64,000 nucleotides of DNA from Bacteroidota bacterium (GTDB taxonomy: Bacteria > Bacteroidota > Bacteroidia > Chitinophagales > Chitinophagaceae). This document shows positions 1-64,000 of the stretch, piece by piece. Position 1 is the stretch's first letter. Each line of letters starts with the position of its first letter. The DNA lies in assembly GCA_018267955.1 (NCBI GenBank), contig JAFDXL010000009.1:522717-586716 (forward strand). The letters are read 5' to 3'. The notes under the pieces were generated by a model. The model was not told the DNA's origin. It searched no databases and worked only from the letters and a program-made list of their open reading frames with translations. The translations under genes and the position numbers were made by a program.

Positions 1-410
1 GAGAAGAAAGGATCTGCAACAAACATAGTATTGAACGAAAAACGCTGATGGCTAAAAGGCTCCAGCCAACCTACGCCATATACATTGAAACCATCCAAAA
101 AGATATGGATAAGGCCTTGTATGCCAAAGAACCATAGCCAGCTCTTTAAAGAAATATTATGCGGACGGTGCCACTTCTCAGAGATCAAAGCGAGCAAAGG
201 CGTTATCATAACCAGGAACAACAAAGAATGGGTAAAGCCCCTGTGTGCAAGGAGGTTCTCCGAAGCATCGCTCCAGGTAGCGGCAATGAAATCTATATCG
301 GGTATAGATTGTGCCACAGCGCCCAGCGCCATAGCGCGCTTACCCAGTTGCTTGCCCATAAATGCCTGGCCAATACAGCCACCAACCACAATATGTGTGA
401 GCGTATCCAT
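1..410 (-). CDS. Metal-dependent hydrolase, YdjM/DUF457 family (3' end outside window)
   Basis: An open frame runs from an ATG (complement of 408-410) to the window edge without a stop, giving about 136 residues. It begins MDTLTHIVVGGCIGQAF and then shows PDIDF, HRGFTHSLLF and HIFLDGFNVYG. These spaced His/Asp motifs and alternating hydrophobic segments are typical of the YdjM-like inner-membrane metal-dependent hydrolases (PF04307). The substrate of this family is generally unknown. The start lies 26 bp after the mlaD stop on the same strand, so it is probably the last or a late gene of the mla operon, which would suit a membrane-lipid role, but that link is inference. The C-terminal part cannot be seen. 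Confidence 0.75.
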   Translation of the reverse strand, partial: MDTLTHIVVGGCIGQAFMGKQLGKRAMALGAVAQSIPDIDFIAATWSDASENLLAHRGFTHSLLFLVMITPLLALISEKWHRPHNISLKSWLWFFGIQGLIHIFLDGFNVYGVGWLEPFSHQRFSFNTMFVADPFF

Positions 411-436
411 GTTGCTTATAATATACAAAATCCGTG

Positions 437-1414
437 CTACTGCGACTTCTTCCTGGCCTGCTTCTTAAAATAGCCTTTGAGCAGGAAATTATGTTTCAGC
501 GCTTCCATGTCTTCATTAAAAGCTGCGATTCCATTCTCCACATTGTTCAGGCTGCGGCTGAGGCGTTGGGTAAATGCCGTGTCGGACAGCAGGCCATATA
601 ACATGCCTTCCTTATTACTGACACCGGACTGCAACACAGAAGCAATACTATCCAGGCGCTGCATCAAGCCATCAGCTTCTGCAGTAACGTTATGGATATT
701 ATTGAGCGCACGGGATGCTGTAGCCCTTGCCGCCGTATCCTGCAATAACAGCCCTGCTGTACCCTTGCCTGCATGTATATCGCTTACTATAGCCTGCAGC
801 TCTGCAATGGAATGATTTAAATGTTCTGCCGAAGACCGTACACCTACCATAGTAGCAGAAAGATTGGCCGGCAAGGTAGTATCGCTGAGTATGCGCCACA
901 ACACAGGACTAGCATTAATACGTTTCACCGTTTCCACCAGTTCAGAAGCTATAATGGCTGCATTGTCATTGGTGCGGGTAAGCGTACCTATCATGTTGCC
1001 TATATCTGCCTGCTGTACGGTTTGCAGCAAATCATTATCCTTTACCAATTCTCCGCGGATGGGGTTAGGAAATATATTTACCACTTTGTTGCCCATAAGG
1101 CCCTCGTTGCCAATGGTGGTTTGGGCGTTCTTCCTGATGTAGTCCCGGGCCTTTTCGTCTATGCTCATTATTACTTCAATGGTAGTATCGTTCAGTATCA
1201 GTACTTTTTCTACCGTGCCTGTTTCTATACCTGCGTACCTGACGTTATTACCCGCACGGAGCCCATCTACATTTCGAAAGCGCGCCCGCAATGTAAAGCT
1301 GCTGCCAAACATGTTTGATTTTTTACCGATCATATACAGCGCGAATATGAGCAGCAGCAGTCCTGCGATAACAAACACACCCAGTTTAATATTATTTGCA
1401 ATTTTATTGGCCAT
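437..1414 (-). CDS. mlaD: MlaD/MCE family lipid-transport substrate-binding protein
   Basis: 325 aa. A single N-terminal membrane anchor (about residues 10-28) is followed by an MCE domain (about 38-115, with FRNVDGLRAGNNVRYAGI) and a long helical C-terminal region rich in Ala, Asn and Ser. This is the layout of periplasmic MCE proteins that bind phospholipid and work with an MlaE permease and MlaF ATPase. It lies 6 bp downstream of the mlaF homologue, and mlaE precedes that, so the three make one ABC lipid transporter operon. Lipid binding and transport between the membranes is known for the family. The direction of transport in this organism is not settled by sequence. Confidence 0.9.
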   Translation of the reverse strand: MANKIANNIKLGVFVIAGLLLLIFALYMIGKKSNMFGSSFTLRARFRNVDGLRAGNNVRYAGIETGTVEKVLILNDTTIEVIMSIDEKARDYIRKNAQTTIGNEGLMGNKVVNIFPNPIRGELVKDNDLLQTVQQADIGNMIGTLTRTNDNAAIIASELVETVKRINASPVLWRILSDTTLPANLSATMVGVRSSAEHLNHSIAELQAIVSDIHAGKGTAGLLLQDTAARATASRALNNIHNVTAEADGLMQRLDSIASVLQSGVSNKEGMLYGLLSDTAFTQRLSRSLNNVENGIAAFNEDMEALKHNFLLKGYFKKQARKKSQ

Positions 1415-1420
1415 AGATTA

Positions 1421-2179
1421 TCATTCAAAAAACTGTTTAACATTAGGATCGTCCGACATTGCCAATTCACTATAAGTTCCTTCCGTATAGCATTTGCCAT
1501 TTAGCAGCAATGCAATACTATCAGCGGTATTTTTTACGCACTTCATATCGTGAGAGATAATGATGGATGAGGTCTGATATTTATGCTGTATCTCTTTAAT
1601 AAGCGTTGTTATTTCCCTGCCTGTGATCGGGTCCAGGCCCGTTGTTGGCTCATCGTAGAGTATAATATCAGGTTTCAGGATCAAGGTACGGGCGAGGGCG
1701 ATCCTTTTTTTCATACCACCTGATAATTCAGATGGCATCATATCGATAGTATGTTCCAATCCCACATTTTTCAATGCTTCTACTACACGCTCATTTGCCT
1801 CTTTTTCAGAAAGCCTGATAGAGTGCCTGCGCATGGGAAACTCCAGGTTTTCGCGTACGGTCATAGAATCGTACAAGGCATTACTTTGAAACAAGAACCC
1901 GATCTTTACCCGTATCTCATCGAGCTCCTCCTGGCTTATATTCAGCACGTTTTGTCCAAATACGTTGATAGCACCTGCTTCCGGCGTAAGCAGGCCGATG
2001 ATGCATTTTATTAATACTGATTTACCGGAACCGGAGCGACCCAATACCACTTTGCTTTGTCCTTTTTGCAAATTCATATTGAAATCATCCAGAACCTTGT
2101 TGCTGCCAAAAGCTTTGCATAATCCCCGGATAGAGATAACAGCATCGTTTGTATTTGCTATGTTTTCTCTTATATCCAT
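1421..2179 (-). CDS. mlaF: ABC transporter ATPase of the MCE/Mla system
   Basis: 252 aa, normal length for MlaF. Walker A is GRSGSGKS (residues 47-54), the signature is LSGGM (152-156), Walker B is DIILYDEP (171-178) and the switch His is 210, so the nucleotide-binding domain looks intact. The start codon overlaps the mlaE stop (TGATG), indicating translational coupling. It powers the MlaE permease and is followed after 6 bp by mlaD. Confidence 0.92.
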   Translation of the reverse strand: MDIRENIANTNDAVISIRGLCKAFGSNKVLDDFNMNLQKGQSKVVLGRSGSGKSVLIKCIIGLLTPEAGAINVFGQNVLNISQEELDEIRVKIGFLFQSNALYDSMTVRENLEFPMRRHSIRLSEKEANERVVEALKNVGLEHTIDMMPSELSGGMKKRIALARTLILKPDIILYDEPTTGLDPITGREITTLIKEIQHKYQTSSIIISHDMKCVKNTADSIALLLNGKCYTEGTYSELAMSDDPNVKQFFE

Positions 2180-2958
2180 CAGTTAAAACCCATTATATCT
2201 GTCACCTGCACCACCAGCAGGTCTATAATAAAAATCATTACAGACGATAATACCACGGCAGAGTTGGCAGAGCGCCCTACCCCTTCCGTACCTTTTGTAG
2301 AATTATAACCTTTGTAACAGCCTATCATGCCTACCGCAAAACCAAAGAAGAAGGTTTTGATAAAGGCAGGCATCAGATCGGTAAAATCTAATACATCAAA
2401 CACCTGCCATATAAAAAGATCGGGGCTGGTAACCGTTTTAATATTTACACCCAGGTATGCACCATATAATGAAATGGTGTCGGACAACAACACCAGTATA
2501 GGGAGCATCAATGTTGCCGCGGTAACCCTCGTAACCACTAAATATTTATAAGGATTGGTACCTGATACTTCCATAGCATCTATCTGCTCTGTAACCCGCA
2601 TGGAACCCAGCTCTGCACCGATGCTGGAACCGATCTTACCTGCAAAGATCAATGCCGTAATAACCGGGCCTATCTCCCGCACAACAGCTATTGCCACCAT
2701 GGCGGGTATCTGCGACTCTACTCCATAATCTACCAGCGTAGGCCTTAACTGCATAGTAAGCACCAACCCCATGATGAACCCTGTGAGTACCACGAGCCCA
2801 AGGGACTGGTAACCAATAATAAAGCACTGGCGGATGAGCTCCTTGAACTCGTAGCGGGGCCGTATGGCCTGCCTGAAGTACCAGCCAGTAAAACGCGCTA
2901 TTCGCCCTGCTTCATCAAAAAAAGCTTGTAATTGTTTGGCTGGTTTGTCAGGTTTCAT
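2179..2958 (-). CDS. mlaE: MlaE family ABC transporter permease
   Basis: 259 aa, the usual length for MlaE permeases. It has several membrane segments and the conserved region around EIGPVITALIFAGKIGSSIGAELG, which is the family hallmark. It is the first gene of the mlaE-mlaF-mlaD operon on the minus strand and is divergent from the CHAD gene at 3125. It forms the inner-membrane channel for MCE-bound lipids. An upstream in-frame extension (to about 3157) overlaps the divergent gene and was not used. Confidence 0.92.
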   Translation of the reverse strand: MKPDKPAKQLQAFFDEAGRIARFTGWYFRQAIRPRYEFKELIRQCFIIGYQSLGLVVLTGFIMGLVLTMQLRPTLVDYGVESQIPAMVAIAVVREIGPVITALIFAGKIGSSIGAELGSMRVTEQIDAMEVSGTNPYKYLVVTRVTAATLMLPILVLLSDTISLYGAYLGVNIKTVTSPDLFIWQVFDVLDFTDLMPAFIKTFFFGFAVGMIGCYKGYNSTKGTEGVGRSANSAVVLSSVMIFIIDLLVVQVTDIMGFN

Positions 2959-3124
2959 TGCCCGGGGATATGTACGGGCATAAAATTATATTTGTTCCTA
3001 CACATGAATAATGACCACCATCATTGCCTTTATGACTGCACTCATGTTTTTTGCTAACAGGTATCAGTAACACAATTGACGATATTACTATGATGCGGCA
3101 TGGTAATACTGTAATTTTAATAGT

Positions 3125-3886
3125 ATGAAAAAACTTCATCCTGATAAAGAGATACAAAAGCGGCTGAAAGCCATGAGGCTTTGCGCCGAAAAAGTATCAC
3201 TGCATTTCGGTGAAGAAGATATACATCAGCTGAGAGTAAACTATAAAAAGGCTCGTGCCCTTATGAGGCTTTGCAATGGCAAAAAGGTAAAGAAACTATT
3301 ACCATCACCGCTTAAAGACCTTTATGCCGCAGCCGGAAGTATCAGGGACCTGCAATTGCATACTAAAACGGTAAAGCGGTATTTTAAAGACCTGCACTCC
3401 ATGCCCGCACATTACCTGGGTGCTGTTAATGCGGAATTGAAGGAAGCCAAGGATGAATATAAGCAGTGTTATAAAAAGGTTTCCTTTCAACGCATTACCA
3501 AATCGGCGACAGCGAACATGCCATCCGATATCAGGCACCGGGAGATAAAACAATGGGTGCAAAAGCAATGGAAACAAATAGATAAGATCATACAGTCATC
3601 CCCAGACGAAGAACAACTGCACGAAATAAGAAAACACCTTAAAGACCTGCATTATACGCAACAGCTATCAAAAGAAAAGGACCATGATGAACTTATAGAT
3701 GACCTTGGCGATTTCATTGACATGAAAGTGCTGATAATGCTCAATGATCATTTTATAAACAGTGCCGCTGACGTTGAGAAGAAAATATTTGCGGCTGCCT
3801 CATTTCAATGGGCTATGGAAAAGAAAGCATTGATGGAAAAAATACTGGATCAGCTGGAAAAGCTTAAAACCAGCGCACAGTCATAA
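3125..3886 (+). CDS. CHAD domain-containing protein
   Basis: 253 aa, soluble, alpha-helical and rich in Lys, His and Glu. It holds two copies of the CHAD-type helix motif: EEDIHQLRVNYKKARALMRL near residue 35 and LHEIRKHLKDLHYTQQL near 165. CHAD domains bind polyphosphate through conserved His, Arg and Lys residues and are often found on inorganic polyphosphate granules. There is no fused CYTH domain, so it is a stand-alone CHAD protein. Its 3' end converges with a small minus-strand gene only 3 bp away. Confidence 0.82.
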   Translation: MKKLHPDKEIQKRLKAMRLCAEKVSLHFGEEDIHQLRVNYKKARALMRLCNGKKVKKLLPSPLKDLYAAAGSIRDLQLHTKTVKRYFKDLHSMPAHYLGAVNAELKEAKDEYKQCYKKVSFQRITKSATANMPSDIRHREIKQWVQKQWKQIDKIIQSSPDEEQLHEIRKHLKDLHYTQQLSKEKDHDELIDDLGDFIDMKVLIMLNDHFINSAADVEKKIFAAASFQWAMEKKALMEKILDQLEKLKTSAQS

Positions 3887-3889
3887 CGC

Positions 3890-4114
3890 TTAGTGCGCGA
3901 TCTGTAATTGCCATAGGGTTAACATTGCATGATACTGGTATCGATCAGTTACTGGTTTGTTTAGCTGAATTTTGTTAGGCTCCTCTTCTACATAACCAAA
4001 GCTGGAGCTGGATCCATCAGAAAAAAGAACATCAAAATTATAACGGGATCCTTCCCTGTTTGCTGTGACCTCAATACGTCCGTCCTCGATCTTGTATGTG
4101 ATTGGATATGTCAT
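3890..4114 (-). CDS. Small hypothetical protein
   Basis: 74 aa from the ATG at 4114 (MTYPITYKIEDGRIEV). A longer in-frame version to 4156 adds an unlikely leader (MAQFLLHTNKIAI). It is acidic and beta-rich, with no signal peptide or membrane segment. The even mixture of residues and a sensible start suggest a real short protein. No family is recognised. It is convergent with the CHAD gene. Confidence 0.55.
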   Translation of the reverse strand: MTYPITYKIEDGRIEVTANREGSRYNFDVLFSDGSSSSFGYVEEEPNKIQLNKPVTDRYQYHAMLTLWQLQIAH

Positions 4115-4169
4115 GATAATGGCGATTTTATTAGTGTGAAGTAAAAACTGTGCCATAGGCTATAAACAC

Positions 4170-4200
4170 AAAGGGCGTGCTTTAATAAGCACACCCTTTA
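4170..4200 (-). terminator. Probable Rho-independent terminator of the T9SS-sorted protein gene
   Basis: An inverted repeat pairs AAGGGCGTGCTT with AAGCACACCCTT around TAAT with one mismatch. It sits 28 bp past the stop at 4228 and is followed on the minus strand by a moderately T-rich tract. Confidence 0.5.
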
Positions 4201-4227
4201 CCAAAACGTTGCATAGAACACCGATGC

Positions 4228-4971
4228 TTATTGAACCACCAGTTTTCCATTTTGTGTTTCAGTGCCTATGGTTACCTGGTACCAATAAGTACCGGGGGAT
4301 AGCCTGCTTATATCTACACTAAGATTGTGCTCACCCCTCTGCAGCCTGCCTTTATAATCCTGCAAAAGAATGCGCCCGGTAACATCTGTAATGCGGTAAG
4401 ACACCTCATTTGCAGAGGCAAGGTTAAGCTTTATATAAGCCTCATTTTTTGCAGGATTGGGATAGATGCTTGCACTGCTACCTGATGATGCGATGTTTTT
4501 TACACCAGTCGAATTGTCTATTGTTACGGAAGCGCAAGCCTTGTTATTATTAAGGATAGTGTCGTAAATATTGCCGCTTACATTATAGGGGATCAGCGCC
4601 ACGCATATATCAGTAGCTCCACCCTTCCAACTAGTGTCTATGGTAAACTGGATACTGAATTCTGCAGAATCACCGGGAACAATAGTTTGACCGGAAAGAA
4701 CAAGGAAAGAATCATAGCCGCCGGAAGCATTGCCAAAAGAGATTGGGGAACCATTGAAGTAGAGCATATACATACCAGAATCAGTATCGCGCAGCGTGTC
4801 TACACCCAGGTTATGAATGCGCGTGGTAATATCAAACTGGTTGTCGGGATAGATCACATCTCCCGTTACGGGTGCAACAAGGGAGACTTTGATGTCGGCA
4901 TAGCGTTCCTGGGCTTTGCCGGTAACGCAGATGAATGTCAATAAGACGAAAAGGAAAGTAAATCTATTCAT
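4228..4971 (-). CDS. Secreted protein with T9SS type A sorting domain
   Basis: 247 aa. An N-terminal signal peptide (about residues 1-20, ending near GKAQ) precedes a beta-sandwich-like region of about 130 residues resembling CARDB/Ig-like folds (DIKVSLVAPVTGDVIYP). The last 75 residues are a type IX secretion C-terminal domain (SIYPNPAKNEAYIKLN, TGRILLQ, SPGTYWYQV, NGKLVVQ). The sorting domain implies export by T9SS and attachment at the cell surface or release. The specific function is unknown. Confidence 0.85.
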   Translation of the reverse strand: MNRFTFLFVLLTFICVTGKAQERYADIKVSLVAPVTGDVIYPDNQFDITTRIHNLGVDTLRDTDSGMYMLYFNGSPISFGNASGGYDSFLVLSGQTIVPGDSAEFSIQFTIDTSWKGGATDICVALIPYNVSGNIYDTILNNNKACASVTIDNSTGVKNIASSGSSASIYPNPAKNEAYIKLNLASANEVSYRITDVTGRILLQDYKGRLQRGEHNLSVDISRLSPGTYWYQVTIGTETQNGKLVVQ

Positions 4972-5051
4972 ATAGGTAGTTTGTAACGTAAAAATACGTT
5001 ATAGTATTTATGAACGTTAAAAGCTACCCAAATAAATATCATAAATAAGTG

Positions 5052-5549
5052 TTAATACCTATATGGCGCAGAACCAACGGAAGTATCGCCATAGGTATGA
5101 TCGGGCTTATGCTTTTTCAGGTATTTATCATCGAGGTTCTTAGGAGCCGGTGTTTTTACATTTACATCATAGTGTCCGGTTTTTGCCAGCACACCCGTGT
5201 CTTTAGGTGGCACGTGGGCATTACGGCTCACTGTACCCGCGCTGCGATTAACGTTGTTCGATGTGGAAGTATTCCTATTCGAACGTTCGGAGCTACCGCT
5301 TGCAGTACTATTACTTGTGCCTGTATTACCTGTGCCGGTTGCGCTCATATCGTTTTCATTAGATGTACTCATACCACTTGTATTCTGCATATCGGTAGTT
5401 CCCGTATCCATCGTACCTGTAGCCGGCTCCGTAGTGGTCATAGACGATGTTGTGTCGGTAGTGGTGGTGCCGGATGTTTCGTTATTGTTGTTGCACGCAA
5501 CTGTGGTGGTTAAAGCAAGTATCGCTATACCCCATTTTATAGATCTCAT
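5052..5549 (-). CDS. Thr/Ser-rich lipoprotein, hypothetical
   Basis: 165 aa. Its signal peptide ends in a lipobox (TTTVAC, Cys about residue 19), followed by NNNN and a low-complexity Thr/Ser/Met/Asn stretch of about 80 residues, then a Lys- and Pro-rich tail. It is probably an outer-membrane lipoprotein with a disordered linker. No catalytic motif is visible and no family is recognised. Confidence 0.7.
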   Translation of the reverse strand: MRSIKWGIAILALTTTVACNNNNETSGTTTTDTTSSMTTTEPATGTMDTGTTDMQNTSGMSTSNENDMSATGTGNTGTSNSTASGSSERSNRNTSTSNNVNRSAGTVSRNAHVPPKDTGVLAKTGHYDVNVKTPAPKNLDDKYLKKHKPDHTYGDTSVGSAPYRY

Positions 5550-5611
5550 AACTAAACGTTTTTAGAAGATGGGATAAAAAATACATGCCAATACATTTAA
5601 ATATTAATAAA

Positions 5612-5641
5612 AAGGTCCCGCGGTTATAACCACGAGACCCA
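5612..5641 (-). terminator. Rho-independent terminator of the alpha/beta-hydrolase-like gene
   Basis: The inverted repeat GGTCCCGCGGTTATAACCACGAGACC has one internal mismatch. It lies just past the stop at 5663 and is followed on the minus strand by TTTTTATT. Confidence 0.65.
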
Positions 5642-5662
5642 TTTATTATCTCAATTGTAGTG

Positions 5663-7462
5663 TTATTTTTTACTTTGTCTGCGCTCTTTTTCCTGCTCTT
5701 GCTTCAGCCTTTCCTGCTCCTTCCTGGCCCTTTCTTTTTCTTTAGCAGCTTCGCGAGCAGCCTCGGCTTTCTCTTTAGCCTGCTGCTTGCGTTCCTCTGC
5801 GCGTTGTTTGGCCTCAGCTGCCTTTTGTTTTTCACGCTCCTGGCGTTCCTTTTCTTTCTGCCTTGCTTCTTCTGCACGCTGTTTCTCACGGTCTTTACGT
5901 TCCTGCGCACGTTGCTTAGCTTCCGCCGCTCTTTCTTTTTCCTTCATGCGGCGTTCCTCATCCTTTTCTTTAGCAGCAAGTGCTTTTTGTTTTTCGGCGG
6001 CCCTGCGGTCTGCTTCTTTTTGGCGGGCAGCATCTCTTTTTGCTTGTTCAGCCAGGCGCTTATCTTCATTTTTCTGACGCTGTGTTTCCATGCGTTCTTT
6101 TTCCGCCTGGCGCCTTTCTTCCATTCTTTGTTTTTCTGCTTCTGCTTTCTTCTTTGCCGCCAGTTTTTCTTTAGCTTTTGTCTCAGCCTTTAGCTTTTGC
6201 TTCTCTTCTTTGGTCATCACTGTTTTTGCAGGAGCAGTGCGTTTGCTGCCTACGCCTCTTCTTTTGTCTTTTGGAGGTGGTGGCGCTGGTGGCACATAAG
6301 TAGCCCAGTCACCAATATCAGAAGTAACCTGTGCAAAGCCGGCAGTATTATCTATGTAACATTTCTTAATAGCGGAACATTTTTGCTTTTTATGGCCTTT
6401 TTTAGAAAGGTCATACGTTTTAAGGTCAGGCTGCTTAATGATGCCTTTTAGCTTGTCAATATCGCCTTCGTAATTGCAACCCAGGGTGGTAGCACCACTA
6501 TCAGCCGGAGATAAATTGCCTGATTTGAAAGGCCCTGCTTTTACCTTCTTGTTGTCTACAAGATCATTCTCGTTATAAATAATGCTTAGTTTATAATTGT
6601 CACCTGTAACAGGCGCAAACGGATTGCGGTTATTATAATTCTCGAACAATGAAGAACTGATGGCCGGGGCGATCATATAAACATTCACTTCTTTCTGAGC
6701 AGGAGTATTGTAAACAGATTCACCCTGCATGAAACCACCGGATGCATTGAATAATAATTCTGAAGTCACCCTTGCACCGATATCCTGCGAAATGATATTG
6801 ATCTGCAGTTTCTTATCTATCATAGGTATCACCTTGCGCAGTTTGAGACCTACATTCATAGCGCTTGGGATGGTATTGTGGTAGAAAATGCCATTGATCT
6901 TCTTAGCTCCTTTATAACCGCTGATATCATTGGCATCCCAGTAAACTTCAATAAACAATACATCTTTTTTGGTACCCGCCAGCAGGGCATCTTCCAGGTC
7001 GCCAAAATCGCGGCGGGAAGTTTTATTGAAATCGAAACGGGTGCCGTATGCTTTTTTACGGAAGCCATGGATAAGAATATCAGCAGTGATATTATCGTGT
7101 GCCATAGTGTTAATGGCCCTGATATAAGAGCGTGCAACCGCATCGTCGATGCGCTCAATATTATCATCCACAGAACCGGTGCTGTCCTTAATTCCGTACT
7201 TCACGCGTATGGCAGACATAGCCTTAGGATGTGCCTTATACCATTCGCGGAGAGAACCCTTTTTCTGTCTTAACTCTTTATCGCTTATAAAATACTCAGG
7301 ATAATAGAGACCTTCCTTATCCATAAATACCCTTACCACCCTTTCGTATCTCATCCATTTGTCCATCCTTTCGCCAAAGACGGCAGGATATTGATAAGAG
7401 GGCTTAGCGCAGGAAGCAAATACAAATACTACCGCCAATATGTACAGGAGGTTCTTTTTCAT
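5663..7462 (-). CDS. Lipoprotein with alpha/beta-hydrolase-like domain and long charged helical tail
   Basis: 599 aa from the ATG at 7462, which begins a lipoprotein signal peptide (MKKNLLYILAVVFVFASC); the upstream in-frame extension to 7528 was rejected. Residues about 120-330 read like a DUF900-type alpha/beta hydrolase: DILIHGF oxyanion strand, EVYWD, and a nucleophile elbow ISQDIGAR. The position normally held by Ser (H-S-x-G) is Asp here. From about residue 400 to the end is a near-continuous Lys/Arg/Glu/Ala/Gln stretch predicted to be one very long helix or coiled coil. Catalytic activity is uncertain. The charged tail may span the periplasm or bind nucleic acid or envelope polymer; that is speculation. 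Confidence 0.75.
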   Translation of the reverse strand: MKKNLLYILAVVFVFASCAKPSYQYPAVFGERMDKWMRYERVVRVFMDKEGLYYPEYFISDKELRQKKGSLREWYKAHPKAMSAIRVKYGIKDSTGSVDDNIERIDDAVARSYIRAINTMAHDNITADILIHGFRKKAYGTRFDFNKTSRRDFGDLEDALLAGTKKDVLFIEVYWDANDISGYKGAKKINGIFYHNTIPSAMNVGLKLRKVIPMIDKKLQINIISQDIGARVTSELLFNASGGFMQGESVYNTPAQKEVNVYMIAPAISSSLFENYNNRNPFAPVTGDNYKLSIIYNENDLVDNKKVKAGPFKSGNLSPADSGATTLGCNYEGDIDKLKGIIKQPDLKTYDLSKKGHKKQKCSAIKKCYIDNTAGFAQVTSDIGDWATYVPPAPPPPKDKRRGVGSKRTAPAKTVMTKEEKQKLKAETKAKEKLAAKKKAEAEKQRMEERRQAEKERMETQRQKNEDKRLAEQAKRDAARQKEADRRAAEKQKALAAKEKDEERRMKEKERAAEAKQRAQERKDREKQRAEEARQKEKERQEREKQKAAEAKQRAEERKQQAKEKAEAAREAAKEKERARKEQERLKQEQEKERRQSKK

Positions 7463-7529
7463 TTCAGGATAATTCACTTTGTACCTTAAAAATAGTAAAC
7501 TATTATCCCCGTGCAAACCGGCAGGCATA

Positions 7530-7558
7530 AAAAATCGGGATACCTGGAGTATCCCGAT
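7530..7558 (-). terminator. Rho-independent terminator of the Gly/Tyr-rich protein gene
   Basis: A 10-bp perfect stem, ATCGGGATAC / GTATCCCGAT, with loop CTGGA and a T run on the minus strand. It sits 27 bp past the stop at 7586. Confidence 0.75.
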
Positions 7559-7585
7559 CGTAAAACATCTAAAAATCCTATGTCT

Positions 7586-8011
7586 TTACCTGCGGTGTCC
7601 GCCACCATGGCCGTAGCCCCAGCCACCGCCGTGACCGTAACCACCACGACCGTAGCCACCCTCATGCCTGTAACCGCCACCATAAGCAAAAACCCTGGCC
7701 GGACGGCGCCAGCCTCTGTAATACGCGCGCGGAGGACAAACCGGGGCCGGCGGAGCATAATACACAGGTGGCGGAGGTGGAGCATAGTTATACCCATAAT
7801 AGCCACTATTGCAATGCGGACGTGCATAATAACCCCTTTGGTATCCGGGCGCATAATGTCCACCGTAGCAGCCGCCACCTCCCCCTACATTTACCGAAAC
7901 ACTACCGCCCGGCGCGTTCATATAGAACCCGCCGCGCTGCGCGCTTGCAGAGAGCGCCCCCATCATAATGATGGCTACTGCTGCAAGACTCATTACCCAT
8001 TTTCTGTTCAT
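7586..8011 (-). CDS. Secreted Gly/Tyr/Pro/His-rich protein
   Basis: 141 aa from the ATG at 8011, which starts a clean signal peptide (MNRKWVMSLAAVAIIMMG, cleavage near SASA-Q); the in-frame extension to 8053 looks like leader sequence. The mature part is low complexity: GGGGGCYGGHY, a PPPPP stretch and repeated GGYGHGGG-like units. Such proteins are common in the Bacteroidota envelope, but their role is not established. The GC-rich repeats create long antisense frames that are not genes. Confidence 0.7.
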   Translation of the reverse strand: MNRKWVMSLAAVAIIMMGALSASAQRGGFYMNAPGGSVSVNVGGGGGCYGGHYAPGYQRGYYARPHCNSGYYGYNYAPPPPPVYYAPPAPVCPPRAYYRGWRRPARVFAYGGGYRHEGGYGRGGYGHGGGWGYGHGGGHRR

Positions 8012-8091
8012 ACTTTTCACTTGTTTACCTAAGTATTTCAATTTTCTTACCAAACTTTGCCAATTGATGTTAAAGAAAACAGAAAGAATAT

Positions 8092-8271
8092 TTAATCGAC
8101 AATATCTGTAATATCGTTTTTGTCCCAGCGGGTGCGAATGAGCTTATTATAGACCCACCTGCATACATAAGTGCCGCCGATAACCAGACCAAGAAACAAG
8201 ATCAGGCCTATCCATAACATGAATCCATCGTTATTAGGCGTTGCGCCTCCGGACAATAATATTGGTGCCAT
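8092..8271 (-). CDS. 59-aa single-pass membrane protein
   Basis: ATG at 8271, stop at 8092-8094. The protein starts MAPILLSGGATPNNDG, then has one strong hydrophobic helix (about residues 18-38, MLWIGLILFLGLVIGG) and a positively charged segment (RWVYNKLIRTRWDK) ending DITDIVD. The positive-inside pattern predicts N-out/C-in. It fills the gap between two minus-strand genes that would otherwise be empty. No family is recognised. Confidence 0.6.
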   Translation of the reverse strand: MAPILLSGGATPNNDGFMLWIGLILFLGLVIGGTYVCRWVYNKLIRTRWDKNDITDIVD

Positions 8272-8315
8272 AATCTTTAGGTTTGTGTACTGTAATTTAC
8301 GAAATAACTATATAC

Positions 8316-8341
8316 GAAAAATGCCCCTGCGGGGCATTTAA
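8316..8341 (-). terminator. Rho-independent terminator
   Basis: Stem AAATGCCCC / GGGGCATTT with loop TGC, followed on the minus strand by TTTTCGTATA. It terminates the small repeat-bearing secreted protein gene that ends at 8369. Confidence 0.8.
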
Positions 8342-8368
8342 CATATTAAAAAGGGTAAAAGCGATAGA

Positions 8369-8662
8369 TTACTTTTTAGTTTCTTTCTTCATTTCTTTTT
8401 TCACTTCTTTATTTTCTTTGTAACGCATATCGGGCGTACCATCTTTTTTCATTTTGGTGCCTTTATCAGTCGCACCGGCGGCCTCTTTTTTACCCGCTTC
8501 TTTGTTTTCTTTATAACGCATGTCGGGCGTGCCATCTTTCTTTGTTTTGCCTTTCATTTCTGTTGCAGGCTTAGCTGGCTTTGCGTTCTTGTCTGTGTTT
8601 TGAGCGAATGTGATGCCGGTTGTAATCAACAATGCCAGCATCAAGCTTAGTAGTTTTTTCAT
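8369..8662 (-). CDS. Small secreted Lys-rich protein with two tandem repeats
   Basis: 97 aa from the ATG at 8662 (signal peptide MKKLLSLMLALLITTG, cleavage near TFAQ). The mature protein is highly basic and contains the unit KKDGTPDMRYKENKE twice, separated by an Ala/Gly/Lys linker. The unit resembles short repeats in other small exported Bacteroidota proteins. Function unknown. A strong terminator follows. Confidence 0.7.
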   Translation of the reverse strand: MKKLLSLMLALLITTGITFAQNTDKNAKPAKPATEMKGKTKKDGTPDMRYKENKEAGKKEAAGATDKGTKMKKDGTPDMRYKENKEVKKEMKKETKK

Positions 8663-8754
8663 ACAAATTTTGATTTTGTAATATAAAAGTAATAACCAAA
8701 CCACCAGCTTGTGATAGCCAGATTGTTAAATATTCATCAAATATACAAGCTAGT

Positions 8755-9306
8755 TTATTCTACTGTTTTCGGCTTGGTATCCCCCGCCATTTGTGCAGCG
8801 GCGGTGTTGATATCATAAACTTTGTCAGCGGGGATCGTGAGCATTTTTTTGTCGGCATATTGTACCGTCACATTGGGCGCGCCGGGTTTGCGTTCTTTTA
8901 CCCATACAAAGCTGTTTTTCTTAATCACCCTGCCATCAGGCATGGTAAAATTATCCAGCATATAACCTGGGCCTGAACCCGGGCCTCTATCAGCCCGTGT
9001 AACATTGCCTTTAATACCCAGGTTCCTGCCTTCGATATCCGTTGCTATCAGATACCCACCTATCTGATCGTGTACCAATACAATATCGCCCTGAGAAAAA
9101 TCGATCAATTCTTCCATAGCATCAACACCGGCTTTATCCAATGGTTTATTGCGTGTAGCCGTCATGTAACGGGTAACGTCATTGGTGCCGGGGCGGATAA
9201 TGGCCACTTTGGCCCCTTTGTCGAGCACATACCAGCCGGGGGCTATGTTTTGCGCATAGCCGGTATTAGCAAATAAACACACACAAAATAATAGGATACG
9301 ATACAT
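8755..9306 (-). CDS. Secreted hypothetical protein
   Basis: 183 aa with an N-terminal signal peptide (MYRILLFCVCLFANTGYAQ). The mature part is beta-rich (GWYVLDKGAKVAIIRPG, GDIVLVHDQIGGYLIAT, GRVIKKNSFVWVKERK) and has no obvious catalytic motif. It stands alone, with its promoter region divergent from the desaturase. No family is recognised. Confidence 0.65.
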   Translation of the reverse strand: MYRILLFCVCLFANTGYAQNIAPGWYVLDKGAKVAIIRPGTNDVTRYMTATRNKPLDKAGVDAMEELIDFSQGDIVLVHDQIGGYLIATDIEGRNLGIKGNVTRADRGPGSGPGYMLDNFTMPDGRVIKKNSFVWVKERKPGAPNVTVQYADKKMLTIPADKVYDINTAAAQMAGDTKPKTVE

Positions 9307-9483
9307 AGCTACGTCAATTGATTTGCAATAAAAATAACACAGACAGAATAAACGACCGGAAAGGTTGCAGAATTTTAACGTTATTGATTAAATCCACCGA
9401 TTATTTACAATATGTTAGTTAAATTTTGATGAGATTGTTTATAATCATTGGGTTATAGAATATCTTTATGAAAAATTACACAA

Positions 9484-10590
9484 TTGGCAAAAACACTGCA
9501 GCTGGTAAAATTTGCTCCGAAATCTCCGGACGGGTTTTATGATAATGTGAAAGCGAGGGTAAATGAGTACTTTTCGGCTACCAGTATATCTAAACAAGGC
9601 AATACAGGTATGTATATAAAGACGGCAGCAATGCTGTCTATGTATTTTATCCCCTATATTTTTATTGTAACCGGCGTCTTTCAGCAACATCTCTGGGTGT
9701 TCTATTCATTATGGCTGATCATGGGCTTTGGTATAGCAGGTATAGGCACATCTGTAATGCACGATAGCAACCATGAAGCATACAGCAATAACAACTTTGT
9801 AAATTCTATGCTCGGCGGGGTGTTGAATATCCTCGGCGGATATAGCCGCAACTGGCGCATGCAGCATAATATACTACACCATACCTATACTAACGTAGAA
9901 GGACTGGATGAAGACATTGAAGCAGGTATATTGTTACGCATGTCTCCGCACAAAAAGAGGTACAGCTTTCACAAATACCAGCATTGGTACGCATGGTTCC
10001 TGTACGGAATTATGAATATTTACTGGGTTACCGCCAAAGACTATAAAGGGCTGGTGAAATACAATAAGACGGGTTTGCTGCGGAAAGAGAAAATAAGTTT
10101 TCGCCGCGCTATTACCGAGCTTAGCTTGTACAAGGTGATTTACTTTGGGTATATACTGGTGCTGCCGCTTCTTTTTTCAGGAGTAGCATGGTACCATGTA
10201 GTACTAGGCTTTGTGCTGATGCATATGCTGGCCGGGCTGCTGCTTGCCTGTATCTTTCAACTGGCACACGTAATGGAAACCAGTGAGTTTCCGGAGCCGA
10301 CAGAGCAAAACCGTATGGAAAACAGCTGGGCAGTACACCAGTTATTGAATACAGCCAACTTTGCACCACATAATCGTATTCTCTCCTGGTTTATTGGTGG
10401 GCTCAATTACCAAATAGAACATCACCTGTTTCCACAGATCTGCCATATGCACTACCCGCGCCTGTCAGTAATTGTAAAAGAAACGGCGGCCGAGCATAAC
10501 CTTCCCTATAATGTGCAGCCCACATTCAGGATGGCATTACGCGAACATGCTATGATGCTGAAGAAACTCGGCAGGGAAGATTTCAACTAA
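9484..10590 (+). CDS. Membrane fatty acid desaturase
   Basis: 368 aa. All three histidine boxes of the membrane di-iron desaturases are present: HDSNH (93-97), HNILHH (128-133) and QIEHH (310-314), set among hydrophobic segments at about 45-90 and 205-260. This matches the acyl-lipid or acyl-CoA front-end and delta desaturases (PF00487). It would introduce double bonds into membrane fatty acids using O2. The start is unusual: a TTG at 9484 is the first plausible initiator, because an in-frame stop (9469-9471) lies just upstream and the nearby ATG at 9468 is out of frame. It converges with a membrane protein gene. Confidence 0.88.
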   Translation: MAKTLQLVKFAPKSPDGFYDNVKARVNEYFSATSISKQGNTGMYIKTAAMLSMYFIPYIFIVTGVFQQHLWVFYSLWLIMGFGIAGIGTSVMHDSNHEAYSNNNFVNSMLGGVLNILGGYSRNWRMQHNILHHTYTNVEGLDEDIEAGILLRMSPHKKRYSFHKYQHWYAWFLYGIMNIYWVTAKDYKGLVKYNKTGLLRKEKISFRRAITELSLYKVIYFGYILVLPLLFSGVAWYHVVLGFVLMHMLAGLLLACIFQLAHVMETSEFPEPTEQNRMENSWAVHQLLNTANFAPHNRILSWFIGGLNYQIEHHLFPQICHMHYPRLSVIVKETAAEHNLPYNVQPTFRMALREHAMMLKKLGREDFN

Positions 10591-10603
10591 TAAGACTGAA
10601 TCC

Positions 10604-10888
10604 TTAAACGATCGACCACATCAGGAAATAGAGAAGGCCAACTACGAAAAACAGAACATAGAAAACGTAGTTGACTTTATTACTCTGTTTGTAGTACTGT
10701 TTGAGCTTTTCCTGAAAGGTATTTTTGATCGTTTGTTTGTTTACGGGAACGATGGTATTAATAAACAGGTCCCAATATCCTCTATCGAGCTTTTTACGGC
10801 TGATGATCCTGGCCTTGATTAATGCATAAACTATGAAAAGGATTACGAACGCGACAGGAGCGTATTCTAAAATATATGTTCGAATCAT
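10604..10888 (-). CDS. Two-helix membrane protein, hypothetical
   Basis: 94 aa with a hydrophobic helix at each end (about 8-25 and 73-92) and a basic central segment (ISRKKLDRGYWDLF, KQTIKNTFQEKLKQYYKQ). Start ATG at 10888. No family is recognised. It converges with the desaturase gene, 13 bp apart. Confidence 0.65.
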   Translation of the reverse strand: MIRTYILEYAPVAFVILFIVYALIKARIISRKKLDRGYWDLFINTIVPVNKQTIKNTFQEKLKQYYKQSNKVNYVFYVLFFVVGLLYFLMWSIV

Positions 10889-11094
10889 TCGGTCTAAAAA
10901 GTAAGGTATAACACCGGCATTATGCTTATAGGTTTCGCATCAAATTTAATACCAGCAATGCAAAACTATGATTTATAGGCTATTCTGTGCTAGATTTTTT
11001 TCTGATCGCGTTGCACTTTTGTGGCAAAATATCCACATATCATAAACAAAAATGCAATATTCGCAGTTCTTCAGTGCAGTTACATATACTGTAA

Positions 11095-11102
11095 TATATT
11101 TG
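11095..11102 (+). promoter_or_regulatory. Bacteroidota-type -7 box (TATATTTG)
   Basis: A perfect TAnnTTTG element 36 bp upstream of the ATG at 11138. No clear -33 TTG partner is seen at the expected spacing. Confidence 0.45.
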
Positions 11103-11137
11103 CATTACCGTACACCTGATAGATAAGAGTATAAAAA

Positions 11138-11554
11138 ATGGGCATGAATAAAAAACAAACACTTGAGAAGCTGTATGCTTTCAGGGGAATGGATAAATAT
11201 GCCACGTTTGGAAAAGCGCAAACAGGAATCATACACAGCCCCGATGACCAGCAGGACATCATCAGCAATATACTAGACGAATGCTGTAAACATCTTGCAA
11301 TAGAAATAGAAAGCACAACCCGCCCTGCTAAATCAAGCCTGAAGGAGATTATCATCGCGCACATGGATAAGATCATGCAAGCCCCGGTAAACACAGAAAA
11401 TAAAGATTTTGGCTACCACCTTTGCTGGTTCCTGGCAGAAAAAGCCGGCGTGGATCTATGGCGAAATTCTGATACTAAAGTATGGGGTTACTGGTCTGTA
11501 AATGATAATATGGTGAAAACAGTAACGCGCGTTCGCAAACGAAAGACAGCTTAG
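11138..11554 (+). CDS. Hypothetical cytoplasmic protein, possibly DUF4844-like
   Basis: 138 aa, soluble, without a signal peptide. The order of features, an NILDECCKHLAIEIE helix, a basic linker and then YHLCWFLAEKAGVDLW, loosely recalls the DUF4844 family, but this is from memory and weak. The start is ATG 11138; a second ATG at 11144 is also possible. It is followed 48 bp later by the first YARHG lipoprotein. Confidence 0.6.
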   Translation: MGMNKKQTLEKLYAFRGMDKYATFGKAQTGIIHSPDDQQDIISNILDECCKHLAIEIESTTRPAKSSLKEIIIAHMDKIMQAPVNTENKDFGYHLCWFLAEKAGVDLWRNSDTKVWGYWSVNDNMVKTVTRVRKRKTA

Positions 11555-11602
11555 CTGCTGCGGGCATGATTTTTTCGTTTTCCTGTTAAAAATCAACCCG
11601 CT

Positions 11603-12175
11603 ATGACCAAGTATTTTTTAATATTCATATTCCTCACCTGGACATTTGCATCCTGCAAATGCAATGATAAGCAGGTTAATGACCGCAATACGGCTGCTGC
11701 TTCAGCCAACAATAATACCGGCAGCCAAAACCTAAAAGCAATGAGCGAGGCGGCGAACAGCCAGGATATCAATAAAACCCCGGACGAGCCCGGCGAAGAA
11801 GCGATGAACAAGATGTATGGTACCAGTGCCGCAGCCAGAGAAGCCATGGGGAAACGAAACGAGCTAAGAAAATCAGGAAAATTAATGGCAGGTTATTACC
11901 CCGAGGGATCTCAAAGACGACTTACAGATGATGATATCAAGTTTCTTTCGCCATGGGGGCACGAAGTAATGCTGAATGAAATATATGCAAGGCATGGGAT
12001 GATATTTAAGGATGAACAGCTGAAAAGGCATTTTGCATCGCAGGGCTGGTATCATCCTGAAAGTGCTAATGTATATCAGAAATTATCCGGCATAGAAAAA
12101 CAAAACATTGCGTTTCTCATTAATACTTCTAAAGAAGGGGAACAGGAATCTAAAAATGTCGCATCCAATCAATAA
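11603..12175 (+). CDS. YARHG domain lipoprotein (first of tandem pair)
   Basis: 190 aa. A lipoprotein signal peptide (lipobox TFASC) is followed by a disordered Asn/Ala-rich linker and a C-terminal YARHG domain (about residues 95-175) with the diagnostic MLNEIYARHGMIF, then WYHPES and L-x-x-IEKQNI. YARHG domains are extracellular modules of unknown role. The neighbouring gene 11 bp downstream has the same layout, so the pair arose by duplication and is probably cotranscribed. Confidence 0.82.
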   Translation: MTKYFLIFIFLTWTFASCKCNDKQVNDRNTAAASANNNTGSQNLKAMSEAANSQDINKTPDEPGEEAMNKMYGTSAAAREAMGKRNELRKSGKLMAGYYPEGSQRRLTDDDIKFLSPWGHEVMLNEIYARHGMIFKDEQLKRHFASQGWYHPESANVYQKLSGIEKQNIAFLINTSKEGEQESKNVASNQ

Positions 12176-12186
12176 ATTATAATAAC

Positions 12187-12774
12187 ATGGCAAAAAACTA
12201 CTCTTGGGTATTTGCAATACCTGCGTTAATGATATTCAGCCAGTGTAAAAATGCATCGGCCGGAAAAACCGGTAGCGGCTACAGAACTACTACTGCTGCA
12301 AAAACAGCTGATACCAGGGATGAAAAGACTATTGCGCAGCCATCGCAGAATACGGTGGCTGCGCTTCCTGTAAATATATCATCTGCCGGGGAGGCCGTTA
12401 ATAATACGGCTACGAACGAGCCATCTCTGTACACATCAACAGCGGAGCAGCAAAAACATGCAGCAGCCAGAAAACATATTAAGTCCAACAAGCGTATCAT
12501 ACTGACCCGCGGCAATTTCCCGGAAGGATCAGAAAGAAAATTAACGGAATGGGATGTTATTCATCTGTCAAAATGGGGCTATACCATAATGCTGAATGAA
12601 ATATATGCGCGGCATGGTTTAATATTTCATGACCCTTCTGTTGCCGCCTATTTCAAAAAAGTAAGATGGTATAAAGGACGTTATAAAAACGTAGATAAAA
12701 AGCTAAGTCAGATAGAACGCGAGAATATCATGTATCTGAAAAGTACTGCTGTAGCATCTATGCCTAGATCTTAG
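12187..12774 (+). CDS. YARHG domain lipoprotein (second of tandem pair)
   Basis: 195 aa. The lipobox is at IFSQC, followed by a Thr/Ala-rich linker and a YARHG domain (about 110-190) with MLNEIYARHGLIF, VRWYKGRYKNVD and LSQIEREN. Sequence and layout are shared with the upstream gene over the domain, while the linkers have diverged. Confidence 0.82.
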   Translation: MAKNYSWVFAIPALMIFSQCKNASAGKTGSGYRTTTAAKTADTRDEKTIAQPSQNTVAALPVNISSAGEAVNNTATNEPSLYTSTAEQQKHAAARKHIKSNKRIILTRGNFPEGSERKLTEWDVIHLSKWGYTIMLNEIYARHGLIFHDPSVAAYFKKVRWYKGRYKNVDKKLSQIERENIMYLKSTAVASMPRS

Positions 12775-12948
12775 ACAGGACTTTTACGACGCTTCAACTA
12801 TTCAGCCATTCAGCTTCCCGCCAGCCGTCAGTTGGGTGACATGGGAACCTGTATTGTAAAGTCTTTGCCGGTCCTTCATCATCGGATATAATTGGTCACA
12901 GTACAATTTATTTGACGTAAAAATAAATCAGGATCAATGAAATAGAAG

Positions 12949-12978
12949 TTTGCAGATTACTTTTTTTACATACATTGC
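12949..12978 (+). promoter_or_regulatory. Candidate promoter of the 13003 gene
   Basis: TTTG at 12949-12952 and TACATTGC at 12971-12978 are separated by 18 bp, close to the Bacteroidota -33/-7 arrangement. The -7 box is imperfect. Confidence 0.35.
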
Positions 12979-13002
12979 ATTGTACTAGTGCTATATCTCT
13001 AT

Positions 13003-13317
13003 ATGATCAAAAGTTCTGTTGGTGAGCTAAAACTTTCACCTATTAAAGAAGAAGGACGGTTTGTATTTTTCAATGATTTCATTACCATAAACGGCAAGGT
13101 ATCTAAAGGAGATAAGATCAAAATATTTGTAGAAAGCTATCAGCCGCAGGGAAATAAGATAAATATACCGGAAGCATCGAGCTCGTCTGCTGTACTGGTA
13201 GTGCGGGGCCAGCAATACCGCCATGATGATATTACCGGTATGGATACCATGGATAAGCTTTATGAGCATGTATCTACCCTTTATAAAAACCGTTTTTATT
13301 TTGGCGACAAGGCTTAG
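13003..13317 (+). CDS. Small hypothetical protein
   Basis: 104 aa from the ATG at 13003 (MIKSSVGELKLSPIKEEG); an in-frame alternative at 12988 adds MLYLY. Beta-rich with no signal peptide: FVFFNDFITINGKV, KIKIFVESY, SAVLVVRGQQYRHDDI. No family is recognised. Confidence 0.6.
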   Translation: MIKSSVGELKLSPIKEEGRFVFFNDFITINGKVSKGDKIKIFVESYQPQGNKINIPEASSSSAVLVVRGQQYRHDDITGMDTMDKLYEHVSTLYKNRFYFGDKA

Positions 13318-13363
13318 TCCTTAAACATAGCCCACAATTTTACAATGCTTTAAAAACAGTTTG

Positions 13364-13371
13364 TATCTTTC
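13364..13371 (+). promoter_or_regulatory. -7 box (TATCTTTC) upstream of mtgA
   Basis: A 7 of 8 match to TAnnTTTG, 25 bp before the mtgA start. Confidence 0.4.
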
Positions 13372-13396
13372 GGGAGCATTAGTTGCAGAATAGATC

Positions 13397-14080
13397 ATGC
13401 TGAAGAAGATACTCCGTTTTATACTTTATTTGTTTGCTGCATCGGTAGTATACCTGGTATTATGCAAATGGGTGATGCCACCTATAACCATAACTCAGTT
13501 AAACGCATTAGCAGGCGGATATGGCCTGGAAAGAGATTATGTGAGCTGGAGTGAAATATCCCCTAATGTGAAGCTGGCTGCTATAGCCAGTGAAGACCAG
13601 TTGTTCCCGGACCATGAAGGGTTTGACTGGAAGGCTATAGAAAAAAGCATGCAGGACAAGCCCCGCAAAAAGCGGCCTAAAGGAGCAGCGGCAAGCACCA
13701 TAAGCCAGCAGACAGCTAAGAATGTATTTCTGTGGCAGGGAAGCGGTGTGATGCGCTATGTACGCAAGATACCGGAGGTAATATACACAGAGGGCATAGA
13801 ACTGATATGGGGCAAGAAACGTATTATGGAAGTGTACCTGAACGTAATAGAGATGGGGCCGGGCATATTTGGCATTGAAGCTGCTGCAGAACATTATTTC
13901 CATAAATCTGCGAGGAACCTGTCCCGGGCGGAAGCAGCTATGATCATTGCCTGCCTGCCAAATCCGAAGAAGTTTACCGTAGTACCGATGAGCAGGCGGG
14001 TAAGCTGGCGCTATCCACAGATAATGGCCCAGATGAACAACCTGGACGGAGATCCTGATGTAGCAGAACTGATCAGATAA
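13397..14080 (+). CDS. mtgA: Monofunctional peptidoglycan glycosyltransferase
   Basis: 227 aa, the usual length for MtgA. An N-terminal membrane anchor (about residues 7-24) precedes a GT51 domain. The catalytic Glu is E66 in IASEDQLFPDHEGFD, and the second motif ASTISQQTAKN (99-109) is intact, as is GIEAAAEHYFHKSA further on. It polymerises lipid II into glycan strands at the inner membrane without a transpeptidase domain. It stands alone and converges with a short minus-strand gene. Confidence 0.93.
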   Translation: MLKKILRFILYLFAASVVYLVLCKWVMPPITITQLNALAGGYGLERDYVSWSEISPNVKLAAIASEDQLFPDHEGFDWKAIEKSMQDKPRKKRPKGAAASTISQQTAKNVFLWQGSGVMRYVRKIPEVIYTEGIELIWGKKRIMEVYLNVIEMGPGIFGIEAAAEHYFHKSARNLSRAEAAMIIACLPNPKKFTVVPMSRRVSWRYPQIMAQMNNLDGDPDVAELIR

Positions 14081-14101
14081 AAAAAGGGAGTACATACTCC
14101 C
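14081..14101 (-). terminator. Rho-independent terminator of the 47-aa gene
   Basis: Stem GGGAGT / ACTCCC with loop ATGT followed on the minus strand by seven T. The T tract is on the minus-strand side, so it serves the short gene at 14130-14273 rather than mtgA. Confidence 0.65.
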
Positions 14102-14129
14102 CTACTATACTACGACCTATAAATGACTC

Positions 14130-14273
14130 TTATAAATTCCTCTTACGTGCTTTTAATTGTTGCTCCCAGAAGACCCCTTTAAAAAGGCCCAGAGCGATAA
14201 CAACTAACATGCCTCCTGCTAACAAAGCAGCTATACACCAAAGTGCGGTTTCGAGTATGTCTGATGATTGCAT
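14130..14273 (-). CDS. 47-aa single-pass membrane protein
   Basis: ATG at 14273, stop at 14130-14132. The N-terminus is MQSSDILETALWC, one helix spans about residues 10-32 (IAALLAGGMLVVIALGLF), and the tail is basic (EQQLKARKRNL), which predicts C-in topology. A terminator with its T tract in this orientation lies 28 bp past the stop, supporting a real transcript. No family is recognised. Confidence 0.6.
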   Translation of the reverse strand: MQSSDILETALWCIAALLAGGMLVVIALGLFKGVFWEQQLKARKRNL

Positions 14274-14421
14274 TTGATTATGGGTTTTGTATGAAAATAT
14301 TAAACACTATGCCATCAAACAAAAAACATATTCAACATTTGTGGATAACATAAGTGAATAACTCGTAGTTTAGCTACATATTTAACTTGCAGTAAATTTT
14401 CCGCTGAGGTTCACCGATTTC

Positions 14422-15294
14422 ATGACAAGGTTTTCACTCGTTTTTAAGATAGCGTTTATAATAATGCCGTATAGCCTTTGTGCCCGTACTGCAGATACGG
14501 TAAGTGTGTACTTTAAACTAAACGAATATAAACCCGACACAAAAGCAAGGCAACTCCTCGACTCACTTTTGTATAACGACATCATCAATACGCAAACCGG
14601 TATTTTAATAATTGGCTATGCAGATTATTTAGGCAATGAAGAAGATAATTTGGGGTTATCTCAGCGGAGATCTAAATCGATAGAAGACTATCTGAGCACG
14701 ATGTCCATACCACGGAAAAATATAAAACTGTGCATAGGTAAAGGCGAGATAAACCGAAAAATGGAGGGCCGGGAAGGTTATGCCCCCGACAGGCGCGTGG
14801 ATATAGTTTTATCAAACCTGCCACCGGCAAATACAGGTGCAGTACCAATTGCCAGGCAAGCTGCGGCCGGTAAACCGCAAGATGAAACCAGTAAAAACCT
14901 GAAAATAATCAGCAAGCTGCAAGTAGGCCAATCGCTAAAACTGGAAAATATATACTTCTTGATGGGCCGACATATAGTAACCGATGAATCCCTGCCACAA
15001 CTAGATAAATTGTATGAAGTATTACTGGAAAACCCCAACCTGAAAATACAGATAGAAGGACATATATGCTGCCTTCAGCATGGGTTTGACGCCGAAGATG
15101 ATGATACACATGAAGCGAGATTATCTGTAAACAGGGCGCGCTATATATACGAATACCTGGTAAAAAAAGGCATAGATGAAGGACGCCTGCGTTATGTAGG
15201 TTTTGGCAGAACACGGCCCCTGGTAAGCCCAGAGAAAACGCCCTCCGATGAAGATATGAACAGGCGCGTGGAGATACGCGTAATCGCCAAGTAA
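14422..15294 (+). CDS. OmpA-family protein with two OmpA-like domains
   Basis: 290 aa with an N-terminal signal sequence (about 1-22). A first OmpA-like domain covers about 28-135 (VYFKLNEYKPDTKARQLLD, GYADYLGNEEDNLGLSQRR, DRRVDIVL) and a second about 165-290 (YFLMGRHIVTDESLPQLDKL, IEGHICC, LSVNRARYIYEYLVKKGI, NRRVEIRVI). OmpA domains bind peptidoglycan. There is no beta-barrel, so the protein is probably periplasmic. The first copy has diverged more, and the tandem arrangement is uncommon. Confidence 0.8.
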   Translation: MTRFSLVFKIAFIIMPYSLCARTADTVSVYFKLNEYKPDTKARQLLDSLLYNDIINTQTGILIIGYADYLGNEEDNLGLSQRRSKSIEDYLSTMSIPRKNIKLCIGKGEINRKMEGREGYAPDRRVDIVLSNLPPANTGAVPIARQAAAGKPQDETSKNLKIISKLQVGQSLKLENIYFLMGRHIVTDESLPQLDKLYEVLLENPNLKIQIEGHICCLQHGFDAEDDDTHEARLSVNRARYIYEYLVKKGIDEGRLRYVGFGRTRPLVSPEKTPSDEDMNRRVEIRVIAK

Positions 15295-15329
15295 AAAAAA
15301 TGCCCTCCGGAGTGGAGGGCATTTTTTTT
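15294..15329. terminator. Bidirectional Rho-independent terminator
   Basis: Stem ATGCCCTCC / GGAGGGCAT flanked by an A run and a T run, between the convergent OmpA gene and beta-barrel gene. Confidence 0.85.
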
Positions 15330-15343
15330 ACTCAATCTTTGTT

Positions 15344-16021
15344 CTATAAACCAAACATTAATCCAAGGTTCAGTTTTACATTCTGATTCATGTTGTCCAT
15401 GTCGGTAACATAGAGTACACCCTGGTAATAGCTGGCATCAACGTTAAACCATATGTGACGCGCCATTTTGATATTAACACCGGCACCACCTTCTACTCCG
15501 AGATCTACAGTATGGAACAGATCGCTGTTGGTCATAACTGTTGTGCCATCATAATGCACAGTATTATCATTTGTATACTGGTCTTCTGCTATCTTAACAG
15601 CTATAGATGGGCCTAAGAATATTTTAGGGCGCACTGTATTGCCATATTGGCCAAAGAAATAGTATGCTTTAGGCGTCATGCGCAGGTACACAGGATCTAC
15701 CTTAGTATTGTACAAGCGGCCTGCCCTTACATAATCGAGGCTATAGCCTTCATGAGATACAACTAATTCATCACTAAAACCCCAGTGCTCCATACGGGAA
15801 TACATCAGGCTGATACCGAGATAACCAGATGGTTTGAACTTCTGGCCATCCATATTGCTGAGCCAGCTATGGCCAAAACCAGCTACAGGGCCCAAAGAGA
15901 AATATTGTGCGCCTCTTGTTTTGCTTAATACATTGCCGCTGGCTACGCTGTTTGCCGATTGTGCATTAGCCGTGAATGAACTCATTATTACACCGGCCAT
16001 TAAAATCAAATACTTTTTCAT
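15344..16021 (-). CDS. Outer-membrane beta-barrel protein, porin-family-like
   Basis: 225 aa from the ATG at 16021, where a signal peptide begins (MKKYLILMAGVIMSS, cleavage near ANAQ); the in-frame extension to 16120 was rejected. The mature protein has alternating amphipathic strands (YLGISLMYSRMEHWGFSDEL, PVYLRMTPKAYYFFG, HIWFNVDASYYQGVLYV) and ends LNLGLMFGL, a typical barrel-closing strand. It fits the Bacteroidota PorT/OMP_b-brl_2-like barrels. Cargo unknown. Confidence 0.75.
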   Translation of the reverse strand: MKKYLILMAGVIMSSFTANAQSANSVASGNVLSKTRGAQYFSLGPVAGFGHSWLSNMDGQKFKPSGYLGISLMYSRMEHWGFSDELVVSHEGYSLDYVRAGRLYNTKVDPVYLRMTPKAYYFFGQYGNTVRPKIFLGPSIAVKIAEDQYTNDNTVHYDGTTVMTNSDLFHTVDLGVEGGAGVNIKMARHIWFNVDASYYQGVLYVTDMDNMNQNVKLNLGLMFGL

Positions 16022-16156
16022 TTCGCTACGATTTGGTTCATTGCACACTAAATAAACACCATGCCAATAACAACAAAAATGTGATGACACTATTGGGTTT
16101 ACCAATGCGCAATAATCCACCGTATTGTTATCTTTATAGTCTCAAACACACCCGGT

Positions 16157-16468
16157 ATGGATACAATGGACACGCTCTCTGAAATAATTGAAAAACTGCG
16201 TAAAGAAGGATATACGGATGACCTGAATGTGCAGCAAAACAGGCTGGAATGCAAAAACGGCGCCTTCCAGATATTTCATGATGAATTTGTAATAGATAAA
16301 GTTTACCGTTTTGAAGGCGAAAGCGACCCGGGCGATGAAGCAACCGTATATGCCATATCATCATCCAAACACCAAATAAAGGGCATATTGGTAAATGGAG
16401 CAGGCATCTACACAGATGATCTTACAGATGAAATGCTGGAAACCCTGCAGATAAAAAGGAAGAAATAA
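16157..16468 (+). CDS. Small conserved Bacteroidota protein, often mislabelled phosphoribosylpyrophosphate synthetase
   Basis: 103 aa, acidic and soluble, beginning MDTMDTLSEIIEKLRKEGYTDD and ending VNGAGIYTDDLTDEMLETL. I recognise the pattern as a widespread short Bacteroidota family usually carrying the name phosphoribosylpyrophosphate synthetase. At 103 aa it has no PRPP-synthetase ATP or ribose-5-phosphate motifs, so that name should not be trusted. It is convergent with the Smr gene, 3 bp apart. Confidence 0.75.
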   Translation: MDTMDTLSEIIEKLRKEGYTDDLNVQQNRLECKNGAFQIFHDEFVIDKVYRFEGESDPGDEATVYAISSSKHQIKGILVNGAGIYTDDLTDEMLETLQIKRKK

Positions 16469-16471
16469 TAT

Positions 16472-17482
16472 TTAATACTGAAACCACACCTCGGTGGCGC
16501 CAAAGCCATACCGTACCTTCCAGTCGTTACTGAACCTGGCTACTTCAGGAACCTGCTTTAATATTTTATGCACCTCGTCTTTAAGCACACCTTTTCCCAG
16601 GCCGTGTATGATGATGGTGTGTACCTGCTTATTTGCTATAACAGCATTCAGATGTGCCTGCAATGCCTCAAGCTGAATATGCAGTATCTCACCATTGCTC
16701 ATCCCATTGGTATTGCTGATAAGGTTTTCTATATGCAGGTCTAATTCAAAACGGGGAAGCGATGCCCGCCAGTCTTTTACGGGCTTTGATTGCGAAACAG
16801 GTTTGCGCGATACTTCCCAGAAATTATCTTCTGTCTTTTGATCGGGCTGGGCAGCGAAATCCTCGGTACAGAGATAGCTGAAGACAGGCTGATTGTTCTT
16901 TAGCACCTCGCTTATATGCTCGAATAATTTCTGAGGCTTAATGCGCAAAGTATCAGAAACAATATTGTGCTTAGGGCTATCGGCATCAGTTAACTCGTAT
17001 GCAAAACGCGGCTGCTCATTCATCACATCAAATGGCAGGGTATGTAAATAAATATGGCCAAAACCATGCAGCTTACCCTCTAGTTTAAAGAGGGATTCTT
17101 TATGCTTATTAGTAACCTCATACTTATAATAGATGCTTTGCGGCAATTCGTTTTGCAGGTAGATCTTAATGTGATCTACAATATCTTCAAACACATCCGG
17201 CTTAAATACGGGCAAAAAGGATAAATAAATCCCCTTTGCCAGTTTAGGCATTTTGTCCTTAGCCTTTTCTACCGGCAGTTGCTCCGGAGGTGTGCCTTTT
17301 CGTTTTGCCTTTGTCTTTTCTGTAAACCATTTCAGATAAGGATGGTCAATATCCTGCATGTACACCGGGAAGCTAAGGCCACTTACTTCCACCTCTACCA
17401 TCTGGTCATTGATATAGGCCGTAACTACACCCTCCTCGCCCGACTCCTTTAATATGATCCTGTCTCCTATAGAGAATTTCAT
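16472..17482 (-). CDS. DUF2027 and Smr domain protein
   Basis: 336 aa. An N-terminal SH3-like/KOW-like segment (residues 1-50, DRIILKESGEEGVVT) and a DUF2027 region precede a linker, and a C-terminal Smr domain (about 250-336) carries LDLHIENL and the HGLGKGVL core. Smr domains are nucleic-acid-binding nucleases found in MutS2 and in ribosome-rescue factors. The DUF2027-Smr fusion is a Bacteroidota family of unknown role. Its start overlaps the rdgB stop by 4 bp (ATGA), so the two are translationally coupled. Confidence 0.85.
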   Translation of the reverse strand: MKFSIGDRIILKESGEEGVVTAYINDQMVEVEVSGLSFPVYMQDIDHPYLKWFTEKTKAKRKGTPPEQLPVEKAKDKMPKLAKGIYLSFLPVFKPDVFEDIVDHIKIYLQNELPQSIYYKYEVTNKHKESLFKLEGKLHGFGHIYLHTLPFDVMNEQPRFAYELTDADSPKHNIVSDTLRIKPQKLFEHISEVLKNNQPVFSYLCTEDFAAQPDQKTEDNFWEVSRKPVSQSKPVKDWRASLPRFELDLHIENLISNTNGMSNGEILHIQLEALQAHLNAVIANKQVHTIIIHGLGKGVLKDEVHKILKQVPEVARFSNDWKVRYGFGATEVWFQY

Positions 17483-18069
17483 GATGATGCCTGATTTAAT
17501 TGTTCCTGCAGGAAAGCCACCATCTTCCTAACAGCTATACCCCGGTGACTGATGTTGTTTTTTATTTCGGGCGAAAGCTCTGCAAAAGTTTGTTCGTAAC
17601 CCTCGGGGATAAATATGGGATCATATCCGAAGCCCCCCTCCCCTCTCTTTTCTTTAATGATGGTACCATTACAGATGCCCTCAAAGAAATAAGTCTGATC
17701 ATTCCATATAAGGCAGATGACCGCTTTATAGAAAGCAGAGCGATCATCTTTATCCGCAAGTTCCGCGAGCAGCTTTTGCAGGTTGGCTTCATCATCACGC
17801 TTGCCGGAATAGTGCGCACTGTCCACACCGGGCTGCCCGTTCAGTGCATTGGCGCAAATACCACTATCATCTGCAAACACATTTTTACCAGAAAATTGAT
17901 GAATGGCGCCGGCCTTGGCCAATGCGTTTTCCTCGAACGTATGGAATGGCTCTGCGATCTCCTCTGCAAAGCCAATATCATTGAGCGACAATAAGTCAAC
18001 ACCTTCTATCATTTGCCTGATCTCCCTGATCTTTCCCTGGTTGTTGGATGCGATAACCAATTCTGCCAT
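17479..18069 (-). CDS. rdgB: RdgB/HAM1 non-canonical purine NTP pyrophosphatase
   Basis: 196 aa, normal for the family. The N-terminal SNNQGKIREI substrate motif, ADDSGICANALNGQPGVDSA and the C-terminal SHRGIAVRKM are all present. It hydrolyses dITP, XTP and similar NTPs to the monophosphate, keeping deaminated purines out of nucleic acid. The downstream Smr gene is coupled by a 4-bp overlap. A -7 box ends only 4 bp before the ATG, so the message may be leaderless. Confidence 0.93.
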   Translation of the reverse strand: MAELVIASNNQGKIREIRQMIEGVDLLSLNDIGFAEEIAEPFHTFEENALAKAGAIHQFSGKNVFADDSGICANALNGQPGVDSAHYSGKRDDEANLQKLLAELADKDDRSAFYKAVICLIWNDQTYFFEGICNGTIIKEKRGEGGFGYDPIFIPEGYEQTFAELSPEIKNNISHRGIAVRKMVAFLQEQLNQASS

Positions 18070-18073
18070 CCGG

Positions 18074-18081
18074 CAAATCTA
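18074..18081 (-). promoter_or_regulatory. -7 box TAGATTTG at the rdgB start
   Basis: A perfect TAnnTTTG element on the minus strand ending 4 bp before the rdgB ATG. Initiation about 7 bp downstream would fall at the start codon itself. Confidence 0.45.
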
Positions 18082-18166
18082 TTATTTAAACAGAACTATG
18101 AAAAAATTTTAACCTCTCATTAAACCAAAATTCGATATCAGCGTCTTAGTATAAAATCTGCTATTT

Positions 18167-19030
18167 ATGAAAATAATGAAAATCACAGCATTATGCACTA
18201 TTGCCGTGTTTGGGGCTGTACTCACCTTTACGGCATGTAAAAAAGACAAAACAACGGCAACAACTACTACTACAACCACTGATACCTCCGTTAACGAGGA
18301 TACACAGTACGCTGATGACATGGCACGCACAGAACAGACATTTGACGAAGCACAAAATTTTGCCGACCAGGCTGCCGACAATGGCACCGTAGAAATGAAA
18401 GGCGGGCCTGCCTTATTGAGCAATTGTGCACGGGTAATAATCGATACGGGCACTTCGCCACATAAGATCACCATAGATTTTGGCAGTACTAATTGTCTTT
18501 GCAGGGATGGACGCTATCGCCGTGGTAAGATCATCATCACCTTTGAGCATCGCTACAGGGACAGCGGGTATGAACATACTATACGATTTGATGATTACTA
18601 TGTGAATGATAACCATGTAATAGGTACACGCACAGTAAAGAACATGGGACACAATGCTGCAGGCCATACATACTTCGATGTACATATAGATGGCATGATC
18701 GTGCTGAATGCTACAGGTGATACTATCAAGCATACATCTGCTAGGGTGCGCACATGGGTAGCAGGAGAACGCACACCTAACCTGGCCGATGATGAATATG
18801 AACTAACAGGCAGCGGAACACTCACCCGTGCATCGGGCAAGACATACACCATCAACATTACCAGCCCGCTGCATATAGCGCTCAACTGTAACTGGATAGA
18901 ACAAGGCACGGTAGCTATAACACCAAATGGTGCATCTTCTCCAAGAATATTAGACTATGGAAGCGGTACCTGCGACGACCAGGCAACCATTACCGTAAAC
19001 GGAAGAACCAGGACCATCACCCTGAGGTAG
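18167..19030 (+). CDS. Lipoprotein, hypothetical
   Basis: 287 aa with a lipoprotein signal peptide (lipobox FTAC, Cys about 24), then a Lys/Thr-rich linker including nine Thr in a row and a beta-rich domain of about 200 residues with two short cysteine-containing segments (NCLCRDGRYRRGKIIITF, DYGSGTCDDQ). It resembles a family of uncharacterised surface lipoproteins in Bacteroidota. Start at 18167 or at the second Met (18176). A terminator follows. Confidence 0.7.
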   Translation: MKIMKITALCTIAVFGAVLTFTACKKDKTTATTTTTTTDTSVNEDTQYADDMARTEQTFDEAQNFADQAADNGTVEMKGGPALLSNCARVIIDTGTSPHKITIDFGSTNCLCRDGRYRRGKIIITFEHRYRDSGYEHTIRFDDYYVNDNHVIGTRTVKNMGHNAAGHTYFDVHIDGMIVLNATGDTIKHTSARVRTWVAGERTPNLADDEYELTGSGTLTRASGKTYTINITSPLHIALNCNWIEQGTVAITPNGASSPRILDYGSGTCDDQATITVNGRTRTITLR

Positions 19031-19049
19031 TAATATCATATAAAGTGTG

Positions 19050-19079
19050 AAGGGCAGCCTATTGAGGCTGCCTTTTTTG
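19050..19079 (+). terminator. Rho-independent terminator of the 18167 lipoprotein gene
   Basis: Stem AGGGCAGCCT / AGGCTGCCTT with loop ATTG and six T. Confidence 0.8.
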
Positions 19080-19198
19080 TTTTATCAGAATGGAAGCAGT
19101 TGCAGAATTGTTAAAGTTATGATAATTGAAACGTAACAATATCTAACCACGGAGTTAACACTGCTGTTTCAATTTTGCCGGCAAATCCCCAATGTATT

Positions 19199-22100
19199 AT
19201 GAATGTAAAAACTACCTTACTGCTGGTACTGATGCTGCTTGCAACCCATTTTGGATTTGCACAGGTAACATCAGGTGCCATGGCCGGCATTGTGCTCGAC
19301 AATGAGAACAAGAGCCTTGCCGGAGCCATTGTAAAAGCAATACACGAACCATCAGGAACCGTTTATGGTACTGCCACCCAGGACGATGGCAGCTTTAACC
19401 TGCAAAACCTGCGTACAGGCCCTTACCGTGTAGAGATACACTTTACAGGTTTTGAAACCAAAATAGAAAAAGACATCCTGGTGCGCCTGGGCGAAACCTA
19501 TTTTCTGAAAACATCTATGAAAGCAGGCGGAACGGAACTGTCTGAAATAGTAGTAAAAACTGCTAACCCGCTGATCAATTCTCAGCGCACAGGTGCATCT
19601 ACTAACATAGGAACTACCGAGATCAACACACTACCTACTGTAAACAGGAATATATCTGACTTTACAAGGTTGACGCCGCAAGGTGGACCAAGCTTTGCAA
19701 CGAGCATGGGTAGCTCCAGCGCTCAATTCAATGATAACAGCTTTGGCGGAAGGGATGGCCGCTATAATAATATCCAGATCAATGGCGCTAATTTTAATAA
19801 CGCCTTTGGCCTTAGCAGTAACCTGCTGCCGGGTGGCAATGCACAGCCTATATCGCTGGACGCGATTGAAGAGATACAGGTAGGTTTTGCACCGTACGAT
19901 GTACGCCAGACAGGCTTTACCGGTGCCAACATCAATGCCATCACACGCAGTGGTACTAACGAGATACACGGTTCTGCTTATTACTTCTTCAAGAACCAAA
20001 GCTTTACCGGGATGAAGGTGGGTGACTACAGTGTACCTAACCTGGGATCAACTACTAAAAACACTTACGGCATCCGCCTGGGTGGCCCTATCATCAAGAA
20101 CAAACTCTTCTATTTTGTAAACGTAGAGCATGAAGAAAGCAAAGCACCGGGAGTAACCTATGTTGCTAACCGCCCGGGAGCAAGCGGTTCGAATGTATCG
20201 AGCGTATCTGCAGATACACTGGATAAATTGAGATCATTCCTGCAATCGAAATACGGATACGATCCGGGAGCTTATGAAAACTTCGCTAACCAGGCAGTGA
20301 ATAAGAACACAAAAGTGCTTGGCCGCATAGACTATAACATTAATGACAAAAACAAACTGTTTGTTAGCTATAGCTATATGAAAGCCCAGGAACCTATAAC
20401 ACAGGTGAATGCAACCAGTACGGGCGCCGGTTCTCGTCTTACCAACAGCCGCGAAGGCTTGAACTCGATGGCTTATCAGAACGCATTCTATGGCTTTGAT
20501 CATAAAGTTTGGTCAGTATCGGGCCAGCTTACTAGCAGCATTACATCGCGCCTGTCGAACGACCTGTTTGGTACCTACTCATCTGTACAGGACACACGCG
20601 CAACACCAGGCAATCAATTCCCTTTTGTAGATATAGACCTGAGCGCTACAAGCACCATCAGCTTCGGTACAGAGTTGTTCTCTTATAAGAATGACCTCAC
20701 CAATAAAAACCTGAACATCATAGATAACGTAACCTATAATTATAAGAAACACTCCTTCCTTGCAGGTGCTGCGTATGAGTATCTTTCATTTGGTAATAGC
20801 TTCCTGCCATCAGGAACGGGCTATTACCATTATAAGTCTCTATCTGATTTCATGAATGGTAAGGGCCCGATCGCATTTGCTTATACATATCCTTTTGCAG
20901 ACCAGGGTGGCAATACTTATGTAAAGGCCAACTTCGGACAAGCGAGCATTTACCTGCAGGACAAATATAATGTGACGCAGAAACTGACATTGACAGCTGG
21001 TATACGCGTAGAACAACCTATGTACACCTATCAACTGCTGGATAATAAATACATCGACACCGTAAAAGTGTTTGATAAAAACGGCAACCTTACTACCTAT
21101 CAATCTGATAAATGGCCGAAAGCAAAACCGGTAGTATCGCCAAGGATAGGTGTTAACTATGATGTGTTAGGCAACAGGAGCCTTGTATTGCGCGGCGGTA
21201 CCGGCATATTCGCAGGAAAGGTTCCATTTGTATGGTTTACCAACCAGGCAGGTGGTACAGGTACACTGATCAACACGAAGACCTTTGCCCTTACCAATAA
21301 ATCTAAATCAGACTCTGCATTCCTGAACAACATGCAATTTTCTAAAGATCCAAGCAATGTATCTGAATCTAACGGCAACCTCTTCCCGCAGAAAGCAGGA
21401 CAAACAGTGCCATCGTCTGTTGCTATCGTATCGCCTGAATTCAAGATGCCACGTATCTGGAGAACGAACATTGGCATAGATGCGAAACTGCTATATGGAT
21501 TTGTAGGTACTGCAGAATTTATCTATACAAAAGACCGGTAAATGTGTACATGCGCAATGCTGCATTGCCTAATGCACAGACTACGCTAAGTAATGGAGCT
21601 GACAACCGCCCTTACTGGACAAGCACAAAACCAGGCGGCAGCCCGGTAAACAGCTACTATGTATTGGAGAACTCAAACATGGGTGAATCATATAACTTCA
21701 GCATCGGTATCGCGCGTCCTGCACGTAAGGGATGGTATGGATCTTTGTACTATACCGTATCTGCATCGCAGGAGCTTTCGTCTAACCCCGGTTCACAGGC
21801 ATCATCTGCATGGAACAGCCTTGCCAATACAAGTTCACCTAACGAACAAGTACTATCCTACTCTGAATACCTGACACCGCACAGGGTTGTGGCAAGTGCA
21901 TCTTACAGGATCGAATACCTGAAACACCTGGCTACTACGATCTCTCTGTATTACGAAGGCGCCAGCCTGGGCAGGTTTAACTATACCTACGCAAGCGATA
22001 TCAACGGAGACGGTGTGAATGCAGACCTGCTATACATACCTAATAATGCCAACGAGCTGAAATGGGCAGATATTAAAGATGCATCGGGCAAGGTAGTATA

Positions 22101-22545
22101 TACCGCACAGCAACAGGCCGATGCATTTAATGCTTATGTAGATCAGGATAAATACCTGAGCGCACACAAAGGCAGCTATGCCAAAAGATACGGCGCTAAA
22201 TATCCATTCTACAGCAGGTTTGATCTGAAATTTATACAGGATGTATTCAACGACTTCGGTAAAAAAAGAAGGGCCAGCCTGCAGTTCACCGCCGATATCT
22301 TTAACATTGGCAACCTGCTGAACCAATCGTGGGGTGTGCAACAACGCCTGGCAGTAGGTAGCGGTAATACATCGAGTATATTAAAAGTAGCTACCCCGGG
22401 CAATGCAACAACGCAGCCAACCTATCAACTGGCCACTGCTATAGACAACGATGGTAAGACAGTATTGCCTACTAAAACATTCTATGACTATGTAGGCACA
22501 TTAAGCACATGGTCTATGCAATTAGGCTTCAGGCTTACGTTCTAA
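19199..22545 (+). pseudogene. TonB-dependent receptor with carboxypeptidase-regulatory-like domain, interrupted by a frameshift
   Basis: A receptor of about 1,110 residues is read in two frames. The first part (19199-21541, 780 aa from the ATG at 19199) has a signal peptide, a CarboxypepD_reg-like domain (about 25-105), a TonB plug and half of the barrel, and ends FIYTKDR then TAA. The second part continues in another frame from about 21538 (VNVYMRNAALPN) to a terminal barrel strand LSTWSMQLGFRLTF at 22545. The join YTKD / VYMRN is what a continuous receptor strand would read. It resembles Oar-like receptors. There is no SusD gene beside it. One missing base would explain the break; it may be mutation or sequencing error. 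Confidence 0.85.
21530..21547 (+). other. Frameshift site inside the TonB-dependent receptor
   Basis: GAC CGG TAA ends the first frame. The frame used downstream reads GTA AAT GTG TAC ATG from 21538. Adding one base in CCGG restores one frame (D-R-V-N-V-Y-M). Confidence 0.75.
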
Positions 22546-22569
22546 CTTCTTCCTCTCTACCATAACAAG

Positions 22570-22600
22570 AAGGGCTGTATATAATACAGCCCTTTATTTT
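22570..22600. terminator. Bidirectional Rho-independent terminator
   Basis: An 11-bp perfect stem, AAGGGCTGTAT / ATACAGCCCTT, followed by a T-rich run, between the convergent receptor and DUF983 genes. Confidence 0.85.
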
Positions 22601-22999
22601 TTATCGTTGTTCGTATGGATGGCTATGATAATAGACCGTGAAATATAAATAGAGCATTCGTGAGTAGCGCATGAGCCAGGGCTGCGCGATGGTAGTGACC
22701 ACTACGCTGGCACCAAGAAAATAAAAGATACTATCGTCCATAATAGACAAACCGAATATAGGCCAGTACCACAATGCATTCAGAAACATGAGCATAACTG
22801 TAAGCACGTAATTGATACCGATGCCATTGTTGGTTTCCTTTACCATCTTCATACCGCACACCTCGCAGTGCGCTGCAATGGCAAGGCATTTGTTCAATGG
22901 CAGCACACTTCTATTTACAAATACATGGCCCTTTCTGCAGTTAGGACATTTCATTGTAAGCAAAGCAGGCAGCATTGCAGGTTTCTTTCCCTGATCCAT
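22601..22999 (-). CDS. DUF983 family membrane protein
   Basis: 132 aa. An N-terminal zinc-ribbon-like CPNCRKGHVF (residues about 18-27) and CEVCG (about 45-49) are followed by two membrane helices (about 63-82 and 88-108) and a basic tail. This is the DUF983 layout, a family of unknown function. Start ATG at 22999. Confidence 0.85.
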   Translation of the reverse strand: MDQGKKPAMLPALLTMKCPNCRKGHVFVNRSVLPLNKCLAIAAHCEVCGMKMVKETNNGIGINYVLTVMLMFLNALWYWPIFGLSIMDDSIFYFLGASVVVTTIAQPWLMRYSRMLYLYFTVYYHSHPYEQR

Positions 23000-23028
23000 G
23001 TTTAAATATTCGCCGCAAATTTACCGTT

Positions 23029-23580
23029 TTATTTCAACGGATTGGCGACTACTGCCAGGGAGGTCCTAACCTGTATCTTGCTGTTAGAATCAGGATAATC
23101 TATAAAATGCGCCTCCAGGCGTACATACATAGAATCTTTGAGGAAATAACTCTTCAATTCTACGTCTTCCGGCGTGAGGTTGAACGCGGAAGCGTTATTT
23201 TTCCCGTATTCATGCGCAGCTAATACTTCCGGCAGGCCATCTGCAGATATATATACCCGCATCGTATCTACATAATCGAGATTGGTATTGGCAGGCTGCA
23301 CCAGCGTAATGCCCAGCTCGTGGGGTTTTACACTCGTAAGCAGGTTGCTGCTGGTATTATTGTCTTTGAAAAAAGTGCTTGAATTAGTCACCAATGAATA
23401 TTTAGGAAATGGTATAGTAACGCCTGCTGCAGGAAATGCCACACCGGGGTTTGGAATATTAGGAATATCCTGATCCTGGGTATATTCCACATTCTTGCGG
23501 ATAACAATAATATCGGCCAGTTTATTACACGAAACAACGCTTGCGCCCAGTAAAACGAGGGGAATGATTAATTTTCTCAT
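23029..23580 (-). CDS. Lipoprotein, hypothetical
   Basis: 183 aa from the ATG at 23580, a lipoprotein signal peptide (MRKLIIPLVLLGASVVSC); the frame open to 23616 is an upstream extension. The mature domain is beta-rich (VTIPFPKYSLVT, TMRVYISADG, SYFLKDSMYVRLEAHF). No family is recognised. A perfect -7 box TATGTTTG lies at 23594-23601 on the minus strand. Confidence 0.7.
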   Translation of the reverse strand: MRKLIIPLVLLGASVVSCNKLADIIVIRKNVEYTQDQDIPNIPNPGVAFPAAGVTIPFPKYSLVTNSSTFFKDNNTSSNLLTSVKPHELGITLVQPANTNLDYVDTMRVYISADGLPEVLAAHEYGKNNASAFNLTPEDVELKSYFLKDSMYVRLEAHFIDYPDSNSKIQVRTSLAVVANPLK

Positions 23581-23593
23581 AGTCAATATATTA

Positions 23594-23601
23594 CAAACAT
23601 A
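23594..23601 (-). promoter_or_regulatory. -7 box TATGTTTG
   Basis: A perfect TAnnTTTG on the minus strand, 13 bp before the ATG at 23580. Confidence 0.45.
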
Positions 23602-23646
23602 CATATAAACCGCCACTGATACTAATTATGTTATTATCAATAATCG

Positions 23647-23654
23647 TAACTTTG
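23647..23654 (+). promoter_or_regulatory. -7 box TAACTTTG at the mtaB start
   Basis: A perfect TAnnTTTG element ending 7 bp before the mtaB ATG, implying a very short or absent 5' leader. Confidence 0.5.
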
Positions 23655-23661
23655 CGCCCTT

Positions 23662-24936
23662 ATGTTGTCAAAAACAGTCGCATTTCATACTCTTGGCTGT
23701 AAGCTTAACTACTCCGAGACCTCTACCCTGAGTCGGATGCTGGAAGCAGATGGCTTTGTGAAAAAGGATTTTGAGGAGGTGGCAGACGTGTATGTGATCA
23801 ATACCTGCTCTGTTACCGACAATGCAGACAAGGAATGTCGGCAAATAGTAAGGCGTATACAACGCCGTGCACCGGAATCTATGGTGGTGATAACGGGGTG
23901 CTATGCGCAACTGAAGCCTAAAGAAATAGCGGAGATAGAAGGTGTGGACCTGGTATTGGGTGCGTCAGAGAAATTTAACCTGGCAAAGCATCTGCAAGAC
24001 CTTACCAAAGGCGATAGTGCTAAAATATGCTCCTGCGATATTGAGGATGTAAATGGCTTTAACAGCTCCTACTCTATCAACGACCGTACGCGCACTTTCT
24101 TAAAAGTGCAGGATGGGTGTGATTATAACTGCAGCTTCTGCACTATACCGCTGGCACGCGGGCATAGCCGCAGCGATAGCATAGAAGGTGTACTGAATAA
24201 TGTAAGGGAACTGGCCAACGCGGGCACTAAAGAAATAGTACTGACAGGCATTAACCTGGGCGACTTTGGCAAAGGCAATGAAGGTGGCAAAAAGATAAAG
24301 ACTAATTTTTACCAGCTGGTACAGGAACTGGATAAGGTAGAAGGCATTGATCGTTTTCGTATCTCGTCCATAGAGCCCAACCTGCTGAGCAATGATATCA
24401 TATCTTTTGTGGCACAGTCGAAGAAATTCATGCCGCATTTTCATATACCGCTGCAAAGCGGCAGCAGGAAGATACTGGGACTGATGCGCCGCCGCTACCA
24501 GAAAGAATTGTATGCCGACAGGATAGCAACTATCAAAGAACTGATACCGCATTGCTGTATTGGCGCAGATGTAATAGTAGGCTTCCCGTCTGAAACCGAT
24601 GAAGACTTTAAAGAAACTTTTGATTTCTTACACGATATAGATGTTTCTTACCTGCATGTATTCACTTACAGCGAACGCGCTAATACCTTGGCGCTGGACA
24701 TAAAGCCCGTCGTGCCGATGAACATAAGACATGAGCGTAATAAAGCATTGCGCAACCTTAGCTACCAGAAGATGCAATACTTTACCGCGCAGCACAACGG
24801 GCAGCAACGCAAGGTATTGTTTGAAAGCGCGGAGAAGAATGGCATGATGGAAGGCTATACCGATAACTATATAAAAGTGCAAACACCGTATCGCGAAGAA
24901 TGGGTGAACCAGTTAGTTGACTGGACACTTTCATAA
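23662..24936 (+). CDS. mtaB: tRNA t6A37 methylthiotransferase MtaB
   Basis: 424 aa. An N-terminal UPF0004 domain begins TLGCKLNYSET, the GCKLN form marking the MtaB branch. A radical-SAM domain has the cluster motif C153-x3-C157-x2-C160 (CDYNCSFC), and a C-terminal region binds tRNA. It converts t6A to ms2t6A at position 37 of ANN-decoding tRNAs. The gene directly precedes tRNA-Lys, which is itself a t6A tRNA; that proximity may be chance. Confidence 0.95.
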   Translation: MLSKTVAFHTLGCKLNYSETSTLSRMLEADGFVKKDFEEVADVYVINTCSVTDNADKECRQIVRRIQRRAPESMVVITGCYAQLKPKEIAEIEGVDLVLGASEKFNLAKHLQDLTKGDSAKICSCDIEDVNGFNSSYSINDRTRTFLKVQDGCDYNCSFCTIPLARGHSRSDSIEGVLNNVRELANAGTKEIVLTGINLGDFGKGNEGGKKIKTNFYQLVQELDKVEGIDRFRISSIEPNLLSNDIISFVAQSKKFMPHFHIPLQSGSRKILGLMRRRYQKELYADRIATIKELIPHCCIGADVIVGFPSETDEDFKETFDFLHDIDVSYLHVFTYSERANTLALDIKPVVPMNIRHERNKALRNLSYQKMQYFTAQHNGQQRKVLFESAEKNGMMEGYTDNYIKVQTPYREEWVNQLVDWTLS

Positions 24937-24976
24937 TTGAGCAGAAGGTGTATATTTGCAATCCCAACTAAGAAAT

Positions 24977-25050
<74 letters not shown>

Positions 25051-25056
25051 CTCCAA

Positions 25057-25097
25057 TAAAGGCTTTCAGGCATTAATCCTGCAAAGCCTTTTTTATT
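25057..25097 (+). terminator. Element-supplied terminator downstream of tRNA-Lys
   Basis: A stem pairs AAAGGCTTT-CAGG with CCTG-C-AAAGCCTTT around CATTAAT, with a T run. The island thus gives the tRNA a new terminator in place of the one now beyond attR. Confidence 0.7.
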
Positions 25098-25115
25098 TGC
25101 ATACGATTTGCATAC
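25095..25115 (+). repeat. Left pair of ATTTGCATAC repeats, candidate integrase arm sites
   Basis: Two 10-bp direct repeats ATTTGCATAC with an 11-bp period. The same pair, with one base differing in the spacer, lies at 37234-37254 immediately upstream of the integrase start. Confidence 0.6.
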
Positions 25116-26265
25116 TTTTTTTGTTGCAGTGCATGGCAATAAAGTATAGCCTGCGGTCATTCCATGTTAGCAAAAACAACCATCTATTAAGATTAATTAT
25201 TTAACAACAAAAAAACATCCCTCACAACAATTCAGCAACAAAAAACAAAATAACCTTATACATCCCTTTGGCTGCAATAGAAGCTATATTGTGAGGGAAC
25301 TAAAGTATTCAGGAAGTACCTTAAACATCCACATTCAATTCTAAATCATTTATAAACGAAAGCTTGAAGGGTAAAGTATAATTATTCCAATGGCATTTAT
25401 ACACACCTACCTTTGCCCTGGGACAGGCATAAGAACCAAATGACTAATTATGTCCCGAAAGAAGAGAACAGCAGCGGCAGCCAATACTGATCAATTAAAC
25501 GAATTGCTACCAGAGCTACTGCTATCATAAAAAATATAGCAAAGCTAAGCGCTTCCCTAGCCGCCCTGTACGAAATCTTAAAACCATTCATTACACTTAT
25601 ATATCATCAACTACATTCCCCGCATTAACCAACAAAGCGGTTTATAGGTCTCATTCCGTCAGGGCAGGCATGTAGCCCGCCGGGTAACGTTTACAGCCGG
25701 TTAACACCCGCTGCCACTTGCTGCCCTTCGGTTGCATACCCGTCATGCTCCATGCAACTACCCATCCTTCATTCGCGCAGCTACTATATCCTGCAGGCCG
25801 CTGCATTTCTTTCATTCATTTACCCGCCTGTAGTCTATCCGCTGCTTATTGTTTGTGCTCGCCGCGTGGCCACCGTCTGCGTTCCAGGCATTGTTGACAC
25901 ATGGGCTGCGCTTATGTTCACATGCCACACAATTGCCTTTCACTGTGTGCCCTATGCCTGACGGCTTCCATAGCCCACCCCATCCGGTGGCACTCGCTGC
26001 TGCGTTCCGCTGCGCTCCACTTGCATAAACGGCTCGCATAATTGTAAAAGAAAATCTCTTACTCAACTTTTTCTTATTGCAACAGTTAGACTATTGTCAC
26101 ATCATACAATTATAACATAATTGACTACTATTAAATCAATCGATACCCCCTCTCCCAATGCTTTTAAAAACAAAGGCATTTGCATCCTCCCTGTACCCAC
26201 CTATTATGTATCGGTTTTTTTCCAATAAAAAATGAGTAAAAAATTTTTAACTATACCCACCCTTA
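25116..26265. other. Island left-end region without a convincing gene; GC-rich block at about 25632-26045
   Basis: About 1.15 kb. The flanks (25116-25630 and 26050-26265) are AT-rich with no good frame. The middle (about 25632-26045) is markedly richer in G+C. A minus-strand frame of 84 aa (25812-26066, with ASGAQRNAAASATGWGGLW and CVACEHKRSPC) crosses it, and similar short frames seem to recur in Bacteroidota mobile elements, but it has no signal or start to support it. A structured RNA or a mobilisation site would fit equally well. An imperfect 27-bp repeat sits at 26194-26220 and 26254-26280. Confidence 0.5.
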
Positions 26266-26280
26266 TTACATCAGTTTTTT
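26194..26280. repeat. Imperfect direct repeat, two copies 60 bp apart
   Basis: Copies at 26194-26220 and 26254-26280 both begin TACCCACC and end in a GTTTTTT run. The second overlaps the 3' end of the 26266-26976 gene. Confidence 0.45.
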
Positions 26281-26976
26281 ACGCCGACGAAAGGTAACCC
26301 ATCCCAATACCTGGTCTGCATCACGGATAAATACAACACTGCCTTGTACTGCTAATTTATGAGCCATCTCCGGCAAGCCTTTTGCAAAATGATAACGCTC
26401 GCCTGGCTTCATATCTAATCTTGTAAACACCGGCTTCACGGTTATGAAGCCTGCATGATGGGCAAGGCGTTTGTATTCGCTGGCCGTGGAGAGCGAGCAT
26501 CCAAGAATTTTAGACAGTGCTTTATTGGCTACTTTATAAAAATGGCTGGATTGTGATGCACGCCCACTAGCCCGTGCGTCCAGCCATTTCTTTGTCTTTT
26601 GAGCGTTTACAAGGTAGCTGATAACCGCCCCGCACAAGTAAGCTTTGAACTGCGAAATATCTTTCATTAGAAAGACAGCGGCACTTCTGCGATCAGAGTG
26701 CAGGCATTTCTGCAAATACTCAAAACTCCTGATATAATAGCATCCGGTACGATCATCGAAGCCTAGCCAGTTCCATTTAACAAGCGTCTTTAATGTGTTG
26801 CGTATGGTGCGCTCGCTATCCAGGCCAAGCGCATCCGCAATCGCTAACCTATCAGCAGGTGATAGTATTACCTTACCGCCATAGGTACCCTTAAGGAAGA
26901 TAAAGAGCTGCAACTGCCTTGTGCGCTTCTTACGTAACGCGTCGAAGCACAGGTCAACCGGAATGAGCAAATACAT
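26266..26976 (-). CDS. Element protein with winged-helix-like features, hypothetical
   Basis: 236 aa, basic, cytoplasmic. Residues about 40-75 (LSPADRLAIADALGLDSERT) and about 160-190 (ANKALSKILGCSLSTASEYK) look like helix-turn-helix or winged-helix segments, each followed by a wing-like strand. The arrangement could suit a plasmid-type initiator or an element regulator. It starts 1 bp after the stop of the HTH gene, so the two are one operon. No family is recognised with confidence. Confidence 0.65.
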   Translation of the reverse strand: MYLLIPVDLCFDALRKKRTRQLQLFIFLKGTYGGKVILSPADRLAIADALGLDSERTIRNTLKTLVKWNWLGFDDRTGCYYIRSFEYLQKCLHSDRRSAAVFLMKDISQFKAYLCGAVISYLVNAQKTKKWLDARASGRASQSSHFYKVANKALSKILGCSLSTASEYKRLAHHAGFITVKPVFTRLDMKPGERYHFAKGLPEMAHKLAVQGSVVFIRDADQVLGWVTFRRRKKLM

Positions 26977-26977
26977 T

Positions 26978-27313
26978 TCATCGCTTTGTTCTGCTGGTAA
27001 ATGCTTCTGCTTCCGCCCTTACTTCGTCGGTTGTTTTCTTTCGCCCTGCCTTTATCCAGTCAAGCAATTCCTTACTGGAGAAGTAAAGGCGCTTGCCTCT
27101 TTTGTGCACCGGCAGTTCTCCCTTGCTTACAAGACAATAAACTGTTGGCACAGCCAGCGTCAACAATTCTGCTGCCTGTTTTATGTTCAGGAAACTGTCT
27201 CTTTCTACAGGTACTTCGCCGGGCTGGCTTTGCAGCATACGTTCTATCGCCAGCAGCTTGGTATATACCAGGCTGATAGCTTCCGGCATGTTATTGTGCG
27301 TTATTTCTTGCAT
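26978..27313 (-). CDS. Helix-turn-helix (excisionase/MerR-like) DNA-binding protein
   Basis: 111 aa from the ATG at 27313. An N-terminal helix (about 9-30) precedes an HTH_17-type domain (about 42-92): FLNIKQAAELLTLAVPTVYC, then KGELPVHKRGKRLYFSSKEL. This is the standard Bacteroidota mobile-element regulator or excisionase (Xis-like) fold. Its position upstream of the 236-aa gene, on an island with an integrase, suggests a role in excision or copy control. Confidence 0.8.
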   Translation of the reverse strand: MQEITHNNMPEAISLVYTKLLAIERMLQSQPGEVPVERDSFLNIKQAAELLTLAVPTVYCLVSKGELPVHKRGKRLYFSSKELLDWIKAGRKKTTDEVRAEAEAFTSRTKR

Positions 27314-27405
27314 CACATCATGTTTTACTGATGTAGCAAGATTATCGTATGGCTTTTATGGCAAAAATTATGGCTTTTCTGGCTTTCCTGATAACCTTAT
27401 TGGTA

Positions 27406-28224
27406 TTACGTTTTAGCAGTACAATATTTATATAAGTTGCTTTTATTTATGTTCTTTTTATCAATTTTTTCTTCACTAAAAACTGAAAAACATTTGCGTA
27501 AAAAGTCGAGGTACTCATAATTTAGTTGCCCCCTTAGTTCCTTCCCTATACTGCCACAGGCGTATGCCACACCCGTTTTATTCCCAGCCTTGACAACAAA
27601 CGGCTTTTCTATAGTTACTGTCCGGTTTGTGAAGAAATCAAAAAAGCATGCTTTTATTTCATCGTAGTCACCTTTTTTGAAAGCAGTAGTTGCAAATTGC
27701 TCCAGGAAATCATCTATGGTAGCCATGATACTTTCAATGTTAGCATCCTTCCCCCACCCGGATGACGATGGTGCAAAATCCTTTGCTTTAATGATACCGC
27801 TTTTCTCTTTGAAAGCCTGGTAAAACTTCATAAAGCAATCATAGATATATGAAAAACCACCGAGGATAAATCGCTTATCCGTAGGCATCTTAATGAGCAT
27901 TCTCTTTCTTCCCTCTACATTTGCGCTATACCACTGTTCTGCAAATGGCACTTTCAGCTTGATTGTGTTGAAGGAATTTTCCAGCTTCATGCAGTCTATA
28001 TGAATACTATTAATTAGTCGATCTGCATTATTATTATCATAAAATATCAGCCCTTCAATTTCGTTTAACGCATCAGCTTTTATATCATAGATCTTCCCAT
28101 TTAAGAATAGCCAACGGTAGTCATCCGCTATCTCCTTCGTAAACTCTGTATTCATCAAAGTAATGTGCAGCAGATGGTCCAGGCTGCTATAAAATTGGCG
28201 GTATTTATCTAATTGGGTGGTCAT
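27406..28224 (-). CDS. Hypothetical island protein, 272 aa
   Basis: Soluble, with no signal peptide. Visible stretches include DDYRWLFLNGKIYDIKADAL, IHIDCMKLENSFNTIKLKVP and a C-terminal FLRKCFSVFSEEKIDKKNIN ending KSNLYKYCTAKT. The last part is helical and basic and might bind DNA. It is divergent from hsdR (159 bp between starts), a position that often holds a control gene for restriction, but there is no recognised HTH. Unknown function. Confidence 0.65.
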   Translation of the reverse strand: MTTQLDKYRQFYSSLDHLLHITLMNTEFTKEIADDYRWLFLNGKIYDIKADALNEIEGLIFYDNNNADRLINSIHIDCMKLENSFNTIKLKVPFAEQWYSANVEGRKRMLIKMPTDKRFILGGFSYIYDCFMKFYQAFKEKSGIIKAKDFAPSSSGWGKDANIESIMATIDDFLEQFATTAFKKGDYDEIKACFFDFFTNRTVTIEKPFVVKAGNKTGVAYACGSIGKELRGQLNYEYLDFLRKCFSVFSEEKIDKKNINKSNLYKYCTAKT

Positions 28225-28383
28225 AATATAGGTGGCTTAAGTTGTGAATAAGGAGGCGTTAATCTACAATAGAATAATGATAAGTTACATGGATATAAAA
28301 CAAGTATTTCATAATATATATTGCAGCCATTGAATTTCGTGCTATTAATTTGTATCATTGTTCACTGATTCGAACCTCTTATC

Positions 28384-31137
28384 ATGAACCAAAATCCTGA
28401 ACAGAAAGCACGGGATAATATTGACAGGCAATTGATAGCCTGCGGGTGGGTGATACAAGACAAAACCAAAATTAACCTTGCTGCAGCGCCGGGTGTAGCC
28501 GTGCGCGAGTATCTTACAGACGTGGGCCCCGCTGATTATGTGCTGTTTGTAGATCGCAAACCTGTGGGCCTGATAGAAGCCAAGCGGGAAGAAGAAGGCC
28601 TGCACCTTACGGTACATGAACAGCAATCTGCAGAATACGCTAAAGCAAAGCTGAAACATCTGAATAACGATCCCCTCTCTTTTGTTTATGAAAGTACGGG
28701 TGAGCTGACAAGATTTACTGACTACAGGGATCCTAAACCCCGCTCCCGCCCTATATTCACATTCCACCGGCCTGAAACCCTGCGCGACTGGCTGAAACAG
28801 GGACGCTCCCTGCGCGACAGGCTGCAAGACCTACCGGCACTTATTACCGATGGCCTGCGCGATTGCCAGGTAAATGCCATCACAAAGCTGGATATATCTT
28901 TTAAAGACGGGCGCCCCCGTGCGCTGATACAAATGGCCACCGGATCGGGCAAAACATTTACCGCCATTAGCTTTATATACCGCCTGCTGAAGCATTGCAA
29001 GGCAAAGCGCGTCCTCTTCCTGGTAGATACCAAAAACCTTGGCGAGCAGGCAGAGCAGGAATTTATGACCTTTCAGCCCAATGACGACAACCGTAAGTTT
29101 ACTGAGCTATATACCGTGCAACGCCTGCGTAGCAGCTATGTGGCCAGCGACAGCCAGGTATGCATCAGCACTATACAGCGGCTGTATAGCATACTGAAAG
29201 GACAGGAACTGGACGAAAATGCCGAGCAGGAAAACCCCAACGAAAAACGTTGGCAGCCAAAAGAACCCATGCCGGTGGTGTATAATGAAAAGATACCCAT
29301 AGAGTTCTTTGACTTTGTAGTAATAGACGAGTGCCACCGCAGCATCTATAATTTATGGAAGCAGGTGCTGGAGTACTTCGATGCCTTTGAAGTGGGGCTA
29401 ACGGCTACCCCTGATAACCGTACCTTTGGCTACTTTAACCAGAATGTGGTGAGTGATTACGGTTACGAAGAGGCGGTAACGGACGGTGTGCTGGTACCGT
29501 ATAACATCTACGAAATAGAAACCCATATATCTAAAAAAGGGGGCTCTATATGGAAAGGAGAATATATTGACCGGCGCGAAAAGCTGAGCCGCCGCAAACG
29601 CTGGGAGCAACTGGACGAAGATGTAAGCTACAGTGCCAAACAACTGGATGATGAAGTAGTAAACCCCAGCCAGATACGCACCATCATCCGCGCCTTCAGA
29701 GAGCACTGGCAGGAGCTGTACCCGCACCGTACAGAACTGCCCAAAACGCTGATCTTTGCCAAGAGCGACAGCCATGCCGATGATATCATTAATATAGTAC
29801 GCGAAGAATTTGCCGAGGGCAATGACTTCTGCAAAAAGATAACCTACAATGCCGCAGACCCAAAAGGTGTGCTGGCACAATTCCGCAATAATTACAACCC
29901 GCGCATAGCCGTAACGGTAGATATGATAGCTACGGGCACGGATGTGAAACCGCTGGAGGTACTGCTCTTTATGCGGGATGTAAAAAGCCGCAACTATTTT
30001 GAGCAGATGAAAGGCCGCGGCACCCGTACCGTAACCATAGACGACCTGAAGAAAGTAACACCCAGCGCCACCTATACCAAAGACCATTTTGTAATAGTAG
30101 ATGCCATTGGGGTAAGCAAAAGCCTGAAGACCGATAGCCGCCCGCTGGAACGCAAACCATCTGTACCGCTGAAAGACCTGCTGGGCGCCGTAGCGGTGGG
30201 CAATACCGAAGAAGATGTATTTACCAGCCTTGCCAACAGGCTGCTGCGCCTGAATAAGCAGATGACCGAAAAGGAGCATACGCAGCTACAGGCAAAAACA
30301 GGTGGTACACCCCTGCTGGTAATAGCAAAGAACCTGCTGAATGCCTACAGCGCCGATACACTGGAAGACCTGCAGCAGGATATTGAACGGCTGCACCCAG
30401 CCGCTACCCCTGCCGAAAAAGAAACGCTGCTGCAGGAAGCGCACGAAAAAGTATTGACGGATGCTGCTGCTGTATTTAACGGCGAGCTCAACGAATATAT
30501 AGAGCATGTACGCAAGGTGCACGACCAGGTGATTGACAGTGTAAATATAGACACCCTTACCAAAGCAGGCTGGGCTACTGATAACAAAGAAAAAGCGCAG
30601 CAACTGGTACACGATCTGCAAACATGGATGGCAGCACATAAAGATGAGATAACAGCCCTGCAGATATTTTACGGGCAACCCTACCGCCGCCGCGAGCTTA
30701 GCTACAGCATGGTAAAGGAACTGCTGGAGAAACTGCAGCTGGAAAAACCTACCCTTGCACCGCTGCGTGTATGGGAGGCCTATGCCCAGGTAGAAAAAGT
30801 GAACGGCAGCCCCAAAACAGAACTGACTGCCCTTGTAGCCCTGGTACGCCATATATGCGGCATAGACAATGTGCTAACGGCATACGATGCCACGGTAGAT
30901 GCCAATTTTAAAAACTGGGTGTTTAAAAAGCAGGCCGGTGCGCTGAAATTTACCGAAGAGCAGATGCAATGGCTGCGCATGATAAAAGACTACATAGCCG
31001 GCAGTATGCATATAGAGAACGAAGACTTTGAGCTAAGCCCCTTTAACGCATTGGGCGGGCTGGGCAAGCTATGGCAGCTATTTGGCGATAGCACCGAGAC
31101 TATTATTAACGAACTGAACGAAGAACTGGCTGCATAG
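28384..31137 (+). CDS. hsdR: Type I restriction enzyme, R subunit
   Basis: 917 aa. An N-terminal PD-(D/E)xK nuclease (D51, then E65-A-K67 in GLIEAKRE) precedes a superfamily 2 translocase: Walker A ATGSGKT (185-191), DECH box (315-318), LTATP, and motif VI near MKGRGTRT. The C-terminal part is helical and contacts the methylase core. It is slightly shorter than many HsdR proteins (about 1,000 aa). First gene of the operon; hsdS starts 1 bp after its stop. Base composition is clearly richer in G+C than the genes that follow. Confidence 0.95.
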   Translation: MNQNPEQKARDNIDRQLIACGWVIQDKTKINLAAAPGVAVREYLTDVGPADYVLFVDRKPVGLIEAKREEEGLHLTVHEQQSAEYAKAKLKHLNNDPLSFVYESTGELTRFTDYRDPKPRSRPIFTFHRPETLRDWLKQGRSLRDRLQDLPALITDGLRDCQVNAITKLDISFKDGRPRALIQMATGSGKTFTAISFIYRLLKHCKAKRVLFLVDTKNLGEQAEQEFMTFQPNDDNRKFTELYTVQRLRSSYVASDSQVCISTIQRLYSILKGQELDENAEQENPNEKRWQPKEPMPVVYNEKIPIEFFDFVVIDECHRSIYNLWKQVLEYFDAFEVGLTATPDNRTFGYFNQNVVSDYGYEEAVTDGVLVPYNIYEIETHISKKGGSIWKGEYIDRREKLSRRKRWEQLDEDVSYSAKQLDDEVVNPSQIRTIIRAFREHWQELYPHRTELPKTLIFAKSDSHADDIINIVREEFAEGNDFCKKITYNAADPKGVLAQFRNNYNPRIAVTVDMIATGTDVKPLEVLLFMRDVKSRNYFEQMKGRGTRTVTIDDLKKVTPSATYTKDHFVIVDAIGVSKSLKTDSRPLERKPSVPLKDLLGAVAVGNTEEDVFTSLANRLLRLNKQMTEKEHTQLQAKTGGTPLLVIAKNLLNAYSADTLEDLQQDIERLHPAATPAEKETLLQEAHEKVLTDAAAVFNGELNEYIEHVRKVHDQVIDSVNIDTLTKAGWATDNKEKAQQLVHDLQTWMAAHKDEITALQIFYGQPYRRRELSYSMVKELLEKLQLEKPTLAPLRVWEAYAQVEKVNGSPKTELTALVALVRHICGIDNVLTAYDATVDANFKNWVFKKQAGALKFTEEQMQWLRMIKDYIAGSMHIENEDFELSPFNALGGLGKLWQLFGDSTETIINELNEELAA

Positions 31138-31138
31138 T

Positions 31139-32326
31139 ATGAAGAAGAAAATACCTGATGATTGGAAGCCATTGAAATATGAGGATGTATTAGACTATAT
31201 ACAACCAACAAAATATATAGTAAGCTCAACAGAATATAGCAATAGTTATAAAACACCTGTGCTTACAGCTGGTAAATCCTTCATTATAGGATATACAAAT
31301 GAGAAGGATGGAATTTTTGACAAACTACCCGTGATAATTTTTGACGATTTTACTACCGCAACTAAATTTGTCAATTTCCCATTCAAGGTAAAATCTTCAG
31401 CAATGAAGATACTTGTACCTAAAAGCTCCGAGGTGAATATTAAATTCATCTACTATTTAATGCAAACTATTCATGTTACAAATGATACCCATAAACGGTA
31501 CTGGATATCCGTTTATGCAAAACTTAAGTTATATCTCCCCAGTATTGACGCGCAAAATAGCATAGTTGCTAAAATAGAAGAATTGCTGAGTGAGCTGGAT
31601 AATGGTATAGCCCAACTAAAAACCGCACAGCAACAACTCAAAACCTACCGCCAGGCCGTACTGAAATATGCTTTTGAAGGGCGGCTTACCAATGACAATG
31701 TAAAGGATGGAGAATTGCCTAAGGGATGGAAGTGGGTGAAGATAGCGGATGTAGCAGAAGTAGGTACTGGTGCTACACCATTAAAAGGGAATACAGAATA
31801 TTATGGAGGCAATATTCCTTGGGTTACAAGTGGCGCTCTTAATGACGATTTTGTTAAAGAAGCAACCGATTATGTTACTACTAAAGCTTTAAAAGAAACA
31901 AATCTAACGGTGTATCCTAAGCATACTTTGTTGGTAGCAATGTATGGTGAAGGTAAAACAAGAGGCAAGTGTTCGGAATTACTTATTGATGCATGTACAA
32001 ATCAAGCAATTGCTGCAATTAATTTTGATAAACATGATAATAAAGTAAAGCCTTATTTAAAATACTTTCTGCTGAAAAATTATAATGATATAAGAAAGTT
32101 ATCATCGGGAGGAGTGCAACCTAATTTGAATCTAGGAATTATAAAAAAAACATTCTTCCCGTTTCCAACTATTAAAGAACAAGAACAAATAGTCAATGAG
32201 ATAGAGCGTCGATTAAGTGTAGCTGATAAACTGGAGGAAACCATCACCACCTCCCTGCAACAATCAGAATCCCTCCGCCAAAGCATCCTCAAAAAAGCCT
32301 TTGAAGGGAAGTTAGTGAGGGAGTAA
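31139..32326 (+). CDS. hsdS: Type I restriction enzyme, S (specificity) subunit
   Basis: 395 aa. Two target-recognition domains (about 1-140 and 195-350) are each followed by the conserved helical spacer: AQLKTAQQQLKTYRQAVLKY then FEGRLT near residue 180, and SLQQSESLRQSILKKAFEGK at the C-terminus. TRD2 begins GWKWVKIADVAEVGTGATP, a standard TRD entry. The TRDs are AT-rich and the spacers GC-richer, the usual sign of TRD exchange. It sets the DNA site recognised by both cutting and methylation. Confidence 0.93.
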   Translation: MKKKIPDDWKPLKYEDVLDYIQPTKYIVSSTEYSNSYKTPVLTAGKSFIIGYTNEKDGIFDKLPVIIFDDFTTATKFVNFPFKVKSSAMKILVPKSSEVNIKFIYYLMQTIHVTNDTHKRYWISVYAKLKLYLPSIDAQNSIVAKIEELLSELDNGIAQLKTAQQQLKTYRQAVLKYAFEGRLTNDNVKDGELPKGWKWVKIADVAEVGTGATPLKGNTEYYGGNIPWVTSGALNDDFVKEATDYVTTKALKETNLTVYPKHTLLVAMYGEGKTRGKCSELLIDACTNQAIAAINFDKHDNKVKPYLKYFLLKNYNDIRKLSSGGVQPNLNLGIIKKTFFPFPTIKEQEQIVNEIERRLSVADKLEETITTSLQQSESLRQSILKKAFEGKLVRE

Positions 32327-32353
32327 AATATAAGTAACGCTAAATATTAAACC

Positions 32354-33889
32354 ATGGAACTATTTCGCCTAAGAAAACTGAAAATGAAGGATAACGACAT
32401 CTTCAAGGATGTACAGTTTGACTTTTTTGGTGACGAGGACATCATAGGAAACCCAGAACCATATTTTACGTTAATTATTGGCCCGAACGGAACAGGTAAA
32501 AGCTATGTACTAAGGTGTATTATTGATATATTCAGAATTGCCTACGAGAAAAAAAATAATTTCGATGTCAAATCTTATATAAACGGCAAATTCCATTTGG
32601 AATACTATTTGGACGATGCTAATTATGTTATAACTAATAGAATGGGCTGGGAAAATGGAGAAGAGAAACCGGAAAGTATTATAGATGAAGCAGGTGTAAA
32701 AGGAATACGCTTCTTAAAAAATGGTAGTGAAGAAATCTCACTTGAAAACTTTAAAATACCTGCTGCTATAACAGCCCTATCCATAATGTTAACTGATAAG
32801 TTTTTAGTTTTAAAAGAAAATTCTGATTTTTCAATATATAATTATTTAGGCGTTCGTCGTGATGCAAATACTGCGGGGACAAGATCTTTATTGACAAGAA
32901 CAATTGATTACATTTTTAAGTCTGCAGATAAAGAGCATTTCATTTCAGATGTAAAAGAATTGCTCCATTTTTTAAATTTAGAAGAAGAACTTTATGTTCA
33001 CTACTCACCCAGATATAAGCATATTTTTTTTAGAGGTGGGTTAACATTAGAAACATTTGAAGATTTTTTTCAGGATTATAAAAGCTATCTCAAAAGGGAA
33101 ACAGAGCCCTGGAGCATAGGTATATTCCGATCGATAAAAAAAGCAACCCCGGAAATTATACCGGAGCTTGTAGAATCGCTTAATTTTTTAGCATCTATAT
33201 TAACCACTTACAGTGGTACCAGGAGTAAGTATTTTGAGTTTAACTTGCTAGAAAATAATGATAATATCAATAGACTATTAAAGGTGCTTCCATATCTTCA
33301 TAGATTAGATCTAATATCATACCCGGGCATTGTTGTTAAAAAGGGTGGCTATTATGACATTGAAGAAAGCAGCAGTGGTGAATATCATTTTTTGTCCTCT
33401 GTAATAGGATTATTAGCTACAATAAAAGACAATACACTTGTTTTAGTGGATGAGCCTGAAATAAGTCTCCATCCTAATTGGCAGATGAAATACATTGACT
33501 TTTTAAATAAAGTATTTCGAAGGTATAATTCGGCACATTTCATTATTTGCACGCATTCTCATTTTCTAGTTTCAGACATTAAACCTGAAAATTCAAAAGT
33601 GATTTCTGTTCAGAAAAAAGATAAAATTGTAGCCGAAACTGTTGATTATAATACTTATGGATGGAGTGCGGAAAATGTATTATTAAAAGTGTTTAATGTT
33701 GCAACTACAAGAAATTATTACATAGCTGAACGACTAGCTCAAATTTTTAAAATAGCTTCTTCTTCCGTAAGCCCTGATTTGACGATGTATAAAGACGAAC
33801 TTATTGGTTGGTATAACCAACTAAGCAATGATGACCCGTTGCACTATACTATCGAAAAACTGTTAAATAGATTTGAATGGCTAAACTAA
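32354..33889 (+). CDS. ptuA: AAA ATPase of a Septu-like defence module
   Basis: 511 aa. Walker A is GPNGTGKS (43-50). An ABC-signature-like SSGEYHFLSSVIGLLA and Walker B LVLVDEPEISLHPNWQ (D366, E367) near the C-terminal third give an SMC/RecF-type ATPase (AAA_15/21-like) with a long insertion between the two halves. The next gene is an HNH nuclease overlapping its end by 13 bp. This ATPase/HNH pair is the Septu (PtuA-PtuB) layout. It sits 27 bp after hsdS in the same direction, inside the RM operon. Septu as opposed to another ATPase/HNH system is inferred from gene order and domains. Confidence 0.78.
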   Translation: MELFRLRKLKMKDNDIFKDVQFDFFGDEDIIGNPEPYFTLIIGPNGTGKSYVLRCIIDIFRIAYEKKNNFDVKSYINGKFHLEYYLDDANYVITNRMGWENGEEKPESIIDEAGVKGIRFLKNGSEEISLENFKIPAAITALSIMLTDKFLVLKENSDFSIYNYLGVRRDANTAGTRSLLTRTIDYIFKSADKEHFISDVKELLHFLNLEEELYVHYSPRYKHIFFRGGLTLETFEDFFQDYKSYLKRETEPWSIGIFRSIKKATPEIIPELVESLNFLASILTTYSGTRSKYFEFNLLENNDNINRLLKVLPYLHRLDLISYPGIVVKKGGYYDIEESSSGEYHFLSSVIGLLATIKDNTLVLVDEPEISLHPNWQMKYIDFLNKVFRRYNSAHFIICTHSHFLVSDIKPENSKVISVQKKDKIVAETVDYNTYGWSAENVLLKVFNVATTRNYYIAERLAQIFKIASSSVSPDLTMYKDELIGWYNQLSNDDPLHYTIEKLLNRFEWLN

Positions 33890-34506
33890 GTAAACGACAG
33901 ACGCCTAAAATAGATAATAAATATACCCTCGCGCGTGTTGATTACAATGAAATTAAAAAATATAATTTCAATTGGGAAGACAAGCATTTAGACGATATTA
34001 AAGGTAGGATTCGGATGTTCTACAAGGAACAACAGAATAACATTTGTGCATTTTGTAAACTGCCATTCCGGGATGATATTCACATTGAACATATGGTGCC
34101 TAAGGGTGGTAAGTATGGGATGCCAATGTATGCTTTCTATACTTTAAATCTTTGCGTATGTTGTAAACATTGCAATTCTAAAAAATCTACTAACAATGAT
34201 ATGGTTCCTTGGAATAGAATTCCTTATCCGCACGATGGGCAATATTTCAAAATAATACACCCTCATTTTGACAATTATTTTGATCACATACAAATTGTAG
34301 ATAAAACAAGATATGTTGCTAAAACTTTGAAAGGTTATAAAACAATCAACCGTTGCAAGTTGTACGACCCAGTAATTCTAGAAGTGCTTGCTGAAACTAC
34401 AAAATATCAGGAAGACCCATTAATACAAGGAGTTCTAAGAATGAGAGAATTAGGAACTAATTTTAAAGCTACAATTGATAGATTTTTTGATAAAATATTC
34501 GGTTAA
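33877..34506 (+). CDS. ptuB: HNH nuclease of a Septu-like defence module
   Basis: 209 aa. An HNH core has C57-x2-C60 (CAFC), H69-x2-H72 (HIEH), and the second zinc pair C96-x2-C99 with N100 (CCKHCN). This is the PtuB-type HNH endonuclease fold. It overlaps the ATPase gene by 13 bp and is followed 10 bp later by hsdM. Codon use is AT-rich like the ATPase gene and unlike hsdM. The predicted job is DNA or tRNA cutting on infection, controlled by the ATPase; this is known for the family and not shown here. Confidence 0.8.
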   Translation: MAKLSKRQTPKIDNKYTLARVDYNEIKKYNFNWEDKHLDDIKGRIRMFYKEQQNNICAFCKLPFRDDIHIEHMVPKGGKYGMPMYAFYTLNLCVCCKHCNSKKSTNNDMVPWNRIPYPHDGQYFKIIHPHFDNYFDHIQIVDKTRYVAKTLKGYKTINRCKLYDPVILEVLAETTKYQEDPLIQGVLRMRELGTNFKATIDRFFDKIFG

Positions 34507-34516
34507 AATTTAGCAA

Positions 34517-35992
34517 ATGACATCCTCCACAATCATATCCCGCGTTTGGTCTTTTTGCAATACACTTCGTGATGATGGCGTAGGTTATGGCGATTACCTG
34601 GAGCAGCTTACCTATTTGCTCTTCCTGAAAATGGCGGATGAGTATGCCAGGCCACCGTACAAACGCAAGCTGCCTATACCTGCGGAGTATAACTGGGAAA
34701 GCCTTAAAGACCTGAAAGGTGCAGAGCTGGAGCTGCACTACACTACCCTGCTCCGTGAGTTAGGGCAGCAAAAAGGCATTCTTGGCCAGATATTTACCAA
34801 AAGCCAGAACAAAATACAGGATCCTGCAAAGCTCGCGCGCCTGGTGCAAATGATAGATGGCGAGCAATGGATATTGATGGGCACGGATGTAAAGGGCGAT
34901 ATCTACGAAGGCCTGCTGGAGAAAAATGCAGAAGATACTAAAAGCGGCGCGGGGCAATACTTCACCCCCCGCCCCCTTATCAAGGCAATGGTAGAGTGCC
35001 TGCGCCCGGAGCTGGGTAAAACCATCGCAGACCCTGCCTGCGGCACGGGTGGCTTCTTCCTGGCTGCTTATGATTATCTAAGCGCACAGAAACCGGATAA
35101 AGAGCAGGCAAAGTTTTTAAAATACAATACTTTCTTTGGCAACGAAATAGTAGCCAGCACACGCAGGCTGGCATTAATGAACCTCTTCCTGCACAACATT
35201 GGTGATATAGACAGTGAGAACTTCATATCTCCTGCCGATGCATTGATAGCAGATGCAGGCCAGCGTTATGACTATGTGCTAGCCAACCCGCCATTTGGTA
35301 AAAAAAGCAGCATGATTTTTACCAACGAAGAAGGCGAGCAGGAAAAAGAAGACCTTACCTACAACCGCCAGGATTTTTGGGCTACGACCAGCAATAAGCA
35401 ATTGAATTTTGTGCAGCATATACGCACGATACTTAAAGCCGATGGCCGTGCTGCTGTAGTGGTACCTGATAACGTATTATTTGAAGGCGGTGCGGGAGAA
35501 ACAGTGCGCAAGCGCTTACTGGAAACCACAGATCTGCATACCATATTGCGCCTTCCTACCGGTATATTTTATGCAAATGGGGTAAAAGCAAATGTTCTTT
35601 TCTTTGACAATAAACCTGCCAGCAAAAATGCCTGGACAAAAGAAGTATGGGTGTATGACTACCGTACCAACATACACCATACATTGAAGAAGAACAAGAT
35701 GGGCTTTGCAGACATGGAAGACTTCATAAAATGCTACAACCCCGCCAACCGGCATAAGCGTAAAGAAACATGGACTGCAGATAATCCGGACGGACGCTGG
35801 CGAAAATTCACCTACGAAGAAATTACTGCAAGAGATAAAACCAGCCTCGATATTACCTGGATAAAAGACAAATCGCTTGCTGACCTTGATAATCTACCCG
35901 ATCCGGATGTACTTGCAGAAGAAATAATCGAAAACCTCGAAGCAGGTGTAGAAAGCTTTAAAGCGATCATTGCAGCCCTGGCAGAAATATAG
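34517..35992 (+). CDS. hsdM: Type I restriction enzyme, M (methyltransferase) subunit
   Basis: 491 aa. An N-terminal helical HsdM_N domain precedes an N6-adenine methylase: SAM motif DPACGTGG (172-179) and catalytic NPPF (257-260). GAGETVRKRLLE and ILRLPTGIFYANGVK are typical family blocks. It methylates host DNA and forms M2S with hsdS. It is the last gene of the operon, separated from hsdS by the two Septu-like genes, which is unusual. Confidence 0.95.
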   Translation: MTSSTIISRVWSFCNTLRDDGVGYGDYLEQLTYLLFLKMADEYARPPYKRKLPIPAEYNWESLKDLKGAELELHYTTLLRELGQQKGILGQIFTKSQNKIQDPAKLARLVQMIDGEQWILMGTDVKGDIYEGLLEKNAEDTKSGAGQYFTPRPLIKAMVECLRPELGKTIADPACGTGGFFLAAYDYLSAQKPDKEQAKFLKYNTFFGNEIVASTRRLALMNLFLHNIGDIDSENFISPADALIADAGQRYDYVLANPPFGKKSSMIFTNEEGEQEKEDLTYNRQDFWATTSNKQLNFVQHIRTILKADGRAAVVVPDNVLFEGGAGETVRKRLLETTDLHTILRLPTGIFYANGVKANVLFFDNKPASKNAWTKEVWVYDYRTNIHHTLKKNKMGFADMEDFIKCYNPANRHKRKETWTADNPDGRWRKFTYEEITARDKTSLDITWIKDKSLADLDNLPDPDVLAEEIIENLEAGVESFKAIIAALAEI

Positions 35993-36012
35993 AATAGAAC
36001 AGATCTGCACTG

Positions 36013-37233
36013 CTAATCTTTAAAATCCAGCAGTTTTGAGGAGAAATGCTTCTTTGTATCTTCCTCAAAGCTATCGAGGTATGCCTCGGTAGTGCTTTTA
36101 TCAGTGTGCCCCAGCGCTTCCTGTATAAACTCTACACTGGCACCGGAACGCTTTAATACCGTGCTAAAGGTATGTCTTGCCGTATAGGTAGTAATATCTT
36201 TTTCTATACCCAGCTCCCCTGCTATTATCCGGATATATTTATTAATGGTCTTGGTACATTGCTGGATAGCATTATATTCTTGCTCGGGTGTCATCCCCTG
36301 CTGCAGAATACCAAAAATATAATTATTGCCGTCGTTGTCCTTATTCCCCCACCGGTTAATTACTTCTATAGCTTGCGGAAGAAGGTGTATGGATATAGCT
36401 TTTGTGTTGGTTTTAGTAGATCGTTCCGTCTTAGCCCTTATGATATGCAGAAATTCGCCATCCCAGTTTTTAAACTTCAGGCGGGCAATATCTTTAATAT
36501 TAATACCATTACACAAGTAGCTGAATAGCCATAGATCCTTGCTCTTCTGCATTGTAGCCCCTTCGGGCGCACGATAATGCAACAACTTCTTGACATCTGC
36601 TATAGCGAGCGCCTTTTTTATATTCCTGCTGGATGGTATCTGGTATTTTCGTTTACCAAAAGGATAAAGCTCAGCAGCTATCGCCCCATCGGCAATAGCA
36701 AGGTTATAGATGGACCGTAAATTGCGCATATAGATGCCAACGGTAGTTAAGCTATTACCATTCGTAGTCATCCATTTTTCATACTCATTCAGGAAAGAAA
36801 CAGACACCAATTCAAAACTTATCCTCTTATTGTATTGTAACAGGCTGTTCAAACTGTTTTGATAAGATTTAGCCGTGCTTATTCGCCCCTCTCTGGTCAA
36901 TTGCTCAATATAATCGGTGTATTGATCAAACATTGCACCATTAATAGTCCGTTTTCTGGCATAGCGGGCTTCAAACAGCTCAAAACTGAAAGTCTTCAGT
37001 TCTTCAATAATCGTTGTCGCTTTACCCTGGCAACTACTAAGATATTCCTTCAAATTCCTTTCGGCTTTGGTCAGCTTTTTATCGTTGAGTTTTTCCCATG
37101 CATCCACCTTCATATTAACGCCTGTAGGATAGTATTTCTGTTGCCTATTGTGCGTTACCCTCACTTTCACGGGGAATGTACCATCCTGTTTTTGTCTTCG
37201 GGTATCTAGTATAACGGTGGTGGAAGGTTTCAT
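36013..37233 (-). CDS. Tyrosine recombinase (integrase) of the island
   Basis: 406 aa from the ATG at 37233. An N-terminal arm-binding domain (MKPSTTVILDTRRQKQDGTF) precedes a SAM-like core-binding domain (about 95-190) and a catalytic domain with R353 in TARHTF, H376 in LGHTD and nucleophile Y385 in EAYLDSF. The first catalytic Arg is not obvious in the LCNGINIKDIARL block; that variant occurs in some Bacteroidota integrases. It recombines the tRNA-Lys site. The start is directly preceded by two ATTTGCATAC repeats, suggesting autoregulation. It is convergent with hsdM. Confidence 0.92.
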   Translation of the reverse strand: MKPSTTVILDTRRQKQDGTFPVKVRVTHNRQQKYYPTGVNMKVDAWEKLNDKKLTKAERNLKEYLSSCQGKATTIIEELKTFSFELFEARYARKRTINGAMFDQYTDYIEQLTREGRISTAKSYQNSLNSLLQYNKRISFELVSVSFLNEYEKWMTTNGNSLTTVGIYMRNLRSIYNLAIADGAIAAELYPFGKRKYQIPSSRNIKKALAIADVKKLLHYRAPEGATMQKSKDLWLFSYLCNGINIKDIARLKFKNWDGEFLHIIRAKTERSTKTNTKAISIHLLPQAIEVINRWGNKDNDGNNYIFGILQQGMTPEQEYNAIQQCTKTINKYIRIIAGELGIEKDITTYTARHTFSTVLKRSGASVEFIQEALGHTDKSTTEAYLDSFEEDTKKHFSSKLLDFKD

Positions 37234-37254
37234 ATTTGCATACAATTTGCATAC
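37234..37254 (+). repeat. Right pair of ATTTGCATAC repeats at the integrase start
   Basis: Two copies of ATTTGCATAC with an 11-bp period, same orientation as the left pair at 25095-25115, adjoining the integrase ATG. Confidence 0.6.
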
Positions 37255-37381
37255 AAATTACACAAAATAAAGGTTAAAAACAACAATCATCAATTAAAAG
37301 ATAATACTTAAAAGTCAATACAGTAAACACTTTCAGCAAAAGGAACTAAAAATATAAAAACAACGTATAACAACCAAAATA

Positions 37382-37427
37382 TGACTCTTAATCAGCGGGT
37401 CTAGGGTTCGAGTCCCTACAGGATCAC
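37382..37427 (+). repeat. attR: right 46-bp direct repeat (tRNA-Lys 3' fragment)
   Basis: A copy of the tRNA-Lys 3' half without the 5' half, so it is not a working tRNA. Confidence 0.92.
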
Positions 37428-37431
37428 TTGC

Positions 37432-37470
37432 ATAACAAAAGCCACTGAAAATTCAGTGGCTTTTGTTATT
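37432..37470 (+). terminator. Original tRNA-Lys terminator, now stranded beyond attR
   Basis: An 18-bp perfect inverted repeat centred on 37450-37451 (core GCCACTGAA / TTCAGTGGC with flanking A and T runs). Before insertion it would have followed tRNA-Lys directly. Confidence 0.8.
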
Positions 37471-37506
37471 TATGCGTTGCAAACGCTTTACCGTAGCCTC
37501 CTTTTC

Positions 37507-38043
37507 TTATATACGATTACTTAAACTTATTGCCCTTTTTATTCGTGGGCGGTTGTATCGCTGAAGGAAAATTGGATACAGGTTTAGTATGGCGTTTAAC
37601 ACAAGCAGTGATAAGGATTTAAGAAATCCAAATTTGAATAGTACAAAAACATTAAATCCCAGTACTATAAAGAAAATAACCAGGTGGCCTAATTCAGACT
37701 TTTTTGTTTGATACAGTAGAGTCCCCAGTGCATTAGCATTTCTTTCAACCGGGCTGGATTTTTTGGTTATTTTTTCCCAACCGATCCAGACCAATAATTT
37801 CCTGAAAAGATCTATTCCAAAACGTTGGTATACCTTTCCTCCACGCTCCCATTTCTGTTCATTATAGTAAGAAGAAGTAAGCGGGCTTTTTAGCGTTTCG
37901 ATAAAAGCCTGCATGAATAGCATCAAAAGAAAATTCAGCGCCCATGCAAACATAAAACTATCCAATTTCATATAACGAACAAGGGCATAGATGGAAGCAA
38001 TTCCAATAATTGAAATTGAAATCAAACTCAATATTTTTTTCAT
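37507..38043 (-). CDS. CrtO-like membrane protein (glycosyl-diaponeurosporenoate acyltransferase family-like)
   Basis: 178 aa with hydrophobic segments at about 5-22, 32-50, 122-140 and 145-162. YNEQKWERGGKVYQRFGIDL and the C-terminal LNLYPIFLQRYNRPRI resemble the CrtO-type acyltransferase family, which contains many members without a carotenoid context. There are no other carotenoid genes here, so the substrate is open. First chromosomal gene after attR. Confidence 0.6.
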   Translation of the reverse strand: MKKILSLISISIIGIASIYALVRYMKLDSFMFAWALNFLLMLFMQAFIETLKSPLTSSYYNEQKWERGGKVYQRFGIDLFRKLLVWIGWEKITKKSSPVERNANALGTLLYQTKKSELGHLVIFFIVLGFNVFVLFKFGFLKSLSLLVLNAILNLYPIFLQRYNRPRIKRAISLSNRI

Positions 38044-38183
38044 TTATTACTTTGTTTTGATGGCTTCCGGTGATACCAAACTTTCAATTTAAGCAGCAGA
38101 CCTGGCTACTATTTCAAGTTTATAAATATATCGGATATAGCGCTTTTATTAGGTGCGGCAAACTTAGCATTTATAGTTCAGTT

Positions 38184-39035
38184 CTACGGCTTTAATCTTT
38201 CCACTACAAACTCTTCAAATGAATTTACTGCTGGGTTCTTATTATTATGTTTTAGTAATGATATATGGGTATCATCCAGTTTAGGCAGGTACTTATTTGC
38301 CCTGATTATTTTCAGTTCATCAGGTACCATATTACGTGGCAATACGGTAATGCCCATACCGGCCTTTACGGCCGCAACTGTACCAGCATAACTATGGCTT
38401 GAAAAAACTATCCGCCATTTTTTATTCAACTTTTCAAGAGATTGTATCGCCCTGGCACGATATACACATGGCTGTGGCGACAACACCAGCGGCACCGGTT
38501 CTTCATCATCAAAACGGTTAATATTGTTATTACCTACCCACTCTAATGCTTCAGACCAAACATCCATCCCATTTGGGAAATCCTCCGGCTTATTCATTTT
38601 AACAAGAACGAGGTCAAACTCTTTTTTCTTAAAACGTGCAAACAGGTTAAGTGTAAGATCACATTCAACATTAAGCATAATGCGGGGATGAAGTGAAGCG
38701 TATTCGGTCAGTACATCAGATAGAAAGACACTGGCGAAATCTTCGGGCAAGCCAAACCTTACCTGCCCCTGCAGTTCCGGGTGTTTAAACCGATCCATTG
38801 CATCACGGTTTAGCTGCACGATCTTTTTAGCATAGGTGAGCAGTATCTCCCCTTCTGAAGTCAGCGAAAGATGCCTTGCCCTTAAAAACAACGGCTTCCC
38901 AACCTGCGATTCAAGCTTGCTTATTTGCTGGCTTACTGCCGACTGCGTACGTGCAACTTTGTCGGCGGCACTTGTAAAGCTGCCTGTTTCTGCCACAGCA
39001 ATGAAACATTCCAGCGTAAGAGCATCAAAGGACAT
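38184..39035 (-). CDS. LysR family transcriptional regulator
   Basis: 283 aa. An N-terminal winged HTH (FIAVAETGSFTSAADKVART near 10-30, then QSAVSQQISKLE) and a C-terminal LysR substrate-binding domain. It is divergent from dabB with 95 bp between starts, the classic position for a LysR protein that controls the neighbouring operon. Repeated TTATTAGAA and ATTCTAA half-sites in that gap are candidate operators. The effector is unknown; in autotrophs LysR proteins (CbbR, CmpR type) control carbon uptake, but this one need not sense the same signal. Confidence 0.9.
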   Translation of the reverse strand: MSFDALTLECFIAVAETGSFTSAADKVARTQSAVSQQISKLESQVGKPLFLRARHLSLTSEGEILLTYAKKIVQLNRDAMDRFKHPELQGQVRFGLPEDFASVFLSDVLTEYASLHPRIMLNVECDLTLNLFARFKKKEFDLVLVKMNKPEDFPNGMDVWSEALEWVGNNNINRFDDEEPVPLVLSPQPCVYRARAIQSLEKLNKKWRIVFSSHSYAGTVAAVKAGMGITVLPRNMVPDELKIIRANKYLPKLDDTHISLLKHNNKNPAVNSFEEFVVERLKP

Positions 39036-39127
39036 TATTAGAAATTCTTATTTTACTTATTAGAATTAATCGTTTTTCTTATATGCAAACATAAAATACT
39101 TTTGCCTCATTCTAAACCAAATTCTAA
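39035..39127. promoter_or_regulatory. LysR-dabB intergenic region: -7 box and repeated half-sites
   Basis: A perfect -7 box TACTTTTG lies at 39097-39104 (plus), 26 bp before dabB. TTATTAGAA occurs at 39035-39043 and 39057-39065 (22 bp apart), and ATTCTAA at 39109-39115 and 39121-39127 (12 bp apart). These are the two strands of one half-site, TTAGAA, and could bind the LysR regulator. Confidence 0.5.
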
Positions 39128-39130
39128 AAA

Positions 39131-40474
39131 ATGAGGCAAAACCTGACCAATTTTACACAATTTTTTCACGCTGATACGCTCAGTTGGGTCATGATGGGGT
39201 TGGTTGCATTTGTCGCAATATCCATCGGATCATTCTCCATACGTTATCTGAAAGGAGACAGGAGGCAGAAAGCATTCTTCACCAATTTACTGGCCCTTGT
39301 TCTGGCAGTTTTTGTGATGGTCTGCGCAGATCATATACTCCTGCTCTTACTCTCATGGGCGGTAAGCAATACCTTACTGGCAAGGTTGATGCTGCATAAA
39401 CGTGAATGGGAAGCTGCAAGACAATCATCCATTCTTGCAATAAAGAATTTTGCCTTAGGCTTTATCTTCCTCGGAACTGCATTGTTCATATTATATACCA
39501 TCACCGGCGAAACTTCGATACAGGCAATACTGACAAGATCCATTGAATCAAAATGGATCATTGCAAGCAGCTTGTTCTTATTGCTGGCTGCAATGACGCA
39601 ATCAGCGCTATGGCCTTTTCATCGCTGGCTTACCAGCTCGTTAAACTCCCCTACCCCCGTATCTGCGATCATGCATGCGGGGCTGGTAAATGGTGGTGGT
39701 TTTCTACTGGCACGCTTTGCACCGATACTGGCCAGCCAACCTGCCGTACTGAATGTGATATTCATCATCGGCATTATTACCGCCTTGCTGGGAACATTAT
39801 GGAAACTCATGCAAAATGATATCAAGCGAATGCTTGCCTGCTCTACTATGGGGCAAATGGGCTTCATGATCGCACAATGCGGCCTTGGATTGTTCCCAGC
39901 TGCTGTTGCCCACTTGTGCTGGCACGGCTTATTTAAAGCATACTTATTCCTTGCATCAGGGTCTGCTGCAAAAGAAAAGCGCCTTGATCTCGACTATCCT
40001 CCATCATTCAAAGACTTTTCACTCGCGCTTATTTGCGGGGCTGTAGCTGCTTACATGTTCTCACTTACCAGTGGCAAACAAATACTGGCAACAGATACAA
40101 CATCCTTCCTTACGTTCCTTGCCATGATTGCCGGGGCGCAGTTTGCATTGCCTATCATCCGTGGTAAAGCAAAAGCCAGGCTACTGCTGGCTTTAACAGG
40201 CACCATCGTTACCGGCTCCTGTTATGGCCTTAGTGTGCATCTTGTTGAAAATATACTTGAGCCATTGGGGATTTGGCGACCACAACCATTAAATATCTTC
40301 CACTTGCTTGCTGCAGTATTACTGGCAGGATCCTGGCTGGCTATGATGTTCGCCCGTCCGTCCAAACAAAATATATACCCCGAATGGCTGCTAAAAAGAT
40401 ATGTACAAATGCTCAACGCAAGTCAACCACATCCACAAACAATAACTGCTCATCGAAATAAATATCAATTCTAA
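39131..40474 (+). CDS. dabB: DabB-type proton-conducting membrane subunit (inorganic carbon uptake)
   Basis: 447 aa, many membrane helices. It belongs to the NuoL/MrpA-type Proton_antipo_M family: WPFHRWLTSSLNSPTPVSAI near 160 and LWKLMQNDIKRMLACSTMGQ near 225 are typical. No other complex I or Mrp genes are nearby, and a DabA gene follows 20 bp later, so this is the DabB of a DabAB complex. DabB is thought to couple the proton gradient to CO2 hydration by DabA, accumulating bicarbonate in the cytoplasm. Confidence 0.88.
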   Translation: MRQNLTNFTQFFHADTLSWVMMGLVAFVAISIGSFSIRYLKGDRRQKAFFTNLLALVLAVFVMVCADHILLLLLSWAVSNTLLARLMLHKREWEAARQSSILAIKNFALGFIFLGTALFILYTITGETSIQAILTRSIESKWIIASSLFLLLAAMTQSALWPFHRWLTSSLNSPTPVSAIMHAGLVNGGGFLLARFAPILASQPAVLNVIFIIGIITALLGTLWKLMQNDIKRMLACSTMGQMGFMIAQCGLGLFPAAVAHLCWHGLFKAYLFLASGSAAKEKRLDLDYPPSFKDFSLALICGAVAAYMFSLTSGKQILATDTTSFLTFLAMIAGAQFALPIIRGKAKARLLLALTGTIVTGSCYGLSVHLVENILEPLGIWRPQPLNIFHLLAAVLLAGSWLAMMFARPSKQNIYPEWLLKRYVQMLNASQPHPQTITAHRNKYQF

Positions 40475-40494
40475 AGAGGCTAAAAATAAAAGCA

Positions 40495-42726
40495 ATGCTA
40501 AAAACAGAATTAATGGAAAATCCGGCTAAGATTGTACCGGTCAGCGCCCATCAGTCAATTGATACGGCCATTACAAAGAGCTGGTCAAAAATTGCACCTT
40601 TCTGGCCTCTTAAAAATCTGATCGCAGTCAACCCGATTGCTGGCTTTGAAGATTTAAAGTTTGAAGATGGATTAACACAGGCGTATGCTTATTTCCAGCA
40701 ACGCGAAATGCCGGCTGAAATGCAGCATGTAAACCGGGAAAGCATAAAATGGCTGCAAGCCTTTTTTGACCAGGGGCAATCAACTATAAAAATGCCGCTC
40801 AGCGAAAAAGGTTTACTGCAAAGTACTCTAACACTGCTGCGCTTTGATAAAGTGATCCACGGTAACGACAAGCAAAAAATACAATGGCTGAGGAAGCTGC
40901 CAAAGAATCCGGAAGCTATTATTGCCGAAACACTCTCACAACTTGGCATCCAGGCTCCCGAACAAGAACAGTTCCTTACACTGATGCTAACAACCCTTCC
41001 CGGATGGGCTGCCTATATCCGGTATCGTACCAATTGGGCGGATGCGCAAGACGCTGCACATCCGCACCCTGTTACACACACTGAATACCTGGCTTTCAGG
41101 ATGGTTTTAACTTACCTGGTATGGCCAAGTGCTAAAGAGTTACTAAGATGGCACAGAAAGGCTTTAGAACTTGCTGATACTGCTAGTACGTATAATGAGG
41201 TTGTCAGCAATGAAACTACATATCAGCAAACCTTATTAAAACAACTTGAAACGATACAGCCGCCTCAAAAAAAGACAAGAGCCGAAGCACAACTGGTGTT
41301 TTGTATTGATGTACGCTCAGAACCTTTCAGGCGTGCTTTGGAAGCTCAGGGCAACTATGAAACTTACGGCTTTGCCGGTTTCTTTGGGGTGCCTGTTGCC
41401 ATAGGCAATGCAGTAAGGGGAGAATCCTACGCTTCTTGCCCGGTTCTGCTAAAGCCGGCCTATAATGTGCAGGAAAAACCCAACCGCTCACATCAATCTT
41501 TCGAGGATGGATACACAAGACTTAAGGGTATCAAAAAGCTCTATCAGTCGCTTAAATATACTTTTACAACGCCGTTCAGCCTGGTAGAGACCATCGGTCC
41601 GGTAAGCGGTGTTTGGATGGGTATAAAGAGCTTATTGCCCAATAGCGCTGCCTCCATACAATCTGCCCTTAAAAGATCGATAGCACCTGATTATTCTGTA
41701 ACACCAGATATTAGCAGCATCCCACACAGCCAACAGGTAGCATTCGGCGCCGGTACCTTAAAAATGATGGGGCTGACGGAAAACTTTGCGCCGCTGGTTG
41801 TTTTCTGCGGCCACGGCAGTACGACAGAGAATAATGCATATGCAACCGCCCTGGATTGCGGCGCATGCGGAGGCCGACATGGTGCGCCCAATGCCCGAAT
41901 ACTTGCTACCATACTAAATAACAAAGAAGTAAGAAGTGAAATAAGGAAACTGGGTATTGACATTCCGGATGATACAACCTTCCTGGCTGCAGAGCACAAT
42001 ACTACAACCGATGAAGTTGAAATATACGATGAGCACACACCCGGCATCTTCGCTGCACCAATACAAGTGCTCAAACAAAGCCTGGCACTTGCCCAAAATC
42101 AAAACAGCCTATGGAGAAGTGCGGAAATGGGGGTACATACAAATGCACGGAAAGCAAGTAAAGTTACTTCCCTGCGTGCCAAAGACTGGGCCCAGGTACG
42201 ACCCGAATGGGGACTTGCCAGAAATGCAGCGTTTATCGTAGGGCCCAGGTGGCTTACGAAAGATATCAATCTCGAAGGCAGATCATTCCTACACTCTTAT
42301 GAATGGGAAAAAGATACGGATGGTTCATCACTGACAACAATCCTCACAGCGCCGATGGTAGTAGGTCAATGGATCAATGCTCAGTACTTCTTCTCCACTC
42401 TTGATAATGTGGCTTTTGGCGGGGGAAGTAAAATCACTAAGAACATAACCGGCAAAATAGGCATCATGCAGGGCAATGCCAGTGATCTTATGCATGGGCT
42501 GTCTTTGCAATCGGTCTACAAATCGGATGATGAACCATATCACAAGCCAGTAAGGCTGACGGTTATAGTTTATGCTCCAAAGGAAAGGATCGACCTAATA
42601 GTGAAGCAACACCAGATTCTCCAAAAACTGTTTGGAAATGGATGGGTACATATAATATGCTGCGATCCGATAGAACAGAAGAAATATCAGCTGAATCGTG
42701 ATTTGACCTGGACAGTTATCAAATAA
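40495..42726 (+). CDS. dabA: DabA inorganic carbon transporter subunit (DUF2309)
   Basis: 743 aa, at the short end for DabA. The zinc/active-site set is conserved: C270 and D272 in VFCIDVRSEPFRRALE, H440 in FCGHGS and C455 in ALDCGACGGRHG. The 15-residue spacing between the His and second Cys matches the characterised enzyme. It is a beta-carbonic-anhydrase-like subunit that, with DabB, makes vectorial CO2 hydration. In heterotrophs it supplies bicarbonate for biosynthetic carboxylases. Operon: dabB-dabA, with DUF6671 46 bp further on. Confidence 0.92.
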   Translation: MLKTELMENPAKIVPVSAHQSIDTAITKSWSKIAPFWPLKNLIAVNPIAGFEDLKFEDGLTQAYAYFQQREMPAEMQHVNRESIKWLQAFFDQGQSTIKMPLSEKGLLQSTLTLLRFDKVIHGNDKQKIQWLRKLPKNPEAIIAETLSQLGIQAPEQEQFLTLMLTTLPGWAAYIRYRTNWADAQDAAHPHPVTHTEYLAFRMVLTYLVWPSAKELLRWHRKALELADTASTYNEVVSNETTYQQTLLKQLETIQPPQKKTRAEAQLVFCIDVRSEPFRRALEAQGNYETYGFAGFFGVPVAIGNAVRGESYASCPVLLKPAYNVQEKPNRSHQSFEDGYTRLKGIKKLYQSLKYTFTTPFSLVETIGPVSGVWMGIKSLLPNSAASIQSALKRSIAPDYSVTPDISSIPHSQQVAFGAGTLKMMGLTENFAPLVVFCGHGSTTENNAYATALDCGACGGRHGAPNARILATILNNKEVRSEIRKLGIDIPDDTTFLAAEHNTTTDEVEIYDEHTPGIFAAPIQVLKQSLALAQNQNSLWRSAEMGVHTNARKASKVTSLRAKDWAQVRPEWGLARNAAFIVGPRWLTKDINLEGRSFLHSYEWEKDTDGSSLTTILTAPMVVGQWINAQYFFSTLDNVAFGGGSKITKNITGKIGIMQGNASDLMHGLSLQSVYKSDDEPYHKPVRLTVIVYAPKERIDLIVKQHQILQKLFGNGWVHIICCDPIEQKKYQLNRDLTWTVIK

Positions 42727-42772
42727 TGCGAAAAAATAGGCTGTCGATAAAGCAAGCACATTGAAGATAAGT

Positions 42773-43627
42773 ATGAATTTTTCAGATAGCATTTTCTTTC
42801 AGCGTGACATCCTGATTGCCACGAGCCACAAAAAGGAAGCAGCTATTGCACCTGTGCTCCGTGAAAGGTTCCAATCAAAGATCATAGTACCTGGAGGGTT
42901 CAACACTGATAGGTTTGGCACATTCACGGGCGAAATAGAAAGGATACATAGCCCGCTGGATGCTGCCAGGAAGAAGTGTGCAGTAGCATCTAAAACTTAT
43001 AATGCCGGCCTGGTTATTGCCAGCGAAGGATCCTTTGGTCCGCATCCTACCCTATTCTTTGTGCCGGCTGATGATGAAATATTACTATTGACTGATTATG
43101 AAAATGATTTAGAAATAGCAGTCAGAGAGATTTCAACACAAACAAATTTTTCCGGGAAGGAAGTAAAAACAGCCGAAGAGGTAAAAGATTTTGCGCAAGC
43201 TATTGGATTCCCTGATCACAAGATCATACTAAGAAAAGCTGAGCGGGACAACGCGCATATCGTTAAAGATATTGCTAATTGGGAAGAGTTGTTGATGACG
43301 GCTGAGATGTTTATGAATAGATATGATAGCTTCTTTATCGAAACGGATATGCGTGCTATGAATAACCCAACCCGTATGTCTGTAATAACCCAAGCTGCAA
43401 AAAAGCTTGCCGGGCTGATGGCGTCAAAGTGCCCGGGTTGCCAGGTGCCCGGATTTGATGTTGGCGAGGTAGTTCCCGGCTTGCCATGCAGCCTATGCAG
43501 TGCACCAACAAAAAGCACCTTGAAGAAAGTGTATGTCTGTAAAAAATGCAATTACAGTAAGGAAGTATATTATCCTAACAAAAAACGACACGAAGAGCCA
43601 ATGTTTTGTGATTGGTGTAATCCATAA
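42773..43627 (+). CDS. DUF6671 family protein
   Basis: 284 aa from the ATG at 42773; an in-frame TTG at 42761 is less likely. The N-terminal part has RDILIATSHKKEAAIAPVL, GGFNTDRFGTFTGEIER and SEGSFGPHPTLFFVP. The C-terminus has paired cysteines (CPGCQVPGF, CSLCSAP, CKKCNYS, CDWCNP) making two zinc-ribbon-like knuckles. I recognise this as DUF6671, whose function is not known. It sits between dabA and a threonylcarbamoyl-AMP synthase (5 bp downstream), so it belongs to the carbon cluster operon. Confidence 0.8.
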   Translation: MNFSDSIFFQRDILIATSHKKEAAIAPVLRERFQSKIIVPGGFNTDRFGTFTGEIERIHSPLDAARKKCAVASKTYNAGLVIASEGSFGPHPTLFFVPADDEILLLTDYENDLEIAVREISTQTNFSGKEVKTAEEVKDFAQAIGFPDHKIILRKAERDNAHIVKDIANWEELLMTAEMFMNRYDSFFIETDMRAMNNPTRMSVITQAAKKLAGLMASKCPGCQVPGFDVGEVVPGLPCSLCSAPTKSTLKKVYVCKKCNYSKEVYYPNKKRHEEPMFCDWCNP

Positions 43628-43632
43628 TAATT

Positions 43633-44604
43633 ATGATGACCTCATTTGAAGAAACACTAATAGGCAATGATATTGAACGGGCGGTACAATTGCTTGCTGC
43701 TGAAAAACTGGTTGCTATACCCACTGAAACTGTTTATGGGTTGGCCGCAAACATGTTTTCTGAATCAGCTGTTAAAGAAATATTTGCAGTGAAGCAACGG
43801 CCAGCCACCAACCCGCTTATCGTGCATTTACCGGATGTAGATAGTATCCATGAAATTGTAAAAGAGATACCTGCTGAGGCTAGAATACTTCTTTCAGCTT
43901 TTTCACCCGGCCCGTTGACCTTGTTACTTCCCAAAAATAACTCTGTACCTGATATAGTTACAGCTGGCTCACCCTATGTAGCGATTCGCATTCCCGGCCA
44001 TAAACTTGCTTTAGACTTATTACACAAGGTAAGCTTTCCGTTAGTGGCTCCAAGTGCAAACCCCTACACATACATAAGCCCTACAAGCGCAATGCACGTT
44101 AAAAAAATGCTGGAGGGTAAAATACCGTATATACTGGATGGAGGGCCTTGCCAAATGGGGCTTGAATCAACGATTATAGGTTTCCCCAATGGTTCGCCTG
44201 CAATATATAGGTTGGGTTCTATTTCCAGGGAAGAGATTGAAGACAAAATTGGTAAAGTCGAGCTGGCAATAAACGGTAAAGCCATTGCACCGGGTATGCA
44301 CCATAAACATTACAGCCCTGATACAAGATTGATACTTAGTGATGACCCGGATAAAGACTTTGTTCATTTCAGCAATTACAAGATCGGGGTTATTACCTAT
44401 AATAACTATTCTGAGCTCCTGCCTCATGAACAACAAGTGTTGCTATGTAAAAATGATGATTTTAAAACGGCAGCCGCAAATCTGTACGCTGCCATGCATA
44501 GCATGGACAATAAGAATTATGATTTGATCATTGCCAGGAAATTTCCAGGAACAGGAATTGGCTTGTCAATAAATGATCGTTTAAACAGGGCAAAGGAAAA
44601 ATGA
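43633..44604 (+). CDS. sua5: L-threonylcarbamoyl-AMP synthase, Sua5/YrdC type
   Basis: 323 aa, a YrdC domain (about 12-200; PTETVYGLAANMF, KQRPATNPLIVHL, SPGPLTLLL, APSANPYTYISPT) plus a C-terminal Sua5 domain (about 205-320, PGMHHKHYSP). It makes threonylcarbamoyl-AMP from Thr, ATP and bicarbonate, the first step of t6A tRNA modification. Its stop overlaps the dihydroorotase start (ATGA). It is probably one of two copies, since most genomes keep one elsewhere, but that cannot be seen here. Bicarbonate as a substrate ties it to dabAB. Confidence 0.88.
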   Translation: MMTSFEETLIGNDIERAVQLLAAEKLVAIPTETVYGLAANMFSESAVKEIFAVKQRPATNPLIVHLPDVDSIHEIVKEIPAEARILLSAFSPGPLTLLLPKNNSVPDIVTAGSPYVAIRIPGHKLALDLLHKVSFPLVAPSANPYTYISPTSAMHVKKMLEGKIPYILDGGPCQMGLESTIIGFPNGSPAIYRLGSISREEIEDKIGKVELAINGKAIAPGMHHKHYSPDTRLILSDDPDKDFVHFSNYKIGVITYNNYSELLPHEQQVLLCKNDDFKTAAANLYAAMHSMDNKNYDLIIARKFPGTGIGLSINDRLNRAKEK

Positions 44605-45947
44605 TGAAGCAACAGCTGCTTATAAAAAATGCGACAATTGTGAACGAAGGAAAGGCTTTTTCATCTGATATCTTTATTGAAAACGGCATAATAAACACAA
44701 TAGCGCCTAATATCAGAAAGGTAGTAAGCGATACTATTGACGCTGCAGGCCTATATCTGTTTCCCGGAATAATAGACCCTCATGTTCACTTCAGGGAACC
44801 CGGCTTAACTTACAAGGCAGATATTCATACAGAATCTGCAGCAGCAATAGCCGGAGGTGTTACATCCTATATGGACATGCCTAACACTATACCTAATGCT
44901 ACCAATAAAACGGAACTGGCTAAAAAATACGAATTAGCTGCCAATACATCATTTGCGAATTTCGGATTCTATTTCGGTGCAACAAGCGACAACCTGGATG
45001 AGATTACATCGCTGGATGCTAATGAATGCTGTGCAGTTACAGATGACGGGCTTTACTTTACCAACAAGGAATCATTACTGGTTGAGCAGCCTGACGTTTT
45101 AAGAAAAATATTAAGGGTATCGCCCAAACTGGTTGCTATACATAGTGAACTTGAGTCAGTTGTTAATGACAACTTAGAAAAAGCTATAGCTAAATATGGA
45201 GATAATATGCCTGTACACATGCACGCGCATATAAGAAGTGAAGATGCCTGTTACAAAGCAACAAAGCTGGCAACGGAGATTGCCGGGGAGAGCGGCAACC
45301 ACTTGCATATCTTACATGTGTCAACCGCTAAAGAGCTCGACTTATTTGAAAGCTACAAGGATATAACGAAGAAGAAAATTACTTCAGAGGTATGTATCCA
45401 TCATTTATATTTTTCGGAGGAGGATTACGATCATCTCGGGGCAAGAATTAAGTGGAACCCTTCTGTCAAATCTTATGCTGACAAAATTGGTTTATTAGAC
45501 GGGCTGCGCAATTACCAGGTTGATATTGTAAGCACTGATCATGCCCCGCATCTATTATCAGAAAAAGAACAGCACTATACAAAATCCCCGGGCGGCGGGC
45601 CTATGATACAGCATTCATTAGTAGCTATGCTGGAATTTGTAAAAACAGAAAAGTTATCCCTGGAAAGGATAGCAGAGGTTATGTGCCATAATGTAGCAGA
45701 ATTATATAAAATAGATGGCAGAGGATATATCAGAGAGGGATATTATGCGGACATAACCCTCGTTGACCTGGATGAAAAATGGCAGGTTCAAAAATCAAAT
45801 ATTTTATCAAAGTGCGGTTGGAGTGCATTTGAAGGAAGATATTTTTCATCGAAGATAAAGTACACGATCGTCAATGGAAATATTGCCTATAAAGATGGCA
45901 GAATAATCAGCGAGCCTTGCGGAGTTAGACTCAGACACAAATTATAA
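44601..45947 (+). CDS. pyrC: Dihydroorotase
   Basis: 448 aa, amidohydrolase fold. H61 and H63 in DPHVHFREPG and HILHVSTAKEL, then STDHAPH, are the metal and catalytic motifs. At the place where many Bacteroidota enzymes carry the carboxylated Lys (LFLGSST block), this one has TDDG (147-150), the form seen in Aquifex- and Bacillus-type enzymes where an Asp serves. It cyclises carbamoyl-aspartate to dihydroorotate in pyrimidine synthesis. It overlaps the Sua5 stop by 4 bp. Other possible roles: a related hydantoinase or allantoinase, but the FREPG form favours dihydroorotase. Confidence 0.85.
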   Translation: MMKQQLLIKNATIVNEGKAFSSDIFIENGIINTIAPNIRKVVSDTIDAAGLYLFPGIIDPHVHFREPGLTYKADIHTESAAAIAGGVTSYMDMPNTIPNATNKTELAKKYELAANTSFANFGFYFGATSDNLDEITSLDANECCAVTDDGLYFTNKESLLVEQPDVLRKILRVSPKLVAIHSELESVVNDNLEKAIAKYGDNMPVHMHAHIRSEDACYKATKLATEIAGESGNHLHILHVSTAKELDLFESYKDITKKKITSEVCIHHLYFSEEDYDHLGARIKWNPSVKSYADKIGLLDGLRNYQVDIVSTDHAPHLLSEKEQHYTKSPGGGPMIQHSLVAMLEFVKTEKLSLERIAEVMCHNVAELYKIDGRGYIREGYYADITLVDLDEKWQVQKSNILSKCGWSAFEGRYFSSKIKYTIVNGNIAYKDGRIISEPCGVRLRHKL

Positions 45948-45988
45948 GAAGTACACAAAATTTAAAACAATATAAAAACTAAACAAAA

Positions 45989-46270
45989 ATGACAAAGCAG
46001 GAAAATGAATTCAACCTTCTTAAAGGAACATTTACAGGCGCGGATACACGAGAAATACTGGTAACACTTTTAAGAGATAAAATGCGGTTTCACGGTCAAA
46101 AAAGTTTCAATCATGAAGTACGATTTGGTAAACCAGACCCTATTGCCGAGGAACGTATTCTAGAATTAAAGAAGACACTTGGCGAAGTCTTGAATTTTAT
46201 CGAAAACTATGACGAAAGCAAATTTGAGATCTATGCAGATGTTAAAGTAAAAATGCTGAGCAATGATTAA
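45989..46270 (+). CDS. Small conserved hypothetical protein
   Basis: 93 aa, acidic and helical, beginning MTKQENEFNLLKGTFTGADT. EILVTLLRDKMRFHGQKSFN and VRFGKPDPIAEERI are typical of short Bacteroidota proteins with this block order; no name is known to me. 41 bp after pyrC and on the same strand. Function unknown. Confidence 0.65.
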   Translation: MTKQENEFNLLKGTFTGADTREILVTLLRDKMRFHGQKSFNHEVRFGKPDPIAEERILELKKTLGEVLNFIENYDESKFEIYADVKVKMLSND

Positions 46271-46459
46271 ATAATGGTAATAAATGAGCCCAGATCCTAC
46301 CATTGACAACCTTTTCCCCTATTCGATAGTTAATAGCTATATATCATATTCATAAACATTAAATTATTGTATAAAATATCATAGTATAATCAATCTATTT
46401 ATGGCAATACCACCAACATATAATAATTTATTTAAATTAAATAGATTCCAATAAACAAT

Positions 46460-48154
46460 ATGGGAGACACTAAACGCACAAATATATTATTCAAGTTTTT
46501 TAACCTGATACGATTAGAAAAAGCGGAGATTTCTTCTATCTATTTCTATGCCATATTGGGTGGTTTAATACAACTATCATTACCATTAGGAATACAGTCT
46601 ATTATAAGCTTTGTATTAGGGGGTGCAATTTCCACGTCTTTAGTCTTATTGATTATAGTGGTGATACTTGGTGTGTTTGTAGGTGGTTTATTGAAAGTAA
46701 ATCAAATGAAGATCATCGAAAAGATCCAACAACAACTCTTTGTAAGATATTCATTTCAGTACGCCAACAATATTCCCCTCTTAAACCTGAAAGAGGTTGA
46801 CAATTATTACCTGCCGGAATTAACCAATCATTTTTTTGATACCATCTCATTACAAAAGAGTATTTCAAAGTTATTGCTTGATATACCTGCTGCTACCATT
46901 CAAATTCTTTTTGGGTTGATACTATTATCCTTCTATCATCCTGTGTTCATCTTTTTCGGCATACTGTTACTTTTTGTAGTGTATATGATTTTGCGGATTA
47001 CAGGCAACAAAGGCCTGGAGACCAGTGTCCAGGAAAGTGATTATAAATATAAAGTAGCAGCCTACTTACAAGAACTGGCCAGAGTTGTAAAAACTTTAAA
47101 GTTTTCCAGGAAGAACAAACTGCATATTGTAAAAACAGACAACTATGTTAGCGGATATTTAAACGCAAGGACTTCTCACTTCAAAATACTTCTATACCAG
47201 TATTGGACACTGATCATATTTAAGGTACTGGTAACAACTGCTATGTTGGTAGTTGGTGCATTTTTACTGGTAGATCAACAATTGAATATCGGACAGTTTA
47301 TTGCTGCTGAAATTGTAATTATCATGATCATAGACTCAGTAGAAAAGCTTATCATGAACCTCGATCAGGTTTATGATGTTCTCACTTCGGTTGAGAAAAT
47401 AACAAAAGTAACGGAGAAGCCTTTAGAAGAAAACGGAACAGTAAAACTGTCAAATAAAGAACCATTATCAATAAGGGCACAAAACATATCATTTGGTTAT
47501 TCAGATTCCGGCATTGTTTTAGACAACGTGAATTTTCAGATTAATCCCGGCGATAAAATATGCATTGAGGGGGCCTATAGTTCAGGTAAATCTACGCTCC
47601 TAAGATTGCTAAGTGGCGCTTACAGAAACTTTAATGGCATCCTTATGATAAACAATATACCCATATTGAATTACGACATGCTCTCATTGCGCCCCAGGAT
47701 AGGTGTGCTACTCAACATACAGGATATACTTAGCGGTACCATACGAGAAAATATTTGCCTGGGCGATGACTCGATTGACTATCACCGGTTAGATGCTGTT
47801 ACCGAAGTAACCGGGTTAAAGCCTTTTATTGACGGATTAAAAAAAGGATATGAAACAGAAATTCAACCTATGGGGCAACACTTGTCTGGACGAGTCATTA
47901 AAAAGATATTGCTATGCAGAGCATTAGTACATCGCCCGCAATTATTGTTGTTAGAAGAACCATGGTTGGGATTAGAAATGAATTATGCCGAGAATATTAA
48001 GCACTATTTGTTGAAATCACTTAAGGATACTACTGTGGTAGTAGTAACAAATGATAAATTATTTGCCGAACAGTGCGACCAGGTATTTGAGCTAGAGTCA
48101 GGGAAACTTAACATACTAAAGGCCAAAGATGAAAGAGATAAGGGAAATAATTGA
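46460..48154 (+). CDS. ABC exporter (membrane and ATPase domains fused), type I secretion-like
   Basis: 564 aa: six membrane helices (about 25-295) then a nucleotide-binding domain. There is no N-terminal C39 peptidase. Walker A is E-G-A-Y-S-S-G-K-S-T (370-379), which is sound. The signature is degenerate (LSGRV at 475-479, not LSGGQ), and Walker B reads LLLLEEP with Glu at 499 where Asp is usual. The catalytic Glu (500) is kept. It is the inner-membrane part of a three-gene export set with the HlyD (26-bp overlap) and TolC genes that follow. Cargo unknown. Confidence 0.85.
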   Translation: MGDTKRTNILFKFFNLIRLEKAEISSIYFYAILGGLIQLSLPLGIQSIISFVLGGAISTSLVLLIIVVILGVFVGGLLKVNQMKIIEKIQQQLFVRYSFQYANNIPLLNLKEVDNYYLPELTNHFFDTISLQKSISKLLLDIPAATIQILFGLILLSFYHPVFIFFGILLLFVVYMILRITGNKGLETSVQESDYKYKVAAYLQELARVVKTLKFSRKNKLHIVKTDNYVSGYLNARTSHFKILLYQYWTLIIFKVLVTTAMLVVGAFLLVDQQLNIGQFIAAEIVIIMIIDSVEKLIMNLDQVYDVLTSVEKITKVTEKPLEENGTVKLSNKEPLSIRAQNISFGYSDSGIVLDNVNFQINPGDKICIEGAYSSGKSTLLRLLSGAYRNFNGILMINNIPILNYDMLSLRPRIGVLLNIQDILSGTIRENICLGDDSIDYHRLDAVTEVTGLKPFIDGLKKGYETEIQPMGQHLSGRVIKKILLCRALVHRPQLLLLEEPWLGLEMNYAENIKHYLLKSLKDTTVVVVTNDKLFAEQCDQVFELESGKLNILKAKDERDKGNN

Positions 48155-49436
48155 ATCAACTTATAAGTATGACGGATTCAAGTCATTCGCCAATGTGTAC
48201 AGATCCGGTAAAAAAAGCCATGTACGCTACTGGTTTTATGGTCTACTAATATCTATGTTGTTGATATTAATACTTCCATGGACACAAAACATCAGGTCAA
48301 GAGGCTATGTTACCACACTAAAACAAGAACAACGCCCGCAGGAACTAAACTCTGTTATAGCCGGCAGGATAGTAAAATGGTATGTAAAGGAAGGTGATCA
48401 TGTTAACCCCGGAGATACGATTGTACAATTAGCAGAAATAAAAGATAACTACTTAGATCCTGAGCTTTTGCAACGTACCCAGGAACAGATAACAGCTAAA
48501 GCATCCGGTATTGATTTTTATAACACAAAGGTTGCCGCCACAGATGCTCAATTAAATGCCTTAGAACAGGCTATGAACCTGAAATTAAAACAATTGTCCA
48601 TGAAAATTATAAGCGACAGTATGGAGGCCGTTGCTGCCGCTAATGATTTAAAAATAGCAGACGCTCAATATAAACGTCAGCAAGTGATGCGGGATAGTGG
48701 CCTGGCATCTCTTGTTCAGTTAGAACAGCGGAATCAATACTATCAGTCTGCGCTGGCTAAAAAGACAAGTGCGGATATAAAGTTCATGAACACACGCACA
48801 GAACTATACCAGGTAAGACAAGAGTATGCAGAGAAAATGTTTAAAGCACAAGGTGAAAAAGCTGCAGCACAGAGTGAAATAGCCGCCGGGCAGGCAGAGT
48901 TAGCAAAATTGACTAACCAATATGCAAATTATAAAATCAGGAATGGCCTTTATTTTTTAATTGCACCCCAAAGCGGGCAGGTTGTCAAAGCAAGCAAATC
49001 AGGGATAAATGAAATATTGAAGGAAGGTGAAAAAATAGCTGAGATCGTACCCGATAAAATTGATTACGCTGTAGAGCTATATGTAAGGCCGGTAGACCTA
49101 CCCTTGCTATCGCAAGGGCAGCAAGTACGTTTTATGTTTGATGGCTTCCCGGCTATAGTATTCAGCGGATGGCCTGAGGCATCCTACGGTACGTTCAGTG
49201 GTAAAATTGTAGCTGTTGAGAATTCAGTTAGCAGCAATGGTAAATTCAGAGTATTGGTAGGTGAAGATACCGCGGTTAAAAAGTGGCCCAGGACATTAAA
49301 AATGGGTACCGGTGCACAAGGTATCGCATTACTGAAGAATGTACCTATTGGGTATGAACTCTGGCGCAATATCAACGGATTTCCTCCGGAGTATTATAAA
49401 GCAAATCCGAATGAAAATGAAAGCAGTAAGAAATAG
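48129..49436 (+). CDS. HlyD-family membrane fusion protein
   Basis: 435 aa. An N-terminal cytoplasmic stretch and one membrane helix (about 38-55) precede a biotinyl-lipoyl-like domain (RIVKWYVKEGDHVNPGDTIV), a long coiled coil (about 110-270) and a second half with FLIAPQSGQVVKASKSGINE. The layout is that of adaptors for type I secretion. It overlaps the ABC gene at the start and the TolC gene at the end. Confidence 0.88.
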   Translation: MKEIREIIESTYKYDGFKSFANVYRSGKKSHVRYWFYGLLISMLLILILPWTQNIRSRGYVTTLKQEQRPQELNSVIAGRIVKWYVKEGDHVNPGDTIVQLAEIKDNYLDPELLQRTQEQITAKASGIDFYNTKVAATDAQLNALEQAMNLKLKQLSMKIISDSMEAVAAANDLKIADAQYKRQQVMRDSGLASLVQLEQRNQYYQSALAKKTSADIKFMNTRTELYQVRQEYAEKMFKAQGEKAAAQSEIAAGQAELAKLTNQYANYKIRNGLYFLIAPQSGQVVKASKSGINEILKEGEKIAEIVPDKIDYAVELYVRPVDLPLLSQGQQVRFMFDGFPAIVFSGWPEASYGTFSGKIVAVENSVSSNGKFRVLVGEDTAVKKWPRTLKMGTGAQGIALLKNVPIGYELWRNINGFPPEYYKANPNENESSKK

Positions 49437-50814
49437 ATTGATATTCATATTATACCTTTTGGCCCTGACCTATAAAGCAATCGGGGCAGACGAAAAGTAT
49501 TTGTCTAAAAATGAGTTGATTAGTATCATCAGGCAATACCATCCGGTTGTAAAACAAGCTGACTTTACCATGCAACGCGCCAAGGCGCAATTATTACAAT
49601 CAAGGGGAAATTTTGACCCTGTGCTAATGGGTGAGGTGGGTCGTAAATCGCTGGATGGCAAAGTCTATTATAATTATTTCAACACCCAGATAACTATACC
49701 TACCTGGTATGGCCTGGATATTAAAGCAGGGATCGAAGAGGTATCAGGTGACAGGGTATCGCCCGAGGCAACTCTTGGCAAAACCAGTTATATAGGAGTA
49801 AAACTTTCAACAAACAACCTATTGTTTGATGCCAGGCGGGCAACTCTTGCACAGGCTAAGCTCTTTTACAGGCAAACGGAATCAGAAAAACAACTTGCTG
49901 CAAACAATGTAATCTTTGATGCACTTGTAGCCTATTGGAACTGGGTCAAAGAATACCAGAATTATACCATCATTACAAAAGCGATACAGGTAAATGAAGA
50001 ACGGCTGCAATTTGTACGAGTTGAGTTTGAGCAAGGCGCACGCCCGGCGATAGATACAACAGAAACATTATCTCAGCTGCAGGCATTTTATGTACAGCAA
50101 CAGGCAGCATTACTAGCATATATAAATGCCGGCATAGAACTATCCGGTTTTATGTGGTTAGAGGGAAATTATCCGTACCAGTGGGACGATAGTATTGTTC
50201 CTGATAGTAATGACCTGTATACAGAATATGATATACCTGCATTAAGTAAACTGCTTGATGCGGTAGATAACCATCCTAAATTGGCATCAGTAAGTTATAA
50301 AATCGGCAGTTTGAAAATTGATCAAAAATTGAAGTCGCAGTATTTCATACCCAAACTTTCTATAAACGCAAATATGTTAGGTAAAGGATATTATGAGCAA
50401 TTTTCCCTTAGTAGCACGCAGCTGGAAAACAATCATAAACTAGGTATCAGCCTAAACATGCCATTACTATACAGGGATGCAATCGGCGGATACAAAGCAT
50501 CGAAACTAAAAGTTCTTGAAATGCAGGCTGAGCAAAACAATTTGATACTACAACTGGAGATAAAAGTAAAAATGTATTACAACGAAGTTTTATCGCTTAA
50601 AAATCAGATTGAAACTTACACCAAGGCATATGAAAACTTTCAGCGATTATTCCTCGGTGAAAAATTTCGTTTCGATAACGGTGAAAGCTCATTATTTGTA
50701 TTAAACTCAAGAGAGAATAAAGTGCTGGAAGCATCGCAAAAATTAGTTGAACTAAAAACTAAATGGCATAAATCTTATGCAGCGCTTCTTTGGGCAAGTG
50801 GCCAACTAAACTAG
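49411..50814 (+). CDS. TolC family outer-membrane protein
   Basis: 467 aa from the ATG at 49411, where a signal peptide begins (MKMKAVRNRLIFILYLLALT); an earlier in-frame start at 49339 lies deep in the HlyD gene. The protein has long helical stretches and OEP-type repeats (LFDARRATLAQAKLFYRQTE, QFVRVEFEQGARPAIDTTET, FDNGESSLFVLNSRENKVLE). It forms the outer-membrane duct of the exporter. It overlaps the HlyD stop by 26 bp. Confidence 0.88.
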   Translation: MKMKAVRNRLIFILYLLALTYKAIGADEKYLSKNELISIIRQYHPVVKQADFTMQRAKAQLLQSRGNFDPVLMGEVGRKSLDGKVYYNYFNTQITIPTWYGLDIKAGIEEVSGDRVSPEATLGKTSYIGVKLSTNNLLFDARRATLAQAKLFYRQTESEKQLAANNVIFDALVAYWNWVKEYQNYTIITKAIQVNEERLQFVRVEFEQGARPAIDTTETLSQLQAFYVQQQAALLAYINAGIELSGFMWLEGNYPYQWDDSIVPDSNDLYTEYDIPALSKLLDAVDNHPKLASVSYKIGSLKIDQKLKSQYFIPKLSINANMLGKGYYEQFSLSSTQLENNHKLGISLNMPLLYRDAIGGYKASKLKVLEMQAEQNNLILQLEIKVKMYYNEVLSLKNQIETYTKAYENFQRLFLGEKFRFDNGESSLFVLNSRENKVLEASQKLVELKTKWHKSYAALLWASGQLN

Positions 50815-50863
50815 TTGTCTTTAAAGCATATCTTATGGGGAGCTTTTCCAATGAGCATAGTAA

Positions 50864-51019
50864 TCAGCGAACGGAAACATTTAAACCTCGATTTGCTATG
50901 TCTCCAATTCTATAGCATAAATATTTATATGACTTTAAAAGCATTACCTTATTGTCTTCCATAACATGTTTTACTAAATAAGATTTATCTCCTTCCGCTA
51001 TCACTATTTTATCAACCAT
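50864..51019 (-). CDS. Possible 51-aa protein upstream of purK
   Basis: ATG at 51019, stop at 50864. The protein begins MVDKIVIAEGDKSYLVKHVM and ends CYRIGDIANRGLNVSVR, with a normal residue mixture and AT-rich third positions like its neighbours. It is divergent from purK. No family is recognised; it may be real or chance. Confidence 0.4.
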   Translation of the reverse strand: MVDKIVIAEGDKSYLVKHVMEDNKVMLLKSYKYLCYRIGDIANRGLNVSVR

Positions 51020-51070
51020 AGGTAACCTTACATATAGAATAGCGTCATTACCGTTATAGGCGGTTTTTAT

Positions 51071-51078
51071 TACTTTTG
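51071..51078 (+). promoter_or_regulatory. -7 box TACTTTTG upstream of purK
   Basis: A perfect TAnnTTTG, 20 bp before the purK ATG. It suggests purK-purE has its own promoter after the TolC gene. Confidence 0.5.
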
Positions 51079-51098
51079 CACAAACATTAAAAAAACTA

Positions 51099-52235
51099 AT
51101 GAAAGAGTTGAAGATTGGTATACTTGGGGGAGGACAATTGGGTGCCATGCTTATAAGGCATGCTATAGATTTTGGATTGGATATATCTGTGATGGATAAA
51201 AGCCTCGATTCTCCCTGTGCCCGTTATACCTCATCTTTTTCCGTAGGTAACCCTATGAATTATCAGGACGTGCTGGATTTTGGCAAAAACCTGGATATCA
51301 TCACTATTGAAATAGAAGCAGTAAATACCAAAGCATTACGCGAATTATCAAATAATGGTGTAAAGGTATTCCCCTCCCCTGAAACAATAGAAATCATACA
51401 GAATAAACACAGTCAGAAAAAATTCCTGGAAAATGCCGGCATGCCTGTCGCCCCTTCTGTATTAGTAAATGCTAAGTCTGAGCTATATGGCCTGGTAAAT
51501 AATTTACCCGGATGTCTTAAACTATGCAGCAACGGGTATGATGGTAAAGGTGTAATGATAATAAGAAGCGAACAGGATATTGAGAAGGCCTTTGATGAAC
51601 CGAGTATATTAGAAGAATTAGTTGATATTAAGCATGAGATCTCGGTTATTGTAGCCAGAAACGAAAATGGACAAGTTGATTGCTATGATCCTGTAATGAT
51701 GATCTTTAACAAAGAACGAATGCTCCTGGATTACCAGCTATGTCCCGCCGATATATCTGTTGAAACGGCAGCTGAAGCACGCAATATTGCTATCAAAACA
51801 GCTGAGGCGCTTAAGCTTACAGGTATACTTGCCGTTGAAATGTTTATAACCGGTGATGGCAAGTTATTGGTGAATGAACTGGCGCCCCGCCCCCATAACA
51901 GCGGGCACCATACTATTGAGGCATGTGTAACGTCTCAATATGAACAATTGCTAAGAGTAATAATGGGTTGGCCGCTGGGATCTACAAAATTAACAAGTAG
52001 CAGTGTAATGATGAATGTACTAGAGCCTGCAGCATCCGAAAAAAAGAACATGGGAAAAGCCTTAGAATCAATACTAGGGTTAGAGGATGTTCACTTGCAC
52101 TGGTATGGTAAGAAGGGAGGATCTGAAGGAAGGAAAATGGGGCATATTACCATAAATGATGATACAATTGAAAAGGCATTGTTAAAAGCAGCAACGATTC
52201 GTAATATTTTAAAAGCAAAACATGAAGAAAAATAA
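51099..52235 (+). CDS. purK: 5-(carboxyamino)imidazole ribonucleotide synthase
   Basis: 378 aa, ATP-grasp fold: N-terminal [47 protein letters not shown], and [19 protein letters not shown] for the metal site. It makes N5-carboxyaminoimidazole ribonucleotide from AIR, ATP and bicarbonate in purine synthesis. The start of purE overlaps its stop by 14 bp. It is on the same strand as the dab cluster and, like Sua5, uses bicarbonate. Confidence 0.95.
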
Positions 52236-52734
52236 AGTAGGCATCATTATGGGTAGCAAATCAGATGCACCTATAATGGAACAGGCAGCAATTGTTCTTA
52301 AAAAATTCGGCGTTGATTATGAGTTTGCCGTTGTATCAGCGCATAGAAGTCCGGATTGGCTTTTTGAATATGCGAAAGGGCTGGAGGCAAATAATATTAA
52401 AGTGGTAATAGCCGGCGCAGGTGGCGCAGCGCATTTGCCGGGTATGACGGCAGCACTTTCTATTGTGCCTGTTATCGGAGTTCCCATAAAGTCTTCCAAT
52501 TCTATTGAAGGTATAGACTCTTTACTTTCAATAGTTCAGATGCCTAATGACGTGCCGGTAGCAACAGTGGCTATAAATGCTGCGCATAATGCGGCTGTAC
52601 TTGCAGTGCAGATGCTTGCTATTGACGATGAGGATCTAAAGGAAAAATTAAAGACACTCAAGATCGACAATACGAAGAAAGTCGATCAGCAGAATAAAGA
52701 ACTAATGGCTGAATCCTTAAAGAAAGACGCGTAA
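52222..52734 (+). CDS. purE: N5-CAIR mutase
   Basis: 170 aa, the usual length for class I Pur[27 protein letters not shown] (active-site His) and [17 protein letters not shown] are the substrate loops. It converts N5-CAIR to CAIR after PurK. It is coupled to purK by a 14-bp overlap and followed by a strong terminator. Confidence 0.96.
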
Positions 52735-52771
52735 CCTTTCTTTATAATACAGTGTTTTTAAAAGCATCAGG

Positions 52772-52812
52772 ATGAAGAACTGCATGAATAATAATTTCAT
52801 GCGGTTCTTCAT
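52772..52812. terminator. Long inverted repeat, bidirectional terminator
   Basis: A 17-bp stem with one G-T pair and a 7-nt loop, between convergent purE and the SnoaL-like gene. Confidence 0.65.
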
Positions 52813-52820
52813 TTGTAGTA

Positions 52821-53237
52821 TTATTCCGATAGCTTATCTGCATGGCGATGTGCCAGTTTCCATTCACCATTTTCTTTTCTGAATATTTCGGTCACTCTTA
52901 GGTTGAAGACAACATCCTTATCCTGCCCCTTCATTTTCACTGTTGAACGTTGAATACCCGTCCAATAAGCTAAATGCTCATCTGCAGCCTGGTGCATTAC
53001 TGCAAAATGATTTTCAGCGCCGGGTAAAAAATTAGCAGCACCCTTTTCGTTGAAAGCATTCACCTCACCTGCACCTTGCACACAGGTTCCGTTAGGTGCA
53101 AAAATTGTAGCGGGTGATTCCCCAACTGATATATCTTCCAGTAGTTTAAAATTTCCTTCTACAAATGCTGTTGAAGCGCTCAACCTTACCTTCATAAAGC
53201 GCTTAAATTCTTCCAGGTGATTAGCGTCGTTTGTCAT
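52821..53237 (-). CDS. SnoaL-like/NTF2-fold protein
   Basis: 138 aa: an N-terminal helix (EEFKRFMKVRLSASTAFVEG), a mixed beta-core and a C-terminal VTEIFRKENGEWKLAHRHAD, the typical last strand of DUF4440/SnoaL-like proteins. No signal peptide. Members range from isomerases to stress proteins; nothing here decides. Confidence 0.75.
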   Translation of the reverse strand: MTNDANHLEEFKRFMKVRLSASTAFVEGNFKLLEDISVGESPATIFAPNGTCVQGAGEVNAFNEKGAANFLPGAENHFAVMHQAADEHLAYWTGIQRSTVKMKGQDKDVVFNLRVTEIFRKENGEWKLAHRHADKLSE

Positions 53238-53299
53238 TACTACTCTATTATTTAGAATCTTATTATAAAATAATCGCTAAAATCATATGCCGAAAAATA

Positions 53300-53476
53300 T
53301 CAATCCCGATAACGATGCCCCAGCCGGTCACTGTCTTTGTTCCATTCATAAGCATCAGTTGCTCCATTTACATCACTCGCGTCATGCTTATCAGCCATTT
53401 TAATTTCGATTGGCTGCTGTTCCTCGCTTACACTTTTTTCGTTCATGCTGTTTTGATGGCTGTTATATGTTTCCAT
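53300..53476 (-). CDS. Possible 58-aa hydrophilic protein
   Basis: ATG at 53476, stop at 53300-53302. Acidic and disordered, starting METYNSHQNSMNEKSVSEEQ and ending KDSDRLGHRYRD. It fills the gap between the SnoaL-like gene and map. Small proteins with such tails occur in Bacteroidota, but no family is certain. A frame on the other strand (53231-53509) is less convincing. Confidence 0.45.
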   Translation of the reverse strand: METYNSHQNSMNEKSVSEEQQPIEIKMADKHDASDVNGATDAYEWNKDSDRLGHRYRD

Positions 53477-53560
53477 AAGTTTTGTTTATCTCTAGTAAAT
53501 ACAAATTAGTGCCATAAGGCCTAGCATTTTGCTAAATTGCACTACAAACAATAGCCGGGT

Positions 53561-54325
53561 ATGTCAATAAACAATGAAGCGGAATTAATAGGAATGAAAA
53601 AAGCCAGCGAAGCGGTTGCCACTACGCTGAGAAAAATGATCGACTATGCACAGCCCGGCATGACTACCAAAGAGCTGGATGATTTTGGCAACGATTTACT
53701 GAAGGAATTGGGTGCAAGGTCAGCACCCTACCTCGCTTATGGCTTCCCCGGCTGCACCTGTATCAGTGTCAATAATGAGTTTTGCCACGGCATACCCACC
53801 AATGACCGGGTACTGGCTGAAGGCGATCTTGTTAATATAGATGTATCTGCCGAGCTGAATGGTTTCTGGTCCGACAATGGGGCATCTTTTGTATTGGGCA
53901 GAGATATTTATGGACATGGCGAACTGGTGGAAGCTTCGCGTACGATCCTTCAAAAAGCGATCAATAATATTAAAGGTGGCGTTCGTATATCTGATATAGG
54001 CGGGCTGATAGAAACAGAAGCCAGGAAGCGGGGGTTAAAGGTAGTAAAGAACCTTACCGGCCATGGCATTGGCCGCAGCCTGCACGAAGAACCTCTTGAT
54101 ATAGCCAGCTATCGGGACAGGTTCAATAAGCAACGCTTTAAAAAGAATTCCGTAGTAGCCATCGAAACTTTTATATCCACCGATTCTACAATGGCCGTAA
54201 CACTTTCTGACAACTGGACCATGGCAGGCAATAAAGGCGGCTTCATGGCACAGCATGAACATACTATTGTAGTTACAGATGGCAAGCCGTTGATACTTAC
54301 TGCGATGAACGGGATATGGAACTAA
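53561..54325 (+). CDS. map: Type I methionine aminopeptidase
   Basis: 254 aa. Metal ligands are present in order: D in NIDVSAE, D in WSDNGASF, H in GHGIGRSLHEEP, E in VVAIETFIS and E in QHEHTIVVT. HGIP in the substrate pocket is kept. FPGCTCISVNNEFCHGIP and FWSDNGASF differ from the common bacterial form (YHGDTS), so it may be a second, divergent Map. It removes the initiator Met from new proteins. Confidence 0.9.
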   Translation: MSINNEAELIGMKKASEAVATTLRKMIDYAQPGMTTKELDDFGNDLLKELGARSAPYLAYGFPGCTCISVNNEFCHGIPTNDRVLAEGDLVNIDVSAELNGFWSDNGASFVLGRDIYGHGELVEASRTILQKAINNIKGGVRISDIGGLIETEARKRGLKVVKNLTGHGIGRSLHEEPLDIASYRDRFNKQRFKKNSVVAIETFISTDSTMAVTLSDNWTMAGNKGGFMAQHEHTIVVTDGKPLILTAMNGIWN

Positions 54326-54430
54326 ATATTATTTACTACACACTGCTTAGCTGTAATACCCCAGTTATAATACCTGATTGCAAATATCAAATTCAATGAC
54401 AGCGGTCATTATTTCAAGCCAGATACATAT

Positions 54431-54438
54431 TAACTTTG
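54431..54438 (+). promoter_or_regulatory. -7 box TAACTTTG upstream of the EGF-like lipoprotein
   Basis: A perfect TAnnTTTG, 25 bp before the ATG at 54464. Confidence 0.5.
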
Positions 54439-54463
54439 GATTTATATTCAAATTCTTCTGGTT

Positions 54464-54895
54464 ATGAAAAAACTGATATTATTTACCTCATTCATTACGA
54501 TCGCCATCTTTTCTGCTGTGGTATATAGCGGTTGTACCAAAGCCGATAAATGTGCCGATATCACTTGCCAGCATGGCGGCACATGCAGCGATGGTGCATG
54601 CAAATGTCCTACAGGTTACCTGGGTGCCAACTGCGAAACACGAACTTGTGAAGCTAATAAAACGGCAACTGTAAAATTCACAAACAAAACAGGCAGCAGC
54701 CTTACTTATGCCGTTGTGTGGGATGGATCTACCATTACCACCATCGCGCCTGGTGCCACATCAAGTACCTATACAGTTAGCGCTGGCCAGCACACGCTGC
54801 ATTTTATGATTGCTAACTCCACCAACGAGGCCTGCACTATCAGCAGCCCCAATCTCGCCGCCTGCGAAAACCAGGAATACTGGTGCACCAAGTAA
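54464..54895 (+). CDS. Lipoprotein with an EGF-like module
   Basis: 143 aa. A signal peptide has its lipobox near VYSGC, then one EGF-like module (about 30-60) with six cysteines in CADITCQHGGTCSDGACKC and GYLGANCE, then a beta-sandwich-like domain (TATVKFTNKTGSSLTYAVVW). It is probably displayed on the cell surface. Single EGF modules are less common in bacteria. Function unknown. Confidence 0.72.
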   Translation: MKKLILFTSFITIAIFSAVVYSGCTKADKCADITCQHGGTCSDGACKCPTGYLGANCETRTCEANKTATVKFTNKTGSSLTYAVVWDGSTITTIAPGATSSTYTVSAGQHTLHFMIANSTNEACTISSPNLAACENQEYWCTK

Positions 54896-54924
54896 TACTC
54901 CGGTCAACAACAATAATAATAGCA

Positions 54925-54957
54925 AAAGGGTTTCAACTATATGTTGAAACCCTTTGT
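54925..54957. terminator. Bidirectional Rho-independent terminator
   Basis: A 13-bp perfect stem, AAAGGGTTTCAAC / GTTGAAACCCTTT, with loop TATAT between convergent genes. Confidence 0.8.
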
Positions 54958-54979
54958 GATGATTAGCTATGAACGAAGG

Positions 54980-56053
54980 TTAATTCGGATCACTAAATTT
55001 AGGATTCCTTATAAAATCTTCATCCGTCAGCGATTTCAGGAAAGCTACGAGATCTGCTTTTTGCTGAGTTGTAAGGTTCAATCCTGAGCCAAACTCCGGC
55101 ATATGCTCATCCAGGTTAGGACTGGTTTGTTGTATTTTACTGCTATAGAAATCTACAACATCTTCCAGTGTCGTAAACCTGCTATCATGCATATAAGGCG
55201 CAGTCACTGCAATGTTCCTTAAGGTAGGCACTTTAAATTTTCCTTTATCTGCAGCGCTACCTGTAAACTTCATCAATCCGTCGTCTTTAGGATTCGCATC
55301 TAAACCATTGTTTCTGAATTCATGATCTGTGAACAACGTATTCATCAAGTGACAATTTTTGCACTTGCCGTCACCAACAAAAATAGCCAGGCCTCTTTGT
55401 TCCTGTGCGGTAAGCGCGGTACTGTCTCCTTCAAAATAAAAATGATCAAACCGGCTGTTGAATGATACCAGGGTTCTCTCAAACTGTGATATTGCATTCA
55501 CAACAAGATTACTATCGATAGTACGTGTACCAAAAGCCTTAAAGAAAAGATCAGAGTACACCGTACTGTTCTGCAACCGCTTTACCACTTCCGGCCAGTT
55601 GTTCGCCATTTCGATCGGGTTGGTGACCGGGTCATGCGCCTGTCCTTCAAGACTCGCCCTTCTGCCGTCCCAGAAAAAACGCGTATTCCAGCCAAGGTTG
55701 ATGATCGCCATTGCATTTCTGTCTCCAAAACTACCATTGGTACCCTGGCTGAATGGCCTCGGGTCATCAAATGCATTTTCCTGCTTATGGCAACTGGCAC
55801 AGCTAATGGTCATATCATTGCTCAATGTTTTATCATAAAACAATTTATGCCCTAGTTCTACCCCTTCTGCTGTCATTGGGTTAGTGCCAGTCATCGGCAT
55901 ACTACCCACATATTTAGCTACGTAAGCTGGTACGGTCACAGACATTGCAGTAGGCGAATAACTTTCAGTTGCCGTTTGTGTGTCCTTTTTCCGGCAGGCA
56001 TTTATAGTGCAGATCACTGTAATGTAGCCGACTAATATCAAACCCTTCTTCAT
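54980..56053 (-). CDS. Di-heme cytochrome c peroxidase, lipoprotein
   Basis: 357 aa. A signal peptide with lipobox near INAC (Cys 20) and two c-type heme sites, CASCH (85-89) and CKNCH (231-235). VELGHKLFYDKTLS, CHKQENAFDD and FRNNGLDANP are typical of the CcpA/MauG family (PF03150). It reduces H2O2 in the periplasm with electrons from the respiratory chain. The start follows the stop of the upstream T9SS gene with no gap, so they share a transcript. Confidence 0.92.
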   Translation of the reverse strand: MKKGLILVGYITVICTINACRKKDTQTATESYSPTAMSVTVPAYVAKYVGSMPMTGTNPMTAEGVELGHKLFYDKTLSNDMTISCASCHKQENAFDDPRPFSQGTNGSFGDRNAMAIINLGWNTRFFWDGRRASLEGQAHDPVTNPIEMANNWPEVVKRLQNSTVYSDLFFKAFGTRTIDSNLVVNAISQFERTLVSFNSRFDHFYFEGDSTALTAQEQRGLAIFVGDGKCKNCHLMNTLFTDHEFRNNGLDANPKDDGLMKFTGSAADKGKFKVPTLRNIAVTAPYMHDSRFTTLEDVVDFYSSKIQQTSPNLDEHMPEFGSGLNLTTQQKADLVAFLKSLTDEDFIRNPKFSDPN

Positions 56054-56827
56054 CTATTCTACTACCAATTTTTGAACACCAGTTGCTCCGTCTACGTCTG
56101 TCGCCTTAATTACGTATGTACCTGCGGGCACGCCATTGATATTTATAGAAGGATTAGTTTTAGCATTGGAATAATCTACTTTCTTCACTACCCTGCCGTC
56201 AACAGATGTAATAATAATACCGGTTATTGCTTTTTGTGCTTTAACCATTACCACATCTTTTGCAGGATTGGGGGCAATACCAAAAGAAAAAATAGGTTTC
56301 GTTTCAGTAACGTTTAGAGCACCTATAGCGTTGTTAATAGCAGCCTGTATCCCGGTTTGATCATTTGCTGCAGAATTCCGCTGATTATAATAGATCTTGT
56401 GATCAGTGCCTCCCATAACAATGACGTGCGGCATACCCGATCCGCCGAAATCACTTTCGTTGATGGTGTTACCGGAATTGCCAAAAACAGTCATATTAGC
56501 TGTATTGCCAATGTTATTGGCGCTTATCCACGTATTCAGTGCGCTGCAGTTATCGTCACCCAGGTCATCAGAAAGATAATAAACCACTTTGCCGGGATTA
56601 GATGTAGCGAAACTCTGCGCTGCATTATAAGCTGCTTTAGCGCCTAGTACACAAGAGTTGCAGGGCATTACCCATACAAAAACGATCACCTTGCCATTAT
56701 CCAATTCATTAAATAATGTATGACTGGTGCCATTGCAATCCTGGGCAGTCCAGTTGGTTGCAGTTGTCTGTGCATTAAGAGAAATGGCCGCTACAGCCAG
56801 TATGGCCGATATAAATATTTTTTTCAT
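56054..56827 (-). CDS. Thioredoxin-like secreted protein with T9SS sorting domain
   Basis: 257 aa. A signal peptide (MKKIFISAILAVAAISLNAQ), then a thioredoxin-like fold with VIVFVWVMPCNSCVLGAKA (C-N-S-C active site) and GMPHVIVMGG (cis-Pro loop). A C-terminal type A sorting domain follows (IAPNPAKDVVMVKAQ, GTYVIKATD, VQKLVVE). It is presumably exported by T9SS and works as a surface thiol reductase or redoxin. It is the first gene before the peroxidase. Confidence 0.82.
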   Translation of the reverse strand: MKKIFISAILAVAAISLNAQTTATNWTAQDCNGTSHTLFNELDNGKVIVFVWVMPCNSCVLGAKAAYNAAQSFATSNPGKVVYYLSDDLGDDNCSALNTWISANNIGNTANMTVFGNSGNTINESDFGGSGMPHVIVMGGTDHKIYYNQRNSAANDQTGIQAAINNAIGALNVTETKPIFSFGIAPNPAKDVVMVKAQKAITGIIITSVDGRVVKKVDYSNAKTNPSININGVPAGTYVIKATDVDGATGVQKLVVE

Positions 56828-56937
56828 TTTATATTAATTAAATGATGGAAAATCAAAATAGAATAAGACATACACACTAATGTGTACATAAAAACTCCTT
56901 CAGAGTTCAGAAACTCAGCAATAGATCATATGCTGTA

Positions 56938-57333
56938 TCAAATGCGATATACAGAATTGGACAGATAAATGGGTACATCTGGCCATATCAGCGGAGGTGG
57001 CCTTAGCAGATAATCAGGAGTAATGGAAACTTCCTGCTGATAAGAAACAAGTGGATTTATATTGTATCGCTGTGTTGTTAGCTTTGCTACAACCAGGATC
57101 TTTGGCTGAAAACTGATTGGCTCGCGATTCCTGTCATCCGATTTTTTAAACTCAAGCTTGACCGTTTTGCAGCATCCCCTGGGCATTTTCTTGCCCTTAC
57201 AACACTTTCGCGTCTTCTCCGGGTGAACCTGCACATATCGGAACTCACCTTTACAATGATGATAAGACAAGGTAATGCCCAATGCACAAAGCATATAACT
57301 TATGAACACTACTATGGCCGTTACCTTTCTCAC
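56938..57333 (-). CDS. HYC_CC_PP family protein
   Basis: 131 aa from a GTG at 57333 (reading RKVTAIVVFISYMLC after the start); a TTG at 57357 is the alternative. A signal-like hydrophobic stretch precedes a cysteine set, YHHCKGEF, KCCKGKK, GCCKTVKL, and a Pro-rich LLRPPPLIWPD. These are the HYC, CC and PP marks of a small Bacteroidota family often beside TonB receptors and linked to metals. Here it has no TonB receptor neighbour. Confidence 0.75.
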   Translation of the reverse strand: MRKVTAIVVFISYMLCALGITLSYHHCKGEFRYVQVHPEKTRKCCKGKKMPRGCCKTVKLEFKKSDDRNREPISFQPKILVVAKLTTQRYNINPLVSYQQEVSITPDYLLRPPPLIWPDVPIYLSNSVYRI

Positions 57334-57402
57334 CGTTCTTAAAAATAAGAAAATCAACGGAAAAAGAAACTATTTATTCATTCCGGCCATACAGGAATCA
57401 CA

Positions 57403-58188
57403 TCAGCTTTTTCGAAAGTCGGACGGACGGGATTGGGTAAACAAATAGAATGCATTGCTGAAAGCTCCGACAGAATCATATCCAACCTGGAAAGCGATGT
57501 CGCCAATAGGTTTTTGCGTTTTTAAAATCATCTCGATAGCCTTCACCATACGAAGCGTTTTAAGATATTGCAGGAAGGAGATATGCAAATGCGATTGGAA
57601 CATTCGCGACATCGACCGTTCGCTCAGATTGAAATGCTTACTTAAATATTTCAGGCTTATCGGTTCTGCAATGTTCTTTTCAAGAAATCTTATTATTTGC
57701 TGCATGCGCTCATCATCAGTGATTGGTAAAACAATCGGCAGCGCATTATTATTCAGTTGCGGGAGCAATTTCTTTAACGATACTAAAAAGTCAAAATTGT
57801 AATTTTTACTGTTAACATGAATACCATCCCACTTCTCAGTATAATTGATCATTTGAATCAATAGCTCATTTGCGGGATAAATACCAAGCTTATCATAAAA
57901 AGGATCATTCTTATCATCTGAAGAATAAAAATACAAGGATCTCAATACAGTAGCAGAATGCCCGATCCTCAATATATGGGGCATACCTTTCGGAATCCAG
58001 AAATAATGCCGGGCAGGTACCACATAAGTTTTGTAATTGACAGTTATGTATGCAATGCCGCCTTCAACATAACTAAGCTGCCCTTTTTTGTGCGTATGCA
58101 AGGGTATCAGTTTTTCTGATTTTTCATGCATTACAAAGACAGATTGCAATTGTCTGTCAATATCGGGCAATGAAGCGATAAGTCCCAT
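57403..58188 (-). CDS. AraC family transcriptional regulator
   Basis: 261 aa. An N-terminal cupin (about 20-110, LIPLHTHKKGQLSYVEGGIA) and a C-terminal double HTH (about 160-258, EPISLKYLSKHFNLSERSMS, IGDIAFQVGYDSVGAFSNAF). It lies divergent from the TolC/EmrA/MFS operon at 58373 (184 bp between starts), so it probably controls that efflux system. The inducer would bind the cupin. Confidence 0.9.
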   Translation of the reverse strand: MGLIASLPDIDRQLQSVFVMHEKSEKLIPLHTHKKGQLSYVEGGIAYITVNYKTYVVPARHYFWIPKGMPHILRIGHSATVLRSLYFYSSDDKNDPFYDKLGIYPANELLIQMINYTEKWDGIHVNSKNYNFDFLVSLKKLLPQLNNNALPIVLPITDDERMQQIIRFLEKNIAEPISLKYLSKHFNLSERSMSRMFQSHLHISFLQYLKTLRMVKAIEMILKTQKPIGDIAFQVGYDSVGAFSNAFYLFTQSRPSDFRKS

Positions 58189-58340
58189 ATAGTCTGGCGC
58201 TACGTATTTAAAAGATCGATGACGCTTTAAACGCTACATCATAATTCAAAGATAATTATAACATAATGGCCTTATTACTATTTGGCCGGATTGAATAAAA
58301 ATATGGCTATTATAGTAAACTAACGCACTCTGGCCTCCTG

Positions 58341-58348
58341 TACCTTCG
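58341..58348 (+). promoter_or_regulatory. -7 box TACCTTCG upstream of the efflux operon
   Basis: A 7 of 8 match to TAnnTTTG, 24 bp before the TolC-family ATG at 58373. Confidence 0.35.
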
Positions 58349-58372
58349 CACTCCAAATTTTCTATATACAAT

Positions 58373-59704
58373 ATGCGCAAGACGCGGTTAGTTATACTCT
58401 TGCACCTTATCTCTAACTTTTCTTTGGCTAATACCGGCGTATCGGCTACTGCCCAGGCAGACACTTTACGCATTTCCCTAAAAGAAGTCTGGCAAAAAGC
58501 GGAAGAGTATAACCGACTACTTGAAATCAAAAGGAAAACGGTAGATGTTAACCAGGAAGAAGTTAGAAATAGCCAGTTAGAACGTCTTCCTGAAGTAGGC
58601 GTAATGGGAAGTGCAGAAAAAGCAACAAATATCCCGATCTACGAGAATGGTTTGTTTTCTAAACCTACCCAGCATGAGGTTATCCATACTTTATATCGTG
58701 TTGGAGCAGATCTATATTTAAATATCTACAACGGCAACAAGCTTAACCTGAAAATTGAGCAGGAAAAAACGCTGCATCAGATCAGCGAGATCGAACGGGA
58801 CCAAACCTTATCGGATATACATTACAAAACAGCTGTACTCTATCTCGACCTGCAAAAATCCATCATATTCAAAAATTTGATCGAAAAGGATATTGCAGAC
58901 CAGGAAAAGCAATTAAAAGAAATAAAGGCATTCCATAAAAACGGAACAACACTTAAGAGTGATGTGTTGCGTGTAGAACTCGACCTGTCGAAACGTAAGA
59001 TGGCGTTGGTAACGGTCAACAATGACATCTTAATCGCAACTCAAAAGCTGAATATAATGATCGGCGAGCCCGACGAAAGGATGTTGCTGCCAACAGATAT
59101 ACTTGCCGAACAGGATAAAAACACATCCTATGAGCAATATCTTACCGAAGCCTTACAGCACTCATTTCCTTATCACATATCCGAGAGACAGACGGATCTT
59201 ACCAGGATACATCTGCAACAGATCAAAGCAAACGTTCGGCCAAAGCTTGGCGTATACGGAGATTTTTATTACGCCAACCCACAGATATTTCTTTACCCGT
59301 ACAATCCCTTCTGGTATTCCTTAGGAATCGCAGGAGTAAAAGCATCTTTCCCTTTATCTGAATTATACCTGAATGTACACAAAAGAAGGGCTGCCCAATT
59401 GGAATTAGAAAAAGAAGAGGAAGCACATAGAGACGCTAGGGATAAGGTACGACAACAGGTAAAAGAGGCTTATCTCCGATATCGGGAATCCCTGGTAAGA
59501 ATACAAGTTGCCGAAGTAAATGTTCAACAGGCAGAAGAAAACGCGCGCATCATAAAAAACACCTATTTCAACCAAACATCGTTGATCACTGACCTGCTTG
59601 ATGCCGACGTGCAGTTATTGCAGACCCATTTTGAACTGGAAGCTGCACGTATTATGGCAAACGATAAATATTATTTACTACAAAACATTGTTGGCACTCT
59701 TTAG
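58373..59704 (+). CDS. TolC family outer-membrane efflux protein
   Basis: 443 aa with signal peptide (cleavage near VSATAQA). Two OEP repeats: SLKEVWQKAEEYNRLLEIKR, YKTAVLYLDLQKSIIFKNLI, VDLGKRK-like LDLSKRKMALV, then REVQQVKEA-like KVRQQVKEAYLRYRESLVRI and FNQTSLITDLLDADVQLLQT. It is the outer duct of the three-part efflux pump with the next two genes, 3 bp apart. Confidence 0.88.
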   Translation: MRKTRLVILLHLISNFSLANTGVSATAQADTLRISLKEVWQKAEEYNRLLEIKRKTVDVNQEEVRNSQLERLPEVGVMGSAEKATNIPIYENGLFSKPTQHEVIHTLYRVGADLYLNIYNGNKLNLKIEQEKTLHQISEIERDQTLSDIHYKTAVLYLDLQKSIIFKNLIEKDIADQEKQLKEIKAFHKNGTTLKSDVLRVELDLSKRKMALVTVNNDILIATQKLNIMIGEPDERMLLPTDILAEQDKNTSYEQYLTEALQHSFPYHISERQTDLTRIHLQQIKANVRPKLGVYGDFYYANPQIFLYPYNPFWYSLGIAGVKASFPLSELYLNVHKRRAAQLELEKEEEAHRDARDKVRQQVKEAYLRYRESLVRIQVAEVNVQQAEENARIIKNTYFNQTSLITDLLDADVQLLQTHFELEAARIMANDKYYLLQNIVGTL

Positions 59705-59707
59705 ATA

Positions 59708-60772
59708 ATGAAAAAAAAATATTCAGTTACAGACAGGCTGATTACAAGGATAACCGGGTGGATAGCGGGGGTGATTGTCATAACACTAGCTATCTGGGGC
59801 ATATACACTCTCTGGGGATATTATACGTACGAACAAACAAACGACGCCCAGGTCGAGGAATATGTCAACCCGGTTATTTCCAGAGCCGGTGGGTTTATAG
59901 TAGCAGTCAGGTTTGAAGAAAATGAGCATGTTAAAAAAGGAGATACACTTTTGATCATCGACAACCGGGAATATATATTACAACAAGAACAAACCGAGGC
60001 TTCGATCAAAAAAGCAGAAGGCCAGCTAACAGTATTGGAAAGTAATATCCACACGCTGGAAAGGTCGGCGGCAGCTTCGCAGGCGCAAATAACGGCAACA
60101 AATGCGAAGGTATGGAAGCAGCAGCTCGATTTTGATCGCTATAAACAATTATACAACGAGGAATCTGCCACTAAGCAACAATTGGAAAACATGCAGGCAA
60201 CGCTTGATGTTAATAAAAGCGATTACAAGTCTGCGCAGGAAAACTACGATGCCGCTATTTCACGGATAAATGATATACGCGCTGAAAAAACAGTGGTATC
60301 CGCTGAACTTGCGCGGCTGAATGCCCTGCTTGACAGGAACAAGCTGGATGTAAGCTATACGATCATTACAGCATCTTATTCGGGAAGAATGGGTAGACGC
60401 ACGGTGGAAGTAGGACAAATGATAGATGCAGGCCAAACACTTGCGTTTATTGTGAATAACGAAACCGACAAATGGGTGGTAGCTAATTACAAAGAAACAC
60501 AGGTTGCAAATATGCATATAGGCGACTCTGTTAAAGTTATCGCTGACGCCTATCCCGGCAAAGAATTTAAAGGAACTATCATTTCCCTGTCACCTGCAAC
60601 GGGTTCCAGTTTCTCACTGCTGCCACCCGATAATTCTACAGGCAACTATGTAAAAATAGTTCAAAGAATTCCTGTGCGGATACGTATCGATGGTAACCGA
60701 AGGGACAATGACGTGCTGAAGGTGGGTATGAATGTTAACGTATACGTACCTAAGGGGCAACACAATGGATAG
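59708..60772 (+). CDS. HlyD/EmrA-type membrane fusion protein
   Basis: 354 aa: one membrane helix (about 14-33), barrel-sandwich half (GGFIVAVRFEENEHVKKGDT), coiled coil (about 85-190) and second half IITASYSGRMGRRTVEVGQM, VVANYKETQVANMHIGD. The EmrA subtype fits pairing with an MFS pump. It overlaps the next gene by 8 bp. Confidence 0.9.
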   Translation: MKKKYSVTDRLITRITGWIAGVIVITLAIWGIYTLWGYYTYEQTNDAQVEEYVNPVISRAGGFIVAVRFEENEHVKKGDTLLIIDNREYILQQEQTEASIKKAEGQLTVLESNIHTLERSAAASQAQITATNAKVWKQQLDFDRYKQLYNEESATKQQLENMQATLDVNKSDYKSAQENYDAAISRINDIRAEKTVVSAELARLNALLDRNKLDVSYTIITASYSGRMGRRTVEVGQMIDAGQTLAFIVNNETDKWVVANYKETQVANMHIGDSVKVIADAYPGKEFKGTIISLSPATGSSFSLLPPDNSTGNYVKIVQRIPVRIRIDGNRRDNDVLKVGMNVNVYVPKGQHNG

Positions 60773-62354
60773 CGCAATTCCGATATTCAAAAATTGGGCA
60801 CCGGAATGGTTGATACGCATCATTCTTTTTTCCCTGCTGCTTCCAAGCATTGTTCTGTTCTTTTTACCACTGGCAAATATCAATGCCGCTGCTGGTTACT
60901 ACGGCAGTGAGCCGGCAGATATACAGTTTTCTGTCGCCCTATTCTATGCAGGTTATGTTGGATTTTACAGCCTGGAACGCCGTTTCTTTACATATCTGGC
61001 TACTAAAGAGTATTTTATAGTATTCACGTTTCTACAAATCCTTACAAGCTTCATCTGTTATCATACGCATGAATTATACATTCTGTTTCCGGTAAGGTTT
61101 ATACAGGGGATATTATTTTCCAGTACTGTAAACTTATCCCTTTCTTTAATGTTTACCCGCCTGCGTAGCGAACGGGCACGGGAGGTCAGCTTTTCAGTTT
61201 TCTTTGGCTTGCTACTATGCGCCATTCCGTTTAACAATTTTATTACCGCAGACCTGATCGATTCTTATAATTTCAATATAGTTTATAAAGGCGCGCTATT
61301 CTCTTATCTGCCATCTGTTGTTCTGCTATTATTGTCGATGAATAACATCCGCCTAAATGTCCGCTTTCCGCTATATAAATTAGATTGGCAAAGTTTTTCC
61401 CTTTATAGCATTGTCCTGTGCCTAATCGGATATATTATGATATACGGACAGGAATATTACTGGATACAGGATGAGCGCATACGATACGGAGTAATTGTCA
61501 TTTTAGGGCTAACGGTACTATTCGCACTTAGGCAGAAGGCAATGAAGCGCCCATACGTAGATCTGCAAATATTACGGTTCCGCAATTTTAAGGTAGGTAT
61601 ATTGGTGTTATTCGTCATGTACATCTGCAGATTTTCACTGGGGATTGCAAACAATTCCTTTTCGACAGTATTGCATTTCGATCCTATGCATGTTTCCTAT
61701 ATCAACCTGCTTAATCTCTCCGGTATCGTAGCCGGGGTTATCATTGCTTGCTGCATGATCCTTCAGAAAAAAAAGATTCGGCACATCTGGCTACCGGGGT
61801 TTCTGCTGCTATTTGCATTTCATGTTAGCATGTTCTTTCTATTCGATGTGCAGGCTGATGAACCAAATTATTTTATTCCATTATTCATCCAGGGCCTAGG
61901 TGTGGGTATGATCATGGTGCCCACAATCGTGTACGCAATTTCGGCCGTACCGGTCTCTTTAGGTCCTTCAGCATCTGCCATATGCCTGGCAATACGCTAC
62001 CTGGGATTTTGTGTAAGCATAGGTATTGTCAATTATTTCGAGCTCTTTGAAAAGAGCCGGCACTATAATGCTTTCCAGGATCATCTTACTAAAATGGATT
62101 TGATGACAAATTATTATTTCCATAAGCAAACAAGCAATCTTGCAACAAAGGGTATGCTGCCAGGTCATGTTACAAAGGCCACGTCAAAATTATTAATTAA
62201 CAGGGTCAGCGAACAGAATCAGCTTCGTTTTGCAATGGACTATTACGAATTGATATCCTGGTTGATCCTTGGCACCTTATTGCTCATTGTTTTTTCTCCA
62301 TACCTCAACAGAACGACAGCATATCTAAGATCCCGAAGACTTTCACCAGCGTAA
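60765..62354 (+). CDS. MFS drug transporter, DHA2/EmrB-like
   Basis: 529 aa from the ATG at 60765 (MDSAIPIFKNWAPEW), overlapping the EmrA-type gene by 8 bp; an in-frame start at 60732 is less likely. About 14 membrane helices. FIQGILFSSTVNLSLSLMFT and FIQGLGVGMIMVPTIVYAIS match motif positions of the 14-helix MFS family. It is a divergent EmrB. Substrate unknown; the AraC gene upstream suggests inducible efflux. Confidence 0.85.
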   Translation: MDSAIPIFKNWAPEWLIRIILFSLLLPSIVLFFLPLANINAAAGYYGSEPADIQFSVALFYAGYVGFYSLERRFFTYLATKEYFIVFTFLQILTSFICYHTHELYILFPVRFIQGILFSSTVNLSLSLMFTRLRSERAREVSFSVFFGLLLCAIPFNNFITADLIDSYNFNIVYKGALFSYLPSVVLLLLSMNNIRLNVRFPLYKLDWQSFSLYSIVLCLIGYIMIYGQEYYWIQDERIRYGVIVILGLTVLFALRQKAMKRPYVDLQILRFRNFKVGILVLFVMYICRFSLGIANNSFSTVLHFDPMHVSYINLLNLSGIVAGVIIACCMILQKKKIRHIWLPGFLLLFAFHVSMFFLFDVQADEPNYFIPLFIQGLGVGMIMVPTIVYAISAVPVSLGPSASAICLAIRYLGFCVSIGIVNYFELFEKSRHYNAFQDHLTKMDLMTNYYFHKQTSNLATKGMLPGHVTKATSKLLINRVSEQNQLRFAMDYYELISWLILGTLLLIVFSPYLNRTTAYLRSRRLSPA

Positions 62355-62376
62355 TGTTTCACTTTAAATAAAATTT

Positions 62377-62739
62377 ATGGCACCGGTTATCAAAATCAAA
62401 AGAGCATACGACAAGCCTCTGAAAAAAGATGGCTATAGAATACTGGTTGACAGGCTATGGCCGCGCGGCATTGGTAAAGATGATGTTTTACTGGATGAAT
62501 GGGCAAAGCAGCTGGCACCATCAGTACATCTTCGAAAATGGTGGGGACATACACCCGAATTATGGGACGAGTTTCAAAAACGCTACATGGCAGAACTCAG
62601 ACATAATAAAGCGATAGAAGATTTTGTAGAAAGCCATGCAGATAAAAAAGTGCTGACGCTCATTTATGGTGCGAAGGATACAGAACATAATCATGCCCTT
62701 GTATTGCAGGAATATCTTGAACAAAAATTTAGATCTTAA
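62377..62739 (+). CDS. DUF488 family protein
   Basis: 120 aa, soluble. ILVDRLWPRGIGKDD, WGHTPELWDEFQKRYMAEL and LTLIYGAKDTEHNHALVL are the recognised DUF488 blocks. Function unknown; often linked to stress or heavy-metal loci. 22 bp after the MFS gene and directly before the next gene. Confidence 0.88.
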   Translation: MAPVIKIKRAYDKPLKKDGYRILVDRLWPRGIGKDDVLLDEWAKQLAPSVHLRKWWGHTPELWDEFQKRYMAELRHNKAIEDFVESHADKKVLTLIYGAKDTEHNHALVLQEYLEQKFRS

Positions 62740-63156
62740 ATGAATTCTCTCAAACGGAAAATAGCGGGAGCTACTATACTAATAAGCCTGGCCGGTTGTA
62801 CCAAGGAGAACAAAATCTTTAGCCTCAAGACGATCCGGTTAAACGATTGCCGGTCGACAAATAGTCACGTCCAAAACGTTTATTTTAAGGTTTTCATCGA
62901 TAACAATACGGCAACACCACTTACAACTACAGACGTGTATCCTGGTAATCTTACGCTACCGGCAACATTTAAAATAGCCCCTACTCTGCCGATGACTTTA
63001 TACAGCAAAACCTATTACGTTCAACTATGGGGAGACTCCACAGGCTATATAGCTGCCTGCAAAATAAATATGGCCGATTACAAAATCATATTCCCCATTG
63101 ATATGGAAGTAAAAAATGACAGTTTAAACATCTCCATTATGGGTAGCTGGAAATGA
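62740..63156 (+). CDS. Lipoprotein, hypothetical
   Basis: 138 aa. A signal peptide with lipobox LAGC (Cys about 20) and a beta-rich mature part (VYFKVFIDNNTATPLTTTDV, TYYVQLWGDSTGYIAACKIN). The ATG follows directly after the DUF488 stop. No family is recognised. Confidence 0.65.
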   Translation: MNSLKRKIAGATILISLAGCTKENKIFSLKTIRLNDCRSTNSHVQNVYFKVFIDNNTATPLTTTDVYPGNLTLPATFKIAPTLPMTLYSKTYYVQLWGDSTGYIAACKINMADYKIIFPIDMEVKNDSLNISIMGSWK

Positions 63157-63212
63157 TAGACAATCCATACCTGTTAAGAAATGGAGCACGTAAAAATAAT
63201 TCTACTTCTTTT

Positions 63213-64000
63213 TTACCACCCTCCACCAACAGACCTGTACAGTGCAACCTGACCTTGCAGAATATTCTTTTGTGTCTCTATTAAATTGATTTCTGCTTCT
63301 ATAGCTGTCTTCTGCGCGGCGATCACTTCCAGATAAGATGCATATCCTGCTTTGAATAATTCGTTAGAGGTACTTACTGCTTCCGTAAGCACATCGGTCT
63401 CTTCCTTATTAAGCCGGTAAACTTCTTTGAACTGGTCAATATCATTAGAAACCGTAAGGATTTCCCTGAATGCCTGCAGAACCGTTTTATTATAAGTATA
63501 TAAAGCCATTGTCCTTTCCGCTTCTGCACGTTTGATGTTACCACGAAGACTGCTTCTGTTGACCAAAGGAGCCGTAAGCCCACCGATAATGCCATATGCC
63601 AGGGATGCGGGATCAAACAACAGCTTACTGTTAAAAGAGCTGTAGCCGGCAAATGGCATTAAGGTCAATGCAGGCAGAAGGGTTGCTTTTGCAGCAAGCA
63701 CGTCTGCACCGCTGGCTTTCAGATTCCATTCGGCTTCCAGTATATCCGGCCTGCCGGCAAGTATCTCAGCCGGCAGTAGCGGTTTGTAGTCGGCGGCCAT
63801 ACCAAGTGCTAAAATATCAGCATGTCTTTTTATAGGCTGCGGAAATCGCCCCAGGTAGTAGTTAATTTCATTCTCAACACGTACTATATTCCGCTCCGTT
63901 TGTGCCAGTAGCGCTTTCGTCCGCAGCAACTGGGCTGTCATTTGCTGCACACCCAGTTCTGTTGTTCTTCCCGCCTCTTTTTGTATAGTGGTGATGTACA
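63213..64000 (-). CDS. Efflux outer-membrane protein, OprM/NodT-like (5' end outside window)
   Basis: 262 codons are visible and the frame is open to the window edge, so the N-terminus is missing. LAQTERNIVRVENEINYYLG, ILAGRPDILEAEWNLKASGA and GGLTAPLVNRSSLRGNIKRA are typical of the RND-efflux OprM/NodT branch; the first and third are the classic GRPDI and L-x-x-P-L-F-N-like blocks. It forms the outer duct of another efflux system whose pump genes would lie to the right. Confidence 0.88.
   Translation of the reverse strand, partial: YITTIQKEAGRTTELGVQQMTAQLLRTKALLAQTERNIVRVENEINYYLGRFPQPIKRHADILALGMAADYKPLLPAEILAGRPDILEAEWNLKASGADVLAAKATLLPALTLMPFAGYSSFNSKLLFDPASLAYGIIGGLTAPLVNRSSLRGNIKRAEAERTMALYTYNKTVLQAFREILTVSNDIDQFKEVYRLNKEETDVLTEAVSTSNELFKAGYASYLEVIAAQKTAIEAEINLIETQKNILQGQVALYRSVGGGW

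Follow-up and report, generated by a model that had tools for sequence, protein, structure and literature searches.

The window, a 64,000-nucleotide stretch of contig JAFDXL010000009.1 from a Bacteroidota bacterium (Chitinophagaceae), carries a gene cluster at positions 38184–52734. A first-pass annotation had listed its content as LysR, dabB-dabA, DUF6671, Sua5, dihydroorotase (DHO), a 93-aa protein (p93), ABC/HlyD/TolC and purK-purE. All of these genes are present with the coordinates and strands given below, and with the exception of p93 each matches its expected family in profile searches, so that the list stands as it was.

38184..39035, minus strand: LysR-type regulator, divergent from dabB (PF00126, PF03466)
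39036..39130, unstranded: LysR-dabB intergenic region, putative LysR operator with the conserved block ATTAGAAATTCTTAT (4 loci aligned)
39131..40474, plus strand: dabB, membrane subunit of the DAB inorganic-carbon pump (Proton_antipo_M; adjoins dabA)
40495..42726, plus strand: dabA, zinc subunit of DAB (PF10070, 747 bits; CxDxR and H...C residues kept)
42761..43627, plus strand: DUF6671 protein, predicted ITPase/YjjX-like domain and four C-terminal CxxC pairs (PF20376, 294 bits)
43633..44604, plus strand: sua5, two-domain threonylcarbamoyl-AMP (TC-AMP) synthase, bicarbonate as substrate (PF01300, YrdC; PF03481, Sua5_C)
44601..45947, plus strand: dihydroorotase without the carboxylated-lysine position (PRK09236)
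45989..46270, plus strand: p93, small island protein, predicted strand-helix-helix-strand (family of 46 proteins)
46460..48154, plus strand: ABC exporter permease/ATPase, type I secretion-like, loose member (PF00005, PF00664)
48129..49436, plus strand: HlyD membrane-fusion protein, loose member (PF13437)
49339..50814, plus strand: TolC-like outer-membrane protein (OEP), loose member (PF02321)
51099..52235, plus strand: purK, N5-CAIR synthetase using ATP and bicarbonate (TIGR01161; sole copy found in the genome)
52222..52734, plus strand: purE, class I-type N5-CAIR mutase, intact copy (TIGR01162)

The genes from dabB to p93 are tightly packed, with spacing that ranges from overlap to 41 bp. A gap of 189 bp precedes the exporter, whose genes overlap each other, and another of 284 bp separates the exporter from the overlapping purK and purE. 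Based on these gap sizes, the cluster is one operon-like block followed by two possible units. Sites resembling promoters and terminators differed from shuffled sequences by no more than one standard deviation.

DabAB Pair and LysR Intergenic Motif

The DabA protein (PF10070) adjoins a Proton_antipo_M membrane subunit, as is characteristic of a DAB pair. Passages of the DAB2 study name C351, D353, R355, H524, and C539 of DabA2 as zinc ligands and Asp-Arg dyad (PMC13144422). The corresponding residues are kept in the window protein: C270, D272, and R274 (Cys-x-Asp-x-Arg, 270–274), H440, and C455, the latter two with the same spacing of 15 residues as H524/C539. DAB homologues are known in heterotrophs, according to the same passages (PMC13144422).

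The divergent LysR is 80–86% identical to the LysR of islands in three Mucilaginibacter relatives and 54–65% identical to that of seven Legionellales islands. The intergenic block ATTAGAAATTCTTAT is conserved across the four aligned loci. Forty-five LysR intergenic regions were compiled. A LysR-intergenic motif recurs in relatives before carbonic anhydrase-SbtA (L049) and before DabB (L099; L103, Aequorivita lipolytica). In 26 held-out loci there were 9 matches to the LysR motif against 0 in 400 kb of control sequence; within this set it lies upstream of isocitrate dehydrogenase (IDH) in only 5 of the 15 IDH loci. The Bacteroidota LysR motif has no match in the window. A window scan with the dab-type motif gave 7 matches, including two that are the original site, where 5.6 were expected; neither the exporter nor purK is preceded by one, and a dab-type LysR site at these positions was rejected.

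DUF6671 and p93 Proteins

The DUF6671 family alignment has 32 invariant columns, including 8 cysteines. The predicted model (pLDDT 94.9) matches YjjX best (Foldseek E 1.4e-4, probability 1.00; TM 0.52 by target length and 0.32 by query length), followed by human ITPA and RdgB, with weaker matches to Maf and HcgB. The N-terminal domain is thus predicted to adopt the fold of the ITPase-like superfamily (HAM1/RdgB, YjjX, Maf, HcgB), from which DUF6671 differs by an additional C-terminal region bearing four CxxC pairs. Among solved chains, DUF6671 has only weak matches (best E 0.023), to zinc-binding proteins and a small number of others. In the search listings of CC-licensed literature we found no published work on DUF6671 or on an island of this kind.

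The p93 protein has no Pfam or NCBIfam match. It belongs to a family of 46 proteins that is present in 37 of 80 DUF6671 contexts, and its predicted model (pLDDT 92.2) has no PDB match with E ≤ 0.001, so that no solved relative was found.

Gene Neighborhoods in Other Genomes

We counted neighbors without prior choice in 80 DUF6671 contexts (79 fetched loci and the window), identifying representatives. Besides the p93 family, these were LysR (51), Sua5 (32), IDH (30), the bicarbonate transporter SbtA (29), DabA (19), DHO (11), the ABC exporter (11), PurE (7), PurK (7), and carbonic anhydrase (CA; 5). The loci behind these counts are not independent in phylogeny, and MAG contigs could be wrongly placed. 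IDH and DabAB were considered as a strict either/or, which was rejected, as one locus (L182) has both nearby.

The first-pass annotation had centered the cluster on bicarbonate, with DabAB as its carbon pump. The neighbor counts place the hub of the island at DUF6671 rather than at DabAB, and the genome-level link of DabA with DUF6671 at the order level is weak (7/27 DUF6671 genomes vs. 29/221 others, p = 0.07). SbtA and DUF6671 are associated beyond chance: SbtA is found in 14/27 DUF6671 genomes vs. 33/221 others in the order (p = 4e-5), and the two genes lie within 5 kb of each other in 10 genomes, where 0.05 would be expected.

An order-level sample of 26 DUF6671 regions (402 kb) was compared with 20 control regions (318 kb), four of which had been chosen around Sua5 or PurK. 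Enrichment was found for IDH (15 vs. 0, p 1.5e-5), LysR (11 vs. 0, p 6e-4), SbtA (10 vs. 0, p 0.0013), and the p93 family (9 vs. 0, p 0.003). No significant enrichment was seen in this sample for Sua5 (3/26 vs. 4/20), CA (4 vs. 0, p 0.09), DabA (1 vs. 0), HlyD (2 vs. 0), TolC (2 vs. 0), or PurK (0 vs. 2). The ABC exporter is not enriched either (4/26 vs. 3/20), and its membership in the island is weaker.

Specific arrangements recur in distant lineages. Legionellales have LysR-DabB-DabA-DUF6671 followed by PurE-PurK or Sua5; in six of these a PII-like gene precedes DUF6671. Single loci show a SulP-carbonic anhydrase fusion (Coxiellaceae MAG L114) or CbbX adjoining DUF6671 (a cyanobacterial MAG), and a verrucomicrobial MAG has LysR-DUF6671-SbtA. 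Within Bacteroidota, DUF6671-Sua5, DUF6671-DHO, and PurKE-DUF6671 neighborhoods recur without dab. Conservation of the gene order in close relatives, which had been proposed as a check, holds for part of the cluster: the three Mucilaginibacter islands consist only of LysR-DabB-DabA-DUF6671-Sua5-p93, and in these three nearest dab-island relatives (L041–L043, of which L042 is Mucilaginibacter sp. MD40) the island contains no DHO, PurK-PurE, or exporter.

Dihydroorotase, PurK-PurE and Sua5

The window DHO belongs to PRK09236 (588.7 bits; curated cut-off 535) but is not of the carboxylysine type, as it reads TDDGLYF where G-x-K-I/V-F-M-G-S-S is expected. The lysine at the alignment position of the carboxylysine, which is made from CO2, is absent in all 15 island DHOs of the window's type and kept in all 31 housekeeping DHOs read, these being the 30 best-scoring ones listed and the copy on C6 of the window's own genome (47% identical to the island DHO), while the second copies in at least 17 genomes without DUF6671 that have two or more PRK09236 matches lie outside this count. 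Fourteen of the 15 lysine-free proteins form one clade with support 1.0. At the order level, the presence of two DHOs co-occurs with DUF6671 only modestly (p = 0.026). A cyanobacterial class II DHO adjoining DUF6671 (L105) keeps the lysine, as read by eye.

Passages of PMC3880350 describe DHOs of Aquifex aeolicus and Staphylococcus aureus in which Asp replaces the carboxylysine, the A. aeolicus enzyme with Asp153 being mononuclear. In the sequence alignment the window DHO likewise appears to have an Asp ligand that follows the lysine position, its T-D-D-G aligning with F-T-D-D-G of A. aeolicus. The island DHOs differ in that they branch inside the sampled lysine-bearing Bacteroidota DHOs, and because of this nesting their lysine loss looks like an event independent from the Aquifex/S. 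aureus type. The DHO had been assigned to the cluster through its bicarbonate-derived carbamoyl group; we set this rationale aside in favor of an active site without the CO2-carboxylated lysine.

PurK is an ATP-grasp protein and PurE falls in the N5-CAIR mutase family, consistent with the class I route. Intact PurK-PurE lie within 8 kb of DUF6671 in 7 genomes. In six of these, PurK has no further copy, whereas another PurE is encoded elsewhere; in the genome of the window this second PurE (G000:C10:947565) is a decayed 109-aa remnant. The stand-alone PurE proteins were considered as class II by sequence and rejected as such: the two that were read (L222, L229) are closer to class I, matching N5-CAIR mutases at 8e-38 and 3rg8, which we take to be a class II AIR carboxylase, at 9.5e-11. 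The PurK-free state is deduced from genome content. In archaea, absence of purK has been interpreted as reflecting CO2 availability (PMC3261824). The three Mucilaginibacter relatives have PurK-PurE outside the island, and membership of the pair in the window's own cluster is weaker.

Sua5 has both the YrdC and Sua5_C domains expected of the family, with 6f87 as the closest solved chain. Second copies, proposed earlier as a check of a low-CO2 role, were found in part: the genome has a second DHO and, beside Sua5, a TsaC-like (190 aa, on C9) and a YciO-like YrdC gene, whereas PurK is the sole copy and the other PurE a remnant. For the human system, passages of PMC5951830 give a bicarbonate Km of 13 mM for TC-AMP and 31 mM for mitochondrial t6A, and report that t6A fell in mitochondrial tRNAs when bicarbonate was lost, but did not fall in cytosolic tRNA-Ile.

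Possible Function of the Cluster

We consider it likely that the genes from LysR to p93 make up a low-CO2 island of a heterotroph, with purK-purE as probable contributors. A low-CO2 set had already been suggested in the first-pass annotation; the neighbor counts (SbtA, CA, DabAB) and the paralogue tests lend it support, without DabAB as hub and without the carbamoyl logic. We infer that the LysR regulator would sense a shortage of inorganic carbon and switch the island on. A pump would then raise cytosolic bicarbonate (DabBA here; SbtA, CA, or the SulP-CA fusion in relatives), while the other genes would supply versions, either sparing of CO2 or driven by bicarbonate, of the steps that break down at low CO2. 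The island DHO would have a metal site with no need for CO2-made carboxylysine, PurK and PurE would stand in for a PurE working without PurK, and Sua5 would be an extra TC-AMP synthase for the bicarbonate-dependent t6A step. DUF6671, with its ITPase-like domain and zinc-ribbon-like cysteines, and p93 would be core helpers that, speculatively, clean up or sense a nucleotide accumulating when purine and pyrimidine synthesis stalls.

An alternative is a plain DabAB bicarbonate-supply operon, similar to MpsAB, adjoined by chance by unrelated nucleotide and tRNA genes. The homologue MpsAB is on its own crucial if S. aureus is to grow at atmospheric CO2 (PMC6689103), and gaps of 189 and 284 bp set off the exporter and PurK-PurE. 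We nevertheless regard this as unlikely, given the dab-free neighborhoods in Bacteroidota, the recurrence of the dab arrangement with Sua5 or PurE-PurK in Legionellales, and the active-site change and clade common to the 14 tested island DHOs. The ITPase-like predicted fold, together with the pyrimidine, purine and tRNA genes, would also suit an island against nucleotide stress. DUF6671 would then be a house-cleaning NTP pyrophosphatase, DHO, PurKE, and Sua5 would restore nucleotide and tRNA pools, and carbon transport would be secondary. This seems very unlikely, as SbtA, DabA, and CA are among the DUF6671 neighbors and what the replacements have in common is that they depend on CO2 or bicarbonate, not on nucleotides generally. 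Least probable of all is a zinc- or metal-starvation set, in which the lysine loss may mark a shift from two metals to a single one: DHO paralogues are members of Zur regulons, and the mononuclear A. aeolicus enzyme and the eight invariant cysteines of DUF6671 would fit, but it was set aside since the adjacent regulator is a LysR, no Zur gene is among the identified recurrent neighbors, and these neighbors are inorganic-carbon transporters, CA, IDH, PurK, and Sua5; moreover, DabA and CA are zinc users themselves.

Extending the low-CO2 island to a CO2-starvation regulon of heterotrophs, in which bicarbonate pumping is combined with the swap of CO2-demanding enzymes for CO2-sparing paralogues around a core of the so far unstudied DUF6671, to many members of Bacteroidota and Legionellales, and perhaps to some Verrucomicrobia and Cyanobacteria as well, is a proposal to which we give roughly even chances. 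If true, CO2 shortage would be a selective stress for ordinary heterotrophs that builds gene islands in distant lineages; the lysine loss in the DHO of the regulon would be a molecular signature of low-CO2 selection; and the carboxylated lysine of DHO, the PurE step, and the t6A modification of tRNA would be metabolic weak points at low CO2. It would also provide an initial hypothesis on DUF6671 and on p93, and possibly a genomic marker of CO2-limited niches.

Comparison With Known Systems

The window shares with the DAB/MpsAB uptake systems the dabB-dabA pair with its PF10070 zinc-site residues, and differs from them in the co-location of the pump with DUF6671, Sua5, a lysine-free DHO, and PurK-PurE. 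Cyanobacteria and chemoautotrophs have carbon-concentrating sets that comprise SbtA, CA, and the LysR-type CcmR/CmpR, and similarly to these the islands have a LysR regulator beside bicarbonate transporters and CA; the proposed beneficiaries, in contrast, are ordinary biosynthetic steps. Zur-type regulons include metal-free paralogues, and the islands would resemble them in that starvation brings a switch from demanding enzymes to sparing paralogues, with the difference that the scarce factor would be CO2 or bicarbonate.

Organization of the gene cluster

Reading of the open reading frames and family matches bore out the cluster described in the first-pass annotation (window positions 38184-52734), in its existence as in its contents. 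A divergent LysR gene is followed by dabB, dabA, DUF6671, sua5, a dihydroorotase gene and p93 (a 93-aa protein), with spacing from overlap to 41 bp. Three mutually overlapping exporter genes (ABC, HlyD, TolC) lie 189 bp past p93, and the overlapping pair purK-purE 284 bp past the exporter; these are the looser parts of the set. By sequence comparison, the zinc-site residues of DAB2, as listed in an excerpt of PMC13144422, are present in the window DabA.

The window LysR is 86% identical to that of a Mucilaginibacter island and the window HlyD 70% identical to that of a Chitinophagaceae MAG. A tyrosine recombinase gene of the phage integrase family (36013-37245, minus strand) lies 0.9 kb before the LysR gene. 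The nearby recombinase and the resemblance of LysR and HlyD to different lineages suggest horizontal gain. Between tolC and purK, an antisense ORF (50864-51148, minus strand) is by eye partly similar to a TetR gene (L050:12277-12963) that lies near the same exporter there, and looks like a TetR remnant.

DUF6671 is the hub of the set

A scan of genome contigs with the window DUF6671 yielded 127 related stretches. The 80 best were retained; with L100 dropped, the 80 contexts comprise 79 fetched loci and the window. Proteins within six genes of DUF6671 were clustered without prior choice. LysR was found in 51 of the 80 contexts, the p93 family in 37, Sua5 in 32 (one, in L105, a single-domain YrdC protein on the opposite strand), a 480-aa cluster in 30 (one representative is an NADP-isocitrate dehydrogenase, IDH), a 320-aa cluster in 29 (one representative is the Na-dependent bicarbonate transporter Sbt_1, SbtA), DabA in 19, DabB in 18, dihydroorotase in 11, ABC and HlyD in 11 each, TolC in 8, PurE and PurK in 7 each (the L077 PurK being a mere 25% ATP-grasp match), and carbonic anhydrase in 5 (some on the opposite strand; one representative is Pro_CA). 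As the loci were picked by likeness to the window and are mutually related, these counts are not independent events. Legionella loci read LysR-DabB-DabA-PII-like-DUF6671-PurE-PurK, and a Coxiellaceae MAG LysR-DabB-DabA-DUF6671-Sua5, then a SulP-carbonic anhydrase fusion. A small protein directly precedes DUF6671 in six Legionellaceae loci (L112, L115, L117, L118, L119, L120); that of L112, the sole representative scanned, matches PII-like PF00543. In a cyanobacterial MAG, DUF6671 adjoins a CbbX match (TIGR02880, under its cut-off; L101:1627-2571).

The window's order was sampled evenly, with 248 genomes in all. DabA was present in 36 of them, DUF6671 in 27, SbtA in 47 (above the cut-off in 45) and Sua5_C in 134. 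DUF6671 and SbtA co-occurred in 14 genomes (p = 4e-5), within 5 kb of each other in 10 (0.05 expected), and DUF6671 and DabA in only 7 (p = 0.07). The DUF6671 regions of the other 26 genomes (402 kb) were compared with 20 control regions (318 kb; 19 from the same genomes, one from the window's), centred on housekeeping dihydroorotase (16), Sua5 (3) or PurK (1). Enriched at DUF6671 were IDH (15 of 26 regions vs. 0 of 20), LysR (11 vs. 0), SbtA (10 vs. 0) and the p93 family (9 vs. 0); no enrichment was seen for Sua5 (3 vs. 4), PurK (0 vs. 2), PurE (0 vs. 0), DabA (1 vs. 0) or carbonic anhydrase (4 vs. 0, p = 0.09). Nor was the exporter, which in the first-pass annotation had no obvious fit, enriched (ABC 4 of 26 vs. 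3 of 20, HlyD and TolC 2 vs. 0 each). Of the 27 DUF6671 matches, those in five genomes (L143-L147) are partial, which suggests repeated loss.

The proposal of a low-CO2 set, presumably responsive to CO2, is a good one and gains independent support from the SbtA, carbonic anhydrase and DabAB neighbours and from the paralogue comparisons; its hub is DUF6671 and not DabAB.

DUF6671 has 32 invariant columns over 66 sequences, eight cysteines among them. Its predicted model (pLDDT 94.9) resembles YjjX as well as human ITPA and RdgB, and to a lesser degree Maf and HcgB; our guess is that the protein may clear or sense a nucleotide. The small p93 protein, predicted strand-helix-helix-strand, had no convincing match among solved structures.

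Conserved LysR intergenic DNA and a motif that recurs in relatives

The LysR-dabB intergenic DNA is conserved between the window and three Mucilaginibacter loci. A 28-base consensus, built by eye from other LysR intergenics, recurs with at most 8 mismatches in 26 of its 33 source intergenics vs. 3% of shuffles, a circular result for those loci. At up to 7 mismatches, 573 kb of the same loci contained five further matches outside LysR intergenics. One precedes a carbonic anhydrase-SbtA pair by 75 bases (L049), two precede dabB by about 100 bases (L099, L103), and the remaining two lie elsewhere. Held-out loci (n = 26) gave nine matches vs. none in 25 control regions (400 kb); six lie a short way before IDH, at 5 of 15 IDH loci, and three elsewhere. 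The window itself has no match, only the dab-type block.

Gene copies: Sua5, PurK and PurE

In the window's genome (4.18 Mb in 10 contigs, 98% complete) there are a single DabA gene, three YrdC-domain genes, a second dihydroorotase on contig C6 (47% identity), one PurK and two PurE loci. Judged by the nearest solved chain, the three YrdC-domain proteins differ: that of 190 aa is YrdC/TsaC-like, that of 206 aa YciO-like and the window's Sua5-like. The further YrdC-domain genes and the C6 copy mean that the window Sua5 and dihydroorotase have housekeeping counterparts; of the second copies that the first-pass annotation proposed to look for, no further purK was found, and the second purE locus is a 109-aa ORF. 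At least three YrdC-domain matches, some of HypF size, occur in 28 of 39 other genomes with DUF6671 loci; few species carry both TsaC and Sua5, according to part of a survey (PMC10321239). Sections of PMC5951830 describe bicarbonate as a substrate in t6A synthesis (Km of the human enzymes 13 mM for TC-AMP, 31 mM for t6A) and report that without it mitochondrial t6A drops but cytosolic tRNA-Ile t6A does not. Given this requirement and the millimolar human Km, an extra TC-AMP synthase would be reasonable in a low-CO2 set.

PurE was searched in 22 hand-picked genomes, and PurK in 78 including those (E <= 1e-30). G197, of the window's genus, has no dab or DUF6671 matches and lacks PurK; its one PurE, of 151 aa, is flanked by genes read as SDR and phoH. 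In the matching setting of the window's genome lies the 109-aa ORF, without the SAHR region (G000:C10:947565-947858; L231), which, judging from its sequence, is a decayed purE, counterpart of G197's intact, PurK-free gene. Intact PurK-PurE lies within 8 kb of DUF6671 in 7 of the 22 genomes (G000, G252, G255, G278, G279, G282, G286); in six, the island PurK is the sole PurK and a second PurE lies elsewhere (in G000, the remnant), and G286 has two full pairs. G270 has PurK-PurE about 13 kb from DUF6671, plus a second PurE. Nine genomes (G209, G237, G248-G250, G268, G287-G289) have a single PurE each, with PurK distant (31 kb off on the same contig in G268) or no island (G209, G237); the G237 PurK match is slightly under the cut-off, and G268 and G288 each have a second, PurK-like match below it. 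Neither gene was found among the 22 in G281, G284 and G285, and the Legionella genome G283 (L117) has one intact PurE, an island purE broken by stops and no PurK found. This copy pattern fits PurK-PurE as a low-CO2 supplement, though it is a separate unit in the window. For archaea, a portion of PMC3261824 reads PurK absence with class I-like PurE as reflecting CO2 availability.

Island dihydroorotases of the window's type lack a probable active-site lysine

Dihydroorotase keeps its place in the set for another reason than the bicarbonate origin of its substrate's carbamoyl group, namely lysine loss in all 15 island enzymes of the window's type. These carry [TS]DDGLYF (11, window included, and 4 from the order sample) where housekeeping enzymes have G-x-K-[IV]-F-M-G-S-S (the C6 copy and 30 of 30 others, the best-scoring 30 from the 248 genomes). 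The lysine of this motif aligns with that of 2gwn, a P. gingivalis dihydroorotase; by homology, it would be the carboxylated one. Second copies in 17 genomes without DUF6671, with at least two matches among those listed, fall outside this comparison. In a tree without the partial L069 sequence, the 14 island enzymes form one clade (support 1.0) nested within 31 lysine-bearing ones. G081 has a lysine-free copy (L203) and one PRK09236 match among those listed, so this copy is presumably its only dihydroorotase of that family. Against lysine loss stands an E. coli-type enzyme adjoining DUF6671 in a gloeobacterial MAG:

L105:8854-9999, directly before DUF6671: amidohydrolase, apparently a class II dihydroorotase; lysine kept

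In the A. aeolicus and S. aureus dihydroorotases, according to the relevant part of PMC3880350, Asp stands where the E. coli and CAD enzymes have their carboxylated lysine, and the lysine has moved upstream of the Asp. At the sequence level the island enzymes show the same arrangement, and they share T-D-D-G with the A. aeolicus enzyme.
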